NCBI GenBank assembly: GCA_947451935.1
Contig: CANGBH010000010.1
Location: 1-58,181 of the forward strand
Length of the DNA: 58,181 nucleotides
Direction of reading: 5' to 3'
Origin: Chitinophagaceae bacterium
GTDB taxonomy: Bacteria; Bacteroidota; Bacteroidia; Chitinophagales; Chitinophagaceae
Part shown: positions 1 through 58,181 of the stretch, piece by piece
Position numbering within the stretch: position 1 is the stretch's first letter
How the letters are laid out: every line of letters starts with the position of its first letter
The notes under the pieces: model-generated
The model's input: the letters and a program-made list of their open reading frames with translations, nothing else
What the model was told of the DNA's origin: nothing
Databases searched by the model: none
Translations under genes and position numbers: made by a program

Positions 1-783
1 GCAAAAGTAGAAACAGAAAAATATAAAGTCCCATTAAAAAAATACCTCAATAAAGAATTATCCTTAGATAGCACCCTAATGCAATTAAGTGCTTTATACC
101 CATTAGCATCTAAAAATATCAATAAGATCAAAACAAAAATTGAGAAATTTGATATAGAAAAATCATTCAAAAAAGATATTGAAAAATCAGATAATCATAT
201 TATCGTTTGGGGCATTGCGCTGACATCATTACTCTTCATGTTCATCTATTTGTATGTAGAAAAAATTAGAAAACCAACTGCCTATACAGTTGCCAATATG
301 TTCAAAAAACTTCAATTGTTTAGTTCCGCTGCATTTAGCATAGGCCACGGTGGCAACGATGCTCAAAAAGTAATGGGAATCATTGGTGCAGCATTAATAG
401 CGAGTGGAAACATACAAGACTTCGGACAACTCCCTAATTGGGTTCCCGTTGCCTGCTACCTTGCCATCGGAATTGGTACAATGAGTGGAGGCTGGAAAAT
501 TGTAAAAACAATGGGAACGAAGATCACCAAGGTAACTCCATTAGAAGGAGTTGCTGCAGAAACAGCTGGTGCATTTACGTTATTTTTCACTGGCCAAATG
601 GGAATCCCTGTTTCAACAACACATACGATCACAGGATCAATAATAGGCGTAGGCGCTACAAAAAGATTAAGTGCTGTTCGATGGGGAGTAACTTCCTCTC
701 TTATGGTAGCTTGGATTCTAACAATACCTGTTAGTGCTTTACTTGCGGCGTTAATCTATTGGATTACTTCTTTTTTCATGTAA
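1..783 (+). CDS. PiT-family inorganic phosphate transporter, C-terminal part (cut by window start)
   Basis: The reading frame is open from base 1, so the true start lies upstream; the first ATG in view (79) is internal. The visible part carries a charged cytoplasmic linker, then the PiT signature GHGGNDAQKVMG near residue 120 and a second half-repeat VSTTHTITGSIIG near the C-terminus. PiT proteins are inverted-repeat membrane carriers that take up inorganic phosphate with a cation, and these are the two conserved half motifs of the C-terminal domain. Several hydrophobic helices are visible. It converges on nadB. A polyphosphate polymerase lies 5 kb away on the other strand, a possible but unproven functional link. 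Confidence 0.9.
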   Translation, partial: AKVETEKYKVPLKKYLNKELSLDSTLMQLSALYPLASKNINKIKTKIEKFDIEKSFKKDIEKSDNHIIVWGIALTSLLFMFIYLYVEKIRKPTAYTVANMFKKLQLFSSAAFSIGHGGNDAQKVMGIIGAALIASGNIQDFGQLPNWVPVACYLAIGIGTMSGGWKIVKTMGTKITKVTPLEGVAAETAGAFTLFFTGQMGIPVSTTHTITGSIIGVGATKRLSAVRWGVTSSLMVAWILTIPVSALLAALIYWITSFFM

Positions 784-809
784 TCTACATTGCATCACCT
801 TCTATATAG

Positions 810-2324
810 TTAGAGTGATTCATTAAAATGTACGCCAATATTCTGCTTCTGATCTAAAGCATCTTCAAGCAACCACAATGCGATATAATACATGTGATTT
901 GTTTCAATATCTGCTAATGTATAGTGATTCAAAACTGGACTAGTAGACAATGTATTCGTTATCCAGTCTACCATATCCTGCATGTTATCTGTTCTCTTTA
1001 TTATGGCAGCATTTTCCGACATCTTTTGCTGTAATGATTCTCGTGATAATTTCTTTATTGGAAAGTCAGTGAATTCATGTTCTACTTCAATTGAATCTTT
1101 TTTAGGCGATTTGGTATTGAATATTTCAACTGCTGCTTTTTTTGCAAAATAAACCGCTTCCAACAGTGAATTTGAAGCAAGTCGATTTGCCCCATGTAAA
1201 CCAGTATTAGCACATTCTCCAATTGCATATAAGCCTTCAATGGAAGTCTTACCAGAATCACTCACTTCAATACCACCGCATAAATAATGCTGCGTAGGCA
1301 CTACAGGTATCCATTCTTTCGAAATATCTAACCCCATATTATCTATACAATACGAGTATATTGTTGGAAAATGAGTCTTTATTTTTTCATCACCTAACTG
1401 TGTCGCATCTAAAAAAATATGCTTGGCTCCAGTCTTTTTCATTTCTGAAAAAATAGCACGGGAAACAATATCCCTAGGAGCTAAATCAGCTCTCTCATCA
1501 TATTGCTTCATAAAAGGTTCACCCTTCTCATTTCGTAAAATAGCACCAGCACCTCTTATCGCTTCTGTAATTAAATAAGTTGTTTGCTTATCACTGTACA
1601 ATCCAGTGGGGTGAAACTGAACGTAGCATAATTCTTTGAGTGACGCACCAAGCTCCTTTGCAAAGAATATAGAATCCCCGGTACATATAGGCTGATTGGT
1701 TGTCTTGGCGTAAAGCGCTCCAATTCCTCCTCCTGCCAACACCACGGTGTCTGCTGATATAGTACGAAGAGATTGATTTTCGATATGCTGAAGTTTCAAA
1801 TAAAATACCCCAGATTGTGCTCGCTCTATTTGTGTTACAGCATTGTATTCAAAATAAGCAACCTGAGATAATTTTGTAGCCTTCTCTGTCAAAGTTGATT
1901 GTATAGCTGCACCCGTTGCATCTTTATGATGCCAAATTCTGCTAAACTGATGACCTCCCTCTTTAACTAAGTCGAAACTCCCCTTCTCAGTTCTATCAAA
2001 ATCCATTCCCCATCTAATCAGGTCATCAATCACCTCAGGTGCTGAACTCACAACCTGTTCAACAATCTTAATATTGTTGGAATTTCCCCCTGCAACCAAG
2101 GTATCATCGATATGCGATTGAAAACTATCCGACGCAGACGTTACAGCAGCAATGCCCCCTTGTGCCCAGTTGGTATTAGTTTGATCAAATCTGCCTTTGG
2201 CGATGATCGCTACAGATATATCCTTACCTTTTTCAACCGACAACTCTTGAAGATAATTCACCAACGACAATCCAGCTATGCCAGATCCCATGATAGCCAC
2301 GTCAAAATGTTCCATTTTCACCAT
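810..2324 (-). CDS. nadB: L-aspartate oxidase
   Basis: Flavoenzyme that oxidises L-aspartate to iminoaspartate, the first step of de novo NAD synthesis. The N-terminus has a dinucleotide-binding GSGIAGLS (residues 13-20) for FAD. Family motifs follow: NWAQGGIAAV near 52-61, TEAIRGAGAILRN, APRDIVSRAI and, near residue 377, HGANRLASNSLLEA. At 504 aa the length is usual. The start codon overlaps the nadA stop by one base (TAATG), which indicates translational coupling. It is the last gene of nadC-nadA-nadB. No hairpin terminator is obvious in the 26 bp between it and the convergent transporter gene. Confidence 0.95.
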   Translation of the reverse strand: MVKMEHFDVAIMGSGIAGLSLVNYLQELSVEKGKDISVAIIAKGRFDQTNTNWAQGGIAAVTSASDSFQSHIDDTLVAGGNSNNIKIVEQVVSSAPEVIDDLIRWGMDFDRTEKGSFDLVKEGGHQFSRIWHHKDATGAAIQSTLTEKATKLSQVAYFEYNAVTQIERAQSGVFYLKLQHIENQSLRTISADTVVLAGGGIGALYAKTTNQPICTGDSIFFAKELGASLKELCYVQFHPTGLYSDKQTTYLITEAIRGAGAILRNEKGEPFMKQYDERADLAPRDIVSRAIFSEMKKTGAKHIFLDATQLGDEKIKTHFPTIYSYCIDNMGLDISKEWIPVVPTQHYLCGGIEVSDSGKTSIEGLYAIGECANTGLHGANRLASNSLLEAVYFAKKAAVEIFNTKSPKKDSIEVEHEFTDFPIKKLSRESLQQKMSENAAIIKRTDNMQDMVDWITNTLSTSPVLNHYTLADIETNHMYYIALWLLEDALDQKQNIGVHFNESL

Positions 2325-3304
2325 TATTTTATTGCCATCATATTATTCATTGCAACTGAAGCTTTACTGATAATGTCATCAGATAATGTAATCTCAGGCA
2401 ATTCATAATACAAAGCATTAAATACCTTTTCAAGCGTATTCATTTTCATATAAGGACATTCAGAACAAGCACAAGAGTTTGTCTCTAATGCTGGAGCCGG
2501 TATCAACTTTTTCTCTGGAACCAACTCCCTCATCTTATACAATATTCCAGCCTCTGTAGCAATAATGAATGTATTTACAGGAGATACTTTAGCATACTCA
2601 ATAAGTGCTTTTGTAGACCCTATAAAATCAGCACGATCTAGGATCTCGGGCTCACATTCCGGATGAGCAATCAATTCAGCTTCTGGAAATCGTGCCTGTA
2701 AAGCAATCAATTTGTCAATTGATATATTAACATGAACAACACATGCACCATCCCATAAAATCAAATCCCTCCCCGTTTGTTTAGCCACATAGGTTCCCAG
2801 ATTTTTATCTGGTGCAAAAATTATTTTCTTACCCGCAGGAACAGAATTGACCACATCAACTGCATTGGAAGAAGTACAAATGATATCACTCATAGCCTTC
2901 ACTTCAGCTGAACAATTAATATAACTAACTACAACAGCACCTGGATGTGCAGATTTAAACGCTTCGAAATCAGCAGTAGGAGTTGAATCAGCCAAAGAAC
3001 ATCCCGCATTAAGATCAGGCAACAATACTTTTTTAGTTGGGTTTAATATCTTGGCAGTCTCTGCCATAAAATGAACTCCACAAAATAAAATGATGTCAGC
3101 ATCTGTTTTCTTAGCTGCGTGAGCCAATGCTAAACTATCACCGACCACATCTGCTAATGCCTGTATCTCTGCACTCACATAATAATGGGCAAGTATAACA
3201 GCATTTTTTTGTTTCTTGAGTTCAAGAATCAACGTGCGCAAATCTTTATCCGTAGGCACCGACCTACTGATATATCCAACTCGATTTAATTCTTCTGTAA
3301 ACAA
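2324..3304 (-). CDS. nadA: Quinolinate synthase A
   Basis: [4Fe-4S] enzyme condensing iminoaspartate with dihydroxyacetone phosphate to quinolinate. LAHYY at residues 39-43, NAGCSLAD, HPECEPE and the C-terminal Cys-rich CACSECPYM (about 277-285) are family motifs, and the conserved cysteines in them supply the cluster ligands. It is 326 aa, normal for the shorter NadA type. It lies 3 bp downstream of nadC and its stop overlaps the nadB start, so the three enzymes are made from one message. A second ATG is not needed, since the chosen start gives a typical N-terminus. Confidence 0.96.
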   Translation of the reverse strand: MFTEELNRVGYISRSVPTDKDLRTLILELKKQKNAVILAHYYVSAEIQALADVVGDSLALAHAAKKTDADIILFCGVHFMAETAKILNPTKKVLLPDLNAGCSLADSTPTADFEAFKSAHPGAVVVSYINCSAEVKAMSDIICTSSNAVDVVNSVPAGKKIIFAPDKNLGTYVAKQTGRDLILWDGACVVHVNISIDKLIALQARFPEAELIAHPECEPEILDRADFIGSTKALIEYAKVSPVNTFIIATEAGILYKMRELVPEKKLIPAPALETNSCACSECPYMKMNTLEKVFNALYYELPEITLSDDIISKASVAMNNMMAIK

Positions 3305-3307
3305 TGT

Positions 3308-4159
3308 CTAATGAATTTTTAATGAAATATCAATGGACTCTATATGATGTGTTATGTCGCCAACAGAAATAAAATCTACGCCTGTCTGCGCGAACAACTT
3401 GATGTTTTTTTTATTTATCCCCCCCGAAGCTTCCAATACCTTTTTCTTCTTATTGATTCCCACAATTCGCTTCAGTTTTTCCGGAGTAAAATTATCCAAT
3501 AAAACCCTATCTACCATAGCTTCATTTACCACTTCGCCAAACTCCTTTTCATTTTTCACTTCGACTATGACGGGAATCGATAACTTCTCTTTTTTGATAT
3601 ATGCTTTAGATCGCTTAAGTGCTTCTTTAATCCCACCTGCTGCTGCAATATGATTGTCTTTGATAAGTATCGCATCATACAAACCCATCCTATGGTTAAC
3701 CCCACCGCCAATACGCACAGCCCATTTTTCCAAAAGCCTATTATTGGGAGTAGTTTTCCGGGTATCAAGCAGCTTGGCACCAAAAGGAGCAATGATTTTA
3801 ACCAGATTATTTGTCTTGGTTGCTATCCCGCTCATCCGCTGCATACAATTGAGAATTAAGCGCTCGGCCTTCAAAATACTTATTGTTGAACCTTCTAATT
3901 TACCAATGGTTTTATGAGCAGCAACACGATCTCCGTCTTTTACCGAAAAAGAACATACTATAGATGGATCAACTATCTGGGAGATTAACTGAGCCAATTC
4001 TACACCGGCAATTATGCAAGGCTCTTTAACAAGTATAATACCAATAGAACGTTGACGAGGATGAATTGTTGCTAATGAAGTAATATCACCACCACCAACA
4101 TCTTCCTTTAGGGCACGTTTTATGACTTTGCCAATGATCTGTAGTTCTTTCTTATCCAT
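3308..4159 (-). CDS. nadC: Nicotinate-nucleotide pyrophosphorylase (carboxylating)
   Basis: Quinolinate phosphoribosyltransferase: it makes nicotinate mononucleotide from quinolinate and PRPP, the third step of de novo NAD synthesis. The visible signatures are EDVGGGDIT (residues 15-23), DTRKTTPNNR, GGGVNHRMGLYDAILIKDNH and the C-terminal EASGGI plus VDFISVGDITHH barrel strands. At 283 aa it is full length. It follows the DUF2490 gene by 18 bp and precedes nadA by 3 bp, so it may be read from a promoter upstream of the polyphosphate polymerase gene. No separate promoter is visible in the short gap. Confidence 0.96.
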   Translation of the reverse strand: MDKKELQIIGKVIKRALKEDVGGGDITSLATIHPRQRSIGIILVKEPCIIAGVELAQLISQIVDPSIVCSFSVKDGDRVAAHKTIGKLEGSTISILKAERLILNCMQRMSGIATKTNNLVKIIAPFGAKLLDTRKTTPNNRLLEKWAVRIGGGVNHRMGLYDAILIKDNHIAAAGGIKEALKRSKAYIKKEKLSIPVIVEVKNEKEFGEVVNEAMVDRVLLDNFTPEKLKRIVGINKKKKVLEASGGINKKNIKLFAQTGVDFISVGDITHHIESIDISLKIH

Positions 4160-4177
4160 GGCTATTTAACAAAGTTA

Positions 4178-4849
4178 CTACAGCTTTAGTTGATAATTCA
4201 ACCCAAGTCCAAAAATATGAAATTGACGCCTATAGGATTTACTGAAATCAGGTCTATTTATGTAGAAAACTTGACAATCCCATCGTTTAGTTGGACTATA
4301 TTTCAACGATACTTCATGCCGATAGTTGTCAATCTTAAAGGAGGATTGATACTTCCAAATCGGTTCTGTGGACACAGTGATGTCAAATTTTTTAATAATC
4401 GGATAGCGAAATCGAAATCGTGCCCTAATAATATTTTTAAAAGTAGTTTCACGTGTAACCTTATAATAATCCAGGGTTTGATTTTGATATAGTATTCTTA
4501 GATCGGATTTTATGTCCCCTAATTTTTTTTCTATACTGAATCCTGCACTATATGAATTGTAGGTTCCTCGAAATATCTTGGATAACATGTAATCAGCTTC
4601 CAGCGTAAAGCTCTTGTTCAGCTTTTTCTGAACATTCAACCCATAAAAAGACCCATAATAGGCAGAGATATTTTTATAATACCTTCTTTGGTATTCAGCT
4701 TCTACTTTCCATTTTTTATGTAAGTCTAAAGCGAATTTAGAGACTACCCATCCCTGCCTGTCAGTTGGGTCAACTTTTGTTGGCTGGGCAACTAGGCTTC
4801 CGGTTAATACAATCAATAAAAAAGTGATAAAAATCCTACTTATGTGCAT
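4178..4849 (-). CDS. DUF2490-family outer-membrane beta-barrel protein
   Basis: Starting at the ATG at 4849 the protein opens with a clean signal peptide (ISRIFITFLLIVLTGSLVAQ) and continues as alternating amphipathic strands rich in Tyr, Trp and Arg, ending in an aromatic/hydrophobic strand (NYQLKL), as in outer-membrane barrels. The pattern of WVVSKFALDLHKKWKVEAEYQRRY is like DUF2490, a family of unknown function. An upstream ATG at 4870 would add seven residues before the signal peptide and is less likely. The gene overlaps the DUF4956 gene by 14 bp, so it belongs to the same transcript. Its role is unknown; a channel linked to phosphate or polyphosphate metabolism is only a guess from context. 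Confidence 0.75.
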   Translation of the reverse strand: MHISRIFITFLLIVLTGSLVAQPTKVDPTDRQGWVVSKFALDLHKKWKVEAEYQRRYYKNISAYYGSFYGLNVQKKLNKSFTLEADYMLSKIFRGTYNSYSAGFSIEKKLGDIKSDLRILYQNQTLDYYKVTRETTFKNIIRARFRFRYPIIKKFDITVSTEPIWKYQSSFKIDNYRHEVSLKYSPTKRWDCQVFYINRPDFSKSYRRQFHIFGLGLNYQLKL

Positions 4850-5438
4850 AATAAATTTGGACAACAACACTGTCCTTTAGGTAATCAATATCCTCAAATT
4901 CAATATGATTAATCTTGAATCCTGTTCTATTCTCTAATTCTTCAATTAACTCATTTCGTTTTTCTGGATGGATTAAATCTGTTCTATCAAAAACAATTCT
5001 CATGCAAGCCCTATTCTTCAATACAAATCCGGACTCCAATAAAATAGTCAATAAAATGATAAACGCAGAAATTATAAAATGCTCTGTAATATTTCCCCTA
5101 CTCACTGCAGTAATCAAACCAATTGCTATACATAAAAAAAGATAGGTCATATCACGCGCAGAAATACCCTCAGTTCGATATCGCAATATAGAAAAAATAG
5201 CAAATAAGCCAAATGCTGCCCCAGTACTCATTTCCACACGATTCAATAAATAACTAATAAAAAAAACAATAATATTAAATGAAAAAAAAGTAAGAAATAA
5301 ATCTGTCCTATGATGCTTGTTTAAATAAACACCACGCACCAATACTAACACAGACAATAAATCAATGGCGAGCTTTATGCCGAGAATTGGCGTAATTTCA
5401 ACCCAAGCTGTGTCAAGAGATATTTGAAGTAATTGCAT
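4836..5438 (-). CDS. DUF4956-family membrane protein
   Basis: 200 aa with about four hydrophobic segments in the first 130 residues, then a soluble alpha/beta C-terminal domain (MRIVFDRTDLIHPEKRNEL onward). The core FAIFSILRYRTEGISARDMTYLF is characteristic of DUF4956. From established knowledge, DUF4956 genes recur beside VTC-type polyphosphate polymerases, and here the gene overlaps the VTC gene by 26 bp and the DUF2490 gene by 14 bp. The function is not established; a membrane partner or polymer-handling subunit for the polymerase is an inference from this coupling. Confidence 0.8.
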   Translation of the reverse strand: MQLLQISLDTAWVEITPILGIKLAIDLLSVLVLVRGVYLNKHHRTDLFLTFFSFNIIVFFISYLLNRVEMSTGAAFGLFAIFSILRYRTEGISARDMTYLFLCIAIGLITAVSRGNITEHFIISAFIILLTILLESGFVLKNRACMRIVFDRTDLIHPEKRNELIEELENRTGFKINHIEFEDIDYLKDSVVVQIYYAHK

Positions 5439-6186
5439 TTGATTGTATTATTTTCTGAACTTGTCTTATCAGTGGTTTAAAATTATTGCTTTTTACAGAG
5501 GCTTCCAAATTAGCTATCCCATAACAATACTTGCTAAAAGAGGTGGAATGTATTCGCGCTTGCCTCATATAATTATTAAAGAAAGAATGTGATTGATGCA
5601 TGCCCTTACTTTCACCTAATAACAATCCTTCAAGCGATAATACTGTATCCCCTAACTTATATGTTAGTCCAACGTCTAACGTAATTTTTTCTGTTTTTTG
5701 TCTACTATAAAATGTAATGCGTTGGTATGTCACCTCTAATTTTTCTGAAAAGTCTTTACAAGATTGATTCAACGAAGACTGAATAAAATCAGCATACTTA
5801 CCCAAGTAAAAACCATCCCGCTCTATGGGCACTCTATGTTTTAATGTTAGACCAGTATTGCTTTTTCGCTTCACTTCTAGAAAACTAGCCCCATCCTCAT
5901 ATGTTCTAAGCCTTAACTTATTCCTATGCCCTTTCCCGTTATGATGATCATGATACAAACCGAATTGATTTGTATCAAAATATGCTGTGTTGTATTTAGC
6001 ATAGCCCTTTCCATCACGAACCAATATATCATAGTTATTAACTAAATCCTCAAGTATTCCATCAAGTCTATCAATAGAAATCACATACTTTATGTCACGT
6101 CGATTAGCAAACAAGGTATCAAAGTCCATGTCCATGAAATCAATCGAGCTGAAACGCTTAAGCTTATCTATTATCAGAGCATCCAA
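5413..6186 (-). CDS. VTC-domain polyphosphate polymerase
   Basis: 257 aa, essentially one VTC tunnel domain (the fold of yeast Vtc4, which polymerises the ATP gamma-phosphate into polyphosphate). The expected basic residues are visible along successive strands: RRDIKYVIS (about 29-37), NTAYFDT, NKLRLRTY, FLEVKRK and LKHRVPI, followed by KITLDVGLTY and a late SFSKYCYG. The RLR pair and the E-x-K strand line the substrate tunnel in the family. There is no SPX or membrane domain; the DUF4956 partner encoded next may provide membrane association. This is the first gene of the six-gene run ending at nadB. The 5' region holds only an imperfect -7 box (TACATTTA). Confidence 0.85.
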   Translation of the reverse strand: MDALIIDKLKRFSSIDFMDMDFDTLFANRRDIKYVISIDRLDGILEDLVNNYDILVRDGKGYAKYNTAYFDTNQFGLYHDHHNGKGHRNKLRLRTYEDGASFLEVKRKSNTGLTLKHRVPIERDGFYLGKYADFIQSSLNQSCKDFSEKLEVTYQRITFYSRQKTEKITLDVGLTYKLGDTVLSLEGLLLGESKGMHQSHSFFNNYMRQARIHSTSFSKYCYGIANLEASVKSNNFKPLIRQVQKIIQSNAITSNIS

Positions 6187-6303
6187 TCAATTAGTTTTTT
6201 AATGACAACTATTTACTTAGATTCAAAATGAGTCTAATAAATGTAATTTTTTTTATCCAATTTGTTTAATAAAATAGATACTTCCAAAAGCAATAGTCAA
6301 AAA

Positions 6304-6329
6304 AAAAGCTATCCTTTCGGATAGCTTTT
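6304..6329 (-). terminator. Rho-independent terminator after rpoB
   Basis: GCTATCC / GGATAGC stem with a TTTC-type loop, extended by A/T pairs. On the minus strand it is followed by a run of nine T residues (A tract 6299-6307 on plus). It lies 22 bp past the rpoB stop, where rpoC would normally begin, so rpoB transcription is expected to end here. Confidence 0.85.
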
Positions 6330-6350
6330 GAAATATAGCTTGGTTACGGC

Positions 6351-9300
6351 CTAGTTCTCAAACTTAAGGTCAAGTCCTAATCCGCGTAACTCATGTACAA
6401 GTACATTAAAGGATTCAGGAATACCTGCTTTTGGTACATTATCGCCCTTCACAATCGCTTCGTAGGTCTTCGCTCTACCGATGATGTCATCAGACTTCAA
6501 CGTTAGCAATTCCTGAAGGATATTAGAAGCACCATACGCCTCAAGAGCCCATACTTCCATCTCACCAAAACGCTGACCACCAAATTGAGCTTTACCACCC
6601 AACGGTTGTTGAGTAATGAGACTATATGGTCCGATTGAACGAGCATGCATTTTATCATCCACCATGTGGTGTAGTTTCAACATATAGATGATACCCACTG
6701 TAGCCTTCTGATGGAAACGATCTCCTGTTTCTCCATCATACAAGTAAGTATGACCAAAACTTGGAAGACCTGCTTGATCAATAAGTCCTTTGATTTCATC
6801 TACTGTAGCACCATCAAATATTGGTGTAGAGAATCTCAATCCAAGTTTTTCACCAGCCCATCCTAAGATAGTTTCATAGATCTGACCAAGGTTCATCCTT
6901 GAAGGTACCCCTAGTGGATTCAATACGATATCTACTGGAGTGCCGTCTTCTAAGAACGGCATATCTTCTGCACGTACAATTTTAGCTACGATACCTTTGT
7001 TTCCGTGACGTCCTGCCATCTTATCACCCACTTTCAGCTTACGCTTAACAGCAAGGTATACTTTAGCTAGTTTTAGTACGCCAGCAGGTAATTCATCACC
7101 AATAGAGATATTGAACTTCTCACGTTTGTATCGACCTAACTCTTCATTATACTTGATGTTGTAGTTGTGAAGAAGGGTATTGATCGCTTGATCAATATCT
7201 GCATCACCAGTCCAACCCAGTGGATTAATATTTTGATAATCGATTCCAGTCAACGCTTTAGCATTGAACTTAGCACCTTTACCAATTATTACTTCACCAA
7301 AATTATTAGAAACACCAGAAGATGATTTGTCTTTTAGTAATGTCTGAAGTTTACCAACAAGCAATTCCAAAAGATCTTTCTCATTTTGAACATGGAGTGC
7401 TTCCAATTTTTCAATGGCTGCTTTTTCCTTTGTTTTTGAGTTCTTATCTTTTTTAGCACGTTGGAAAAGTTTCTTTCCAATAACTACACCTTCTGTTCCA
7501 CTTGGCGCCTTCAATGAAGCATCTTTCGCGTCTCCCGCTTTGTCACCAAAGATGGCACGAAGAAGTTTTTCTTCAGGTGTTGGATCGCTCTCCCCTTTAG
7601 GTGTAATCTTACCGATCAAAATGTCGCCTTCTTTAACCTGTGCACCAATACGAATGATACCATACTGATCAAGGTCTTTTGTAGCCTCTTCTGATACGTT
7701 TGGAATATCTGGAGTAAGTTCTTCTTCACCCAATTTTGTATCCCTAACTTCTAGTTCGAATTCAGAAATATGGATTGAAGTAAACAGATCTTCGCTTACT
7801 ACTTTTTCATTGATTACAATCGCATCCTCGAAGTTGTACCCTTTCCATGGCATGAATACCACTTTCAAGTTTCTTCCTAATGCAAGTTCCCCATTCTTAA
7901 CCGCATAACCTTCTGTAAGGAAATCGCCATTTTTAACACGTTGTCCTTTTGCTACAGCTGGTCTTAATGTGATTGACGTTTCTTGGTTTGTTTTGATGAA
8001 CTTAGTCAGCTTGTACACTTTTAAATCATCTTCAAAACTCACCAACTTCATTGCTTCATCACGCTCATAACGAACATGAATTTCATTTGCATCTACAAAC
8101 TCAACAACGCCTTCACCTTCAGAGTGCAACTGAATTCTAGCATCACGGGCAGCTTTTGCTTCAAGACCTGTTCCTACAATTGGAGCCTGTGGCTTAATCA
8201 ACGGAACAGCTTGACGTTGCATGTTTGATCCCATCAACGCACGGTTAGCATCATCATGCTCAAGGAAAGGAATTAGGGATGCACTCAAACCAACAATCTG
8301 GTTTGGCGCAACGTCCATGTACTCTACTTCATTTGGTTCAAGTATAGGGAAGTCACCTGTTTGCCTTGCCTTAATTTTATCTTCAGAAAATTCATGTTTA
8401 TCCGTCAATGGAACGTTAGCCTGTGCAATCTTTGCCGTATCCTCTTCTTCTGCACTCAAGTACGTTAATTTCTTAACCTCTACTTTACCATTAGTCACCT
8501 TACGGTATGGAGTTTCAATGAATCCCATTTCATTAATCTTTGCGTGAACGCAAAGAGTAGAAATCAATCCAATGTTTGGACCTTCCGGAGTTTCAATGGT
8601 ACAAAGACGACCATAGTGCGAATAGTGTACGTCACGAACCTCAAATCCAGCACGCTCTCTACTCAAACCACCTGGGCCGAGTGCGGAGATACGACGCTTA
8701 TGCGTGATCTCACTCAGTGGGTTTGTTTGGTCAAGGAACTGTGATAACTGAGATGTACCAAAGAATGAATTGATTACAGAAGATAATGTACGTGCATTAA
8801 TCAAATCAACAGGAGTAAATACTTCATTATCGCGAACGTTCATACGCTCACGAATGGTTCTTGCCATCCTAGCCAATCCGACACCGAATTGAGCATAAAG
8901 TTGCTCCCCTACAGTACGTACACGTCTATTGCTCAAGTGATCAATATCATCAATCTCAGCCTTACCATTGGTCAAACGAACAAGGTATTTGATGATCTCA
9001 ATGATATCTTCTTTAGTTAATGTTTTTTGATTCAATGCATAGTTAAGATTTAGCTTCTTGTTGATCTTGTAACGACCAACTTCACCTAAATCATAACGCT
9101 TATCACTGAAGAACAACTTATCGATAATGCCACGTGCAGTTTCATTATCTGGCGCATCAGCACCACGAAGTTGTTTGTAGATATGTTGAACCGCTTCCAA
9201 CTCAGAGTTAGAAGTATCTTTATTCAAGGTATTGTAGATGATTGCATAGTCACCACTTACTTCTTCCTTTTGGATGAATACACTCTTCACTTCAGCTTCA

Positions 9301-10160
9301 AGAATCAACGCAACATCTTGTTCAGTCAATACTTTATCACGCTCAAGGGTAACTTCATTTCTTTCTAAGGAAACAACCTCTCCAGAATCTTCATCCACAA
9401 AATCTTCAACCCAAGTCTTAAGTACCCTTGCAGCCAAACGCTTACCGATCATAGCCGTTAAGGTTTTCTTATCTGCTTTAACTTCATCAGCCATGCCGAA
9501 AAGTTCAAGGATATCCTTATCTGTTTCAAATCCAATTGAACGCAATAATGTAGTTACAGGGAACTTTTTCTTACGATCGATATACGCATACATCACATTA
9601 TTGATGTCTGTTGCAAATTCCATCCATGCACCTTTAAATGGTATAACACGGGCAGAATATATTTTAGTTCCGTTTGGATGTAATGATTGTCCAAAGAATA
9701 CACCTGGTGAACGATGTAGCTGTGAAACAACAACACGCTCAGCGCCATTGATTACAAATGTACCACGTGGGGTCATGTAAGGAATGTTACCAAGAAACAC
9801 ATCCTGAACAATAGTTTGGAAATCTACGTGCTCTTCATCGTTACAACTTAAACGCAACTTCGCCTTAAGCGGAACTGCATAAGTTAACCCACGCTCCATA
9901 CATTCTTCAATGGTGTAACGGGGTGGATCAATGAAATAATCAAGGAACTCCAACATGAAGATGTTCCTGGTGTCATTGATAGGAAAATTCTCTTTGAATA
10001 CTTTGAAAAGTCCCTCGTTGTTACGCTTATCAGGCGTTGTTTCGAGCTGAAAATAGTCTTTGAAAGACTGAATCTGAATTTCCAAAAGGTCGGGCGTTTC
10101 CGCCAGGTGCTTTACTTTACCAAAATGCACCCTGTTTGAAGCCACTTTCGCTGAAGACAT
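6351..10160 (-). CDS. rpoB: DNA-directed RNA polymerase subunit beta
   Basis: 1269 aa, full length, catalytic-core subunit of RNA polymerase. The rifampicin region is clear at about residues 465-500 ([18 protein letters not shown], then [14 protein letters not shown]), followed by the invariant [13 protein letters not shown]. Near the C-terminus are [19 protein letters not shown] and [19 protein letters not shown]. The N-terminus ([17 protein letters not shown]) is like other Bacteroidota RpoB, and a lineage-type charged insertion follows [14 protein letters not shown]. The gene follows rplL after 255 bp containing a hairpin and a likely own promoter. Unusually, the next gene downstream is not rpoC: a strong terminator and then a polyphosphate polymerase gene follow. 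Confidence 0.98.
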
Positions 10161-10312
10161 AGTCTATTCGTGGTTTAAAGTGTTATTATATATACAATAC
10201 GATTGAAATCCATGACTTGTCTCACTAAATGCAATTAATTAAAAATCAATCAGTTACAACAAGATTGGGTTTAAATCGTATTAGGCCTAATTTAAAGGAA
10301 GGCGAAGTTAAG

Positions 10313-10320
10313 AAAAAAGG
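10313..10320 (-). promoter_or_regulatory. Possible rpoB promoter (-7 box TAACTTCG)
   Basis: TAACTTCG differs from the Bacteroidota -7 consensus TAnnTTTG at one base and sits 153 bp before rpoB, downstream of the hairpin after rplL. The same variant form occurs before the DegT aminotransferase gene (42759-42766). Within the leader, AATCGTATT at 10274-10282 pairs with AATACGATT at 10196-10204, so a long-range stem in the rpoB leader is possible. Confidence 0.4.
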
Positions 10321-10365
10321 CTGTAATGAAAAAATTTATTGCCTCTAACTCTCAAGATTTAGGCA

Positions 10366-10391
10366 TAAAAAAAGCCGGAATAAATCCGGCT
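10366..10391 (-). terminator. Terminator or attenuator between rplL and rpoB
   Basis: Stem AGCCGGA / TCCGGCT with a five-base loop, followed on the minus strand by seven T residues. It is 25 bp past the rplL stop. The equivalent position in Escherichia coli carries a partial attenuator that lowers rpoB relative to the ribosomal proteins; the same role is inferred here. Confidence 0.8.
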
Positions 10392-10415
10392 CTTTTATTC
10401 GATTGGTAAGTAAGG

Positions 10416-10793
10416 TTATTTAACCTCAACTTCAGCACCAGCTTCTTTAAGTTTAGCTGCGATATCGTCAGCTTCAGCTTTAGAAATACCTTCTTTAACA
10501 GCCTTTGGAGCACCATCAACTAGGTCTTTTGCTTCTTTCAAGCCTAATCCTGTAAGTTCTTTAACCACTTTAACAACACCCAATTTGCTTGCGCCTCCTG
10601 AAACCAGGATTACATCAAATGCTGTTTTTTCTGCAGCAGCAGCTCCGCCACCACCGTCGCCAGATGCAGCTACAACAACAGCTGCAGCAGCTGGTTCAAT
10701 TCCGTAATCAGCTTTCAATACATCAGCTAATTCTTGTACTTCTTTTACTGTCAAGCCTACTAGTTGTTCGGCTAATGCTTTAATGTCTGCCAT
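10416..10793 (-). CDS. rplL: 50S ribosomal protein L7/L12 (bL12)
   Basis: 125 aa acidic stalk protein that recruits translational GTPases. The N-terminal dimerisation helix ([19 protein letters not shown]) is followed by an Ala/Gly-rich hinge with a run of glycines at about 46-50, then the C-terminal factor-binding domain with [28 protein letters not shown] and [12 protein letters not shown]. It is the last ribosomal gene of the rplK-rplA-rplJ-rplL run and is followed by a hairpin. The gap to rplJ is 101 bp. Confidence 0.98.
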
Positions 10794-10894
10794 GTTTTTA
10801 CTTTTTAAACCGCTTTCAAAGCCAAAGCTCCAGCGGATGGTTATTAATATGCCACGTTTTAACCTCAGTGGCGTTGGGTTTTATACTCTTTTGT

Positions 10895-11410
10895 TTATTC
10901 TGCAGGAGCAGCTTCAGCTTGCTTCTCGTGATGCTGTAACAATCCAGCAAGCACACGCTTAGCAGGAGATTGCAACAATCCGATAACTTCACCGATAAGA
11001 TCATTCTTGCTCTTAAGATCTTTAAGAACGGCAAGTTGATCATCACCAACAAAAATATCACCATTGATAAACGCTGCTTTCAAAACAGGCTTTGGTGTAT
11101 TGATGTCTTTTCTGAATCCAGTAAGAATCAACGCAGGCTCTTTTGCACTCTCAGAGAACATAAGGGCTGTAACGCCATTCAACGATTCGAAAGCACCTTG
11201 ATACTTCGTTTCATCAAGTTGCTCCAATGCCTTACGGATCAATGTATTCTTTGCCACTTTCATTTCAACATTCTTGCTGAAACAAACGCGTCTAAGTTTT
11301 CCAATCTGCTCAACAGAAAGTGATTCAGTATTGGTGATATAAAAATTGTTGTACTGTCCGAATTTCTCTTTCAGTATTTCAATTACTTCATTTTTTTCTT
11401 GCTTTGTCAT
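10895..11410 (-). CDS. rplJ: 50S ribosomal protein L10 (uL10)
   Basis: 171 aa stalk base protein that anchors L12 dimers. The N-terminus MTKQEKNEVIEILKEKF, the KNTLIRKAL strand-helix and the RNA-binding segment are normal for uL10. The C-terminal helix ends in a charged, alanine-rich tail (HHEKQAEAAPAE), the L12-binding part. It lies 40 bp downstream of rplA and 101 bp upstream of rplL. That second gap can form GCCAC/GTGGC pairing around an 11-base loop but has no T tract. Confidence 0.97.
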   Translation of the reverse strand: MTKQEKNEVIEILKEKFGQYNNFYITNTESLSVEQIGKLRRVCFSKNVEMKVAKNTLIRKALEQLDETKYQGAFESLNGVTALMFSESAKEPALILTGFRKDINTPKPVLKAAFINGDIFVGDDQLAVLKDLKSKNDLIGEVIGLLQSPAKRVLAGLLQHHEKQAEAAPAE

Positions 11411-11450
11411 GATAAAGCGTTTTAATTTTTTTTAATGTAAACTAGAGTGA

Positions 11451-12143
11451 TCAGTGAATGAGCACTTTAGTGTCAACCGAAATAGCTGGACTCATAGTAC
11501 TAGCCATGAATACGCTTTTCAAATACGTTCCTTTCGATGTAGAAGGTTTAGCCTTAATAATCGCATTAAGAAACTCTAAACTGTTCTCTGTTATTTTTTC
11601 TGGAGTAAAACTCACCCTTCCAATAGAAGCATGAACGATACCTGCTTTATCAACTTTGAACGCTACTTTACCCGCTTTAACATCATTCACTGCATCAGCT
11701 ACATTGTTTGTAACGGTTCCAGTCTTAGGGTTTGGCATCAAGTTACGTGGGCCTAATACTTTACCCAACTTACCGATCTTAGGCATAACAGAAGGTGTTG
11801 CAATGATAACATCAATGTCTGTCCACCCAGTTTCGATTTTTTGAATAAATTCATCCAATCCAACAAAATCAGCACCAGCAGCTGTTGCTTCGGCTTCTTT
11901 ATCAGGGGTGCAAAGCACCAATACTTTCTTTGTTTTACCAGTACCATGTGGAAGTGTAACTGTTCCGCGAATAGCTTGATCAGCTTTCTTTGGATCAACT
12001 CCCAAACGTATATGTAGGTCTACTGAGCTGTCAAATTTTGTGCAGTTGATTTCTTTGACTAGGCTCGATGCTTCTGATAGTGAATAAACTTTTTTATCAT
12101 CCACTTTATTGGCAACTGCTTTTCTTTTTTTTGTGATTCCCAT
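11451..12143 (-). CDS. rplA: 50S ribosomal protein L1 (uL1)
   Basis: 230 aa protein of the L1 stalk, binding 23S rRNA and, in many bacteria, its own messenger. Characteristic stretches are [29 protein letters not shown], the [15 protein letters not shown] segment, [19 protein letters not shown] and [11 protein letters not shown]. The length is normal. The gene is 26 bp downstream of rplK in the same transcript. The C-terminus ([16 protein letters not shown]) is typical of the family. Confidence 0.98.
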
Positions 12144-12169
12144 CTTGTTTGTTTTAAAGTTGTGATGGA

Positions 12170-12613
12170 TTAATTTTCCCAGGGTGCTTTGCCATCAACA
12201 GTGATGCCCATGCTTCTTGCTGTTCCAGCAACCATTTTCATGGCACTCTCTTCAGTAAAGCAGTTGAGATCAGACATCTTGTCTTTTGCAATAGCCTCTA
12301 CCTGTGACCAAGTTACCTTACCCACCTTTAGGCGGTTAGGCTCTTTGGAACCACTTTGAAGCTTGCTTGCCTCCAACAACTGAACAGCTGCTGGCGGAGT
12401 CTTGATGATGAAGTCAAATGATTTGTCTGTGTAAACAGTAATCAAAACAGGTAATACCTTACCCATTTTATCTTGAGTTCTTGCATTGTATTGTTTGCAA
12501 AACTCCATAATGTTAACACCTTTGGAACCTAATGCCGGTCCAACAGGAGGTGCAGGGTTGGCCTGGCCGCCCTTAACCTGCAACTTTACATAGCCAGAAA
12601 TTTCCTTAGCCAT
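12170..12613 (-). CDS. rplK: 50S ribosomal protein L11 (uL11)
   Basis: 147 aa protein of the GTPase-associated centre. It opens [20 protein letters not shown] and carries the [20 protein letters not shown] loop, the [11 protein letters not shown] linker and the rRNA-binding C-terminal domain with [20 protein letters not shown]. It is the first gene of the rplK operon here, because a histone-like gene on the other strand separates it from nusG; a -7 promoter box lies at 12699-12706. Confidence 0.98.
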
Positions 12614-12955
12614 AGTTTAATTTTTTTTGGTGATAGCGTCTCGGAAATAGTCCGAAACTCCCAAATCCATTCAAAAAAAGAACTTTCGATTGGGGGTGCA
12701 AATGTAAGGATTATTTTGAAAATTTCATAGGCAGAGGCAAAAACTCATGATTTTTATTTTCTGACCAACCTTTTAATCAGTTCAAGTCAATTTAAAACCA
12801 AAGGAAATAAACGATAAAAATCAACTGCTAAAGACCCCAACATCATGCATAGATTTATATTCATAAAAAAAACGCACTAAGTTTAAATGCTATTCAATTT
12901 AAATTCTTAAATTTCGACTGTATTTACAAAAAATCCATCAAAAAAAATTTACACC
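12614..12955. other. Intergenic region between rplK and the histone-like gene
   Basis: 342 bp, very AT-rich, separating two divergent genes. It holds the minus-strand rplK promoter box and, on the plus strand at 12908-12915, TAAATTTC, one base off the -7 consensus and about 40 bp before the histone-like ATG. I see no open frame of note and no recognised RNA. In most Bacteroidota this place would simply be the short nusG-rplK spacer. Confidence 0.6.
12699..12706 (-). promoter_or_regulatory. rplK operon promoter, -7 box TACATTTG
   Basis: An exact match to the Bacteroidota -7 consensus TAnnTTTG, 86 bp before the rplK start, giving a leader of about 80 nt. No clear TTTG -33 box; TTTTCA lies about 12 bp upstream only. 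It is needed because rplK is no longer contiguous with nusG. Confidence 0.65.
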
Positions 12956-13447
12956 ATGGCATCGTCAAAAAAATCAGCAAAAAAAGCCGCAAAAAAGGCA
13001 GCACCTAAGAAAGTGGTGAAAAAAGCCGCTAAGAAAGCCGCAAAAAAAGCAGCTCCTAAAAAAGCCGTTAAGAAAGCAGTAAAAAAAGCAGCTCCTAAAA
13101 AAGCCGCTAAGAAAGCAGCAAAAAAAGCAGCTCCTAAAAAAGCCGCTAAGAAAGCAGCAAAGAAAACCGCTCCAAAAAAAGTAGCTAAGAAAGCCACTGC
13201 AAAAAAAGTGGTGAAAAAAGCCGCTAAAAAAGCAGTTAAGAAGGCAGTAAAAAAAGCAGCACCAAAAAAAGCAGTGGCGAAAGCAGCTCCTAAAAAAGCA
13301 GCAAAGAAAGTAGCCCCTAAGAAGAAAGCTAAAAAAATCATAGCCCCAGTTGCCGCTCCAATCGCTGCACCTGCAGCACCTGTAGCTGAAGTAGTAACCA
13401 TTGAAACTCCTTCAACAGATACAAACAACAGCACTCCTACCGCATAG
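12956..13447 (+). CDS. Histone H1-like lysine/alanine/proline-rich DNA-binding protein
   Basis: 163 aa, of which residues 1-128 are almost only Lys, Ala, Pro and Val in degenerate AAKKAAPKKAVKK-type repeats, like the C-terminal tail of eukaryotic H1, chlamydial Hc1/Hc2 and AlgP-type proteins. The last 35 residues are a neutral Ala/Pro/Thr tail (APVAAPIAAP, then VTIETPSTDTNN). It should be disordered, strongly basic and nucleoid-associated. The start ATG at 12956 (ACACCATGGCA) leads straight into repeats. It is the only plus-strand gene within a long minus-strand ribosomal operon and has its own terminator. The opposite strand is also open, but only as a mirror of the biased codons. Repeat number is likely to vary between strains. 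Confidence 0.9.
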   Translation: MASSKKSAKKAAKKAAPKKVVKKAAKKAAKKAAPKKAVKKAVKKAAPKKAAKKAAKKAAPKKAAKKAAKKTAPKKVAKKATAKKVVKKAAKKAVKKAVKKAAPKKAVAKAAPKKAAKKVAPKKKAKKIIAPVAAPIAAPAAPVAEVVTIETPSTDTNNSTPTA

Positions 13448-13464
13448 TCTTACTATACGTATAA

Positions 13465-13500
13465 TAAAAAAGGGTCCCGAAAAATCGAGACCCTTTTTTT
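13465..13500. terminator. Bidirectional terminator between the histone-like gene and nusG
   Basis: AAAAAAGGGTC arm pairs with GACCCTTTTTTT, with an inner CGA/TCG pair and one C-A mismatch. A and T tracts on both sides make it work for the plus-strand histone-like gene and the minus-strand nusG, which end 18 and 15 bp away. Confidence 0.88.
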
Positions 13501-13514
13501 ATAGGCTTTTTTGA

Positions 13515-14078
13515 TTAAGCAAGTTTCTCAACCTGCATATAATTCAACTCCACAGGGGTTGATCGACCGAAAATTTTCACGGTGACTTTCAATTTCTTCT
13601 TCTCATCATTCACCTCTTCAATTACACCATTAAAATCATTGAATGGTCCATCGATAATTTTAATTGTCTCACCAATGATAAATGGTTCACTCATCACCAT
13701 ACCACCCGCTTCATTCATCTCATCCATTTTACCAAGCATCTTATTCACTTCAGACTTTCTCAATGCAACTGGATTTTCTTTTCCAAGAAAATGAATCACA
13801 TTGGTTGTATTCTTAATGGAAGAAATGATGTCGTCGTGTAATTTACCACCAGCGCATTCAATCATCACATAACCTGGATAAAAGTTACGCTCACGCATTA
13901 CCTTTTTCCCGTTTTGAACTTTGTATACTTTTTCTACTGGAAGAAAAATCTGCTTAATAACGTTATCCCAATGATTGCGTAAAATATCCTTGTCAAGGTA
14001 TTCCTTAACCTTACGCTCTTTACCACTGATAACCCTCAGTACGTACCATTTGGTTTCTTGTTGTGTTGTCGTTTCCAT
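13515..14078 (-). CDS. nusG: Transcription termination/antitermination factor NusG
   Basis: 187 aa. The NGN domain starts WYVLRVISGKERKVKEYL and includes FYPGYVMIECAGGKLHDDI and VIHFLGKENPVAL. The C-terminal KOW domain is IGETIKIIDGPFNDFNGVIEEV followed by KLKVTVKIFGRSTPVELNY. It binds RNA polymerase and couples to the ribosome or Rho. Its ATG overlaps the secE stop by one base (TAATG). Transcription ends at the hairpin after it, so nusG is uncoupled from rplK here. Confidence 0.98.
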   Translation of the reverse strand: METTTQQETKWYVLRVISGKERKVKEYLDKDILRNHWDNVIKQIFLPVEKVYKVQNGKKVMRERNFYPGYVMIECAGGKLHDDIISSIKNTTNVIHFLGKENPVALRKSEVNKMLGKMDEMNEAGGMVMSEPFIIGETIKIIDGPFNDFNGVIEEVNDEKKKLKVTVKIFGRSTPVELNYMQVEKLA

Positions 14079-14272
14079 TACTTAAATAATGAATAAATGA
14101 ATTTAAGGACAGAATTGCTACCAAAATCGAGTACCCAAACAATTGCAGTGATGATCAATGTTGCCACCAAAACAATCATGGTTGACTGCTGTAATTGTGC
14201 CCAATTTGGCCAGGTCACTTTTTCAGCAAGCTCTTTGTAAGAGTCTTTGAAATATGTTTGAATTTTATTCAT
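14078..14272 (-). CDS. secE: Preprotein translocase subunit SecE
   Basis: 64 aa. The amphipathic N-terminal helix (TYFKDSYKELAEKVTWPNW) contains the conserved KVTWP motif, and one transmembrane helix follows (IVLVATLIITAIVWVLDF). It clamps SecY in the Sec channel. It is preceded by tRNA-Trp and overlaps nusG by one base, the usual tuf-trnW-secE-nusG order of Bacteroidota. Confidence 0.96.
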   Translation of the reverse strand: MNKIQTYFKDSYKELAEKVTWPNWAQLQQSTMIVLVATLIITAIVWVLDFGSNSVLKFIYSLFK

Positions 14273-14326
14273 GTGCTTCGTTTATATTGAAGTATATCGG
14301 TTCGAAGATAATCAAACTTTTCTTGG

Positions 14327-14397
14327 CACGGGCACTAGGATTCGAACCCAGATCAAAGGTTTTGGAGACCTCTATTCTACCATTGAACTATGCCCGT
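14327..14397 (-). tRNA. tRNA-Trp (CCA)
   Basis: 71 nt. Acceptor arms ACGGGCA / TGCCCGT, D arm with AGTTCAATGGTAGA, anticodon loop CTCCAAA giving CCA (Trp), and T arm GGGTTCGAATCC. The 3' CCA is not encoded. It sits between tuf and secE. Confidence 0.96.
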
Positions 14398-14440
14398 AAA
14401 TTGTCATAAGTCGTTCTAAAATGGCTTACCCAATTAGAAA

Positions 14441-14472
14441 GAAAGTACCCGGATGGGTATCCAGGTACTTTC
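14441..14472 (-). terminator. Hairpin after tuf
   Basis: GAAAGTACC / GGTACTTTC arms with an inner GGAT/ATCC stem; a T-rich tract (TTTCTTTCT) follows on the minus strand. It lies 52 bp past the tuf stop and before tRNA-Trp, so it probably ends most tuf transcripts. Confidence 0.75.
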
Positions 14473-14523
14473 TTTTATGCTTTCCAAACAGTGATCATTC
14501 TTGAATGAACTGTCTTCAAATGC

Positions 14524-15711
14524 TTATTTCAGGATCTCAGTAACCTGTCCGGCACCAACTGTACGTCCACCTTCGCGGATCGCAAACTTTAATCCTTTCT
14601 CCATCGCGATTGGTTGGATAAGTTTTACAGTTAAGTTAGTGTTATCACCAGGCATAACCATTTCAGTACCTGCAGGAAGTTCGCACTCTCCTGTTACGTC
14701 AGTTGTACGGAAATAGAACTGAGGACGATATTTGTTGAAAAATGGAGTGTGACGTCCACCTTCTTCTTTGCTCAATACGTATACTTCACCTTTGAATTCA
14801 GTGTGTGGAGTGATTGAACCTGGTTTGCAAATAACCATACCACGACGGATTTGGGTCTTTTCAATACCACGTAACAAAATACCAGCGTTATCTCCAGCTT
14901 CACCTTCATCAAGTAGCTTACGGAACATCTCAACACCAGTACATGTAGAAGTCAATGGTTTTTCCATCATACCTACAATTTCAACACCCTCACCAACTTT
15001 GATTCTACCACGCTCGATACGACCTGTAGCAACTGTACCACGACCAGTGATGGTGAATACGTCTTCTACAGACATAAGGAATGGAAGATCAACTGGACGA
15101 GGAGGAAGTGGAATGTATGAATCTACTGCAGCCATCAATTCATCGATTTTTGCAGTCCACTTAGCTTCTCCAGCTAATGCACCTGTTGCAGAACCTTGGA
15201 TGATTGGTGTGTTATCACCATCAAATCCATAATATGTAAGAAGTTCGCGAATTTCCATTTCTACTAACTCAAGCAATTCTGGATCATCAACAAGGTCAAC
15301 CTTGTTCATGAATACCACAATCTGAGGAACACCTACCTGACGTGCAAGAAGGATGTGCTCTTTTGTTTGAGGCATCGGACCATCCGTAGCAGCCACAACA
15401 AGGATTGCACCGTCCATCTGGGCAGCACCAGTAATCATGTTCTTAACATAGTCAGCGTGACCTGGACAGTCAACGTGCGCATAGTGGCGGTTGGCTGTTT
15501 GGTATTCCACGTGGGCCGTGTTAATAGTGATACCACGCTCCTTTTCTTCAGGGGCAGCATCGATTTCATCGTACTTTTTCTCTTGAGCCCAACCACTTTT
15601 TGCTAAATGATTAGTAATAGCAGCAGTGAGTGTGGTTTTACCATGGTCAACGTGGCCAATGGTACCAATGTTTACGTGGGGTTTATCCCGCTTGAAAGTC
15701 TCTTTAGACAT
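14524..15711 (-). CDS. tuf: Elongation factor Tu
   Basis: 395 aa translational GTPase delivering aminoacyl-tRNA. The P-loop GHVDHGKT is at residues 19-26, the effector region [12 protein letters not shown] follows, then [20 protein letters not shown], the base-specifying NKVD near 136 and the domain 2/3 motifs [14 protein letters not shown] and [10 protein letters not shown]. The C-terminus [18 protein letters not shown] is standard. The four upstream tRNAs plus tuf match the thrU-tyrU-glyT-thrT-tufB order of E. coli. It also has its own promoter box at 15762-15769. This is the only tuf in the window. Confidence 0.99.
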
Positions 15712-15761
15712 TGTTATCCGTTTTTGTTTGTTTTTACTTGGTTTACCTATTGAAACGGCCG

Positions 15762-15769
15762 CAAAGTTA
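15762..15769 (-). promoter_or_regulatory. tuf promoter, -7 box TAACTTTG
   Basis: Exact TAnnTTTG match followed by C, 50 bp before the tuf ATG. It lies on the tuf side of the repeat array, so tuf can be transcribed without reading through the tRNAs or the repeats. Confidence 0.7.
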
Positions 15770-15819
15770 ATTCACTTTGGGTCGAATAAAAAAAGTTTTT
15801 TTACCCCTAACCTCTCTAA

Positions 15820-15965
15820 ACACTCCTCAACCTCCCTAAACATCCTTCAACCTCTTCAACCCCCTCAACCTCTTCAACCTCCTTCAACCTCCCTAATCAT
15901 TCTTCAACCTCTTCAACCCCCTCAACCTCTTCAACCTCCCTAAACATTCTTCAACCTCTTCAAGG
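15820..15965. repeat. TCTTCAACC-type low-complexity repeat array
   Basis: About 145 bp of degenerate 9-12 bp units (TCTTCAACC, CCTCAACC, CTCCCTAA). A higher-order block of roughly 47-57 bp beginning CATYCTTCAACCTCTTCAACC occurs at 15841, 15898 and, truncated, 15945. It lies between tRNA-Thr(GGT) and tuf. There are no unique spacers, so it is not a CRISPR array. It looks like replication-slippage sequence tolerated in the spacer. Confidence 0.85.
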
Positions 15966-15970
15966 GATAG

Positions 15971-16042
<72 letters not shown>

Positions 16043-16066
16043 TGGAAACCGCTGTTGCGGCATGCG

Positions 16067-16139
16067 AGCGGGAGACGAGGCTCGAACCCGCGACCTATAG
16101 CTTGGAAGGCTATCGCTCTACCAACTGAGCTACTCCCGC
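16067..16139 (-). tRNA. tRNA-Gly (TCC)
   Basis: 73 nt. Acceptor arms GCGGGAG / CTCCCGC, D arm TAGCTCAGTTGGTAGAGC, anticodon loop CTTCCAA (TCC, Gly), and T arm CGGGTTCGAGCC. CCA is not encoded. Confidence 0.95.
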
Positions 16140-16183
16140 ATGTATTACTGATAAAAAAGCAAACCCGTATTCCAAATGAAATG

Positions 16184-16265
16184 TGGGCAGGAGTGGATTC
16201 GAACCACTGAAGTCGTAGACAGCGGATTTACAGTCCGCCCCATTTGGCCGCTCTGGAACCTGCCC
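16184..16265 (-). tRNA. tRNA-Tyr (GTA)
   Basis: 82 nt with the long variable arm of a class II tRNA. Acceptor arms GGGCAGG / CCTGCCC, anticodon loop CTGTAAA (GTA, Tyr), T arm GTGGTTCGAATCCAC, discriminator A. It lies in the Thr-Tyr-Gly-Thr cluster. Confidence 0.95.
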
Positions 16266-16315
16266 TTCAACATTCAACGGCTCAAGCAATAGATTGTAAA
16301 CCTATTGCCAAATGG

Positions 16316-16388
16316 AGCCAGAGAAGGGACTCGAACCCCCGACCAGCTGATTACAAATCAGCTGCTCTACCAACTGAGCTACTCTGGC
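16316..16388 (-). tRNA. tRNA-Thr (TGT)
   Basis: 73 nt. Acceptor arms GCCAGAG / CTCTGGC, D arm TAGCTCAGTTGGTAGAGC, anticodon stem GCTGA/TCAGC with loop TTTGTAA (TGT, Thr), and T arm GGGGGTTCGAGTCCC. It is the first tRNA of the cluster, about 85 bp after the promoter box. Confidence 0.95.
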
Positions 16389-16451
16389 TTGTTTGAATGT
16401 GAAAGGATGATTTGTACTTCCTTACCAGTATCCTTAAATAAATAAAGAACT

Positions 16452-16480
16452 ATCCCCTTTTTTAGGGGATGGCAAAGGTA
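16452..16480 (-). promoter_or_regulatory. tRNA/tuf operon promoter with hairpin at the start of the transcript
   Basis: The -7 box TACCTTTG (16473-16480, minus) matches TAnnTTTG exactly. Immediately downstream, ATCCCC / GGGGAT (16452-16470) forms a hairpin around an A-rich loop, which would be the very 5' end of the RNA. It is either a leader hairpin or, read from hpf, a weak terminator; no T tract follows directly. Confidence 0.6.
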
Positions 16481-16545
16481 ATGGAATTCTTGAAAAGCAA
16501 AAATTTTGTCCCGCTCTTTTTTGTAAATATTTCAAAGGAGTAAAA

Positions 16546-16845
16546 TCAGACGGCTTGCTTCTCCTTTACTTTTTTGATTTGCATCATCATAGACTCGAGC
16601 GCTTGATCAAAAGATTCCTCAAATGATTTGCTGCTATGCTTCACAAAAAGCTCATGGCGCGGTACGGTTAATCTAATCTCCGCAACCTTATCTTTAATCT
16701 GATGGATGACATTATCTAATTTCAAATACACATCAACTTTCATGATCTTGTCATGAAGGCTCTCCAACTTGCTGATCTTTTTATTTACATGCGCCAATAG
16801 CGCTGCATCGGCATCAAAATGAATAGCATGAATAGTCAGTGTCAT
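16546..16845 (-). CDS. hpf: Ribosome hibernation-promoting factor / RaiA family
   Basis: About 99 aa from the ATG at 16845, which gives the family N-terminus MTLTIHAIHFDAD; an ATG at 16878 would add 11 residues before the first strand. The beta-alpha-beta fold is seen as KISKLESLHDKIMKVDVYLKL, AEIRLTVPRHELFVKHSSKSFEESFDQALESM and a basic C-terminal helix. HPF binds the 30S channel and inactivates ribosomes in stationary phase. It is the short form without the dimerising C-terminal domain. A -7 box lies at 16925-16932. It sits between xerC and the tRNA cluster, a common Bacteroidota arrangement. Confidence 0.88.
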   Translation of the reverse strand: MTLTIHAIHFDADAALLAHVNKKISKLESLHDKIMKVDVYLKLDNVIHQIKDKVAEIRLTVPRHELFVKHSSKSFEESFDQALESMMMQIKKVKEKQAV

Positions 16846-16924
16846 ATCCTTGTTTTTAGGTGAAAAATATCGCTCCATGATTCCTCAGAAGCACATAGAA
16901 AGTTACCGCTAAATGAAGCGATAT

Positions 16925-16932
16925 CAAATTTA
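16925..16932 (-). promoter_or_regulatory. hpf promoter, -7 box TAAATTTG
   Basis: Exact TAnnTTTG match, 47 bp before the ATG at 16878 and 80 bp before the preferred ATG at 16845. Confidence 0.5.
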
Positions 16933-16976
16933 AATTTCACAAAAAAAACCAAAAATCATCTTTTGAAAATGCACCA

Positions 16977-17879
16977 CTAACCCTTTGGATGGGCCTTCTT
17001 ATGTATGTCCCTCAAACGCTCAATGCTGTTGTGGGTATAAACTTGGGTAGCTGCTAAACTGGAATGCCCCAATAACTCTTTCACCGCATTCAACTCAGCC
17101 CCATTGCCGGTAAGATGGGTAGCAAAACTATGGCGCAGAACGTGTGGACTCTTTTTTTCCGCAGTCGTAATCATCGATAAATAATGCTTCACCACATCAT
17201 ATATCTTACGAGCATGCATTGGCTTACCCTGGCGATTGAGCAACAAATTCAATGCATCACTATCTGGAAATAACGCGGTTCGTTCAATGAGGTACTGATC
17301 TACCGACTTCAACATCTCAGCATTCAATGGAATGATGCGTTCTTTATTTCCTTTACCAAGTACCTTGAGTTGACGTGCTGCACTATTAATCTGTGCTATT
17401 TTTAAATTCACCAACTCACTAACCCGTATGCCAGTTTGATATAGCAATGAAATGAGCAGGTGCGCTGTTCTACCTTCAAAACTATCAGGAAATACTGTGT
17501 CATTTAATAATAAATGCATCTGATCCTGTTCAACATAGGAGGGCAAACGCTTTTTTGTCTTGAGCACTTGAATGGTCTTCGTTGGATTAACGTTAACCAT
17601 CTGCTGCACCAAACAAAACTTAAAAAAAGAACGAACAGAGGATATTTTTCGATTGATGCTTCTAGGCTGAATTTTCTGTAACGTCAATGAAGCCATCCAA
17701 CTACGAATCATGGCAGCATTGATTTGCGCTGGATCGGTTGTATCAAATTGAGCCTGTAAAAATTCAAAAAAAGCCTGCAAATCATCCGCATAAGCCCGAA
17801 AGGTATGGACGGAATAACGCTTCTCGAATTTGATGTGATCGAGAAAACGGATTAAGATAGGATGGGTAATTTCAGGCAT
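16977..17879 (-). CDS. xerC: Tyrosine recombinase XerC
   Basis: About 300 aa. The N-terminal SAM-like DNA-binding domain (PILIRFLDHIKFEKRYSVHT, then TFRAYADDLQAFFEFLQ) precedes the catalytic domain with YQTGIRVSELVNL (first Arg), LGKGNKERIIPL (Lys), HVLRHSFATHL (His-x-x-Arg), LLGHSSLAATQVYTH (His and nucleophile Tyr). It resolves chromosome dimers at dif. The ATG at 17894 overlaps a near-consensus -7 box (TAACTTTA, 17894-17901), so I prefer the next ATG at 17879, which starts MPEITHP. The rpsU-xerC-hpf linkage is typical for Bacteroidota and argues for a housekeeping Xer protein rather than a phage integrase. Confidence 0.93.
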   Translation of the reverse strand: MPEITHPILIRFLDHIKFEKRYSVHTFRAYADDLQAFFEFLQAQFDTTDPAQINAAMIRSWMASLTLQKIQPRSINRKISSVRSFFKFCLVQQMVNVNPTKTIQVLKTKKRLPSYVEQDQMHLLLNDTVFPDSFEGRTAHLLISLLYQTGIRVSELVNLKIAQINSAARQLKVLGKGNKERIIPLNAEMLKSVDQYLIERTALFPDSDALNLLLNRQGKPMHARKIYDVVKHYLSMITTAEKKSPHVLRHSFATHLTGNGAELNAVKELLGHSSLAATQVYTHNSIERLRDIHKKAHPKG

Positions 17880-17945
17880 AAAAAAAGTAGTCATAAAGTT
17901 ATGAAACCTAATGACTACTCACGTATATTTAATTAAACCGGTCGA

Positions 17946-18143
17946 CTACGACTCTATCTCTCCGGTAAAAATCTTCTGCTTATAAATTGCTTTCAACACC
18001 TCACCCCTACGTCTGATTGAAGGTTTGATGAACGCTTGACGCTCACGAAGCTGAAGAAGAATCTTAGCTTTCTCAAACTTTTTCTTGTACTTCTTAAGGG
18101 CTTTGTCGATGTTTTCGCAATCTTTAGAATCGATAATTAACAT
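17946..18143 (-). CDS. rpsU: 30S ribosomal protein S21 (bS21)
   Basis: 65 aa, starting MLIIDSKDCENIDKALKKYKKKFEK, a small, very basic protein of the 30S platform near the anti-Shine-Dalgarno. The frame is open 15 codons further upstream to 18188, but the -7 promoter box at 18167-18174 falls inside that extension, so translation must start at 18143. It is divergent from the riboflavin synthase gene and followed by xerC. Confidence 0.95.
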   Translation of the reverse strand: MLIIDSKDCENIDKALKKYKKKFEKAKILLQLRERQAFIKPSIRRRGEVLKAIYKQKIFTGEIES

Positions 18144-18166
18144 ATTTTTCCTCGTTTTTGGGACTG

Positions 18167-18174
18167 CAAAGATA
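18167..18174 (-). promoter_or_regulatory. rpsU promoter, -7 box TATCTTTG
   Basis: Exact TAnnTTTG match followed by C, 24 bp before the rpsU ATG, giving a leader of about 18 nt. It decides the rpsU start. Confidence 0.7.
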
Positions 18175-18247
18175 ATATTTTGATTCATTTTTCCAAAAGG
18201 AATCTGAAATTCATTTACAAGTCAGAACTTTACCTCAAATTCAGCTC

Positions 18248-18823
18248 ATGTTTACAGGTATTATAGAGGCCATTGGAACCATCAAACGCACTGAAATCGA
18301 GGGTTCTAACATGCACTTTTGGGTGGAAGCTCCTTTTTTCAATGAATTAAAAATTGATCAAAGTGTTGCCCATGATGGGGTTTGCTTAACCATCGACGCT
18401 ATGGAATCCCCTCTTTACAGGGTTACCGCGATCAAAGAAACCCTAAGCAAGACCAACCTTGGAAACTGGACAATTGGCAAAAAAGTAAACTTGGAGCGGG
18501 CCATGATTCTAGGATCGAGGTTGGATGGACACCTAGTGCAAGGACATGTGGATTGCACCGGCAGATGCGTTGGGGTTGAAGTAGAACAAGGAAGTTGGAA
18601 ATACACTTTTGAATATCCTGAGCAATTCAAAAGATTGATTATTGAAAAAGGATCAATCTGCGTAAATGGAACTAGCCTGACGGCATTTGATTTAAAAGAC
18701 AATACGTTCTCAGTAGCGATTATACCCTACACGTATAACAATACGAATATCAATGAGTTAGAAGAGAATAATGCAGTGAATTTGGAATTTGACTTGGTGG
18801 GGAAGTATGTAAATAAGACTTAA
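18248..18823 (+). CDS. ribE: Riboflavin synthase, alpha subunit
   Basis: 191 aa. It dismutates two 6,7-dimethyl-8-ribityllumazine molecules to riboflavin. The two homologous lumazine-binding barrels are visible: MFTGIIEAIGTI with NMHFWVEAPF, HDGVCLTID and TLSKTNLGNW in the first; GSRLDGHLVQGHVDCTG, KGSICVNGTSLTAF and NTFSVAIIPYT in the second. The length is slightly below the usual 200-215 aa but all motifs are present. No other rib genes are near. Its stop shares the bases TTAA with the stop of the convergent lasso precursor gene. Confidence 0.96.
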   Translation: MFTGIIEAIGTIKRTEIEGSNMHFWVEAPFFNELKIDQSVAHDGVCLTIDAMESPLYRVTAIKETLSKTNLGNWTIGKKVNLERAMILGSRLDGHLVQGHVDCTGRCVGVEVEQGSWKYTFEYPEQFKRLIIEKGSICVNGTSLTAFDLKDNTFSVAIIPYTYNNTNINELEENNAVNLEFDLVGKYVNKT

Positions 18824-18954
18824 GAAGTTGGAATACCGCCCTCACAACCGCTGTCTAAATCGATGTACCCACCTTGCTTACTAGAATCACAGCCATAAGT
18901 ATTATTCACAGGTAGAATTTCAACTTCGGGAGTTATCCATTCTTTTTTGTCCAT
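18820..18954 (-). CDS. Lasso-type RiPP precursor peptide (44 aa)
   Basis: A 45-codon frame starting 11 bp after the cyclase stop, on the same strand. The leader (residues 1-20) opens MDKKEWITPEVEIL, with the W-x-x-P form of the Y/W-x-x-P leader motif read by B1 recognition proteins, and ends NNTY, so Thr19 takes the penultimate position conserved in lasso leaders. The predicted core is residues 21-44: Gly at core 1, Cys at 2 and 17, Asp at 3, 12 and 14, Glu at 18, and C-terminal PTS. A free C-terminal Ser fits phosphorylation by the cluster kinase. Odd point: core positions 7-9 are Gln-Gly-Gly, so the usual ring-closing Asp/Glu is missing. The gene could be an active precursor with a new ring type or a decayed one. 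The leader and location are seen directly; the processing is inferred. Confidence 0.82.
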   Translation of the reverse strand: MDKKEWITPEVEILPVNNTYGCDSSKQGGYIDLDSGCEGGIPTS

Positions 18955-18965
18955 ATTATTATTCT

Positions 18966-20918
18966 TTATACGTCGGTAAAACTAGGTAACTTTTTTTGTT
19001 TTAGCCAATTTAAAAGTGAAATATTTTTCATTAAAACATTACAAATCATTATTTTTTCGATGATATCATCATTTTTTGTTAATTCATTGATAGTTTTTTT
19101 TATTTTATCCATGTCAACCAAAGGAATAAATTCACTTTTTAACTTAAGATTTTCAATTAAGTTAACAAAGGCAGTATCTTTATTCAAGCGATGACTTATG
19201 TCGTATGATTGGGGAAATAGACCTTTGTAATTCAAAATTTCATCTGAAATCAATCCTTGCATCATATTTCTTACTGCGTATTTTCTAACTCCCTGTCTAA
19301 AATACAATCTTTCACCAATCGAGAAAGTGAATTCTAAAAATCGAATATCAACAGTCGGATCTACAACCACGACTCTATTATATTGACTTTCCTTAAACCA
19401 TTTCATACCAAGCATTGGTGCGATGGTATAAATTAATTTTTTTCTTACCTTTTCTGAATTCGTTGAGACATTAAATCCTGGAACGACAAACATGTATCTT
19501 CTTTCTTTAAACCAATTAATCCTTTTTCCTAGATACCTATTCAGGATTGACTCTTTTAAAAAAACATCTCCATAAAATGGATTTATATTCTTAAAAAAAC
19601 TAATGCATCTCTTAATAAATGGCTTAATAAGTTCACTTTTAAACACATTTAAATACCCAAGATTGCGAACTCTTTTTAATGCCAATATTTCTGAAATGAA
19701 CTGAGAAAATCTTAAACGCGTGAACAAATACAATAAATAGTTTGGAGCATCCCATGATAAGGTAAAATTACCCATCTGACCATTCATGATTGTTTTAACA
19801 CCATCATACCTAGCCTTATTCAAAATGCCGTCAATCCAAAATGTATTATTTGTTACAACTGGAAATAACAAGTCTGAAGTTTTATCGGATGATAAAATAT
19901 CGCCAAATGATGTATCAGCAAATGAGAGAAACTGAGGTTTGATATTAGGCCTTGAATAAAGTTGTCGTTCTAAAAAAAATTGCTCACTGACACGTTCGTG
20001 TTTTTCTTTTGGTATCTCATGGAGAAATGCAGGACAAGATGTGTAAGAGTATAAATTTAATTGTCGTGTATTCAATTCCTCAGAAGCAAAATAAGCAACA
20101 GTATTCGAATCAATGCCACTGCTCAGAAAAATACCCGTTTTTTCAGAAGATCTTAATCTAGTATGTATAGCTCTTGAAAGTATAATACGAAATTCTTGTA
20201 TAGCATCATCGTCATGATTAAACTTAATCTTTTGTTGTTCAGTAAGTTCCCAATAGGTGTGGAGAGTTTTTTTAAGAGGTTGTTCTATTTTCATAAAACA
20301 GCCAGCATTGAGATATAAAATTTCTTTAACTAAAGTCGTACTAGGTCTCAATCTCAATCCAGGAATAAAAAGTCGTTGCAGTTGCGAAAGATCAGTTTGA
20401 AAATCTGCCTTGAGAATTTTTTTAAACAAATTACCATCAGAAGCAAAATAAAGTTCATCCCCAATTTGTGTATAATACAATGCAGAATAACCTAGTTTAT
20501 CTTTTGCAAAAAATAATCCATTTAATATTGAATCGTAAAGCGCAAACGCCCAATCACCTTCAATATGATGCACACACTGATCTTTCCATTTTTGGTAGGC
20601 TAGCATCACCAATTGAGAATCAGGTGTTTGGTCTAATTCCGATTGTGTGAGCCCAAGTTTATCGCCCAACTCATCGCGATAATCCAACCGAAAATGTCCC
20701 ACCAATATATATCGACCACATGCACTCCGAAGAGGCTGTTGATCATACTTCGCTTCAGGCGATACGCGAAGCATCAAATGCCCCATTGCTATCTTTTTCT
20801 CTACGTGGGTCTCTAAGCCATCAAACCCTTCACGCTCGGTAGCCTTGCGCATTTGCTCAAATGCGTCTAGATCAACCGATCCGCCCTGGGGCCTGAAAAT
20901 GCCGAAGAATCCGCTCAT
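18966..20918 (-). CDS. Lasso peptide cyclase (asparagine-synthetase-like, C protein)
   Basis: 650 aa. The N-terminus (MSGFFGIFRPQGG) is a class II glutaminase-like domain whose nucleophilic Cys2 is replaced by Ser, so it cannot release ammonia from glutamine. HIEGDWAFALYD and YSALYYT keep the fold. The synthetase domain has the ATP-binding LSSGIDS (residues 265-271) in place of LSGGxDS. Lasso cyclases adenylate an acidic side chain of the core and join it to the core N-terminus. It starts 85 bp-odd downstream of a -7 box (21008-21015) and is followed at once by the precursor gene. The C-terminal 150 residues are rich in Lys/Asn. The match is to lasso cyclases rather than AsnB because of the missing Cys2 and the B1/B2 neighbours. 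Confidence 0.9.
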   Translation of the reverse strand: MSGFFGIFRPQGGSVDLDAFEQMRKATEREGFDGLETHVEKKIAMGHLMLRVSPEAKYDQQPLRSACGRYILVGHFRLDYRDELGDKLGLTQSELDQTPDSQLVMLAYQKWKDQCVHHIEGDWAFALYDSILNGLFFAKDKLGYSALYYTQIGDELYFASDGNLFKKILKADFQTDLSQLQRLFIPGLRLRPSTTLVKEILYLNAGCFMKIEQPLKKTLHTYWELTEQQKIKFNHDDDAIQEFRIILSRAIHTRLRSSEKTGIFLSSGIDSNTVAYFASEELNTRQLNLYSYTSCPAFLHEIPKEKHERVSEQFFLERQLYSRPNIKPQFLSFADTSFGDILSSDKTSDLLFPVVTNNTFWIDGILNKARYDGVKTIMNGQMGNFTLSWDAPNYLLYLFTRLRFSQFISEILALKRVRNLGYLNVFKSELIKPFIKRCISFFKNINPFYGDVFLKESILNRYLGKRINWFKERRYMFVVPGFNVSTNSEKVRKKLIYTIAPMLGMKWFKESQYNRVVVVDPTVDIRFLEFTFSIGERLYFRQGVRKYAVRNMMQGLISDEILNYKGLFPQSYDISHRLNKDTAFVNLIENLKLKSEFIPLVDMDKIKKTINELTKNDDIIEKIMICNVLMKNISLLNWLKQKKLPSFTDV

Positions 20919-21007
20919 AAAGAGATGTTAGACGTTAGATGTAAGATGTTAGTCTCGGGCACGTAAAATGATTTCATTAATAAAAATGCAATTGAAAGGA
21001 TATTTGA

Positions 21008-21015
21008 CAAAGTTA
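21008..21015 (-). promoter_or_regulatory. Promoter of cyclase-precursor unit, -7 box TAACTTTG
   Basis: Exact TAnnTTTG match 90 bp before the cyclase ATG and after the 14-bp repeat array. It indicates that cyclase and precursor form a transcription unit separate from B1-B2. The leader contains the imperfect GATGTTA/GACGTTA repeats at 20933-20951. Confidence 0.6.
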
Positions 21016-21060
21016 TACCGAATTAAGCTTTTCTAATTTGTTAAAAAAATGACACCAAAC

Positions 21061-21125
21061 CCAAGCGTCCAGCGCCAAGCGTCCAGCGTTAAGCCTCCAG
21101 CGTTAAGCGTCCAGCGTTAAGCGTC
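21061..21125. repeat. 14-bp tandem repeat array, copy 1 (unit CGTTAAGCGTCCAG)
   Basis: About 4.6 slightly degenerate copies (variants CGCCAAGCGTCCAG and CGTTAAGCCTCCAG). It touches the stop codon of the B2 gene. The same unit in the same orientation occurs at 24611-24739. The array has no unique spacers and no coding frame. Confidence 0.92.
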
Positions 21126-21537
21126 ACCCGCCAAAACAAACAATCACCGTATAACCCTCCGCGCCTGCCCTTCCTGTAATAATCCGATTACCACAACGCA
21201 CCCATGCATGGGCTTTTAATAAATTCGTTGTGTCTTTGGCTAATCCGAAATACAATGTTGAAGGTAGCCCACGTCGCTTTAACATCATCTTTCCTGTCAA
21301 GGCCTGATCATAGCATTTACTTTGATGTAGAGTATAGCGACTAGCTCGTCGTATAGCCAGCTCAACATGTTGGATACCATCTGAAAAAAGAGGCTCTAGT
21401 GATGTTTCTGCATGCACTTTTCCTATTCGACCTGCTATACGCTTGAACGGCATAATCAATATAGTCAGCTTCATGGCATGTAGCAGCATCCATGCCTCTA
21501 TAAAAAAAATGTAGTCGCTTAATGGCCGCTTTTTCAT
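21124..21537 (-). CDS. Lasso peptide leader protease (B2, transglutaminase-like)
   Basis: 137 aa. The B2 family is a papain/transglutaminase-fold cysteine protease that removes the leader peptide before ring closure. The nucleophile is in SKCYDQALTG (Cys75) and the His in LKAHAWVRCG (His110); the third residue is not obvious, as in many B2 proteins that end GAEGYTVIVCFGG-like. The N-terminal half has a hydrophobic helix pair. It overlaps the B1 gene by 4 bp (ATGA), so the two are translationally coupled. Its stop lies within the 14-bp repeat array. Confidence 0.9.
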   Translation of the reverse strand: MKKRPLSDYIFFIEAWMLLHAMKLTILIMPFKRIAGRIGKVHAETSLEPLFSDGIQHVELAIRRASRYTLHQSKCYDQALTGKMMLKRRGLPSTLYFGLAKDTTNLLKAHAWVRCGNRIITGRAGAEGYTVIVCFGG

Positions 21538-21809
21538 TCTACAACTCGAATGATATTCTTTTCCAACAATTGATCAATCAATTCTCTAGTATCTTTTTCA
21601 CATACGTTTTGCTCTACCTGAAATTCTTCCATCAATTGCTTAATCAGTGAATCAAATGAAATACCTTCTTTCATTTTCTGCCATATGACCGATGCCACAG
21701 AATTTAATCCGAAATAAAAACCCGAAGCCATGTCCAACATCACCACCTCATCCCCGATTTTAGATTGGATGATTTCTGCATTTTGAATATAGGATGGATG
21801 GGTTGACAC
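21534..21809 (-). CDS. PqqD-like RiPP recognition element (lasso B1)
   Basis: 91 aa winged-helix RRE protein. It shows the PqqD pattern: a three-strand beta sheet with GDEVVMLDMASGFYFGLN (the G-x-Y-F-x-L-N turn of the family), VASVIWQKMKEG, then helices DSLIKQLMEEFQV and DTRELIDQLLEKNII. It binds the precursor leader and presents it to B2 and the cyclase. The start is GTG at 21809; no ATG is suitably placed. A -7 box lies 26 bp upstream. It overlaps B2 by 4 bp. Confidence 0.9.
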   Translation of the reverse strand: MSTHPSYIQNAEIIQSKIGDEVVMLDMASGFYFGLNSVASVIWQKMKEGISFDSLIKQLMEEFQVEQNVCEKDTRELIDQLLEKNIIRVVE

Positions 21810-21834
21810 CGATTTTAGAATTAGTTATTACCCT

Positions 21835-21842
21835 CAAATTTA
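21835..21842 (-). promoter_or_regulatory. B1-B2 promoter, -7 box TAAATTTG
   Basis: Exact TAnnTTTG match 26 bp before the GTG start of B1, in the 65-bp gap after the kinase gene. It suggests B1-B2 can be expressed apart from the kinase. Confidence 0.55.
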
Positions 21843-21874
21843 CATGAATAATTGTAAGAGACTCATATCGATTC

Positions 21875-22780
21875 TTACAAATCCCGAACTATTATCTCCG
21901 CTACGGCCGCAATACTGTTTTCATCAGCTGGTCGAGAAATCAACATGGTCTTGGTCGTATTAGCGATTCGACTAAATAGCGTGAAATGTTCTTTTTGCAA
22001 GCCACTAAACCCAATATATTCCCCACGATAGGCATTTCGTTCTAATCGTTGAAAAAGTTCGATACCCTGTATGGCTCGGACACTAACTTCAGTGGCGGAA
22101 GCTTCTTTTTCAATCAACACCACCCGTTTAACTTTCATAGGTGTTCTACTAAATCGGTCATGAAAATAAACACCATACTTTTCTTGATCAGGCCTGATTT
22201 TTCTGTCTTTAGTCCCACCACCAATATCAACTTTAGCATAGGTATCCAACCAATACTTCATCATGGGATATGAACTGTATAGATACAATTCATCATTGGT
22301 TTCACTAATAACAGGCACACATACGTCATCCGAGAATGGAATATATCCCTTGTTGATCATAGCAGCTAACGTGGTTGACTTCCCAGCACCAGACTCGCCC
22401 ATGATCAATACCAATTCGTCTTGATCAATAAAAGCAGAACAATGCAAGGGAATCTGATTTCGCTGATGCAATAACGCAGCAAACGCATTGGACAAACAAA
22501 AGAGTCGGATGCTCTCCCAATCAGCACTATCCAGTGGCTTTATAATTATTCTGCTACCGCTTGATACATAATAGGACGCAATGCCTTTTACATGCAAAAG
22601 ATATTCGCTAGAAGAAATCATAAGATGGGAGGAACGAAAACCTGTCTCTCCCGAAATCGTATCTGGCACATCACCGATCACCAACTCAACATCCGTTACA
22701 CCTGTTTCGTCTATGGGAAATAACTCTGGAAACAACACAGATGATCGAATAGTAAGTCCATATGCCCAATAATAATACAT
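21875..22780 (-). CDS. HPr-kinase-like lasso peptide kinase
   Basis: 301 aa. A nonconserved N-terminal domain is followed by the HPrK catalytic core: IPLHCSAF (His113), the P-loop GESGAGKS (128-135), IPFSDDVCVPV with the catalytic-type Asp pair (151-152), and a late RVVLIEKE strand. There is no N-terminal HPrK regulatory domain, and there is no HPr or PTS gene nearby. Such short kinases in lasso clusters (PadeK/ThcoK type) phosphorylate the C-terminal Ser of the precursor, and the precursor here does end in Ser. The start ATG is 16 nt or so downstream of the predicted transcription start in the palindrome. An alternative role on another small molecule cannot be excluded. Confidence 0.85.
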   Translation of the reverse strand: MYYYWAYGLTIRSSVLFPELFPIDETGVTDVELVIGDVPDTISGETGFRSSHLMISSSEYLLHVKGIASYYVSSGSRIIIKPLDSADWESIRLFCLSNAFAALLHQRNQIPLHCSAFIDQDELVLIMGESGAGKSTTLAAMINKGYIPFSDDVCVPVISETNDELYLYSSYPMMKYWLDTYAKVDIGGGTKDRKIRPDQEKYGVYFHDRFSRTPMKVKRVVLIEKEASATEVSVRAIQGIELFQRLERNAYRGEYIGFSGLQKEHFTLFSRIANTTKTMLISRPADENSIAAVAEIIVRDL

Positions 22781-22816
22781 GCGATTTGAGTATCTTTAAT
22801 CAAAGATACTAATCGC
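22781..22816. promoter_or_regulatory. Palindrome with overlapping divergent promoters (kinase / ABC exporter)
   Basis: The arms AGTATCTTT (22789-22797) and AAAGATACT (22802-22810) are perfect inverted repeats around AATC, and the outer GCGATT (22781-22786) / AATCGC (22811-22816) extends them with a 2-base bulge. Each arm carries a -7 box: TATCTTTG on minus (22801-22808, exact) for the kinase, TATCTTTA on plus (22791-22798, one mismatch) for the exporter. The 50-bp intergenic region is almost all palindrome, so it is a likely operator for a dimeric regulator. Confidence 0.7.
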
Positions 22817-22830
22817 TTTTTCAAGCCCGA

Positions 22831-24609
22831 ATGAATTATATAAATCAATTTAAAAGTTTCCTCGTACAGGCCAAGGCTATGTTTGGCGAGATTCACAAAA
22901 TCGACAAACGGCTTGCTTACCTAAATCTGTTCACCAAGTCAGTCTTAGCCATCACCCCATTGGTCATATTATACCTCACAAAAAGATTAATTGACTTAAT
23001 CTCTAGTGGAAATAGTTCATCACATGAACTCATCTTTATTATTTCATTGTTTGCTGGGACGCAAATCGTCACCACAATCATTAGTCAATTCTCAGATTAT
23101 ACCAGCACGCTATTTCAACAAAAAGTATCCGACAGATTTTCAGTTAGAATAATTCAAAAAGCTTCTCGTGTCGATTATACCTATTTTGAGCAACCGGAAT
23201 TTCACAATACGCTCCATCTTGCCCAACAACAAGCCCTGTATAGAGTCGGACAATTAATGCCTGCCATCAACAGCCTCATATCATCTGGATTATCACTTGT
23301 CTTTTTGATTGTTTTTTTTATTTCGATTAAAGCCTATTTCTTACTAGCTTTTATCCTATTAGCTATTCCAATTAGTGTCAACAAATGGATTCAAGGAAAG
23401 CGTTTAAGCAATCTTGAATTCACCCTAGCCCCAAAAGAACGTGAAGCGAATTATTTTTTCCAAATCCTAACCGGCATTCAATGGGCAAAGGAAAACCGAA
23501 GCTTTCAATTTGGAGAGGCCTTTGGCAATAGGATGAAGGGACTGCGTGAACATATTGCTTCACTAAAAAAGAATATCCAACGCGCTGCCATGGGGAAAAA
23601 CATCCTGTTCGACATACTAGAGATAGTTATGCTGACTGCAGCCATAGGATACTTATCATGGCAAACCATGGCCAAGCTGATGACCCTTGGCGTTTTTGTG
23701 ATTTACCTACAAGGCTTTCAGCGTATGCAGAGCAACTCTAAAAGTTTTTTTCAATCTATACTGCAACTATTTCAATTGAGAATTTTCTTTCAACACCTAT
23801 TCGATTTTTTTGCATTACCCGAAACATCGGACAAAGAAGATTATAAAGAAAATTTTCCTGAAACCATTCAGTCGCTGCAACTACAAAATATCTCCTTCAC
23901 CTATCCCAATGCGAAAGCACCCGTATTGCATGATATCAGTGTGAAAGCAGGGGCAGGACAAATTATCGCCATCGTGGGGGAAAATGGATCAGGAAAAAGC
24001 ACACTCGTTAAATTATTAGCAAAACTATACCGGCTTGATGCTGGAAGATTCGACATCAATGGCATTTCGATTGAAAACATCAAATCAAGTTCTTTCTACG
24101 AACACAGCGCATTTTTTTTCCAAGACTATGAAAAGTATTTTATCGAAGCAGGACAAAATATTCATTTTAACGTAGAAAAAATAAATGATGATGAATCCGC
24201 AACGAAAGCTGCTTCAGAACAATCTGGTGCAAATGAGTTTATTCAAAAACTTTCTGCCGGATATCAAACTAAGCTTGGAAGTGTATTTCAGGGAAGTGAG
24301 CAATTGAGTGGTGGCCAATGGCAAAAGCTTGCCCTAGCAAGAATATTTTACAAAGAGGCAAAACTAGTTGTGCTGGATGAACCGAGTAGTGCACTCGATG
24401 CCTTCTCCGAACTTCGTCTCTATGAAGAAATTAAAAAAAATAATCAAGACAAAATCGTCATCCTTATTTCACATCGATTGTACAACCTCAAACTCGCAGA
24501 TCATATTTATGTTATGGAAGAGGGAAAAATTATAGAAGACGGAACATTCAACACCCTCATCAATCAAGGTGGATTATTTCAGCAGATGTATGAAAAGCAG
24601 AGGATTTGA
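22831..24609 (+). CDS. ABC transporter, ATP-binding/permease (lasso peptide exporter, D protein)
   Basis: 592 aa half-transporter. Residues about 20-310 contain the transmembrane domain (hydrophobic segments such as YLNLFTKSVLAITPLVILYL, and a clear helix pair near residues 150-180). The nucleotide-binding domain has Walker A GENGSGKST (about 382), the signature LSGGQWQKLALAR and Walker B KLVVLDEPSSALD, then ISHRLYNLKLAD. There is no N-terminal C39 peptidase domain, consistent with separate leader removal by B2. It should export the mature peptide and give self-immunity. It is divergent from the kinase gene and followed by the second repeat array. Confidence 0.9.
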   Translation: MNYINQFKSFLVQAKAMFGEIHKIDKRLAYLNLFTKSVLAITPLVILYLTKRLIDLISSGNSSSHELIFIISLFAGTQIVTTIISQFSDYTSTLFQQKVSDRFSVRIIQKASRVDYTYFEQPEFHNTLHLAQQQALYRVGQLMPAINSLISSGLSLVFLIVFFISIKAYFLLAFILLAIPISVNKWIQGKRLSNLEFTLAPKEREANYFFQILTGIQWAKENRSFQFGEAFGNRMKGLREHIASLKKNIQRAAMGKNILFDILEIVMLTAAIGYLSWQTMAKLMTLGVFVIYLQGFQRMQSNSKSFFQSILQLFQLRIFFQHLFDFFALPETSDKEDYKENFPETIQSLQLQNISFTYPNAKAPVLHDISVKAGAGQIIAIVGENGSGKSTLVKLLAKLYRLDAGRFDINGISIENIKSSSFYEHSAFFFQDYEKYFIEAGQNIHFNVEKINDDESATKAASEQSGANEFIQKLSAGYQTKLGSVFQGSEQLSGGQWQKLALARIFYKEAKLVVLDEPSSALDAFSELRLYEEIKKNNQDKIVILISHRLYNLKLADHIYVMEEGKIIEDGTFNTLINQGGLFQQMYEKQRI

Positions 24610-24610
24610 T

Positions 24611-24739
24611 TTAAGCGTTAAGCGTCTAGCGTTAAGCGTCCAGCGTTAAGCGTCCAGCGTTAAGCGTCCAGCGTTAAGCGTCCAGCGTTAAGCGTCCAGC
24701 GTTCAGCGCCAAGCGTCCAGCGTTAAGCGTCTAGCGTTC
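24611..24739. repeat. 14-bp tandem repeat array, copy 2 (unit CGTTAAGCGTCCAG)
   Basis: About nine copies, several perfect, with variants CGTTAAGCGTCTAG and CGTTCAGCGCCAAG. It fills the whole space between the exporter stop and the nucleotidyltransferase stop. Same unit and orientation as 21061-21125, so the two form direct repeats 3.5 kb apart around B2, B1, kinase and exporter. Confidence 0.93.
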
Positions 24740-25919
24740 ACCTCACCACCCTCCTCCACACCATCAAAAACGGCCTCAGTGGGAAATAAAGAAAAAACAA
24801 ATAATTAGGCAGAGGCAATAGTTTCCAATCATTGGGACTAGTCAAATAGGTTAAAATAAGCCCCCAATTCAATAATCCCTTTTTATTTTGTGACAGCCTG
24901 TATTTCAAATGACTCAATCGATTTTCATCATCCGCATTAACTGTATTCATAGATGCCATAGATCTATAAATTGAATCCAGGGCAGTAGTAATTTTGAGGT
25001 TAGTACTTACTCGCTTAATTTCTTCGGGTATTTCGATATTGAATAAATCATTCAAAATAGCAAAACTGATACAAAGATGATCGATGCAATTGAGTTCTTT
25101 GGCACGAGCCAATAATTCACCCCAATTAAAACTAACCTTACTCAAAATATTAGGCAAATCAAACAACCACTTCAATCTAAACCAGGCATGTTCTGTTCCA
25201 TGTGTGCAGAGGTATAAAAAATTATCAACAGGTTGTAATACCGAAATTTCTTCATTCCCAATCTCTTGTTTGGAAAGCATTGAAAAATCCAGTGCAGGAT
25301 CAAATGTGAAACTCCCTAATGGACCACGAATTTTCCAATGCAACTCAATTAAAGGAAGCATTAAACCATGTGATGGTATGAAGGATAAATCGTGATTGGT
25401 TTTTTTGAAATAATTAATCTGCCTGGGAGTTAACGTGCTCCAATCAGGACTTGAAACATACCCCTTACTTTTTAAAAATGCTGCTACTATATCTAAGCCT
25501 GATGCTTCCACCCAAACATCAATATCTAAAGTATGACGCAACGAAATGTCTCCATAATATTGCTCAGCAATTGGAATGCCTTTTAAAAACAACCCATTCA
25601 CTTGATTAGAATGAAGTAACTGTTGTAATGAAATGATCATCTGCTTTGAGGCCAATGACTTGATTACATTATCATCTGCCTGTTGCTTTAATTGCTGTTT
25701 AAGTTTATCAGATATAGAACTCGAGTTTCGAAGATGACTATATACAAGTGGTGCGATACGATGGCGAATCACCAAAGAATTAAACTGTTGCTCATCAATG
25801 CCTTCTAAAAGCAATTTCTCCTTGATAGCGATATCTTTTGCAAGTGGATTTACCTTAGCACAAGTAAGCAATAGCTTAAATTCTGGCGATGAAATTGATA
25901 TGGGCATTTTATCACTCAT
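24738..25919 (-). CDS. Nucleotidyltransferase-fold protein of lasso cluster type
   Basis: 393 aa. The centre has LFLKGIPIAEQYYGDISLR followed by TLDIDVWVE, the G-x-DIDxxV pattern of the uncharacterised nucleotidyltransferase family (PF14907 type), then a SLIELHWKI-like LIELHWKIRGP and a Trp-rich helical C-terminus. Proteins of this family accompany paeninodin-like lasso clusters (PadeN position), but their substrate is not established. It starts 3 bp after the PorU2-like stop, so it may be co-transcribed with the secretion genes rather than with the rest of the cluster. Its stop borders the repeat array. It could also act independently of the peptide. Confidence 0.78.
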   Translation of the reverse strand: MSDKMPISISSPEFKLLLTCAKVNPLAKDIAIKEKLLLEGIDEQQFNSLVIRHRIAPLVYSHLRNSSSISDKLKQQLKQQADDNVIKSLASKQMIISLQQLLHSNQVNGLFLKGIPIAEQYYGDISLRHTLDIDVWVEASGLDIVAAFLKSKGYVSSPDWSTLTPRQINYFKKTNHDLSFIPSHGLMLPLIELHWKIRGPLGSFTFDPALDFSMLSKQEIGNEEISVLQPVDNFLYLCTHGTEHAWFRLKWLFDLPNILSKVSFNWGELLARAKELNCIDHLCISFAILNDLFNIEIPEEIKRVSTNLKITTALDSIYRSMASMNTVNADDENRLSHLKYRLSQNKKGLLNWGLILTYLTSPNDWKLLPLPNYLFFLYFPLRPFLMVWRRVVR

Positions 25920-25922
25920 TAT

Positions 25923-28900
25923 CTATCTCATCAAATACATCTTACCATAGCCACTTTGGAAGTATCGATCTGTATTAAAATTAGTCCCTTTTAATTTTTC
26001 GATTTTTTTACCCCGTATATCCGTAATGACACGATAGAGATATACTCCGTTGGCAAGTGCCTGCCCATATTGATCAGTACCATCCCATTTATAGCTGGTA
26101 ATATTATTTCCAATACGCAAGGGGCCTAATTCAGCCATGGTAATTTCCTTGACAATTTTTCCCGTCATAGTCAGGATTTGAATCCGCAGATTGCTTGGAA
26201 GATCTGCACCAGTAAGGGTAAATACAAACGCCGTAGAACTGGTAAAGGGATTCGGGTAGTTCAATAAATTGGTGATCATCGACTTGTTATAGACTTCAAA
26301 CAACACTCGGTATTCAAATGCACCCGATGCATTATTGCTTCGATCCTTTCCTGTTACAATGAGTTCATATTCTCCATCCTCCGTTAAATACGGTTTGTAA
26401 ATCACTGACGCCGTATTGTCCTTGCCTCCTGGCGTAAGGGTTGATGGAACAAATTGCAGGGTGTCGTTATCAAATTTGATAGAGCGTATTGTGCCATCTG
26501 GGTAGCGAAGTTTGACAGAAAATAAGCTCGTATCATTGAGCGCTAAATAATGACTATCATCTTTAAGCTTGACAAGAATAGTTGGCTTAGGTGATACGAT
26601 GTCTTTATTCAGGATGTGTAATCCATCAAACGTTACATCGAGGTTCGGCGCATAACGATCGGCCTTGACAAAGATGGTTTTATTGAGGTAGTTATTAAAC
26701 AAGTATTGTTCGGGCTGAGCATAGTTGGGGTTAAAATTGACATAGACTGAATTCTCCCCAATCATTTTCTGGCTATCAAACGTATAGTCAACCACTAACG
26801 TATCGCCAAGATTTTTCAAGGGCTTTCGCATACCATCAAACAATACCTTAGTCGTATTCGATGCGTCCGTCATGCTCAAATACAGCTTGACACTATCGAA
26901 AGGAATTGGTGTTATGTTTTTGAAAGCCAAGTTGATTTTCATAGCCTCTCCTACTTCAATGGTATCTTTGATCGGCACTTGGGTAACAGGTGTCAATGCT
27001 CCCTCTGGAAGGGGGAGGTATTTCACTTGCAGATACTTTAATTGCCAAGGGGAATTTCTTACAGAGTCTTTATTGCTGTGATAAATCTTTAAGTAAGGGT
27101 ATGTCTTCGCATCAATAAATGAAATCACCGTATCCTGTTGTTTGGTTGAACTGGAATAAAGCAAGGTTTCATTAAAATTAGCCCCTACCCCATATACATC
27201 ATAAGAAATTTGATCGGCTGATTCCGGCTCCAAAGAATGACCCCTCCAACATAAGCTGTCCCAACGTTGAGCTGGACCAATCATCGGTGTTATTGAATTT
27301 CCTGCATTTTCAGGACTTACAATCTCATGCTTACTAATGAGTATATTCGAAGGATCCGACCCAAATTGTTGGTCGTGAATAATCCATGTACCAGCGGCAT
27401 CCTTAGATGCAGTCATTATGAAAGGAACATTACGATAGAAGGAATCGATTTTATCAAAACCAATTTCTTTAAACCTATGATATAAGGATTTTCCTGCACC
27501 CAATATGCTTGTATCCTGTTTCCATTGGTCAATATATTGATAACTTCCCGAAGCAGCTTCCTTAGACCAATTCATGATGATAATAAAACTAGAATTAGGT
27601 ATTGAATCAAATAAATCCAAAGCAGCCTTCCTGTATTGAAATGAATTAAAGGGATAGTAAAATTGATATGGATTTGTAGCAGCACATGCTGGGATAAATA
27701 AATTACCAAGTGCACCAAAACCTAATGAATTTTTTGCCAAGAGGGGCCTGGATGTGACAGCATCAACAATAATAAACTCAAGTGCACCAAAAGATAGGCC
27801 ACATCCAATTTTGGTCAAAATTTCGAGATTACTACTTACACTATTTTGAAAATGCGGGAAAATTCCAGAAGTTATTTTAAATGTATGCAGCAACTCGTCA
27901 AAAGCAAATTGCCTTGATGAATTAATATTCAAAACAGAATATTGATCTTTTTGGTATTGAAAATAATGCGATTGATTCCAGCCAGGTGCACTTTGAGGCA
28001 AATACACAAATGAACTATTCGACCAACTCAATACAGTGCCTGTATCCGGCACACGGGCTACACGCCAATAATACACCATACTATCCTTAAGTGGAATCAC
28101 TGGATTAAAGTCGATGATTCCTCCAATGGATGTTTGGGTTTGAGTGAGTTTATAGGGAGAGTCAAACAACTCCGTGGTATCCACTTCCACCACAAAATTC
28201 TTTAGTACTTGAAACAACTGACTCGTAGTCGCAGTCAACTTGAAATTGTTAGTATTTACAATAGCAAAGTTAGCCGGGTAGATAGGGCGCACTTTATCTT
28301 CTGCGATAGAAAATAGTTTGGTGATGTTATTATTGGCATGGGTAATCTCTTGAACGATCTCATCGGGATCAACCGTGACAATGATTTTATTTTCCCCACG
28401 CTCTGTACTCGGGTTTATGGGCACAGATAGATCAATGGAGTCTGCGTAATACAAATTTTGATGAAACTTATCGTATAGAACAATAATAGAACCATCAGGC
28501 AGTTCTCGTTTAACTACTAACCGAACGGAATCTTCAATGGCCTTACCCAGGTTATATACTTTTACCTTAAGATCAAATTTCGTATTGGTGATGGTCAATG
28601 GTGTTGGACTAATCTTTACGAATTGATCTTCAATGGCATAGTCAGGCAATGGATGTGGGTAAAGTGTCATGGCAGGATCACCCCCTAATGTAATTTGCTC
28701 TGCTGTCATCACATTATAAAAATCGGTATTCCCTACCGTAGCAATCAATTCATGCATGGTGTTTTTCAACATATCACCAACAGAAGATTGATAATCTTCA
28801 TTGGCCATCCTGCGGTAAAAAATATTCGTGTATAAGTTCAAGTAATTAACAATACCATAATGCGTACTCGCTAAAAATCCAACACTTCCCTTATTTGGGA

Positions 28901-30989
28901 ACAACAGATAATCTTCAGCAATCATTTTTTTACCTATAGATGCTCTCAACGTATCGTAGGTAAAAATATTCCCCACATTGCAACCATTGGCAATGAAAAA
29001 AGGATACTTGCCTTGAGGATTGAAAAAATTAGGATCATTCAGATTAAACTCCATCGTGGTAGTAGAGGAGTGTCCAAAATAGGTTAGTACTCCCAATCCT
29101 TCTGCATAGAGATTATTCAATAACCCAGAATTCAATTGATCTACAGCACCGCTTGTTAATTTACTGAACGTGGTTACATGAGCCCCATAAGAAGTATCCT
29201 CTACGAGATACCGTGCATCATCCATATACTGACCAATCAATTTTTGCAAGTATGGATCTCCGCCTCCAATGATATGCGCAAAATTTTTCATCCATGCTTT
29301 TTCTTTTACTGTATTGCTGGCGAAATACAAAGACTGATCATGCTGCTTGATTTTGTCCAAGAAGGAATTTACTTCATCGCCTGTTACTGCAGAAATTCGA
29401 CCTATGGCAATCTCTGACGTTGGATCATTATCACTTGAACCCAAAATATTATCTGACCCAGGGTTACCAAACGTAGGAACTAAATTCATCCGTTCTGTAA
29501 TGGGTTCAGCTTCATGAAGCCGATACTGATCATAGGTTATGCCCTTCCCTATCAACAACACATAACGTGGTGTTGGAGAAAAAAAGTTGCGCGCATAATT
29601 AATGAAATTCTTTACGGCTGACGGATGCTTTTTTATTCCATAGGCAAACTGATCAACCAACTCATCTATGTCATACAACTTCGCTAAAAAACTTCCACCC
29701 ACTGCACTTGCTCGATAAGCACGATAGTTTTCCAACGCATCGCCATTGCTGCTAGCAGACAAACTAGCATGGGAAATCATGATATAATTTGCTTGATTAG
29801 CCGACTGAGAAAAATCAGTAAATGCTTTTTGTGTCAATGCATTAACCACATGCACTGCTGTATCGGATGCATTCATCAAAACTAAATTTCGAGTACCTCC
29901 TGCCGGCAACGCAAAACGATATTTACCTGGCAAAGATGCTTCTGCGAGATATCGCCTGCTACTCGAAAGATCATATAAAATAGGTGCCGAAGTACCACCG
30001 CTAAAATTACTTATCTCAATGAAATTGCCCACTGAACTTCCTGCTAAACTAAACTCAAAAAGTGAAGCACCTCCAAAATTAAATTGTCGAGGATAGGTCA
30101 ACTCATAATTCGCGAGCACCATTCGATCATTCCCAATAAAAGTATTGTTGGTAACACGAATCGTATCAACACTTCGACCAAGTAATGCACTTGAAAACGT
30201 TACCGATTTTCGAACAGCGGTATAATTATCCATTGCCTGATCAAACAACACATTTCCGTTCACCGATGCAGAAAATGTTCTTGGATTCATCGCATTCCCA
30301 AAAGCTGTAACCTTTAAACTTGCATCAACTCCAACAGGAGCAACATACAAGTCTTTATATTGATCAACCAATGGAGTAGCCAATTGAATATTATTGCTCG
30401 TCCATCCTTCGCCATTATCATATGAAGAGGAATACACATAAACACTCACTGATCTTCCTTCACCGGGATTAATCTGGTCTCTAAAGTTTTTTGAAAGGGT
30501 ATATTGAAAATAGGTGTCGGGTGCTAATTGATTTCCTGCTACATTATTTTGAGCATCGAGAATACGAGTATGCTGACCATCGCTTGTTGTTAAAAAATAA
30601 GCGGCTGTATCGGTTTGCAAACTCCATTTATCAGCCAATTGAAATTCTGGCTTCTTATACAAGGCAGCATCCGCTTTACCATCATTGATGACACCATAAA
30701 ATTCAATAAAATCATTTGGCGACATGATACCACTTGGAGCGCTTGTAAAAATCGCCACCTCTCTTCCATTACGCCACAACTGAAATTGCTCTAAGGGAGT
30801 AGTTGAAAGTCCGGCATTCTGTAACGCATTATACGGAATACGATACAGTCCATTTTGCCCAACCTTAAACTTGAAATATGTTTTGCTATAATCGATCCAC
30901 TCATTATTATACTGTGCTTGCAGTTTCCCTAATCCAACGATGAGGAAAAGCAAGACAAACAAGGGAGCATATAATGACTTTTTAACCAT
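25923..30989 (-). CDS. Type IX secretion sortase-like C25 peptidase (PorU2-like)
   Basis: 1688 aa with a signal peptide (LYAPLFVLLFLIVGLGKLQA). The gingipain-type C25 domain has its catalytic His in YFGHSSTTTMEF (His640) and Cys in IANGCNVGNIF (Cys670), the usual spacing of about 30. PRYVLLIGKG and EIAIGRISA precede it. Beta-sandwich (CARDB-like) domains follow, and the last 90 residues are a type IX sorting-like domain (NLLNYPNPFTSSTAF, then KWDGTDQYGQALANGVYLYR). PorU cleaves C-terminal signals of secreted proteins at the cell surface. The length exceeds classical PorU (about 1100-1300 aa), and the neighbour is a PorV-like protein, so the PorU2 branch is more likely. It is 2 bp downstream of the PorV2-like gene. 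Confidence 0.85.
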   Translation of the reverse strand: MVKKSLYAPLFVLLFLIVGLGKLQAQYNNEWIDYSKTYFKFKVGQNGLYRIPYNALQNAGLSTTPLEQFQLWRNGREVAIFTSAPSGIMSPNDFIEFYGVINDGKADAALYKKPEFQLADKWSLQTDTAAYFLTTSDGQHTRILDAQNNVAGNQLAPDTYFQYTLSKNFRDQINPGEGRSVSVYVYSSSYDNGEGWTSNNIQLATPLVDQYKDLYVAPVGVDASLKVTAFGNAMNPRTFSASVNGNVLFDQAMDNYTAVRKSVTFSSALLGRSVDTIRVTNNTFIGNDRMVLANYELTYPRQFNFGGASLFEFSLAGSSVGNFIEISNFSGGTSAPILYDLSSSRRYLAEASLPGKYRFALPAGGTRNLVLMNASDTAVHVVNALTQKAFTDFSQSANQANYIMISHASLSASSNGDALENYRAYRASAVGGSFLAKLYDIDELVDQFAYGIKKHPSAVKNFINYARNFFSPTPRYVLLIGKGITYDQYRLHEAEPITERMNLVPTFGNPGSDNILGSSDNDPTSEIAIGRISAVTGDEVNSFLDKIKQHDQSLYFASNTVKEKAWMKNFAHIIGGGDPYLQKLIGQYMDDARYLVEDTSYGAHVTTFSKLTSGAVDQLNSGLLNNLYAEGLGVLTYFGHSSTTTMEFNLNDPNFFNPQGKYPFFIANGCNVGNIFTYDTLRASIGKKMIAEDYLLFPNKGSVGFLASTHYGIVNYLNLYTNIFYRRMANEDYQSSVGDMLKNTMHELIATVGNTDFYNVMTAEQITLGGDPAMTLYPHPLPDYAIEDQFVKISPTPLTITNTKFDLKVKVYNLGKAIEDSVRLVVKRELPDGSIIVLYDKFHQNLYYADSIDLSVPINPSTERGENKIIVTVDPDEIVQEITHANNNITKLFSIAEDKVRPIYPANFAIVNTNNFKLTATTSQLFQVLKNFVVEVDTTELFDSPYKLTQTQTSIGGIIDFNPVIPLKDSMVYYWRVARVPDTGTVLSWSNSSFVYLPQSAPGWNQSHYFQYQKDQYSVLNINSSRQFAFDELLHTFKITSGIFPHFQNSVSSNLEILTKIGCGLSFGALEFIIVDAVTSRPLLAKNSLGFGALGNLFIPACAATNPYQFYYPFNSFQYRKAALDLFDSIPNSSFIIIMNWSKEAASGSYQYIDQWKQDTSILGAGKSLYHRFKEIGFDKIDSFYRNVPFIMTASKDAAGTWIIHDQQFGSDPSNILISKHEIVSPENAGNSITPMIGPAQRWDSLCWRGHSLEPESADQISYDVYGVGANFNETLLYSSSTKQQDTVISFIDAKTYPYLKIYHSNKDSVRNSPWQLKYLQVKYLPLPEGALTPVTQVPIKDTIEVGEAMKINLAFKNITPIPFDSVKLYLSMTDASNTTKVLFDGMRKPLKNLGDTLVVDYTFDSQKMIGENSVYVNFNPNYAQPEQYLFNNYLNKTIFVKADRYAPNLDVTFDGLHILNKDIVSPKPTILVKLKDDSHYLALNDTSLFSVKLRYPDGTIRSIKFDNDTLQFVPSTLTPGGKDNTASVIYKPYLTEDGEYELIVTGKDRSNNASGAFEYRVLFEVYNKSMITNLLNYPNPFTSSTAFVFTLTGADLPSNLRIQILTMTGKIVKEITMAELGPLRIGNNITSYKWDGTDQYGQALANGVYLYRVITDIRGKKIEKLKGTNFNTDRYFQSGYGKMYLMR

Positions 30990-30991
30990 GC

Positions 30992-32095
30992 TTAATTATT
31001 CTCTCTTCTTATCAAATTTAATTTCAACGAAAAAATATGGCTATATAAAGGATTCGATTGATTAGCTAAGTTTGTGAAGGCATAATCAATCTGAACATTT
31101 CTAATTTTAAATCCAACACCTGCACTAGGTTGATAAATCCACACCTTTTTAGTATTGGTAGAATCGCCATCCTTTAATCCTTGTTGAAAATTATTTATAC
31201 CTATTCTTCCAAAGATAATCTCTTTGAAGCCGAGTTCCATCCCCACTTTAGGGTCAATGCTTGCGGGAGCAGCAGAGATCAACACATTTCGTCTGCCATC
31301 AAACGTAACATCTAAGTTTACCTCTGGCATCAATTTTAAATTATCTGAAATATTTATGTTGTATGAAGCTCCAAGGATTAAACGAGGCGCCGTCAACTCA
31401 GTTGACTTTACTGGAATTTTATTGTTGGTCAAATACAACACTTCTTTTTCACGATCGGTAAAATGAAACTGCCATGCGTTAAATGTGGTTGTCACATCTC
31501 GAGCAACCAGCCCAAAATTAAATTTCTTAGAATGATATGACAATGAAGCGTCTAATCCAAAGCCCCAAGCTTTGGCAAAACTACCTACATTTCGATGGAT
31601 CACTTTAGCATTGGTACCAAATGAAAACGTTTGATCATCATCGCTGTAAATCACTTGAGCATAGGAAAATAAAAAAGCATAATCGGCAGATGAAAACGAA
31701 CGAATGTTATTGTAATTAACCGTTCCATCAGGCTCAACCAAGAAAAGGGTATTGGGGATATCATCTACGGCAAAACGCATTAAAGAAAAACCAATGGTTC
31801 GGGTTCTGATGGTTGGGTCACCTATCGGAATTGCCAATGAAGCATAATCGTACTTGCCAATGCCTGCAAAATATTCTGCATGCATCATGGACAACATCGG
31901 GTAATCTTTCACATCCGTAAGTCCTGCTGGATTCCAATACCCAGCAGTGGCATCTCCCACACTAGATACTTGGGCACCTCCCATAGCTAATCCCCTAGCC
32001 CCTGCTCCAATATTTAAAAATTCATTTGAATATTTCCTGAACTGACTCTTACCATCTAAGAAGAAAAAAACAACCAAAATAAGTATGGCAAGCAT
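30992..32095 (-). CDS. PorV2/PorQ-like type IX secretion outer-membrane protein
   Basis: 367 aa with a short N-terminal signal (LAILILVVFFFLDGKSQ). The mature start FLNIGAGARGLAMGGAQVSSVGD plus GYWNPAGL is the conserved beginning of the PorV/PorQ (UPF0164-like, FadL-type barrel) family. Repeated amphipathic strands follow, ending in HIFSLKLNLI. PorV shuttles sorted proteins to the PorU sortase. It overlaps no gene but is only 2 bp upstream of the PorU2-like gene, which indicates an operon. A near-consensus -7 box TAACTTTA (32230-32237) lies 135 bp upstream. Confidence 0.83.
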   Translation of the reverse strand: MLAILILVVFFFLDGKSQFRKYSNEFLNIGAGARGLAMGGAQVSSVGDATAGYWNPAGLTDVKDYPMLSMMHAEYFAGIGKYDYASLAIPIGDPTIRTRTIGFSLMRFAVDDIPNTLFLVEPDGTVNYNNIRSFSSADYAFLFSYAQVIYSDDDQTFSFGTNAKVIHRNVGSFAKAWGFGLDASLSYHSKKFNFGLVARDVTTTFNAWQFHFTDREKEVLYLTNNKIPVKSTELTAPRLILGASYNINISDNLKLMPEVNLDVTFDGRRNVLISAAPASIDPKVGMELGFKEIIFGRIGINNFQQGLKDGDSTNTKKVWIYQPSAGVGFKIRNVQIDYAFTNLANQSNPLYSHIFSLKLNLIRRENN

Positions 32096-32318
32096 ACGAA
32101 ATTGGGATTCCGATAGACGAATTAAGAGGTGATTCTTCTTGGTTGATGTTGTTCTCAGATGATGTCTGTTTTGCCAAAAAATAAACTCATGCGTTGAGCG
32201 AATGGATAATAGGGGTAAAAATCCCGACGTAAAGTTACATCTTCTCTATGCCTAATATGCCATAAAACGCATAAATTCAATGATTAATAACGCTTTAAGA
32301 GCCTTCATATTGCATGAT

Positions 32319-32350
32319 TTTGCAAGTCAACCCTTTCTGCTTTACTTTTG
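32319..32350 (+). promoter_or_regulatory. tyrS promoter (TTTG, 20 bp, TACTTTTG)
   Basis: The -33 TTTG at 32319-32322 and exact -7 TACTTTTG at 32343-32350 have 20 bp between them, the normal spacing. The ATG at 32367 is 17 bp after the -7 box. An upstream ATG at 32280 in the same frame lies before the promoter and is thus not used. Confidence 0.75.
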
Positions 32351-32366
32351 CTTAAATTATTCTAAA

Positions 32367-33650
32367 ATGGGCTTGATAGAAGAACTCAGCTGGCGTGGAT
32401 TGGTACAGGATATCATGCCAGGTACAAAAGAGCAACTTGAAAAAGAATCCACAACGGCTTATATTGGTTTTGACCCTACGGCAGATAGCCTTCATATAGG
32501 CAGTTTAGTCCCCATTTTGTTACTGTATCACCTACAGCAGGCTGGTCATACCCCCATCGCCTTAGTGGGCGGAGCAACGGGTATGGTTGGAGATCCAAGC
32601 GGAAAAAGTGAAGAAAGAAACCTATTAAACGAAGAAACGCTCGCAAAGAATGTGGCAGGAGTAGGCAAACAGCTTCAAAAATACCTCGACTTTTCGGCTG
32701 AAAGGAAGAACAGGGCTGAAATAGTAAACAACTACGATTGGTTTAAAGGATTGGGCTTTATCGAATTTCTGAGGGATGTTGGCAAGCACATCAGTGTGAA
32801 CTATATGATGTCAAAAGATAGTGTGAGGAAGCGCATTGAAGGTGAAACGGGCATTAGCTATACTGAATTCGCCTATCAACTGATGCAGGGATATGACTTT
32901 TATTGGCTCTATAAAAATAAGAACTGCAAGCTTCAAATGGGAGGAAGCGATCAATGGGGCAATATTACAACAGGAACTGAGCTGATCCGCCGAAAAGCCA
33001 GTGGGGAAGGATTTGCCTTTACCTGTCCCTTAATCACTAAAGCTGATGGCGGGAAGTTTGGCAAAACTGAAAAAGGCAATGTATGGCTAGACCCAGAAAA
33101 AACCACTCCTTTTCAGTTTTATCAATTCTGGTTGAATGCGGCAGACGCTGATGCAGAAAAATGGATAAAAATCTTTACCCTCCTACCTAAAGATGAGATC
33201 AATAGTCTCTTAACCTTACAGCTACAAGATCCAGGAGCAAGGGTATTACAGAAGAAACTAGCTGAAACGGTTACTACGTTTGTTCATGGAGCAGCTGAGT
33301 TTGAAGCAGCAAGACAAACCACTGAGCAGTTATTTGGGAAACAGCAAGAGGTGAATCTAAAGGAAATGGATGAGGCGGCATTGCTAATAGCCATGGAAGG
33401 TGTTCCTCTCCACAGCATTTCAGGAGTTATCATCAAGCAAGGAATTGATATTGTATCATTTTTGAGCGACACGGGGATCTTTCCGAGTAAAGGAGAAGCA
33501 CGTAAAATGGTTCAAGGTGGTGGAATTAGCGTAAACAAAGAAAAAGTAACCGATATCAATTTTATGATTGATTCAAATGCGCTGATTGCCGAGAATTTCA
33601 TCATAATTCAGAAGGGAAAGAAAAATTACTTCCTTGTAAAGCAAGTTTAA
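32367..33650 (+). CDS. tyrS: Tyrosine--tRNA ligase
   Basis: 427 aa class I synthetase. TAYIGFDPTADSLHIGSLVP contains the HIGH-type motif (His43-Ile-Gly45), LVGGATGMVGDPSGKSEER and the tyrosine-binding LMQGYDFYWLY follow, MGGSDQWGNIT is conserved, and KFGKTEKG (Lys230) is the KMSKS loop. The C-terminal 80 residues are an S4 RNA-binding domain (PSKGEARKMVQGGGISVNKEKV). The start is fixed by the promoter just upstream. tRNA-Gln follows about 80 bp later. Confidence 0.97.
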   Translation: MGLIEELSWRGLVQDIMPGTKEQLEKESTTAYIGFDPTADSLHIGSLVPILLLYHLQQAGHTPIALVGGATGMVGDPSGKSEERNLLNEETLAKNVAGVGKQLQKYLDFSAERKNRAEIVNNYDWFKGLGFIEFLRDVGKHISVNYMMSKDSVRKRIEGETGISYTEFAYQLMQGYDFYWLYKNKNCKLQMGGSDQWGNITTGTELIRRKASGEGFAFTCPLITKADGGKFGKTEKGNVWLDPEKTTPFQFYQFWLNAADADAEKWIKIFTLLPKDEINSLLTLQLQDPGARVLQKKLAETVTTFVHGAAEFEAARQTTEQLFGKQQEVNLKEMDEAALLIAMEGVPLHSISGVIIKQGIDIVSFLSDTGIFPSKGEARKMVQGGGISVNKEKVTDINFMIDSNALIAENFIIIQKGKKNYFLVKQV

Positions 33651-33731
33651 TCAAAGAAAGCTAGCCTTATCATCAGTTGAAAATTTGGCATCAAGAATAA
33701 AATCCTTATTTTTGCGCTCCGTTAAAGTTGC

Positions 33732-33802
33732 TGCCCGATAGTATAATGGTAGTACGTCAGATTTTGGTTCTGATTGTCTTGGTTCGAATCCAGGTCGGGC
33801 AA
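33732..33802 (+). tRNA. tRNA-Gln (TTG)
   Basis: 71 nt. Acceptor arms TGCCCGA / TCGGGCA, D arm TAGTATAATGGTAGTAC, anticodon stem CAGA/TCTG around TTTTGGT (anticodon TTG, Gln), T arm TTGGTTCGAATCCAG, discriminator A. The U1-A72 opening pair is normal for glutamine tRNAs. Confidence 0.95.
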
Positions 33803-33803
33803 C

Positions 33804-33841
33804 AAAAGAAAAAGGTTCCACAGTTGGAACCTTTTTCTTTT
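33804..33841. terminator. Bidirectional terminator after tRNA-Gln
   Basis: Two perfectly complementary 17-base arms (33804-33820 and 33825-33841) around CAGT; A-rich on one side and T-rich on the other. It serves tRNA-Gln on plus and the membrane methyltransferase gene (stop at 33840) on minus. Confidence 0.92.
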
Positions 33842-34565
33842 AATCCATTTTTACTTTCCCTGATTTCCTCAACCAACGTAAGAAAAGATAATACAAACCC
33901 AACAGCGGTATAACCACCATAATCAAGCTATTCCGTAATGACGAATCCTCTCCAACCAACTGAGGGTATTTGTATACTATCGTAAGGAAAACACCAGCAA
34001 GCCAAAATATTTGGGTATTGTACTCCGTAAACAACCACCTTATCCAATTGAACTTCATGCTAGAAAATGTTGAACCAATTCCCTTAAAATTAGGAAGCCA
34101 TCTGTTTACGGTTTTGCAGTACTCCTCATAATCAGTACCAAATTTTTGCTTTAGAAAATTCTCCTCTGCTAACACAATCGCTTGGTATATAAATAAGAAA
34201 ACAGGAACAACAATCAATACATAAATCAACGAATTGGACAAAATACCCAAACCCAATAACATCAGATTATTACCTACATAAAGTGGATTACGACAATGAT
34301 TGAACAGCCCTCGTGTAATCAAAGCCTCAGCATGAATCTTTAAATCTTTCCCACCCCGTTCAATAAAGGTTAACCCGATGGTTAAACCACGAATCACTAT
34401 TCCCAATGTCGTAATCAACAACCCAATATAAAAAGACAAGAACCAATAGTCTTGACCAAATTTCTCCACGGTAAATAATTCTGGCGAAGGAATTAACAAC
34501 AACGCGTATAAAAAAATGAATAACTGATTTCTGTACTTGAAGAAAAAATTTCCGATGGTTATCAT
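33840..34565 (-). CDS. Integral-membrane isoprenylcysteine-type methyltransferase
   Basis: 241 aa with five or six hydrophobic helices. The C-terminal core LFNHCRNPLYVGNNLMLLGLG, then EENFLKQKFGTDYEEYCKTVNRWLP is the SAM-binding signature shared by ICMT and bacterial phospholipid methyltransferases (R-NP-x-Y and E-E-x-L-x-x-x-F-G-x-x-Y). The methyl acceptor cannot be told from sequence; bacterial members act on lipids or small hydrophobic acids. The gene ends in the shared terminator and is 29 bp downstream of metZ, so it may be co-transcribed with it. Confidence 0.8.
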   Translation of the reverse strand: MITIGNFFFKYRNQLFIFLYALLLIPSPELFTVEKFGQDYWFLSFYIGLLITTLGIVIRGLTIGLTFIERGGKDLKIHAEALITRGLFNHCRNPLYVGNNLMLLGLGILSNSLIYVLIVVPVFLFIYQAIVLAEENFLKQKFGTDYEEYCKTVNRWLPNFKGIGSTFSSMKFNWIRWLFTEYNTQIFWLAGVFLTIVYKYPQLVGEDSSLRNSLIMVVIPLLGLYYLFLRWLRKSGKVKMD

Positions 34566-34594
34566 GTAAAATTAATTTATTGGAATGGAAACGA

Positions 34595-35758
34595 TTAGCT
34601 AGCTAATGCCTGTAAAATCTCTTCTAATATATCATCTGGATGCTCTAGCCCGACAGACAAACGAATAAGTCCCGGTGTTATCCCCACAGCAGCACGTTCG
34701 GCCTCTGATAATTTTGAATGGGTTGTACTGGCTGGATGGGAAGCAATCGTTCTGCTATCCCCTAAATTATTGGTCATCGATAGCCAAGTTAAACTGTTCA
34801 AAAACGTACGTCCACCTTCAATCCCAGATTTAAGTTCAAATGTCAATACGCCACCACCATTCTTCATCTGTTTTTGTGCAATAGCATATTGTGGATGGGA
34901 AGGCAGGAATGGATATTTAACGCTTTCCAGTGCAGGATTACCTTCTAGCTTTTTAGCAATATATAAAGCATTCTCTGCATGTTTATCCATTCGCACATAC
35001 AACGTTTCTAGACTTTTAGAAAGCACCCAAGCATTAAATGGACTCATAGATGGTCCAGTATTTCTAACAAACAGATACATCTGTTTTATTAATTCCTTAT
35101 TCCCTACAACAACACCTCCTAATACTCGGCCTTGGCCATCTATGAATTTAGTTGCAGAGTGCAAAACCAAATCAGCTCCAAATTTCAATGGTTGTTGAAT
35201 AGCTGGTGTGGCAAAACAGTTGTCGACAACAAATAAAATATTATGCTTCTTGCAAATAGCCGAGACAAAATCTAAATCAATGATATCTAAACCTGGATTA
35301 GATGGCGTTTCAACATAAAGCATTTTTGTATTGGGCTTGATAAGGGCCTCAATACGATCAGGATGATTCATGTCGAAATAACTATAGTCAATACCCCAAC
35401 GATTCAAGTATTTTGTAAGGATAGTATGGGTAGACCCGAAAACCGCAGATGCAGAAATAATATGATCTCCGGAAGAAAGAAAAGTCATAAAGGTTGAAAA
35501 CACAGCAGCCATACCGGTTCCTGTTGCAATCCCATCTTCCGCACCTTCAAGTAAACAAACTTTTTTAATAAACTCGTCAACGGTGGGATTTGAAAATCGA
35601 GAATAAATATTTACATCCAAACTATCATCGGCAAAAGCAGCAGCCATATCTTCTGCTGAATCATAGACGAAACTACTTGTCAAAAACAAGGGCGTTGAAT
35701 GTTCCTTTTCAGCGGTTCTTTCTGTTTGGGTTCGTATAGCAATTGTTTCTGGACGCAT
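34595..35758 (-). CDS. metZ: O-succinylhomoserine sulfhydrylase (Cys/Met PLP enzyme)
   Basis: 387 aa fold-type I PLP enzyme. ETIAIRTQTERTAEKEHSTP at the N-terminus, YSRFSNPTVDEF, ATGTGMAAVFSTF, VETPSNPGLDIIDL and the Schiff-base lysine in LHSATKFIDGQGRVLGG (Lys204) are visible. The FIDGQGRVLGG segment is the pattern of MetZ, which makes homocysteine from O-succinylhomoserine and sulfide, rather than MetB or MetC. Related acetylhomoserine enzymes remain possible. It lies between the OsmC-family gene and the membrane methyltransferase. Confidence 0.88.
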   Translation of the reverse strand: MRPETIAIRTQTERTAEKEHSTPLFLTSSFVYDSAEDMAAAFADDSLDVNIYSRFSNPTVDEFIKKVCLLEGAEDGIATGTGMAAVFSTFMTFLSSGDHIISASAVFGSTHTILTKYLNRWGIDYSYFDMNHPDRIEALIKPNTKMLYVETPSNPGLDIIDLDFVSAICKKHNILFVVDNCFATPAIQQPLKFGADLVLHSATKFIDGQGRVLGGVVVGNKELIKQMYLFVRNTGPSMSPFNAWVLSKSLETLYVRMDKHAENALYIAKKLEGNPALESVKYPFLPSHPQYAIAQKQMKNGGGVLTFELKSGIEGGRTFLNSLTWLSMTNNLGDSRTIASHPASTTHSKLSEAERAAVGITPGLIRLSVGLEHPDDILEEILQALAS

Positions 35759-35786
35759 GTAATAAAAATTAAAAAAAATGTGGGTA

Positions 35787-36224
35787 TTATCCGTTTACTT
35801 CTTCACCATTTACGAGAACAGTGAAATCAATGGTAGCTCCTGCTAACCTCAATGTCTCTGCAACTGAACAATATTTTTTTATGGATAGATCAACTGCGCG
35901 AAAGCCTTTGGATGGATCAATTTCTCCACTCAATTTAAAAATAACCTTGACTGTTTTCCATAGCGAAGGCTCTTTCCCTGCTTCACGCTGACCATCAGCC
36001 TCTATCTCCAAATTCACAAGTCCTTGCTTCTGCTTTTTAAGTATACTGATAACATCCACTGCACTGCATCCACATAGAGCTCCTAAAAGAGTCTGCATAG
36101 GCCTAAATCCCGCCCCATTACCCCCTTGGTCAGCAGGGATATCCATTCGGATAGAGTGACTATCCTCATCAATAATATCCATTCCAAAGGCATTGTCAGC
36201 CAACCTAGCTTTAATTAGTGCCAT
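35787..36224 (-). CDS. OsmC/YhfA-family protein
   Basis: 145 aa. GFRPMQTLLGALCGCSAVDVISILKKQ holds the conserved Cys of the family and the central helix; a second redox Cys is in KKYCSVAETLRLAGATIDF. OsmC/Ohr proteins reduce organic peroxides, while the YhfA branch is of uncertain function. The gene has an exact -7 promoter box 18 bp upstream and precedes metZ by 28 bp in the same direction, a common pairing with sulfur metabolism genes. Confidence 0.85.
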   Translation of the reverse strand: MALIKARLADNAFGMDIIDEDSHSIRMDIPADQGGNGAGFRPMQTLLGALCGCSAVDVISILKKQKQGLVNLEIEADGQREAGKEPSLWKTVKVIFKLSGEIDPSKGFRAVDLSIKKYCSVAETLRLAGATIDFTVLVNGEEVNG

Positions 36225-36241
36225 AGCAACAATTTAGAGTG

Positions 36242-36249
36242 CAAATATA
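36242..36249 (-). promoter_or_regulatory. OsmC-family gene promoter, -7 box TATATTTG
   Basis: Exact TAnnTTTG match followed by C, 18 bp before the ATG; predicted leader about 13 nt. Confidence 0.65.
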
Positions 36250-36301
36250 CACGATTAGGCTCTAATGCTATACGCAATACCCCTAATTCAATCGGGTTCG
36301 C

Positions 36302-36332
36302 TTTGATATAACATCATTGTTTTTTACATTTG
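36302..36332 (+). promoter_or_regulatory. Promoter of coiled-coil gene (TTTG, 19 bp, TACATTTG)
   Basis: The -33 TTTG (36302-36305) and exact -7 TACATTTG (36325-36332) are 19 bp apart. The ATG at 36336 starts only 4 bp after the box, so the message would be leaderless or nearly so. Confidence 0.65.
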
Positions 36333-36335
36333 AAT

Positions 36336-36638
36336 ATGATCGATCCCCAGGAAACAATATTATTAGAGGAGAAAATTGCAGAGCTTGAAGGCAGAATGAG
36401 AATGCTTCAAGACGAAAAGCTGAAGCTTCAATCAGATATTGATTTTCTAACGAAAGAAAAAGAAATTTTAATGAATGCGCTTGACGAGTTTAAGCAAATC
36501 GAATCAACCATGGAAGAAGTAAGGGCCAAAAACATACAACTTGAAAGCCAACTTGCCTCTATGGTTAGCTCGATAGAGCATTCTGAAGAAGCGCTAAAGA
36601 AAAATGCTAATATAAAACCAAGAGGTTTTAATGCTTAA
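36336..36638 (+). CDS. Small coiled-coil protein of unknown function
   Basis: 100 aa from the ATG at 36336. Nearly all of it is heptad-patterned helix (ILLEEKIAELEGRMRMLQDE, LDEFKQIESTMEEVRAKNIQ), with a disordered basic tail (KKNANIKPRGFNA). It resembles short septum-type or scaffold coiled coils in shape only; I do not recognise a family. A TTG six bases upstream overlaps the promoter and is not a start. Its stop shares four bases with the stop of the convergent rfbD. Confidence 0.7.
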   Translation: MIDPQETILLEEKIAELEGRMRMLQDEKLKLQSDIDFLTKEKEILMNALDEFKQIESTMEEVRAKNIQLESQLASMVSSIEHSEEALKKNANIKPRGFNA

Positions 36639-37498
36639 ACTTCACTCGTTAATTTTTCTATACAATTACGTAGGCTTTTTTCCCAATCGATCAATTCAAT
36701 TCCAAAAGTAGAGACAATCTTTTGCTTGTCCAATACGCTATATAAAGGCCTTTTGGCTGGCGTAGGGTATTCATGAGTAGGAATAGGATTCACTTTACAA
36801 GCACTATCAATTAACTTTTTTATTTCACGTGCAAATTCAAACCAAGTAGTCTCACCATGGTTTGAAAAATGATAAATTCCAGGAACCCATTTTGGTGAAC
36901 CAATAATCTGCATAACAGCTGATGCAATGTCAGCTGCCCAGGTTGGTGTTCCCTGTTGATCCGCAACAACTGATAATTGATCTTTTTCTGCCATTAAGCG
37001 CATCATAGTCTTCACAAAATTCTTTCCATGCACAGAATATACCCAAGATGTGCGAATGATAATCGCATTTGGACATTGGTTTATTGCCTCAATCTCTCCT
37101 TCCCGTTTCGACGCCCCATAAACTGATTGTGGATTTGTATCATCGGTCTCCTTATACGGCACTGCAGCAGTGCCATCAAAAACATAATCAGTTGATATAT
37201 GCACAAATTGGGTTCCATGGCTTTTGCATACAGCTGCAATCACACCAACAGATTCAGCATTCACTAAGTAGGCTAAGTCCTTTTCTTGCTCAGCCTTGTC
37301 CACTGCAGTATATGCAGCGCAATTGATACAGAAATCAGGCTGAAAAGAATTAAACACATTTCTTACCAACTCAAAATGATGTATTGGCAAATCCTCTCTC
37401 GACAAAAAAAGAAATTCATGATCAGGAAAACCTGCTGCTATGTCTCGAAATTCTTTTCCCAGTTGTCCGTTAGCTCCCGTTACAAGAATTTTTGCCAT
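36635..37498 (-). CDS. rfbD: dTDP-4-dehydrorhamnose reductase
   Basis: 287 aa SDR enzyme performing the last step to dTDP-L-rhamnose with NAD(P)H. The N-terminal ILVTGANGQLGKEF is the cofactor Gly motif; FCINCAAYTAVDKAE, HISTDYVFDG and the catalytic YGASKREGE follow. IRTSWVYSVHGKNFV and the QQGTPTWAADIA segment are typical of RfbD. It is the last gene of the nucleotide-sugar operon, 11 bp after rfbC. Confidence 0.96.
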   Translation of the reverse strand: MAKILVTGANGQLGKEFRDIAAGFPDHEFLFLSREDLPIHHFELVRNVFNSFQPDFCINCAAYTAVDKAEQEKDLAYLVNAESVGVIAAVCKSHGTQFVHISTDYVFDGTAAVPYKETDDTNPQSVYGASKREGEIEAINQCPNAIIIRTSWVYSVHGKNFVKTMMRLMAEKDQLSVVADQQGTPTWAADIASAVMQIIGSPKWVPGIYHFSNHGETTWFEFAREIKKLIDSACKVNPIPTHEYPTPAKRPLYSVLDKQKIVSTFGIELIDWEKSLRNCIEKLTSEV

Positions 37499-37509
37499 TA
37501 AAAAGTAAA

Positions 37510-38058
37510 TTAAAAATTAGAATCGCAATCGGCAAACCCAGGCAGGATAACATCTTTCTCAGAAACATTTGCTTTATCCATTTGGATTTTCCAATCTATT
37601 GCAAGTGCAGGATCATTAAAACAAATACCACCTTCACTCTGCTTATCATATAAGCCATCGCATTTATACATCACATCTGCCGTTTCACTTAATACCGAAA
37701 ATCCATGGGCAAATCCTCTGGGCACTAACAATTGCTGTTTATTCTCTGCAGAAAGGACAATTGAAAAGACCTTCCCATAAGTTACTTGATCCTTTCGCAG
37801 GTCTACCACTACATCCAAAATCTCTCCTTGTAAAACACGGACAAGCTTAGTTTGTGCAGATGGATTTTTTTGAAAATGTAATCCACGAATAACTCCATAA
37901 GATGAATGAGACTGATTATCCTGAACCCAATCAAAATGCAATCCAGCTTGTTTAAATGCTTGATCATTATAGCTTTCAAAAAAATAACCTCTAGCATCAC
38001 CAAACACTCTTGGTGTAACGACTTTAAGTCCTTCAAATGCAGTTGAGTCAAATTGCAT
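37510..38058 (-). CDS. rfbC: dTDP-4-dehydrorhamnose 3,5-epimerase
   Basis: 182 aa cupin-fold epimerase. The signature RVFGDARGYFFESYNDQAF, SYGVIRGLHFQ with the catalytic His, KLVRVLQGEILDVVVDLRK, and VPRGFAHGFSVLSETADVMYKC are all present. It acts between rfbB and rfbD in dTDP-rhamnose synthesis and starts 2 bp after the rfbB stop. The length is normal. Confidence 0.97.
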   Translation of the reverse strand: MQFDSTAFEGLKVVTPRVFGDARGYFFESYNDQAFKQAGLHFDWVQDNQSHSSYGVIRGLHFQKNPSAQTKLVRVLQGEILDVVVDLRKDQVTYGKVFSIVLSAENKQQLLVPRGFAHGFSVLSETADVMYKCDGLYDKQSEGGICFNDPALAIDWKIQMDKANVSEKDVILPGFADCDSNF

Positions 38059-38060
38059 AA

Positions 38061-39110
38061 TTATCTTTTTGTGTATTGTTGATCATAATATTGCTTGTAA
38101 GAACCAGATGTGATTCTAGATATCCATGTTTCATTGGCAAGATACCAATCTATTGTTTTATCAAGCCCTTCTTCAAATTGAAGTGAAGGGCTCCAACCTA
38201 ATTCATTCTCCAACTTAGTAGCATCAATGGCATAACGCTTATCATGGCCAGCACGATCCTTTACATAGGTAATAAGCTTTTCACTTTCCCCTTCAGCACG
38301 ATTTAGTTTTTTGTCCATAATTCGACAAAGCAAATGCACAATGTCAATATTTTTCCATTCGTTAAATCCACCGATATTGTATGTTTCTCCAGTTATACCC
38401 TTGTGAAATATAACATCGATAGCTCTTGCATGATCTTCTACCCAAAGCCAATCACGTACATTCTCCCCTTTACCATAAACTGGCAATGGTTTTGAATGCA
38501 CTATGTTATTAATCATCAATGGAAGAAGCTTCTCCGGAAATTGATGAGAGCCATAATTATTTGAACAATTGGAAACAACAACGGGAAGATTATAAGTATG
38601 ATGATAAGCCCTCACCAAATGATCAGAAGCTGCTTTCGACGCTGAGTAGGGTGAACGAGGATCATAGGGTGTTGTTTCTGTAAAAAACCCAACCTCGCCT
38701 AATGATCCATATACCTCATCAGTAGATACATGATAAAAAAGTTTATTAGTAAGGTCTGTCCAGTTTTTCTTTGCTGCATTAAGCAATACTCCTGTACCTA
38801 ATACATTAGTCTTTACAAATGACATAGGGTCTAAAATAGATCGATCAACATGACTCTCTGCAGCCAAATGGATTACTGCATCGAATTTTTTTTCTTCAAA
38901 TAGCGCCTCAACGAAAGACTCGTCAGTTATATCTCCTTTTACAAAAGTATAGTTTGGACTATTCTCTATGTCAGTAAGGTTTTCAAGATTACCAGCATAG
39001 GTCAAAGCATCTAGATTCGTGATAAAATAGTCAGGATATTTATGTACGAAAAGTCTCACCAAATGTGAACCGATAAACCCTGCACCACCTGTAATAAGTA
39101 TTTTTTTCAT
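38061..39110 (-). CDS. rfbB: dTDP-glucose 4,6-dehydratase
   Basis: 349 aa SDR enzyme. ILITGGAGFIGSHLVRL binds NAD; HLAAESHVDRSI, FYHVSTDEVYGSLGE (catalytic Thr-Asp-Glu) and YSASKAASDHLV (Tyr-x-x-x-Lys) follow, then VSNCSNNYGSHQFPEKLLP. It converts dTDP-glucose to the 4-keto-6-deoxy sugar. The thymidylyltransferase gene rfbA, which makes dTDP-glucose, is not in the window. The remnant of a sugar dehydrogenase lies directly upstream. Confidence 0.97.
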   Translation of the reverse strand: MKKILITGGAGFIGSHLVRLFVHKYPDYFITNLDALTYAGNLENLTDIENSPNYTFVKGDITDESFVEALFEEKKFDAVIHLAAESHVDRSILDPMSFVKTNVLGTGVLLNAAKKNWTDLTNKLFYHVSTDEVYGSLGEVGFFTETTPYDPRSPYSASKAASDHLVRAYHHTYNLPVVVSNCSNNYGSHQFPEKLLPLMINNIVHSKPLPVYGKGENVRDWLWVEDHARAIDVIFHKGITGETYNIGGFNEWKNIDIVHLLCRIMDKKLNRAEGESEKLITYVKDRAGHDKRYAIDATKLENELGWSPSLQFEEGLDKTIDWYLANETWISRITSGSYKQYYDQQYTKR

Positions 39111-39119
39111 CGTATAAAA

Positions 39120-39296
39120 TTATAACGTCCAATACATTCTTTGTGTTATTTTATTTCGCATGATTCCCTTTAAATCAACAATACATGCCGTTGGCTTTGA
39201 AATAGAACAATAATATGCTTCATCAAGCGACAGGTATGCATCATGAGGAACAGAGACAAATACTACGTCGTGATGTGATTCAAAAAATTCCATTTC
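39120..39296 (-). pseudogene. Remnant of a nucleotide-sugar (TviB/WbpO-type) dehydrogenase, C-terminal end only
   Basis: About 59 codons reading HHDVVFVSVPHDAYLSLDEA, then ACIVDLKGIMRN and a final RMYWTL. This is the end of the UDP-binding domain of UDP-N-acetylhexosamine 6-dehydrogenases, where a V-x-V-x-H strand is followed by V-D-x-K-G and a terminal Y/W-W-x-L. The rest of the roughly 420-residue enzyme is missing: the frame runs directly into the end of the UDP-xylose synthase gene. The domain match is from family knowledge; the truncation is seen. An internal ATG at 39290 could still start a 56-aa peptide. Confidence 0.7.
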
Positions 39297-40278
39297 AGCC
39301 TTTAGTATTAAACTCCTTGGGTTGCTTAGTGTATTCTTCAGGAGAAAGATTTTTAAAATAGTCATAGGTAATCTTCAATCCTTCAGCCCTGCCCACCTTC
39401 GGTTCCCATCCTAACAATTCTTTAGCTTTTGTTATATCCGGCTTACGTTGTTTAGGATCATCAACAGGCAATGGTTTATATATAATTTTAGCAGTTGACC
39501 CTGTGAGTTTTATAATTTCTTCGGCAAAATCTTTCAAGGAAATTTCAACAGGATTTCCTATGTTCACTGGATATGCATAATCACTATGCAAAAGTCTAAA
39601 AATTCCTTCTACAAGATCATCCACATAACAAAATGAACGTGTTTGAGAGCCATCTCCAAACACGGTTAAATCTTCCCCTCGTAACACTTGACCAATAAAT
39701 GCAGGAAGTGCACGACCATCATTTAATCGCATACGAGGACCATAGGTATTAAAAATGCGGATAATTCTGGTCTCTACTTGATGGTATGTATGATAAGCCA
39801 TAGTTATCGATTCCATGAAACGCTTCGCCTCATCGTAAACCCCTCTTGGTCCAACGGGGTTAACATTACCCCAGTATTCTTCCGTCTGAGGATGCACCAT
39901 TGGGTCACCATATACTTCTGAAGTAGAAGCGACAAGCATTCTAGCGCCTTTTGCCTTGGCAAGGCCAAGACAATTATGTGTACCAAGAGCACCAACCTTA
40001 AGTGTCTGAATTGGAATTTTTAAATAATCGATCGGACTTGCAGGCGATGCGAAATGAAGTATGTAATCCAATTGACCAGGAACATGAACAAACTTTGTGA
40101 CATCACAATGGTAAAATTCAAATTCCTTCAACTTGAAAAGATGTTCAATGTTTTTTAAATCCCCTGTAATGAGATTATCCATACCAACAACATCAAATCC
40201 CTCTTTGATGAAACGATCACATAAATGAGATCCAAGAAAACCAGCAGCTCCTGTTATTAGAATTCGTTTATTAGCCAT
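39295..40278 (-). CDS. UDP-glucuronate decarboxylase (UDP-xylose synthase)
   Basis: 327 aa SDR enzyme. [18 protein letters not shown] binds [23 protein letters not shown] is the UXS signature; STSEVYGDP and [14 protein letters not shown] provide the catalytic Ser/Thr, Tyr and Lys. [18 protein letters not shown] follows. It decarboxylates UDP-glucuronate, the product of the ugd gene 12 bp upstream, to UDP-xylose, so the two act in sequence. The C-terminal stop abuts the dehydrogenase remnant. Confidence 0.93.
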
Positions 40279-40290
40279 GATGTTTTTAAA

Positions 40291-41601
40291 TTAATTATTT
40301 GAAGCCCTACCGATACTCTCATAATGAAATCCTAGCGACTTTATAGAGGCCACATCAAAAAGATTTCTACCATCAAAGATGACTTTATGTTTCATTTTAT
40401 TGACAATCTTAATAAAATCAGGCGTCCTGAATTCATTCCATTCTGTCGCAATAATCAATGCATCAGCGTCCGCAAGGGCATCATATTGATTTTCGGCAAA
40501 TGATATTTTATCCCCCATCAACCTTTTAACATTGGACATTGCTTCAGGATCAAATACAGTCACTGTGGCACCTTGAGCTAGTAATGCATCAATCATATAC
40601 AAGGCAGGCGCCTCACGAATATCATCAGTATTAGGCTTAAAGGCTAACCCCCAGATAGCAAATCGTTTTCCCTTTAGTGCATTATTGAAATACGATTCAA
40701 TCTTAGGTAATAAATGCAATTTTTGTTTTTCATTCACTTCCATTACGGCACTAAGTATCTTGAAATCATAATTGACTTCATTAGAACTCTTTACTAGAGC
40801 TTGTACATCTTTTGGGAAACAACTTCCTCCATATCCAATTCCGGGGAAGAGAAATCGTTTTCCGATACGAGCATCACTTCCTATACCAAGCCTTACCATA
40901 TCAACATCAGCCCCAAGTCGTTCACATAATTGTGCAACTTCATTCATAAACGAAATCTTAGTAGCCAAGAATGAGTTAGCTGCATATTTTGTAAGTTCAG
41001 CAGATCGGATATCCATAAAGATTAACGGATTTCCAGATCGCACAAATGGCGCATATAATTCATTCATTAATTTTTTTGCTCTCTCTGAAGCCGTTCCAAT
41101 AACTACACGATCTGGTTTCATGAAGTCTTCCACGGCAACTCCTTCGCGAAGAAATTCTGGATTGGATACTACATCAAAATCACAGCCAATATTTTTTGCA
41201 ATAGCTTGATGTACTTTTTCGGCAGTACCAACTGGCACAGTACTCTTGTCAACCACCACTACATAATCTTTGATGATTTTACCTAACTCAGAAGCAACAC
41301 CCAGCACATAACTAAGGTCTGCTGAACCATCTTCACCTGGAGGAGTAGGCAAGGCAAGGAATAATATTTTAGCCCCTTGAATACCTTCTAACAAATTTGA
41401 TGTAAAATTTAATCGACCCTCTTTTAGATTACGCAAAAACAACTTTTCTAATCCCGGTTCATAAATAGTAATCTCTCCGGATTTTAGACGATCAACTTTT
41501 TTTTGATCGATATCAACGCAGATAACCTCATTACCAGTTTCGGCAAAACATGTTCCTGTTACAAGCCCAACATAACCAGTACCGATGACAGCAATTTTCA
41601 T
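40291..41601 (-). CDS. ugd: UDP-glucose 6-dehydrogenase
   Basis: 436 aa. The NAD-binding MKIAVIGTGYVGLVTGTCFAETG opens the protein; STVPVGTAEKV, NPEFLREGVAVEDF and the catalytic GYGGSCFPKD (Cys261) are typical, followed by GLAFKPNTDDIREAPA and the UDP-binding C-terminal domain ending with FDGRNLFD. It oxidises UDP-glucose to UDP-glucuronate. It lies 8 bp after the aminotransferase gene and 12 bp before the UDP-xylose synthase gene. Confidence 0.97.
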   Translation of the reverse strand: MKIAVIGTGYVGLVTGTCFAETGNEVICVDIDQKKVDRLKSGEITIYEPGLEKLFLRNLKEGRLNFTSNLLEGIQGAKILFLALPTPPGEDGSADLSYVLGVASELGKIIKDYVVVVDKSTVPVGTAEKVHQAIAKNIGCDFDVVSNPEFLREGVAVEDFMKPDRVVIGTASERAKKLMNELYAPFVRSGNPLIFMDIRSAELTKYAANSFLATKISFMNEVAQLCERLGADVDMVRLGIGSDARIGKRFLFPGIGYGGSCFPKDVQALVKSSNEVNYDFKILSAVMEVNEKQKLHLLPKIESYFNNALKGKRFAIWGLAFKPNTDDIREAPALYMIDALLAQGATVTVFDPEAMSNVKRLMGDKISFAENQYDALADADALIIATEWNEFRTPDFIKIVNKMKHKVIFDGRNLFDVASIKSLGFHYESIGRASNN

Positions 41602-41609
41602 AGTTAACT

Positions 41610-42740
41610 TTATTTATTGATAAAATATAATACATGTGTTGTGATGTAATCAATTTGCTCATCATCCATCTCAGTATGTATGGGCAAAGAGACTACCCTC
41701 TCCGTAAGCCAATCAGTAATCGGCAAATCAACTTCAGGGAGTTCTAAAAATGAAAACATCAATTGCTTATGAGCAGGCACCGGATAATATATCATAGCAG
41801 GTATCTGCTGGCTGCTTAAATAATTAACCAATCCATCTCTATCCACCCCATCCAACTTCAAGGTATATTGATGGAATACATGAGTATTGTTTTGAGCAAT
41901 AATCGGTGTGGTAATCTTTGGATGGTTAGCAAACGCTTCATTATATCGCTCCGCTACATTTCGTCTAGCTTGATTATACGAATCAAGATGTTTTAGTTTA
42001 ATATTCAATATAGCAGCTTGCATACTATCCAACCTTGAATTGCACCCAACAAGGTCATGGTAATAACGCTTACTTTGTCCATGATTGGCAATCATCTTTA
42101 TTGTATCTGCTAAGGCCTGATTCTTTGTAAATATTGCTCCACCATCCCCAAATGCGCCTAGATTCTTAGAGGGAAAGAATGATGTGCATCCAATATCCCC
42201 AATTGTCCCCGTCATATAAGTCTTCCCATCGCTGAATTGAATAGACGCACCAATAGCTTGTGCATTATCTTCAATAACATAAAGGTTAAATTCTTGGGCT
42301 ATAGCCATAATTTCTTCCATTGCGGCAGATTGACCATAAAGATGCACCGGCACAATGGCCTTGGTCTTAGCCGTAATTGCTTTTCGAATAGTGGTTGGAT
42401 CTATGCAGAATGTCTCGGGATCAACATCTACAAAGACAGGCTTAAGTCTCAAGAGCGCCATCACTTCGGTAGTAGCGATATACGTAAAAGAGGGTGTAAT
42501 AATTTCATCTCCTGGTTGCAAACCCAGAGCCATCATAGCAATTTGAAGCGCATCGGTACCATTGGCACAAGGAATAACATGCTCGATTCCGAGAAAAGTA
42601 GACAGATTTTTAGAAAAATCCTGTACTGCAGGTCCATTGATAAATGCCGTATTCTCCATGACAGACAACACAGCCGCGTCAACCTCAGATTTTATACCGA
42701 GATACTGTCTTTTTAAATCCACCATTTGGATAGGCACCAT
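41610..42740 (-). CDS. DegT/DnrJ/EryC1/StrS sugar aminotransferase
   Basis: 376 aa PLP enzyme. MVDLKRQYLGIKSEVDAAV, VIPCANGTDALQIAMMALGLQPGDEIITPSFTY-like segments, DVDPETFCIDP, VPVHLYGQSAAMEEI and the PLP lysine in SFFPSKNLGAFGDGGA (Lys192) identify the family. It transfers an amino group to a keto-sugar nucleotide; the exact sugar (for example a 3-keto uronic acid of WbpE type) cannot be read from the sequence. It is the first gene of the operon, with a -7-like box TACCTTCG at 42759-42766. Confidence 0.92.
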   Translation of the reverse strand: MVPIQMVDLKRQYLGIKSEVDAAVLSVMENTAFINGPAVQDFSKNLSTFLGIEHVIPCANGTDALQIAMMALGLQPGDEIITPSFTYIATTEVMALLRLKPVFVDVDPETFCIDPTTIRKAITAKTKAIVPVHLYGQSAAMEEIMAIAQEFNLYVIEDNAQAIGASIQFSDGKTYMTGTIGDIGCTSFFPSKNLGAFGDGGAIFTKNQALADTIKMIANHGQSKRYYHDLVGCNSRLDSMQAAILNIKLKHLDSYNQARRNVAERYNEAFANHPKITTPIIAQNNTHVFHQYTLKLDGVDRDGLVNYLSSQQIPAMIYYPVPAHKQLMFSFLELPEVDLPITDWLTERVVSLPIHTEMDDEQIDYITTHVLYFINK

Positions 42741-42798
42741 ACGCTTTAATTAGGAACACGAAGGTAAGAAAAAATAGGCGGTAGACTGCATAACGTCG

Positions 42799-42806
42799 TA
42801 GCTTTG
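42799..42806 (+). promoter_or_regulatory. waaA promoter, -7 box TAGCTTTG
   Basis: Exact TAnnTTTG match inside the small palindrome CGTAGCTTTGCTACG (42797-42811), 20 bp before the waaA ATG. The divergent aminotransferase gene has its variant box 33 bp away. Confidence 0.6.
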
Positions 42807-42825
42807 CTACGAAAATGCATCTCGC

Positions 42826-44088
42826 ATGACGATTCTTTATAATCTATTCCTAGCACTCTATACATTCCTAATTAGATTGGCTTCCTTATGGAACGAAAAA
42901 GCACGGCTTTGGGTAGAAGGAAGGAAAGATTTTAAAACGAACATCAGCAGCGCTTGTTTATCTAAAAACGGACCAATCATTTGGATGCATTGCGCGTCGC
43001 TTGGAGAGTTTGAACAAGGAAGAGAATTAATCGAACGCATTAAATTGACCTATCCGAGCCCCCGGATTTTACTTACTTTTTTCTCACCTTCTGGTTATGA
43101 GGCTAAAAAAAATTATGCCCAAGCAGATATGATTTTTTATCTCCCTCTAGACGGGAAAAGCAATGCCAAATTTCTAATTGATACCATAAAGCCCAAGCTT
43201 GTCATTTTTGTGAAATACGACTCGTGGTATTTTTACCTAAGTACACTTAAAAGCCGAAACATTCCCACACTGTTAATCTCAGCAAAATTCACAAGAAACC
43301 TTTCCCTATTCGGATTTTTTGGAGGCTTCTTGAGAAACATGCTAGAATACTATACCCACATTTTTGTTCAAGATCAAGCTTCGCTAGAATTGCTCAAAGA
43401 ATATGGTGTACGTGCGCCAATTTCAATAACAGGCGACACCCGATTTGATAGGGTAATTGATATTGCCAACAACTCATTCAGGCATCCGGCAATAGAACAA
43501 TTTTGCAGCAACAACCAAATACTTGTTGCTGGAAGCACATGGGAAAAAGACGAGGAAATGCTTGAACATCTTCAAAAAAATATCCCTGAACTAAAATTCA
43601 TTATTGCACCTCATGAAGTAAGTCCTAATAAAATCGAGCGTTTACAAAAGCAATTTCCAAATAATCAATTGCTTTCAACCATTGAACTGGAAGGCATCTC
43701 TTCAAAAACGAATGTGTTAATAATAGATTCAATAGGCCTACTATCAAAACTTTACCGATATGGCACACTCTGCTATGTTGGAGGAGGATTTAAAAAAACC
43801 GGTATTCATAATATTCTTGAAGCCTCAGTTTATGGAAAAATAGTTTTATTTGGCAAATACTACGACTTTTCAAATGAAGCGGAGGAGTTAATAAAAATTG
43901 GTGCTGCCTATTCCTTCGACAACCCTGAATTATTAGTAGCTGTAGTTAAATCAATTTTGTCTGAAAAATCTGAACTAGAAAAGAAAAACTATCAGGCAAA
44001 AAAATACACAGAAGACAACAAAGGGGCAACTGAAAAAATCATGCACTACTTGGAAGCAAATCGCCTTCTCATTAATTCAACAAACTGA
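42826..44088 (+). CDS. waaA: 3-deoxy-D-manno-octulosonic acid (Kdo) transferase
   Basis: 420 aa GT30 glycosyltransferase adding Kdo to lipid A precursor. An N-terminal membrane helix precedes IIWMHCASLGEFEQGREL with the catalytic Glu61, then RILLTFFSPSGYE, DTRFDRV, VAGSTWEKDEE, and near the C-terminus YVGGGFKKTGIHNILEASVYG, the nucleotide-sugar-binding loop. It is full length. Its last 43 bp overlap the end of the convergent hypothetical gene. It fits a Gram-negative envelope and the adjacent surface sugar operon. Confidence 0.95.
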   Translation: MTILYNLFLALYTFLIRLASLWNEKARLWVEGRKDFKTNISSACLSKNGPIIWMHCASLGEFEQGRELIERIKLTYPSPRILLTFFSPSGYEAKKNYAQADMIFYLPLDGKSNAKFLIDTIKPKLVIFVKYDSWYFYLSTLKSRNIPTLLISAKFTRNLSLFGFFGGFLRNMLEYYTHIFVQDQASLELLKEYGVRAPISITGDTRFDRVIDIANNSFRHPAIEQFCSNNQILVAGSTWEKDEEMLEHLQKNIPELKFIIAPHEVSPNKIERLQKQFPNNQLLSTIELEGISSKTNVLIIDSIGLLSKLYRYGTLCYVGGGFKKTGIHNILEASVYGKIVLFGKYYDFSNEAEELIKIGAAYSFDNPELLVAVVKSILSEKSELEKKNYQAKKYTEDNKGATEKIMHYLEANRLLINSTN

Positions 44089-44555
44089 TCAGTCGTATCT
44101 GGATTATACTGCCTTACCGTTTCTGTCACATGAATCTCCAATAACTTAATCGCTTCATCATAATTTTCTAACAAGTCAAGCTTGTCCACTAGAGATTCGA
44201 ACTCTTCAATTTTTCCATTGAAAAAAACATGAGCAAATACGAAACGCTCATTTAACCCAAGATTCTGTTTAATTGATTCGATTGGACCAACACGTTGTTT
44301 TTCCAATACATCGGTCGTTCCGACATTTAATTTTTCGTTCAATGACAACAACATGTTTATTTCCTTATTTAAGTCTTCAGCAGGTGATGGCTTTTGAATA
44401 GAGGCAGCCGCCACTAATACTTTAGATTCTTGCTTATCTGGATGAGTCATTAATTTCCTAAGAATATCCAACACCGTCTCAAGCATTTCTTGCTTTAATG
44501 CCCCTGAATGAACTTGAAGCCTCAACTTTTCTGCTAAATCTTTCAGTCTTTCCAT
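44046..44555 (-). CDS. Conserved hypothetical protein, helical
   Basis: 169 aa, acidic and predicted mostly helical, with no signal peptide or membrane segment. Two parts can be told apart: an N-terminal helix pair with a Pro/Ala linker (about 1-75) and a compact C-terminal part with GLNERFVFAHVFFNGKIEEFESLVDKLD-like sequence that ends FVELMRRRFASK. I do not recognise a function. It is tail-to-tail with waaA (43-bp overlap) and divergent from tdk by 64 bp. Consistent codon use and length support a real gene. Confidence 0.75.
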   Translation of the reverse strand: MERLKDLAEKLRLQVHSGALKQEMLETVLDILRKLMTHPDKQESKVLVAAASIQKPSPAEDLNKEINMLLSLNEKLNVGTTDVLEKQRVGPIESIKQNLGLNERFVFAHVFFNGKIEEFESLVDKLDLLENYDEAIKLLEIHVTETVRQYNPDTTDQFVELMRRRFASK

Positions 44556-44619
44556 CGCTTTGTGGTATTTTTAGGTACTTAATTAACTCTAAGATAGCTA
44601 GAGATAAAGAATTTAACCA

Positions 44620-45183
44620 ATGTTTATAGAACAAGGATTCCAGAATCAACAGAGCGGCTGGGTAGAAGTTATTTGCGGTTCCATGTTTTCCGGGAAAACG
44701 GAAGAACTGATTAGAAGACTAAACAGGTCTAAAATAGCAAATATGCAAGTAGCTATTTTTAAGCCTTCTGTAGATACACGATACCATGAGCATCAGTTGG
44801 TTTCGCACGACGCAAAAAAAACAAATGCGATACCCGTTGAATCCTCTCTTGAAATCCTCTCAAAAATAGAAACTGCAGATGTAGTAGGTATAGATGAGGC
44901 ACAATTTTTTGATGAGCAACTCATTGAAGTTGCTGCCCAACTGGCTAAAATGGGAAAGCGGGTAATCATAGCAGGACTCGATATGGATTATTTAGGTAAC
45001 CCATATGGCCCAATGCCGGGATTATTAGCGACTGCAAATTTTATCACAAAATTACATGCGGTATGCATGAAATGCGGAGGCTTAGCCGGATATTCATATC
45101 GAATCACCAATCAACACGAACAATTAGTGTTAGGCGAAAAACAACATTACGAAGCACGTTGCAGAAACTGTTTTCAACTTTAA
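44620..45183 (+). CDS. tdk: Thymidine kinase
   Basis: 187 aa type II thymidine kinase. P-loop GSMFSGKT at 20-27, KPSVDTRY, the GIDEAQFFDE Walker B region and the zinc site made by CMKCGG and CRNC near the C-terminus are visible, with the thymidine lasso between (AGYSYRITN). It phosphorylates thymidine for salvage. The stop lies 14 bp before the likely ccmB start, so the two may be co-transcribed. Confidence 0.97.
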   Translation: MFIEQGFQNQQSGWVEVICGSMFSGKTEELIRRLNRSKIANMQVAIFKPSVDTRYHEHQLVSHDAKKTNAIPVESSLEILSKIETADVVGIDEAQFFDEQLIEVAAQLAKMGKRVIIAGLDMDYLGNPYGPMPGLLATANFITKLHAVCMKCGGLAGYSYRITNQHEQLVLGEKQHYEARCRNCFQL

Positions 45184-45197
45184 AACCAACATTTATC

Positions 45198-45860
45198 TTG
45201 CACCCATACAAGCAATTTTCTGCATTACTCAAAAAGGAAATTCTACTCGAATTAAGACAAAAGCATGCGCTTTATGGAATGATGCTATACATTGCCTCAA
45301 CTATTTTCGTATTGTACTTAACCCTAGGAGATGCAGAGGCAGAAACATGGAATGCCCTATTTTGGATAACACAACTTTTTATCTGTATAAATGCTGTTGC
45401 AAAAAGTTTCTTACAAGAAGCAAAAGGTAGAATGCTCTATCATTTTTCTATTACCACACCATCCGCTTTTATACTTTCGAAAATTGTGTATAATGTTTTG
45501 TTGATGGGTATCATGAATGTCATCAACTTAATTTTATATACAGCCTTTTTAGGGGACCCTACAACTTCATTCTTCGCTTTTGTAGGAATTAGCCTTCTTG
45601 GTTCAATAGGATTAAGTCTAGTATTTACGATGTTGGCAGCTATCGCCTCTAAAGCAATGCAACAAGCCTCCTTAATGGCAATTCTTGGATTCCCAATCAT
45701 CATTCCCCAATTAATGTTATTGGTTAGATTATCAAAAACTGCCTTTTCGGAAATATTTAGAGATGGAGCCCCCTTACAAGTCATTTTTCTATTACTAGCC
45801 TTAGACCTATCTGTTATTTTATTGGCTGTTATTTTATACCCCTTTTTATGGAAAGATTAA
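45198..45860 (+). CDS. ccmB: Heme exporter protein CcmB
   Basis: About 220 aa with six hydrophobic helices. LLKKEILLELRQKHALYGMMLYI is the conserved N-terminus of CcmB, followed by WITQLFICINAVAKSFLQEAKGRM and the family segment ISLLGSIGLSLVFTMLAAIA. Together with CcmA and CcmC it works in cytochrome c maturation. No ATG gives a proper start: the frame runs back into tdk, and TTG at 45198 gives the family length, so the start is uncertain. No ccmA is adjacent. Confidence 0.87.
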   Translation: MHPYKQFSALLKKEILLELRQKHALYGMMLYIASTIFVLYLTLGDAEAETWNALFWITQLFICINAVAKSFLQEAKGRMLYHFSITTPSAFILSKIVYNVLLMGIMNVINLILYTAFLGDPTTSFFAFVGISLLGSIGLSLVFTMLAAIASKAMQQASLMAILGFPIIIPQLMLLVRLSKTAFSEIFRDGAPLQVIFLLLALDLSVILLAVILYPFLWKD

Positions 45861-45949
45861 TAGAAGGGCCTAATTTTGTGAGCATACTGTGAACTCACTC
45901 AGGATCACCAAAATAGTTTCATCAACACATTATTAAAAACAACCGAATT

Positions 45950-46651
45950 ATGAGGATTGCCTGGTGGAAAATTGCATCAATTATATTACTCTGTTATGCC
46001 GTTGTAGGAGGTTTTCTTTTGCCTGTTCCTGCATTATCACAGCTAGGCGAAACAATTCGAAATCTATATTTCCATGTGTGCATGTGGTTTGCCATGATGA
46101 TACTGTTTACCATATCCATCATTCATAGCATTAAGTACCTCAATAAATCTGATTTACGCCATGATATCAAAGCTAAATCGTATGCCGCTGTAGGAACTTA
46201 TATGGGATTACTCGGATATTCTACTGGGGCAATTTGGGCAAGCTTTACCTGGGCCGATCCCAATAACCCAGCTTACGCATCATTCGGATCCATCATGAGA
46301 GAACCCAAATTAATTGGAGCTGCAATGGCATTGCTAATTTATGGCGCTTATTTTATTTTAAGGAACTCTATAAAAGACATGGATCAACGTGCTAGAGTTA
46401 GCGCAGTCTATAACGTTTTCGCATATACCATGCTGTTTCCATCAATCTGGATAATTCCAAGACTTTTACCAAGCCTTCATCCTGGACAAGAAGGAAATCC
46501 GGCTTTAAACTTCAATGACATTGATGCCCGAATGAGAATGGTATTCTACCCTGCTGTGTTGGGTTGGACTTTACTAGGTGCATGGATAACTACATTGAAA
46601 ATTAGAATTGAATTGATTCAAGAAAAAAAAATATTATCAAATGAAAAGTAA
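45950..46651 (+). CDS. ccmC: Cytochrome c biogenesis protein CcmC-like
   Basis: 233 aa with six hydrophobic helices. The periplasmic Trp-rich heme-handling segment is GAIWASFTWADPNNPAY, and conserved His residues flank it (NLYFHVCMWFAMM and PSLHPG). This is the short CcmC form, not the long CcsA/CcmF. It delivers heme to the maturation pathway. It lies 89 bp after ccmB and its 3' end overlaps the CcmD-like gene by 11 bp. Confidence 0.9.
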   Translation: MRIAWWKIASIILLCYAVVGGFLLPVPALSQLGETIRNLYFHVCMWFAMMILFTISIIHSIKYLNKSDLRHDIKAKSYAAVGTYMGLLGYSTGAIWASFTWADPNNPAYASFGSIMREPKLIGAAMALLIYGAYFILRNSIKDMDQRARVSAVYNVFAYTMLFPSIWIIPRLLPSLHPGQEGNPALNFNDIDARMRMVFYPAVLGWTLLGAWITTLKIRIELIQEKKILSNEK

Positions 46652-46865
46652 AATTCTCTCCATCCTTTTATCAATGGGAATACTCACAAGCAAGGCTCAA
46701 CAAACAGCTCAAACATCTACAACAATGGCTGATCAAATGAGAAGCAATGGAAAAATATTTGTCGTCGTGGCAGTACTTTTAACCATTTTGCTTGGGTTAA
46801 TCGCTTATGTAATCCGGATTGATAAAAAAGTTTCCCAATTGGAAAAAGAAAGTAAACAAGAATAA
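46641..46865 (+). CDS. CcmD-family small membrane protein
   Basis: 74 aa. A possible signal peptide (ILSILLSMGILTSKAQQ) precedes one transmembrane helix (IFVVVAVLLTILLGLIAYVI) and a short charged tail (RIDKKVSQLEKESKQE), the shape of Bacteroidota CcmD-family proteins. CcmD stabilises CcmABC and helps release holo-CcmE. It overlaps ccmC by 11 bp. No ccmE follows; the next gene is a glutamate dehydrogenase. Confidence 0.78.
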   Translation: MKSKILSILLSMGILTSKAQQTAQTSTTMADQMRSNGKIFVVVAVLLTILLGLIAYVIRIDKKVSQLEKESKQE

Positions 46866-46904
46866 TAGTCAACTATCAACACTACTAACCCAACACCACC
46901 ACCC

Positions 46905-48317
46905 ATGAATACCGAGTACAGTTTTTTTGATGCTGTTTGTCAATCATTTGATAAAGCAGCTAAATACACCAAGTTTGATCAAGGCATTTTAGAACAGATA
47001 AAACAATGCAATAGTGTTCTAAGAATACACTTCCCCGTTAAGATTGGAGACCAAGTTGAAGTAATCAAGGCTTACCGCGTTCAACACTCTCACCATAAGT
47101 TGCCTTGCAAAGGGGGTATACGATTCAGCGAGATGGTTAATCTCGACGAAGTCATGGCACTTGCTGCACTCATGACCTATAAATGTGCTATCGTAAATGT
47201 TCCATTTGGTGGTGCCAAAGGAGGCATATCTATCAATCCCAAAAAATACAGCGAGCGCGATTTAGAACGAATCACTAGACGATACACCAGCGAGCTTATC
47301 AAAAAACGATTTATTGGTCCGGGCGAAGACGTTCCTGCTCCAGATTATGGAACAGGAGAAAGAGAAATGTCATGGATCCTAGACACCTATATGGCCATGC
47401 ATCCGGGTGAGGTTGATGCACTAGGCTGTGTTACAGGTAAACCCGTGAGCCAAGGCGGTGTAAAGGGAAGAAAAGAAGCAACGGGTCTTGGTGTTTTCTT
47501 CGGCATCCGTGAAGTATGCAACAATGAAGAGGTGATGCAAAAAATTGGACTACCCACAGGTATCGAGAATAAAAAAGTAATAGTGCAAGGACTTGGAAAT
47601 GTGGGTTACCATACGGCTAAATTTTTTCAAGAAGGTGGAGCCATTATTGTTGGGATTGCAGAATATGAAGGTTCTATCTACAATGAAAAAGGATTAGATA
47701 TTGAAGCAGTTGTTGCCCATAGAAAACAAACGGGGTCAATACTAAACTTTCCAGGTGCGAAAAATTTTGAAAAAAATACAGACGCATTAGAAGCATCATG
47801 CGATATATTAATTCCTGCTGCATTAGAGAATGTAATCAATGCAACAAATGCCAATAAAATAAAAGCCAAGATTATTGGCGAAGCAGCAAACGGACCCCTT
47901 ACTCCTGAAGCTGATGAGATCCTAAATCAAAAAGGCGTACTCATAATACCAGACATGTACCTTAACGCTGGTGGAGTAACCGTATCGTATTTTGAATGGC
48001 TGAAAAACCTAAGCCATGTGCGATATGGACGGCTTGAAAAAAGGTTTATGGAAAACCAAAGCACTAACATTCTTGCTCAGATCGAATCCATGACTGGAAA
48101 TAAAATCCCAGATAATCAACGAAATTTGTTGATTCACGGACCTGATGAAATTGATTTAGTAAGAAGTGGCTTAGAAGACACGATGATCAAAGCAACCAAC
48201 GAAATACTAGAATGTTGGAAAGCTAATCCAGAGATAAAAGACATGAGGACGGCCGCATTCGTGGTAGCTATTAATAAAGTAGGAACGAGCTATGAAGAGC
48301 TTGGAATATTTCCTTAG
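46905..48317 (+). CDS. Glu/Leu/Phe/Val dehydrogenase (glutamate dehydrogenase type)
   Basis: 470 aa. The substrate domain has [19 protein letters not shown] with the conserved lysines, then [12 protein letters not shown] with the catalytic Lys, [18 protein letters not shown] and [11 protein letters not shown]. The Rossmann domain begins [15 protein letters not shown], and [14 protein letters not shown] follows. Glutamate dehydrogenase is likeliest because of the KPVSQGG-type segment, but amino-acid specificity in this family is not certain from sequence. It lies 39 bp downstream of the CcmD-like gene, possibly on the same transcript though functionally unrelated. Confidence 0.9.
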
Positions 48318-48330
48318 CCTGAAGTAGGAC

Positions 48331-48765
48331 TTATATTAGGGGGAATGCCGGCAGTTCTGATAACCATTTTTCAGTTCCTTGTGATTTTTCTGCAGCAAAA
48401 CAAACATTGCCATTCGTAATCACAACATACGGCACAGGAATGGCTAAATTATATCGAAGCACTTGCATTAATACAGACTCATCAAGTGGAATTTCTTGTG
48501 CCTTGCATTCAATCATCATCCAAGGTTGATGAGAACGATCATACACTAAAATATCAAATCGTTTAGCTAGCTCCCCCACTTGAATTGTTTTTTCTATCGA
48601 AATGTATGAAACAGGAACGCCTTTTTCTTCCATTAGCCACTGAATAACATTTTGACGAACCCACTCTTCTGATTGAAAAATCACCCATTTATTTCGGACG
48701 GGGTCGAATAGCTGGGGCTTACCCTCAAAGGTTCGGGTTTTGAAGTTCGGCTTCGAAAAATGCAT
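48331..48765 (-). CDS. HsdR N-terminal-domain (PD-D/ExK) protein
   Basis: 144 aa from the ATG at 48765 (MHFSKPNFKTR); upstream ATGs at 48774 and 48825 only add hydrophobic residues. The nuclease-like core reads KRFDILVYDRSHQPWMMIECKAQ, with the Asp and Glu-x-Lys of the PD-(D/E)xK fold as in the N-terminal domain of type I restriction HsdR. There are no helicase domain, hsdM or hsdS genes nearby, so it is a stand-alone protein, common in Bacteroidota, of unknown role. It is convergent with the glutamate dehydrogenase gene. Confidence 0.82.
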   Translation of the reverse strand: MHFSKPNFKTRTFEGKPQLFDPVRNKWVIFQSEEWVRQNVIQWLMEEKGVPVSYISIEKTIQVGELAKRFDILVYDRSHQPWMMIECKAQEIPLDESVLMQVLRYNLAIPVPYVVITNGNVCFAAEKSQGTEKWLSELPAFPLI

Positions 48766-48932
48766 AAGGATCATACCTGCAAGATAATAGCTAATTAAAG
48801 ACTTCACAAGTAAGGCTGAGTTCAACCTAAATCCAAACTTCTGCTCAAATTAAAAAAGTCTTAAAAAGGAAAATTCACTTAAAAAGGTGGATAACAATAT
48901 CCAGAACTACCTTTAAAACGGTATTTTTTCAT

Positions 48933-48940
48933 TAATTTTG
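48933..48940 (+). promoter_or_regulatory. queA promoter, -7 box TAATTTTG
   Basis: Exact TAnnTTTG match 108 bp before the queA ATG. The leader of about 100 nt has an 8-codon frame (48951-48977) and the near direct repeat ATCTGGTAC / ATTTGGTAC. I see no match to known preQ1 riboswitches. Confidence 0.55.
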
Positions 48941-49048
48941 CTCCTTCAAAATGCCAAAAACAAATCTGGTACCGTAAGATCAGATTTGGTACGTGGACCC
49001 TCTTTAATAGAGCAACGGGATTTGTTTTCAGGCAACAAAATAGAAAAC

Positions 49049-50098
49049 ATGAAATTATCCCAATTTAGATTTGACTTTCCGCTCAATCTCATTGCACAAA
49101 CTCCAACAAAACGTAGAGAAGATGCTAGACTAATGGTCGTGCATAAAGATACTGGACTCATCGAGAACAAAACTTTTCGTGATGTATTAGACTATTTCGA
49201 AGAGAAGGATGTGTTTGTAGTGAACAATACAAAAGTGTTCCCTGCAAGAATGTATGGTAGAAAAGAAAAAACAGGAGCGAAAATTGAAGTTTTCTTACTG
49301 AGAGAACTAAACAAACAGAATAGACTTTGGGATGTAATCGTTGATCCCGCAAGAAAGATTCGCGTAGGAAACAAATTATATTTTGGAGAAGCAGACGAGC
49401 TAATTGCAGAAGTAATTGATAATACTACATCTCGTGGTAGAACAATCCGTTTTCTATTTGAAGGTTCTGATGAAGAATTCAAAGCCATCCTTCATACACT
49501 TGGAGAAACTCCATTGCCAAAATACATCAAGCGTAAGCCAGATGAACTTGATAAAGAACGCTATCAAACTGTATTCGCAAAGCATGAAGGTGCTGTTGCA
49601 GCCCCTACAGCTGGACTTCATTTCTCTGTAGAATTAATCAAAAGACTTGAAATACAAGGTATCCGTTTTGCTGAAACAACATTGCATACTGGACTAGGTA
49701 CTTTTAGAACGATAGAAGTAGAAGACCTAAGCAAACACAAAATGGAAGCGGAGTATTACAAAGTGGATGAAAATGCTTGTAGAATTGTAAACAAAGCAAA
49801 ATCTGAAGGTCATAGAATCTGCTCGGTTGGAACAACAACCATGCGTGCATTAGAGAGCACATTTACAGCAGACAAAATGCTAAAACCTTCCGAAGGTTGG
49901 ACAAATATTTTCATACATCCTCCTCATGAATTCTCTATATGCGATTCATTAATAACAAACTTTCATTTACCGAAAACAAGTTTGTTAATAATGGCCTGCG
50001 CATTCGCGGGATATGAGTTGACTATGGAAGCTTACAAAAAGGCGATTAAAGACAAATACAGATTCTTTAGCTATGGCGATGCCATGCTAATTATTTGA
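49049..50098 (+). CDS. queA: S-adenosylmethionine:tRNA ribosyltransferase-isomerase
   Basis: 349 aa from the ATG at 49049, which begins with the family N-terminus [88 protein letters not shown] and the final [18 protein letters not shown] are diagnostic. It forms the epoxyqueuosine precursor on tRNA. The frame is open upstream, but the promoter box lies at the start of that extension, so it is leader RNA. The gene is convergent with the aspartate kinase gene. Confidence 0.97.
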
Positions 50099-50112
50099 TC
50101 ATATTGCCAGGC

Positions 50113-51435
50113 TTAATCTAGTCCGAAAATTCCTTTATTCAGCAACTGAAGGGTTTTGTTTCTATGCTCTGTAGAAACAAGAATTGACACGTTATGTGCA
50201 CTACCCCCATAACTTACCATATTGATATGAATAGAAGTCAACGAATCAAATAATTTGGTAAGTAAGCCATCCTGTTGAGTTAACTTATTGCCTACTACAG
50301 AGACGATTGTTTGATCACGAATGATTTCAAGTTCACCAAGTGGAGCAAGTTCTTTTGAAATCTCATCAAGATGAAGTACACTATCAATGGTAACCGATAC
50401 GGCTACTTCAGATGTTGTAATCATATCAATGGATGTTTTGTATTTCTCAAACACCTCAAAGATCTTTCTCAAAAATCCATAAGCTAGCAACATCCTGCTA
50501 CTCTTTATCTTAATCATCACAATACCATCTTTGGCAGCAACAGCTTTTACGCCCATCGAGTCAGCCTCCTTTACAATAAGAGTCCCTTTTGCATCAGGCT
50601 CCATTGTATTCAAAAGCTTAACTGGAATATTGAATTGTTGTGCAGGCCATATCGAAGCAGGGTGTAAAATTTTTGCGCCGAAATAAGCAAGCTCTGCAGC
50701 CTCATCGAAACTTAACTGTTCTATAGCACGTGTCGATTTTACTATACGCGGATCATTATTATGCATCCCATCAATATCGGTCCATATTTCACATACACTA
50801 GCATTGGCAGCTGCGGCAATTAAGGATGCAGAGTAATCACTCCCTCCACGCTTTAAGTTATCAACCTCACCTTTCGCATTTCTACAAATGTATCCTTGAG
50901 TGATAAACAATGTTGTGCCACGATGAGCATCCAATGTTTTATTTAACTTTTCCCTAATAGCGAGTACCTGAGGCTCATCGTTTGAATCAATGGCCATAAA
51001 ATCTAATGCTGGAAGAAATACATGATTAACTCCAATCTCTTCAAGATATAAACAAAATAATTTTGTACTCATCAGTTCCCCCTGTGCAAGGATATCCTTG
51101 TTGAGCGCATCATTGAATGATATCTTTAGTATGATATTTAAAAAATCAAAATGCTCGTGAATCACTTTCTTAGCTTTCTCTTGCATTTCCGTTTTAACCA
51201 ATAAATCGGTGATAAAATGATCATAATGCAGAGATAGTTGATCTATCAATTCTTTAGCTTTTAATTTATTTCCGGTAGCCATTGCATCACCAATACCAAC
51301 CAATGCATTTGTTGTGCCACTTAACGCACTCAACACAACGATTTTTTCTTCACCATCTTTTGTGATCAAATCTTTTACTTGATGCATTCTCTCAGGCTTC
51401 CCAACTGAAGTCCCCCCAAATTTCATAATTTTCAT
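50113..51435 (-). CDS. lysC: Aspartate kinase
   Basis: 440 aa monofunctional aspartokinase. The N-terminal MKIMKFGGTSVGKPERM, VLSALSGTTNAL, KRGGSDYSASLIAAAA and EIWTDIDGMHNNDPRIV define the kinase domain; FDEAAELAYFGAKILHPAS follows; two ACT regulatory domains (VMIKIKSSRM and VSVVGNKL regions) end the protein. It starts the lysine/threonine/methionine pathway and is probably feedback-inhibited through ACT. It follows the Ldh-family gene by 27 bp on the same strand. Confidence 0.93.
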   Translation of the reverse strand: MKIMKFGGTSVGKPERMHQVKDLITKDGEEKIVVLSALSGTTNALVGIGDAMATGNKLKAKELIDQLSLHYDHFITDLLVKTEMQEKAKKVIHEHFDFLNIILKISFNDALNKDILAQGELMSTKLFCLYLEEIGVNHVFLPALDFMAIDSNDEPQVLAIREKLNKTLDAHRGTTLFITQGYICRNAKGEVDNLKRGGSDYSASLIAAAANASVCEIWTDIDGMHNNDPRIVKSTRAIEQLSFDEAAELAYFGAKILHPASIWPAQQFNIPVKLLNTMEPDAKGTLIVKEADSMGVKAVAAKDGIVMIKIKSSRMLLAYGFLRKIFEVFEKYKTSIDMITTSEVAVSVTIDSVLHLDEISKELAPLGELEIIRDQTIVSVVGNKLTQQDGLLTKLFDSLTSIHINMVSYGGSAHNVSILVSTEHRNKTLQLLNKGIFGLD

Positions 51436-51462
51436 ACGCCAATATTTTTACGAGGTGTAAAG

Positions 51463-52539
51463 TTAAAGTTTGATCTTGAATTTTTCAGCTGTTTGCATAA
51501 TATCATTCCAAACAACTTCTAATAATGGAATCCCATTTTGCATTCTAAATGCATGTATTTCCGTTTCAGGCTCACCTGGAATGATAACAGGCTGATCTTC
51601 TGCAATTGGTTCAGCAGACTTAAATCGTCGAATCCACAAATCCATATCACGTTTAAATTCCTCTGCACTCCTAAATGCATCAATGCGCATGGCACCAAGA
51701 AAATGACCCAATCCAAGACCTGGCTGATTTTCAGGCATTGGTACATAAGACGGGAATGGAGGTACCCATGGTCCGAAATTCGCACCACTGAGAACACCGG
51801 AAAAAATATCGACAATAGAGCCTAAGGCATACCCTTTATGACTACCATGCTCTCGATCACCTCCAAGGGGCAATAATGCACCGCCATTTTTTAAGGCATG
51901 TGCATCCAAGGTTGAATCGCCATGACTATCCTGAATCCAACCCGATGGAGCTGGAGTACCTTTACGTTGCAATATCTCAAGCTTACCATTTGCAGCAGTG
52001 GTTGTCGCCATATCTGCCACAAATGGAGACTCATTACCCGCTGGTATGGCAACACAAATTGGATTAGTTCCAAGCATCCTTTCTTTTGAATGAGTAGGTG
52101 CAACTAACGCGCTTGCATTAGTCATCACTATGCCAATCATATCCTTTTTCAATGCCATCATTGCATGGCTTGCTGCAATACCAAAATGATTACTATTCCG
52201 TACACTTACCCAACCAGTCCCAACTTGCTTAGCCTTCTGTATAGCAACTTCCATTGCAAATGGTGCAACCACTAGTCCAAGTCCGCTATCACCGTCTACT
52301 ACGGCCGTAGAAGGAGTTTCATGCACTACACGAATAGTTGGCCTTGCATTAATTCGCTTTGCCTCCCAAAGTCGAACATAACCAGACAACCTAGCTACCC
52401 CATGGGAATCAATACCCCTTAAATCCGCAGAAACCAATGAATGGGCGGCAATACGAGCATGATCAGTTGAACAATCCATGCCAAGAAATACCTGTTCAAC
52501 AATCTCAAAGAGTTTTGCTTGATCTACATTTATTATCAT
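51463..52539 (-). CDS. Ldh-family (malate/L-lactate type) oxidoreductase
   Basis: 358 aa of the NAD(P)-dependent malate/lactate/ureidoglycolate dehydrogenase family, which is unrelated to classical LDH. ADLRGIDSHGVARLSGYV, VDGDSGLGLVVAPFAM, VSVRNSNHFGIAASHAMM with the catalytic His, and GSHKGYALGSIVDIFSGVLSGA are family motifs. The substrate cannot be told. An exact -7 box (TATTTTTG, 52544-52551) lies 5 bp before the ATG, so the message appears leaderless. The aspartate kinase gene lies 27 bp downstream. Confidence 0.88.
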   Translation of the reverse strand: MIINVDQAKLFEIVEQVFLGMDCSTDHARIAAHSLVSADLRGIDSHGVARLSGYVRLWEAKRINARPTIRVVHETPSTAVVDGDSGLGLVVAPFAMEVAIQKAKQVGTGWVSVRNSNHFGIAASHAMMALKKDMIGIVMTNASALVAPTHSKERMLGTNPICVAIPAGNESPFVADMATTTAANGKLEILQRKGTPAPSGWIQDSHGDSTLDAHALKNGGALLPLGGDREHGSHKGYALGSIVDIFSGVLSGANFGPWVPPFPSYVPMPENQPGLGLGHFLGAMRIDAFRSAEEFKRDMDLWIRRFKSAEPIAEDQPVIIPGEPETEIHAFRMQNGIPLLEVVWNDIMQTAEKFKIKL

Positions 52540-52543
52540 GGCA

Positions 52544-52551
52544 CAAAAATA
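52544..52551 (-). promoter_or_regulatory. Ldh-family gene promoter, -7 box TATTTTTG
   Basis: Exact TAnnTTTG match ending 5 bp before the ATG; transcription would start at or near the start codon. Confidence 0.55.
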
Positions 52552-52704
52552 TACTGAAATCCCTGATTTTTACTTATCCCTATAAATTGATCCAACAAGA
52601 GGATTTTACTGACAAATACGTGGAAAACTCTCCTATACAGAATGCCTTTTCATCTTTGGTTTAGCTTTACTTTGATGGAAATTGCACCATTAAAAATAAA
52701 TTAT

Positions 52705-53112
52705 ATGTTGAAACTTCAAGTAATTGGACATCTAGGCAAAGATTGTGTAACGAATGTTGTGAACGGGAAAAATGTAATCAACTTCAGTGTGGCCCATTCG
52801 GAGAAATACAAAGATGCTTCAGGTGTTCAAAAAGAAAAAACAATTTGGGTTGAGTGTGCTTATTGGACTGAGCGCACCGCTATTGCACCTTATTTGAAAA
52901 AAGGGCAGTTAGTCTATGCAGAAGGAACTCCAGACATGCGATCATATACAAAAAATGATGGCACTACAGGAACGTCACTTACTCTTCGTATTCTAAGTGT
53001 ACAACTCTTAGGAGGCTCTAGTCGAAATGAAGACGGTGGCAATGAAGGCAATGTTAGTTCAGAGAACTTAGGAGCCATTTCAGGAAGCACGGCGGAGGAC
53101 TTACCTTTTTAA
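52705..53112 (+). CDS. ssb: Single-stranded DNA-binding protein
   Basis: 135 aa from the ATG at 52705 (MLKLQVIGHLGKD), the usual SSB start; the frame is open 21 codons upstream without family similarity. The OB-fold shows VINFSVAHSEKYKDASG, KTIWVECAYWTERTA, PYLKKGQLVYAEGTPDMRSY and LTLRILSVQLLGG. A short Gly/Asn/Glu linker leads to the protein-interaction tail AEDLPF. The length is short for a housekeeping SSB but normal for Bacteroidota. Confidence 0.95.
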   Translation: MLKLQVIGHLGKDCVTNVVNGKNVINFSVAHSEKYKDASGVQKEKTIWVECAYWTERTAIAPYLKKGQLVYAEGTPDMRSYTKNDGTTGTSLTLRILSVQLLGGSSRNEDGGNEGNVSSENLGAISGSTAEDLPF

Positions 53113-53136
53113 GAGAACGAGTTTAACCCAGTAAGA

Positions 53137-53886
53137 TTAGGAGATGATGGACCGAATAATTTCTTTTAGGTCCATCATTTTTCGTTTATAATCAATCCGA
53201 TTAGATAAGATAGGATTTATAGAAAGCAATGTATCATGACTTTGGTTAATCATTTCTGTAACCACTTGAAGTCCAGCATCATCTAGGCCTACATCAATGA
53301 GGACATTTTCCTCGTTTTTCTTTAAGTCATCCTTTATATCGGCTAAATCATCTTGAATAAGGAAGTACGTCATTAATGCATACCATGCTCGAATAGCTTT
53401 AGCCTCATCAAAATTTTCAGACGGAATACTCGTAATCGAAAGCAAATAACTATCGGCTCTATTTAAAGAAGGAAAACGCGTACCTAATAATGAGTTGCCC
53501 TGCTTTCTCAATACGGGCTGCGAAAGGTATTCGGTAATGTCAGAAAACAAGATTGGTCTAGTTAACGATGGCCTAGCATACTCTATAGTCTGAGAAACAT
53601 GAGTAGCCCAATCGATTTCATTGTGTTCTAGTAATGCCGCAGAATGAAGGATAGATTCATTTAACGTTAAAAAAACTTCACTAATTATGAATTCCTTTTC
53701 TGCGCCACAACGCAGAAGAATATCTGTATAGATTGGCATAAAAAAATACCCTGGAGCAGGAGGGACATAAATTGAACGATTTTTCCAATACAAATTTTCC
53801 CTTGGAACAGCTCTGTTTACATAGGCCTCTGCGATATCGAGGTCTACGCCATATGCAAGCTTAAGGTCATCCTTGGTAAAAAACAT
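53137..53886 (-). CDS. Hypothetical protein, no recognised family
   Basis: 249 aa, soluble, with no signal peptide. The N-terminal 60 residues (FFTKDDLKLAYGVDLDIAEAYVNR onward) look like a compact helical domain with Tyr/Pro-rich NRSIYVPPAPGYF. The remainder is helical and acidic, with YFLIQDDLADIKDDL near 190 and a basic C-terminal helix. The Asp-rich stretch recalls isoprenoid synthase DDxxD motifs, but the second motif is missing. It lies 10 bp after the DUF4296 gene, so it is probably part of that operon. I do not assign a function. Confidence 0.65.
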   Translation of the reverse strand: MFFTKDDLKLAYGVDLDIAEAYVNRAVPRENLYWKNRSIYVPPAPGYFFMPIYTDILLRCGAEKEFIISEVFLTLNESILHSAALLEHNEIDWATHVSQTIEYARPSLTRPILFSDITEYLSQPVLRKQGNSLLGTRFPSLNRADSYLLSITSIPSENFDEAKAIRAWYALMTYFLIQDDLADIKDDLKKNEENVLIDVGLDDAGLQVVTEMINQSHDTLLSINPILSNRIDYKRKMMDLKEIIRSIIS

Positions 53887-53896
53887 ACGTAATATT

Positions 53897-54268
53897 TTAC
53901 TTGAAATGCGATTTGGTGTTTGAATAAACTCTCTCCTTTTTCCTCACAGATCTATCATGGGTAGAATCAATTACGATCTTAAAAAGGGATGGATTTTGGG
54001 TATAGAACGAATAGCTTTTTGAGAAAATAGCAGCATCTGTATTATGCAACTGCAACACTTTGCTGATCTCACTTTTATATACAGAATCCGAATTCAATGA
54101 GGAGTCCTTTAAGATATATGACTCTGCATAGGATTCAGCAACGGCTATATCCAATAAGATATCAGCCATTGGATTTATTTTTATTACATCCCTAGGAATA
54201 CTTTGATCTCCAAGTGAACAAGAATACAATATCAAGACCACGAAAATTGAAAATAGTGCACCTCTCAT
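53897..54268 (-). CDS. DUF4296-family lipoprotein
   Basis: 123 aa. The N-terminus FSIFVVLILYSCS is a lipoprotein signal with Cys16, so the protein is membrane-anchored. The centre INPMADILLDIAVAESYAESYI with the later FSKSYSFYTQNPSLFKIVIDS matches DUF4296, a short Bacteroidota family of unknown role. It overlaps the DUF4835 gene by 4 bp (ATGA), so the two are translationally coupled. Confidence 0.8.
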   Translation of the reverse strand: MRGALFSIFVVLILYSCSLGDQSIPRDVIKINPMADILLDIAVAESYAESYILKDSSLNSDSVYKSEISKVLQLHNTDAAIFSKSYSFYTQNPSLFKIVIDSTHDRSVRKKERVYSNTKSHFK

Positions 54269-55203
54269 TTCAATTCTTGTTTATACTTTGATGCATTTGA
54301 GATATCTAGCTTTGTACAAAGCTCTTGCGCTCTTGCTTTTTCTTGAGAATTCCCTTTTTTAAAAAGTTTGATAATCTCATCCGTCTTCCCTTGAAAGAAA
54401 AATGGAGTTATCATGAGATTAGGTGTTTCAGAATTCAATGTGTTCAGCATTGAAAACGAGTTTAAAATTTGCTCACGCGCCTGACTTTCATTTTCAATCA
54501 TTTTGTCCATACCCTGGCGGTAATAGGTGTAAATAGCATCATGGGCTAGTGCATAACGACTATTTTGTAAATTCTCAGAAAGCCAATACCTATTTCGTTG
54601 TCCGTCAAATGGCTTCCATCCAGAGATGGAACGACCATCAGGAGCACCACTCACAATGGTATTTGCCTTTTGAAAGTAAGGATCTCCTCCCCTAGGAGAG
54701 AATGAATCATAATCCAATCCGAGTATAATATTAATGTAATATGCAAAAACAGCAGCAAGATTAGCCGACAATGGCTCGGCTCCCGATATTCGACTTTCAT
54801 TAAATTCAATTGGCTGAAATTCTACATATCGAAATGAGATTTCATTATCAATATAGTTAACCAATGGAGATAAATAATTGGTATTATAAATAGGCCTTCC
54901 AGCTTGAATAGTGAGTGAACCTTTATATACGTTAGGCTCAACAATAGTTTGTAGATTTAATAAGAAACTACATTCAATACGTTCATTCATATCAAACACA
55001 TCTCCAGTCCATTTGCGCTTATTGATAAAATTGATGAGTGAAGATTGTAGGGTCTGAAATACCTTTTTGTCAACTGTACTTCCAATCTGATTATAAACAA
55101 CAGTGATTTTTGCATTTACTTCTTGCGAAAATCCAACCTGAACCCCAACTACTGAAGCAAATAGAAACAAGAGTGACAAGAGAAGCGATCTATTAAATCT
55201 CAT
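54265..55203 (-). CDS. DUF4835-family periplasmic protein (possibly PorD)
   Basis: 312 aa with a signal peptide (LLLSLLFLFASVVGVQVGF). The early VNAKITVVYNQIGSTVDKKVF segment with FINKRKWTGDVFDMNERIEC, then YYINIILGLDYDSFSPRGGDP and GWKPFDGQRNRYWLSENL, is the DUF4835 pattern. Some annotations call this family type IX secretion protein PorD, which I recall but cannot verify here. It is downstream of bamD and rpoZ as usual for Bacteroidota, although coaBC, which often lies between, is absent. Confidence 0.83.
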   Translation of the reverse strand: MRFNRSLLLSLLFLFASVVGVQVGFSQEVNAKITVVYNQIGSTVDKKVFQTLQSSLINFINKRKWTGDVFDMNERIECSFLLNLQTIVEPNVYKGSLTIQAGRPIYNTNYLSPLVNYIDNEISFRYVEFQPIEFNESRISGAEPLSANLAAVFAYYINIILGLDYDSFSPRGGDPYFQKANTIVSGAPDGRSISGWKPFDGQRNRYWLSENLQNSRYALAHDAIYTYYRQGMDKMIENESQAREQILNSFSMLNTLNSETPNLMITPFFFQGKTDEIIKLFKKGNSQEKARAQELCTKLDISNASKYKQELK

Positions 55204-55319
55204 ATAAAGTCTACATTTTTAGCATCTAAATCCTTTCTTGAAAGCAATTGTAATTTACTCAATTTGATTGACCTAGCTAAAATAGATACTTGAGAAATAG
55301 CTAATCTTTATGAAATAAA

Positions 55320-55349
55320 AAAAGCGGAGGTTTAGAACCTGCCGCTTTT
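55320..55349 (-). terminator. Terminator after rpoZ
   Basis: AAAAGCGG / CCGCTTTT arms with an inner AGGTT/AACCT stem and a one-base bulge, followed on minus by TTTTATTT. It lies 18 bp past the rpoZ stop and separates bamD-rpoZ from the DUF4835 group. Confidence 0.8.
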
Positions 55350-55367
55350 AAAAAAAGTAAAATCTAT

Positions 55368-55709
55368 TTAACGGAATAAATCTTCGTCATTTTTGCGGAA
55401 ATAAACTTTATCCTCCATAAACTCTTGAGTAGCCAAAAGTGCAGGATTAGGCATTTTCTCATAGGCCTTTGAAATTTCAATCTGCTCTTTATTTTCATGA
55501 ATTTCTTCAAGGCTGTCGGTATGACTTGCGAACTCTTCTAATTTATTATGAAGTTCTTCCTTTATTGAAATATTGATTTGGCTCGCACGTTTTGCGATGA
55601 TAGAGATTGACTCGTAGAGATTACCAGTCTTTTGCTTAATGGCGCTAAGATCTTTGGTCTCTGCTACATTGGGAACATTATTTCCTACCTGTCTGCGTAG
55701 TCTGCTCAT
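55368..55709 (-). CDS. rpoZ: DNA-directed RNA polymerase subunit omega
   Basis: 113 aa, the Bacteroidota form of omega/RPB6. TKDLSAIKQKTGNLYESISIIAKRASQINI is the conserved helix set that clamps the beta' subunit (NLYES-x-x-I-x-x-RA-x-Q-I); a charged linker and a PNPALLATQEFMEDKVYFR-like tail follow. It starts 32 bp inside the end of bamD, which is a conserved linkage in the phylum. It ends at a terminator. Confidence 0.88.
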   Translation of the reverse strand: MSRLRRQVGNNVPNVAETKDLSAIKQKTGNLYESISIIAKRASQINISIKEELHNKLEEFASHTDSLEEIHENKEQIEISKAYEKMPNPALLATQEFMEDKVYFRKNDEDLFR

Positions 55710-56502
55710 GATTAAGTGATTTTAAATTATTCTTGCTCAAAGTTAAGTAACGTTCTGCTTCTTTCATCAATTTACTTTCCGGAAACCGATCTTGAAAATC
55801 TTCTGCTTCTACGATAACCTTTTGATAACGCTCAGCTTGCTTTTCAGGAATACTCATAGCGGCATATTTATAGTATGCCCTCACAGCCATCAATTTATAC
55901 TCATCCCCTTTGGGAGAGTCAGGGTAATTATTTAACAAGGTGGTGTAGGTAAGTGCAGCAGCTCTGTATTGACTAACATTGTAGTACAATTGAGCGGATA
56001 ATGCCTCTTTCTTCTCAAGCTTAGCCTGGCATTTTGCTACAAGGGCTTCAGCATCTTTTATTCGAGTCGATTCAGGATGTGTATTTATGAAAATCTGAAG
56101 CATCCCAATAGCCTTTATCGTGTTGCTTTGTTCCAGCTCCGCTTTAGGTGACTGCTTATAGAAGCAGAAAGCCTGCATATATTCAACTTCCTCAGCTCGG
56201 GCATTATTAGAGAACACTTCTAAATATCCTTTAAAGAGACTTTCCGCAGTAATATAATCCCTTAAATAATATTGAGCATATGCATATCGGTAATAAAGAT
56301 CATCAAATTGAGGCGTGCCTTTGAAAACGGGGAAAAGCTCCTCGTATAAAATTTGAGATTGCCTATAATTTTTGCCCTCGTAATAGGTGTTTGCCATCTT
56401 CAACTTATATTCAAAGTCCTTGCTCTTCAACACTTTGCTGAACTTAGAACATGATGAGAATATCACCAAAGACGAAAGAAAAATTAGAGTGTATCTTAAC
56501 AT
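55678..56502 (-). CDS. bamD: Outer membrane assembly lipoprotein BamD
   Basis: 274 aa. The signal LIFLSSLVIFSSCS ends in a lipobox with Cys18. TPR-like repeats follow: YKLKMANTYYEGKNYRQSQI, YYRYAYAQYYLRDYITAESL, and YNVSQYRAAALTYTTLLNNYP, typical of BamD/YfiO. It binds BamA and helps insert beta-barrel proteins. An exact -7 box (TATTTTTG, 56511-56518) lies 9 bp before the ATG. Confidence 0.92.
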   Translation of the reverse strand: MLRYTLIFLSSLVIFSSCSKFSKVLKSKDFEYKLKMANTYYEGKNYRQSQILYEELFPVFKGTPQFDDLYYRYAYAQYYLRDYITAESLFKGYLEVFSNNARAEEVEYMQAFCFYKQSPKAELEQSNTIKAIGMLQIFINTHPESTRIKDAEALVAKCQAKLEKKEALSAQLYYNVSQYRAAALTYTTLLNNYPDSPKGDEYKLMAVRAYYKYAAMSIPEKQAERYQKVIVEAEDFQDRFPESKLMKEAERYLTLSKNNLKSLNHEQTTQTGRK

Positions 56503-56510
56503 AAGGGGTG

Positions 56511-56518
56511 CAAAAATA
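56511..56518 (-). promoter_or_regulatory. bamD promoter, -7 box TATTTTTG
   Basis: Exact TAnnTTTG match followed by C, 8 bp before the bamD ATG, predicting a leader of only a few nucleotides. Confidence 0.6.
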
Positions 56519-56584
56519 AGGCTTTTTTATACAATTATCTAAGGTATGTATTCAGGGTTAGAGAGAGGGTTAAACAAGTCATAA

Positions 56585-56609
56585 AAAAACCCTCCATAGG
56601 AGGGTTTTT
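56585..56609 (-). terminator. Terminator after the OmpA-family gene
   Basis: AAAAACCCTCC / GGAGGGTTTTT arms around ATA, with a T run continuing on the minus strand. It lies 19 bp past the OmpA-family stop. Confidence 0.92.
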
Positions 56610-56627
56610 GAAAAATATAATTAAACC

Positions 56628-57395
56628 TTATTTTTTCCTGAGGTTTGGATGGGGTGCAGGCACCGAATTTGGACCTTCAATGGCTTCGCCCGTAGCACTT
56701 AGGTCAACGGTATTTAAATCGCCAGAAGATTGGCCATACCTAAAGACTAAACGCTCAGAACTAATTCCTTGCTTTTGAAAAAGGAAATTGATTACTGTAT
56801 TAACACGATCCCAACTAAGCTGTTGACTTGCTTTTGACGCCTCTGCATAGCCAGTGATTATTAACTTACATCCAGGATTGTTTTTCAATCTATCTGCAGT
56901 AGAAACTAATAAAGCTTGTGCATCTTTACTAAGTTTTGTAGATCCCTTTGCAAAGCTAATGCTTGGAACATCACTTAATGTACATGCAGGTATTGAGCGA
57001 ATCATTTTACAACATTCAGGATCTGGGCATTTTCCAATTCCATCTGCGTCAACAGGTTGACACTCCGTAGGAGTAATAAGTTGCTTGTCTTTGTAATCAG
57101 GAACACCATCACCATCAGTGTCTTGGCTAACTCCATGTGAATCAACTGGAGCTCCAGCTGGCGTATTAGGTTCCATATCAAATTGGTCAGTAACGCCATC
57201 GCCATCAGTGTCATCCAACACAACTTTAGGCAACTTCATTCTTTTAGGTGAATTAAGCTCACCGTAAGAGAATTCAAGAGGATTCTTCCAATACAATGGT
57301 TCAACTGATTTGTGCTTTTTTTGAGCAAAAGTGTCCTGCGCCGCCAAAAGGAACAGACCCACAAACAGCAAGGAAAATATTTTATTGAGCTTCAT
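56628..57395 (-). CDS. OmpA-family protein with thrombospondin type 3 repeats
   Basis: 255 aa. A signal peptide (IFSLLFVGLFLLAAQDTFAQ) is followed by calcium-binding type 3 repeats (DTDGDGVTDQFD and DTDGDGVPDYKD, about 62-105) and a short Cys-rich PDPECC region. The C-terminal OmpA domain (about 135-235) contains ISFAKGSTKLSKDAQALL, LIITGYAEASKASQQLSWDR and VINFLFQKQGIS, and should bind peptidoglycan. The barrel domain common in such proteins is absent, but the next gene upstream encodes a barrel, so the pair may work together. The last 25 residues are a loosely charged tail. Confidence 0.9.
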   Translation of the reverse strand: MKLNKIFSLLFVGLFLLAAQDTFAQKKHKSVEPLYWKNPLEFSYGELNSPKRMKLPKVVLDDTDGDGVTDQFDMEPNTPAGAPVDSHGVSQDTDGDGVPDYKDKQLITPTECQPVDADGIGKCPDPECCKMIRSIPACTLSDVPSISFAKGSTKLSKDAQALLVSTADRLKNNPGCKLIITGYAEASKASQQLSWDRVNTVINFLFQKQGISSERLVFRYGQSSGDLNTVDLSATGEAIEGPNSVPAPHPNLRKK

Positions 57396-57422
57396 ATAAT
57401 ATGTGTTTATTGGGAAGTTTTA

Positions 57423-58181
57423 TTAAAAAATATTGATATTCAATCCAACTGAAAGGAAATTGTAAGTATCCCAATGCCCTGTCAACATAGCATCTCCTAA
57501 TGGAGCGGCTGCCCAACGTTGTCCGTCAAGTAAGTCATCTTTTACAAAAGAAATTCTATCCTCTATAGCAACATTTACTTTCTTAGACAATTTAAACGCT
57601 GCACCAAAACCTGCTGTAGTTGAAATGCGCGAAGTCATTCCAAAAAGTTTAGAATCACTTAAACCATTTGTTTCAGCTGGGGTTTCATACTTGCCATCCA
57701 ATAGAGCTTTAATATCTTTTCGAGTTTGGCTTCTTTCTGCATAGTTACCGCCACTAATTGAGTTAAAGTTGTATTTCTGTCCGCTTGCATTCAACGCATC
57801 CACTTTTGCATCATAGAAAAGTAAACCTACACCCAATATGGAGTATAATCCAAGTTTAGGCTCTGCTCTATGAAAACGAATATTTGAAAAGTTAAGCAGA
57901 ACTTGACCACTCAAATCATTAATAACTGTTTTGTAGTTGTAAAAAACCTTGTCAGTGGCGGGTACTAAACCTACCAAATTTCCAACATATGTCCTTTGAT
58001 GTCCTTGGTAGCCATTTTGACTCCAAGCTGGGTTTTTCATGTAGTTGTAATTGCCCTTCCAATCAAATCCAGTGGCAGTACCATGATAAAATTCTCCTCT
58101 AATTGATAGCAAATAACCCAATGATTTTCTAAGATGAATGCCAAATCCTGCATTAGGAAAAGTTGACGGTACATCTCCAGA
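57423..58181 (-). CDS. Outer-membrane beta-barrel protein, N-terminus cut by window end
   Basis: The frame is open to the window edge, so the start and any signal peptide lie beyond 58181; TTG at 58121 is internal. The visible 252 codons show barrel strands: FGIHLRKSLGYLLSIRGEFYHG, QVLLNFSNIRF, KLGLYSILGVGLLFYDAKVD, ISTTAGFGAAFKLSKKVNVAIEDRISF and a C-terminal strand ending LSVGLNINIF. This matches the barrel part of OmpA/OprF-type Bacteroidota proteins. It lies 27 bp upstream of the OmpA-domain gene and is likely co-transcribed with it. Confidence 0.82.
   Translation of the reverse strand, partial: SGDVPSTFPNAGFGIHLRKSLGYLLSIRGEFYHGTATGFDWKGNYNYMKNPAWSQNGYQGHQRTYVGNLVGLVPATDKVFYNYKTVINDLSGQVLLNFSNIRFHRAEPKLGLYSILGVGLLFYDAKVDALNASGQKYNFNSISGGNYAERSQTRKDIKALLDGKYETPAETNGLSDSKLFGMTSRISTTAGFGAAFKLSKKVNVAIEDRISFVKDDLLDGQRWAAAPLGDAMLTGHWDTYNFLSVGLNINIF

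Follow-up and report, generated by a model that had tools for sequence, protein, structure and literature searches.

In the stretch of Chitinophagaceae DNA analyzed here (58,181 nucleotides, hereafter the window; contig C10 of the 2.56 Mb genome G000), a lasso-type gene cluster ends in a precursor peptide gene whose predicted core carries a Lys and an Asp (Lys26 and Asp32) belonging to a pair that recurs, at shifting positions and nearly constant spacing, in all 14 distinct precursor cores of the same genus, and it is considered likely (probability of roughly 0.75) that these two residues are joined in the product, by either amine. The narrower proposal that the amine partner is the Lys26 side chain is given slightly less than even odds, and the same tentative grade applies both to a new RiPP class, in which lasso-type B1, B2 and C would build a Lys-Asp side-chain-to-side-chain macrolactam of 7 or 8 residues, and to a product of that class whose free N- and C-terminal arms are clamped by a disulfide.

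Gene Cluster and Precursor Peptide in the Window

B1, B2, a cyclase and a precursor occur together in the window (Table 1), as the initial annotation had it in treating the cluster as lasso-type, with the cyclase being recognized by its Pfam domains and B1 by PF05402. At the gene level, a kinase gene (profile matches below the cut-offs) and a C-terminal Ser on the precursor make up what defines a paeninodin-type phosphopeptide cluster, and the HPr-kinase-like protein is the probable precursor Ser kinase. The roles of this kinase and of the nucleotidyltransferase are assigned after the paeninodin and pseudomycoidin clusters, which comprise a precursor, a cyclase, a leader peptidase and a kinase, with a nucleotidyltransferase in that of pseudomycoidin (PMC9266682), gene content being the only basis for likening the NTP_transf_5 protein to PsmN of pseudomycoidin (PMC9266682). 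Among the eight window proteins scanned, no ATP-grasp ligase, the mark of a graspetide cluster, was found.

Table 1. Features of the cluster, its precursor and its surroundings in the window.
Feature	Position	Strand	Basis or remark
Precursor peptide gene	18820..18954	-	ORF of 44 aa, MDKKEWITPEVEILPVNNTYGCDSSKQGGYIDLDSGCEGGIPTS; final gene of the cluster
Leader, residues 1-20	18895..18954	-	W6xxP9, Thr19 (= W+13); predicted cut after Tyr20
Predicted core, 24 aa	18823..18894	-	GCDSSKQGGYIDLDSGCEGGIPTS, from Gly21
Predicted ring segment K26-QGGYI-D32, 7 residues	18859..18879	-	K-x5/6-D in 14/14 distinct cores
Cys22 (core 2), predicted disulfide partner	18889..18891	-	First core Cys position in relatives
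Cys37 (core 17), predicted disulfide partner	18844..18846	-	Second core Cys position in relatives
C-terminal Ser44, likely phosphorylation site	18823..18825	-	Terminal Ser in 14/14 cores; cluster kinase; paeninodin precedent (PMC9266682)
Lasso-type cyclase C, asparagine-synthetase-like, 650 aa	18966..20918	-	PF13537, PF00733; NF033535 233 bits, cut-off 525
Leader peptidase B2	21124..21537	-	NF033537 87.4 bits, cut-off of 33 passed
Leader-binding B1 (PqqD-like)	21534..21809	-	PF05402 63.3 bits; NF033536 67.9 bits, under cut-off of 80
HPr-kinase-like protein	21875..22780	-	Weak Hpr_kinase_C and HprK_rel_A matches, sub-cut-off
ABC exporter	22831..24609	+	No C39 peptidase domain listed
NTP_transf_5 nucleotidyltransferase	24738..25919	-	PF14907 154.5 bits
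Tandem 14-bp units (AAGCGTCCAGCGTT-like)	21049-21132		Between B2 and the cyclase
Ribosomal protein S21	17946-18188		Adjoins the cluster end
Riboflavin synthase	18248-18823		Adjoins the cluster end
Peptidase_C25 gene	25923-30989		Adjoins the cluster
PorV-like gene	30992-32095		Next to the Peptidase_C25 gene
tyrS (tyrosyl-tRNA synthetase)	32280-33650

The precursor ORF begins 11 bases past the stop of the cyclase gene, and the W-x-x-P leader with Thr at -2 reported in the initial annotation is indeed there. In the available part of PMC10368454, Thr(-2) is described as a recognition residue for leader removal (Ile(-2) occurs too); the Trp of the window leader lies 15 residues ahead of Gly21, which is shorter than in textbook leaders (cf. 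Tyr(-17) in the same part of that source). Counted from the start that Thr(-2) defines, core positions 7-9 read Q-G-G, the acids stand at core positions 3, 12, 14 and 18, and the Cys residues at 2 and 17, so that there is no Asp or Glu at 7-9 and a standard lasso ring of 7-9 residues cannot be closed from Gly21; on all of these counts the initial annotation was correct.

The paeninodin family profile NF033524 (lasso_PadeA_fam) matched residues 3-20 of the window precursor at E 1.7e-4 and 21.3 bits, short of the curated cut-off of 27 and hence of membership in that family; among six other precursors of the clade, it gave 22.5 bits for the one in L063 and no match for five, and neither of the two canonical controls scanned was matched. 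Inspection by eye of the ORFs of at least 25 aa on both strands of positions 17900-26000 showed no second, canonical precursor near the B genes. Riboflavin synthase, which together with ribosomal protein S21 adjoins the cluster end in the window, also flanks the cluster in L033, L054 and L063, which suggests that the cluster occupies a fixed chromosomal site.

Same-Genus Relatives

The cyclase was found at E <= 1e-30 in 17 of the 41 same-genus genomes (the window's included), and the contig covers the cluster end in 14 of these 17 loci, stopping inside the cyclase in the other three. Directly behind the cyclase, each of the 14 readable loci (window included) has an ORF with the W..P pattern and a Thr at W+13, so that the window ORF is a true precursor and no chance ORF. 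When the window proteins were used as queries across the 17 loci, homologues of the kinase and of B1 were present in 17/17 and of B2 in 16 (L067 having a diverged B2-like frame), those of the nucleotidyltransferase in 14/17 and of the ABC exporter in 10/17, several of the stretches ending early; no exporter homologue was found within the stretches of L061-L063.

Two more distinct precursors, those of G217 (on a separate contig, past the end of its cyclase) and G225, came from a search with a profile that was built from 12 cores and spans the core, which biases it to similar cores; the motif described below had been proposed from the 12, and both later ones fit it. L066, L067, G203 and G197 have the same core as L065 and are counted once. 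Excluded as fragmentary or having no cyclase in view were G204 (a piece with KLFVGND) and G214:C240, while the contig end interrupts the cyclase in G228 and G226, neither of which yielded a precursor; of the profile matches above E 0.1, G196 and G212 were followed. The precursor as a tblastn query had no match in the plasmid collection, and scanning the contig collection with the cyclase returned a single locus, L032, on the same contig as L057.

The 20-aa core KNFIQCDGIGVPGEDYACFS is identical in five genomes (L065, L066, L067, L171 and L172), whose core genes differ pairwise at 5-13 of 60 nucleotides, all of the differences being synonymous, and whose leaders differ (those of G203 and G197 being largely the same). 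Such identity despite the nucleotide changes points to a product that is, or recently was, under purifying selection.

Several loci are irregular. Precursors with no cyclase on site occur in L173 (~3457-3606; G225) and L171 (~7242-7394; G203), each beside tyrS, the segment that reaches from the cyclase as far as the PorV-like gene being missing and only the precursor kept; in the window, tyrS stands on the far side of this segment. In G204 (L170, ~7479-7580), the beginning of a PorV-like gene is joined in frame to part of a precursor (leader and KLFVGND) that has lost its C-terminus, a junction resembling the scar of a deletion of that segment. Right behind the B2 gene in L175 (4150-4260; G214:C240) lies a 36-aa ORF, MLQNRIAWAKPLIFQLDISRTSHFKLLYLLDEQGFS, with Thr at W+13 and K-x5-D and no Cys. 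Cyclase and precursor share one reading frame with no stop in between in L062 (4472-6547, minus strand), which is either a natural fusion or an assembly error.

A Lys-Asp Pair That Moves Along the Core

With the core defined from W+15, all 14 distinct cores have a single Lys, two Cys and a terminal Ser, and are preceded by a leader with W, P and Thr at W+13 (the penultimate leader residue, given a cut after W+14) and 1-5 Lys of its own. All 14 contain Lys-x(5,6)-Asp, the Asp being at +6 in 10 and at +7 in 4 (two cores have an Asp at +5 as well), and the ring-like segments are otherwise varied: KQGGYID (window, Lys26 to Asp32), KIYTEGSD, KNGLTVD, KFTAPGSD, KVNGLND, KPNPNSSD, KIAGSVVD, KPHTGVD, KSATNDD, KVEGIID, KIFVGND, KNFIQCD, KAFSNDD and KTNATND. 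The Lys occupies nine core positions (1, 2, 4, 6, 7, 8, 9, 10 and 13) and the Asp of the pair core positions 7, 9, 10, 12, 14, 16 and 20 (r = 0.99 between the two), yet Asp minus Lys is only ever 6 or 7, which indicates that the pair shifts as one unit.

When residues were shuffled within each core, 2.26 of the 14 cores on average had K-x(5,6)-D, and 9 at most over 50,000 rounds; 0 of 20,000 shuffles reached 14 (maximum 11) when the Lys-to-acid spacing was scanned from 1 to 15, and 3 of 2,000 reached 12/12 when any residue pair was allowed in the first 12 cores, with the caveat that these sequences share ancestry, so that shuffles overstate their independence. An acid at core 7-9, on the other hand, is present in 5 of the 14 cores against a shuffle mean of 5.34, i.e., at chance level, which speaks against the scenario, raised by the initial annotation, of relatives with an acid there from the same start and the window copy as a mutated or decayed one.

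As for the ring partners that it had offered, the Asp at core 12 (Asp32) is precisely the acid conserved in the relatives, while a ring closed onto Asp34 (position 7) from a core that begins at Gly28 does not agree with the shared pair, which consists of Lys and an Asp following it by 6 or 7 residues. The alignment of precursors that it had called for brings out Lys26 together with Asp32, Lys having been absent from its options as an amine partner. Its cysteine pair proved to be a family feature, the disulfide being predicted only, and its suggestion that the product belongs to a new class is still live, so that its interpretation overall is partly supported.

Proposed Product and the Choice of Amine

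The sequence constraint, its restriction to one clade among the loci examined and the synteny are direct observations, and from them the chemical steps are inferred as follows. B1 would bind the W-x-x-P leader, B2 would cleave after Tyr20, leaving Thr19 as the penultimate leader residue (going by family rules), and the cyclase would adenylate the side-chain carboxylate of Asp32 (going by fold and motif), which would then be attacked by Lys26, most likely through its epsilon-amine, rather than by the alpha-amine of Gly21. The resulting 7-residue macrolactam, K26-QGGYI-D32, would have an N- and a C-terminal arm joined by a Cys22-Cys37 disulfide; the kinase would phosphorylate Ser44, the nucleotidyltransferase would possibly decorate the product further, and the ABC exporter would release it.

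The main rival, which is deemed unlikely but stands above all the others, makes Lys26 core residue 1: a cut just before the Lys and a bond from its alpha-amine to Asp32 would yield a 7-residue lasso, KQGGYIDLDSGCEGGIPTS, at the price of an unusually long and variable leader that includes Cys22. The spacing itself suits such a product, corresponding to 7- or 8-residue rings, exactly lasso size, in 14/14 cores, and the lasso bond is defined from the alpha-amine of residue 1 (PMC9266682, in the part available), which is a counterpoint to any side-chain amine. That residue 1 is less restricted than had been thought is indicated by the acceptance of Asn1 in metanodin (PMC12670498, in the part available).

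The placement of the cut speaks for the other side, as Thr is constant at W+13 and stands at Lys-2 in just 2 of the 14 cores, which, together with the Cys and His columns retained across 23 aligned B2 sequences, leads one to expect cleavage after W+14; under a Lys-first start, the Lys position, and thus the leader length, would span 12 residues of variation. In the subclade of L065-L067, G203 and G197, Lys is exactly at core 1 and Thr(-2) precedes it, an arrangement that fits the Lys-first start and leaves alpha- and epsilon-amine indistinguishable. The residue preceding the Lys is small in 13 of the 14 (Gly 6, Ala 2, Ser 2, Asn 2, Thr 1; Gln once), which could be a cleavage preference and so counts against the side-chain amine.

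The cysteines point the opposite way. The first core Cys is at core 2-4 in 11/11 cores whose Lys comes at position 6 or beyond; in the remaining three, where Lys is at 1, 2 or 4, it falls within the ring or after it. The second is followed by 1-7 residues to the end in 14/14. The first Cys is thus anchored to the predicted N-terminus and does not track the Lys, which argues for an internal Lys with the arm ahead of it kept, and, given its position in those 11 cores, only with that arm retained would each product have two Cys; a cut before the Lys would discard the conserved Cys at core 2-4 and leave a single one in 11/14 products.

A further point against a Lys-first product is that B2 is the sole peptidase among the eight cluster proteins scanned. 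A Peptidase_C25 gene, however, adjoins the cluster in the window and in 12 of the 16 relatives' stretches, the remaining 4 ending before that point, and its conservation there makes a second cut by this neighbor conceivable; it weakens the argument that there is no second peptidase nearby and, slightly, the case for the side-chain amine. The N-terminus of the C25 protein is signal-peptide-like by eye, i.e., the protein looks exported, from which it probably belongs to secretion and acts outside the cell, after cyclization; together with its PorV-like neighbor, it is presumably a PorU/PorV pair. On balance, the Lys side-chain amine is favored by the constancy of Thr(-2) and by the contrast between a Cys that stays near the N-terminus and a Lys that shifts.

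The Cyclase and Its Proposed Coupling to the Pair

The cyclases of the 14 loci make up one side of a tree branch with a support of 100/100, and the tree repeated with three more outsiders gave an SH-aLRT of 100 (quick method, four long-branch controls left out). This clade is marked by Lys546 (13/14, against Arg in 20/20 controls), Thr293 (Ser in 18/20 controls) and Asn384 (Asp in 16/20 controls). An AlphaFold model (14 sequences) has a mean pLDDT of 80.6, most of residues 1-60 being weak, and its best PDB matches are the hydroxyamidotransferase TsnB9, beta-lactam synthetase and asparagine synthetase; with this predicted AsnB fold and the nucleotide-binding SxGxDS columns invariant in 14/14, the protein has what defines a lasso cyclase, as judged from the model. 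The glutaminase nucleophile of such enzymes is usually a Cys, and position 2 of the window cyclase is Ser, this Cys being missing in most of the control cyclases compared as well.

It is improbable that no Lys-Asp bond is made at all and that the motif is a salt bridge or recognition motif in a linear, disulfide-closed, phosphorylated peptide on which the divergent cyclase acts otherwise. The cyclase is far under the NF033535 cut-off (Table 1), its C-terminal half is divergent and the Lys of WRxDK, seen in many controls, is in no fixed column by eye, all of which would sit well with another activity; the invariant SxGxDS columns, the AsnB-type fold model and a strict spacing that matches lasso ring sizes would not. 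More improbable still is a 12-residue ring closed by the Gly21 alpha-amine onto Asp32, with the Lys serving folding or recognition only, which would preserve the alpha-amine rule and Thr(-2) and use the conserved acid, but would need ring sizes running from 7 to 20 residues over the clade and leaves the tracking of Asp by Lys unexplained.

Controls and Restriction to One Clade

The controls came from lasso-type clusters in further genomes that belong to the family and order of the window, together with L112, a cluster of another kind from the same genus; the loci were supplied mostly by B2 family searches in 394 genomes of the family and 396 of the order, two samples that overlap, and precursor ORFs were chosen by eye among the W/Y..P ORFs close to the B genes. 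Candidates were found in 20 of the 27 control loci (none in L114, L116, L119, L120, L122, L123 and L124), and 20 control precursors from 19 loci were counted, near-copies (L117 and the second copies in L039, L107, L111 and L113) being excluded. In 17/20 controls (all but L115, L039 and L106), a Gly lies at W+13..17 and an acid stands at ring position 7-9, against 2/14 clade cores; among distinct control stretches, the count is 16/19, as L105a and L118 have one common core. Lys-x(5,6)-Asp, in turn, occurs in a single control (1/20), L038, where the Lys is immediately ahead of the Gly of a canonical ring; a C-terminal Ser is present in 16/20. In the controls L106 (13758-13895) and L039 (9405-9569), FNPxGxxD lies near the core start, which would make Phe residue 1 of the ring.

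Searching 395 genomes of the phylum with the clade profile at E <= 1e-70 gave four besides that of the window, one of which (G022) is control L037, and the Lys-Asp motif is absent from the candidate precursors of the three further matches (G861, G927 and G1077); the best-scoring outside cyclase, that of G861, from another class, goes with a candidate core having neither Lys nor Cys. So far, and among the loci examined, the trait thus appears confined to one cyclase clade in one genus of Chitinophagaceae. That the window precursor is a decayed canonical one, or that the pattern is due to chance and shared ancestry, is very improbable: the relatives are all of one genus and many are draft genomes of many contigs, but the motif is in 14/14 cores against 1/20 controls, kinase, B1, cyclase and precursor stay together in related loci, and one core has changed only synonymously across five genomes.

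Relation to Known Systems and Significance

With paeninodin and pseudomycoidin, the cluster shares its gene content, a W/YxxP leader, Thr at the predicted -2 and a C-terminal Ser (PMC9266682), and its presumed ring partners are likewise spaced by 7-8 residues; it differs from them in lacking an acid at 7-9 when positions are counted from the start that Thr sets, in having one Lys and two Cys per core, and Lys, usually internal, as the presumed amine partner. In the portion of PMC12670498 available, metanodin likewise has an unusual residue at ring position 1, where Gly/Ala/Ser/Cys are the rule, and its Thr is two residues ahead of the ring residue Asn1, whereas the Thr-to-Lys distance varies here. 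Likely paired cysteines recall the lasso peptides of classes I, III and IV with disulfides, which, unlike the products proposed here, retain the alpha-amine ring at 7-9 (PMC9266682, in the part available).

A different parallel, if the proposal is true, is offered by graspetides, cross-linked peptides made by ATP-grasp enzymes and having Lys side-chain amide links. The bond between the side chains of Lys and Asp would be of the same kind, the differences here being an asparagine-synthetase-like enzyme instead of an ATP-grasp one, a lasso leader and B1/B2. Among open-licence PMC titles and abstract starts, no report was found of a lasso cyclase using Lys or a side-chain amine, or of this clade.

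A published mining rule asks for a core that begins with Gly and has Asp at position 8 or 9 (PMC7533575, in the part available), and mining by it would miss these precursors. The fourteen natural substrates with their shifted rings make the proposed rule directly testable. Should the Lys side chain prove to be the partner, a lasso cyclase could set its ring anywhere in the peptide, independently of where the leader is cleaved; it would then be a useful ligase, and nature would have a second way of making Lys-Asp stapled peptides.
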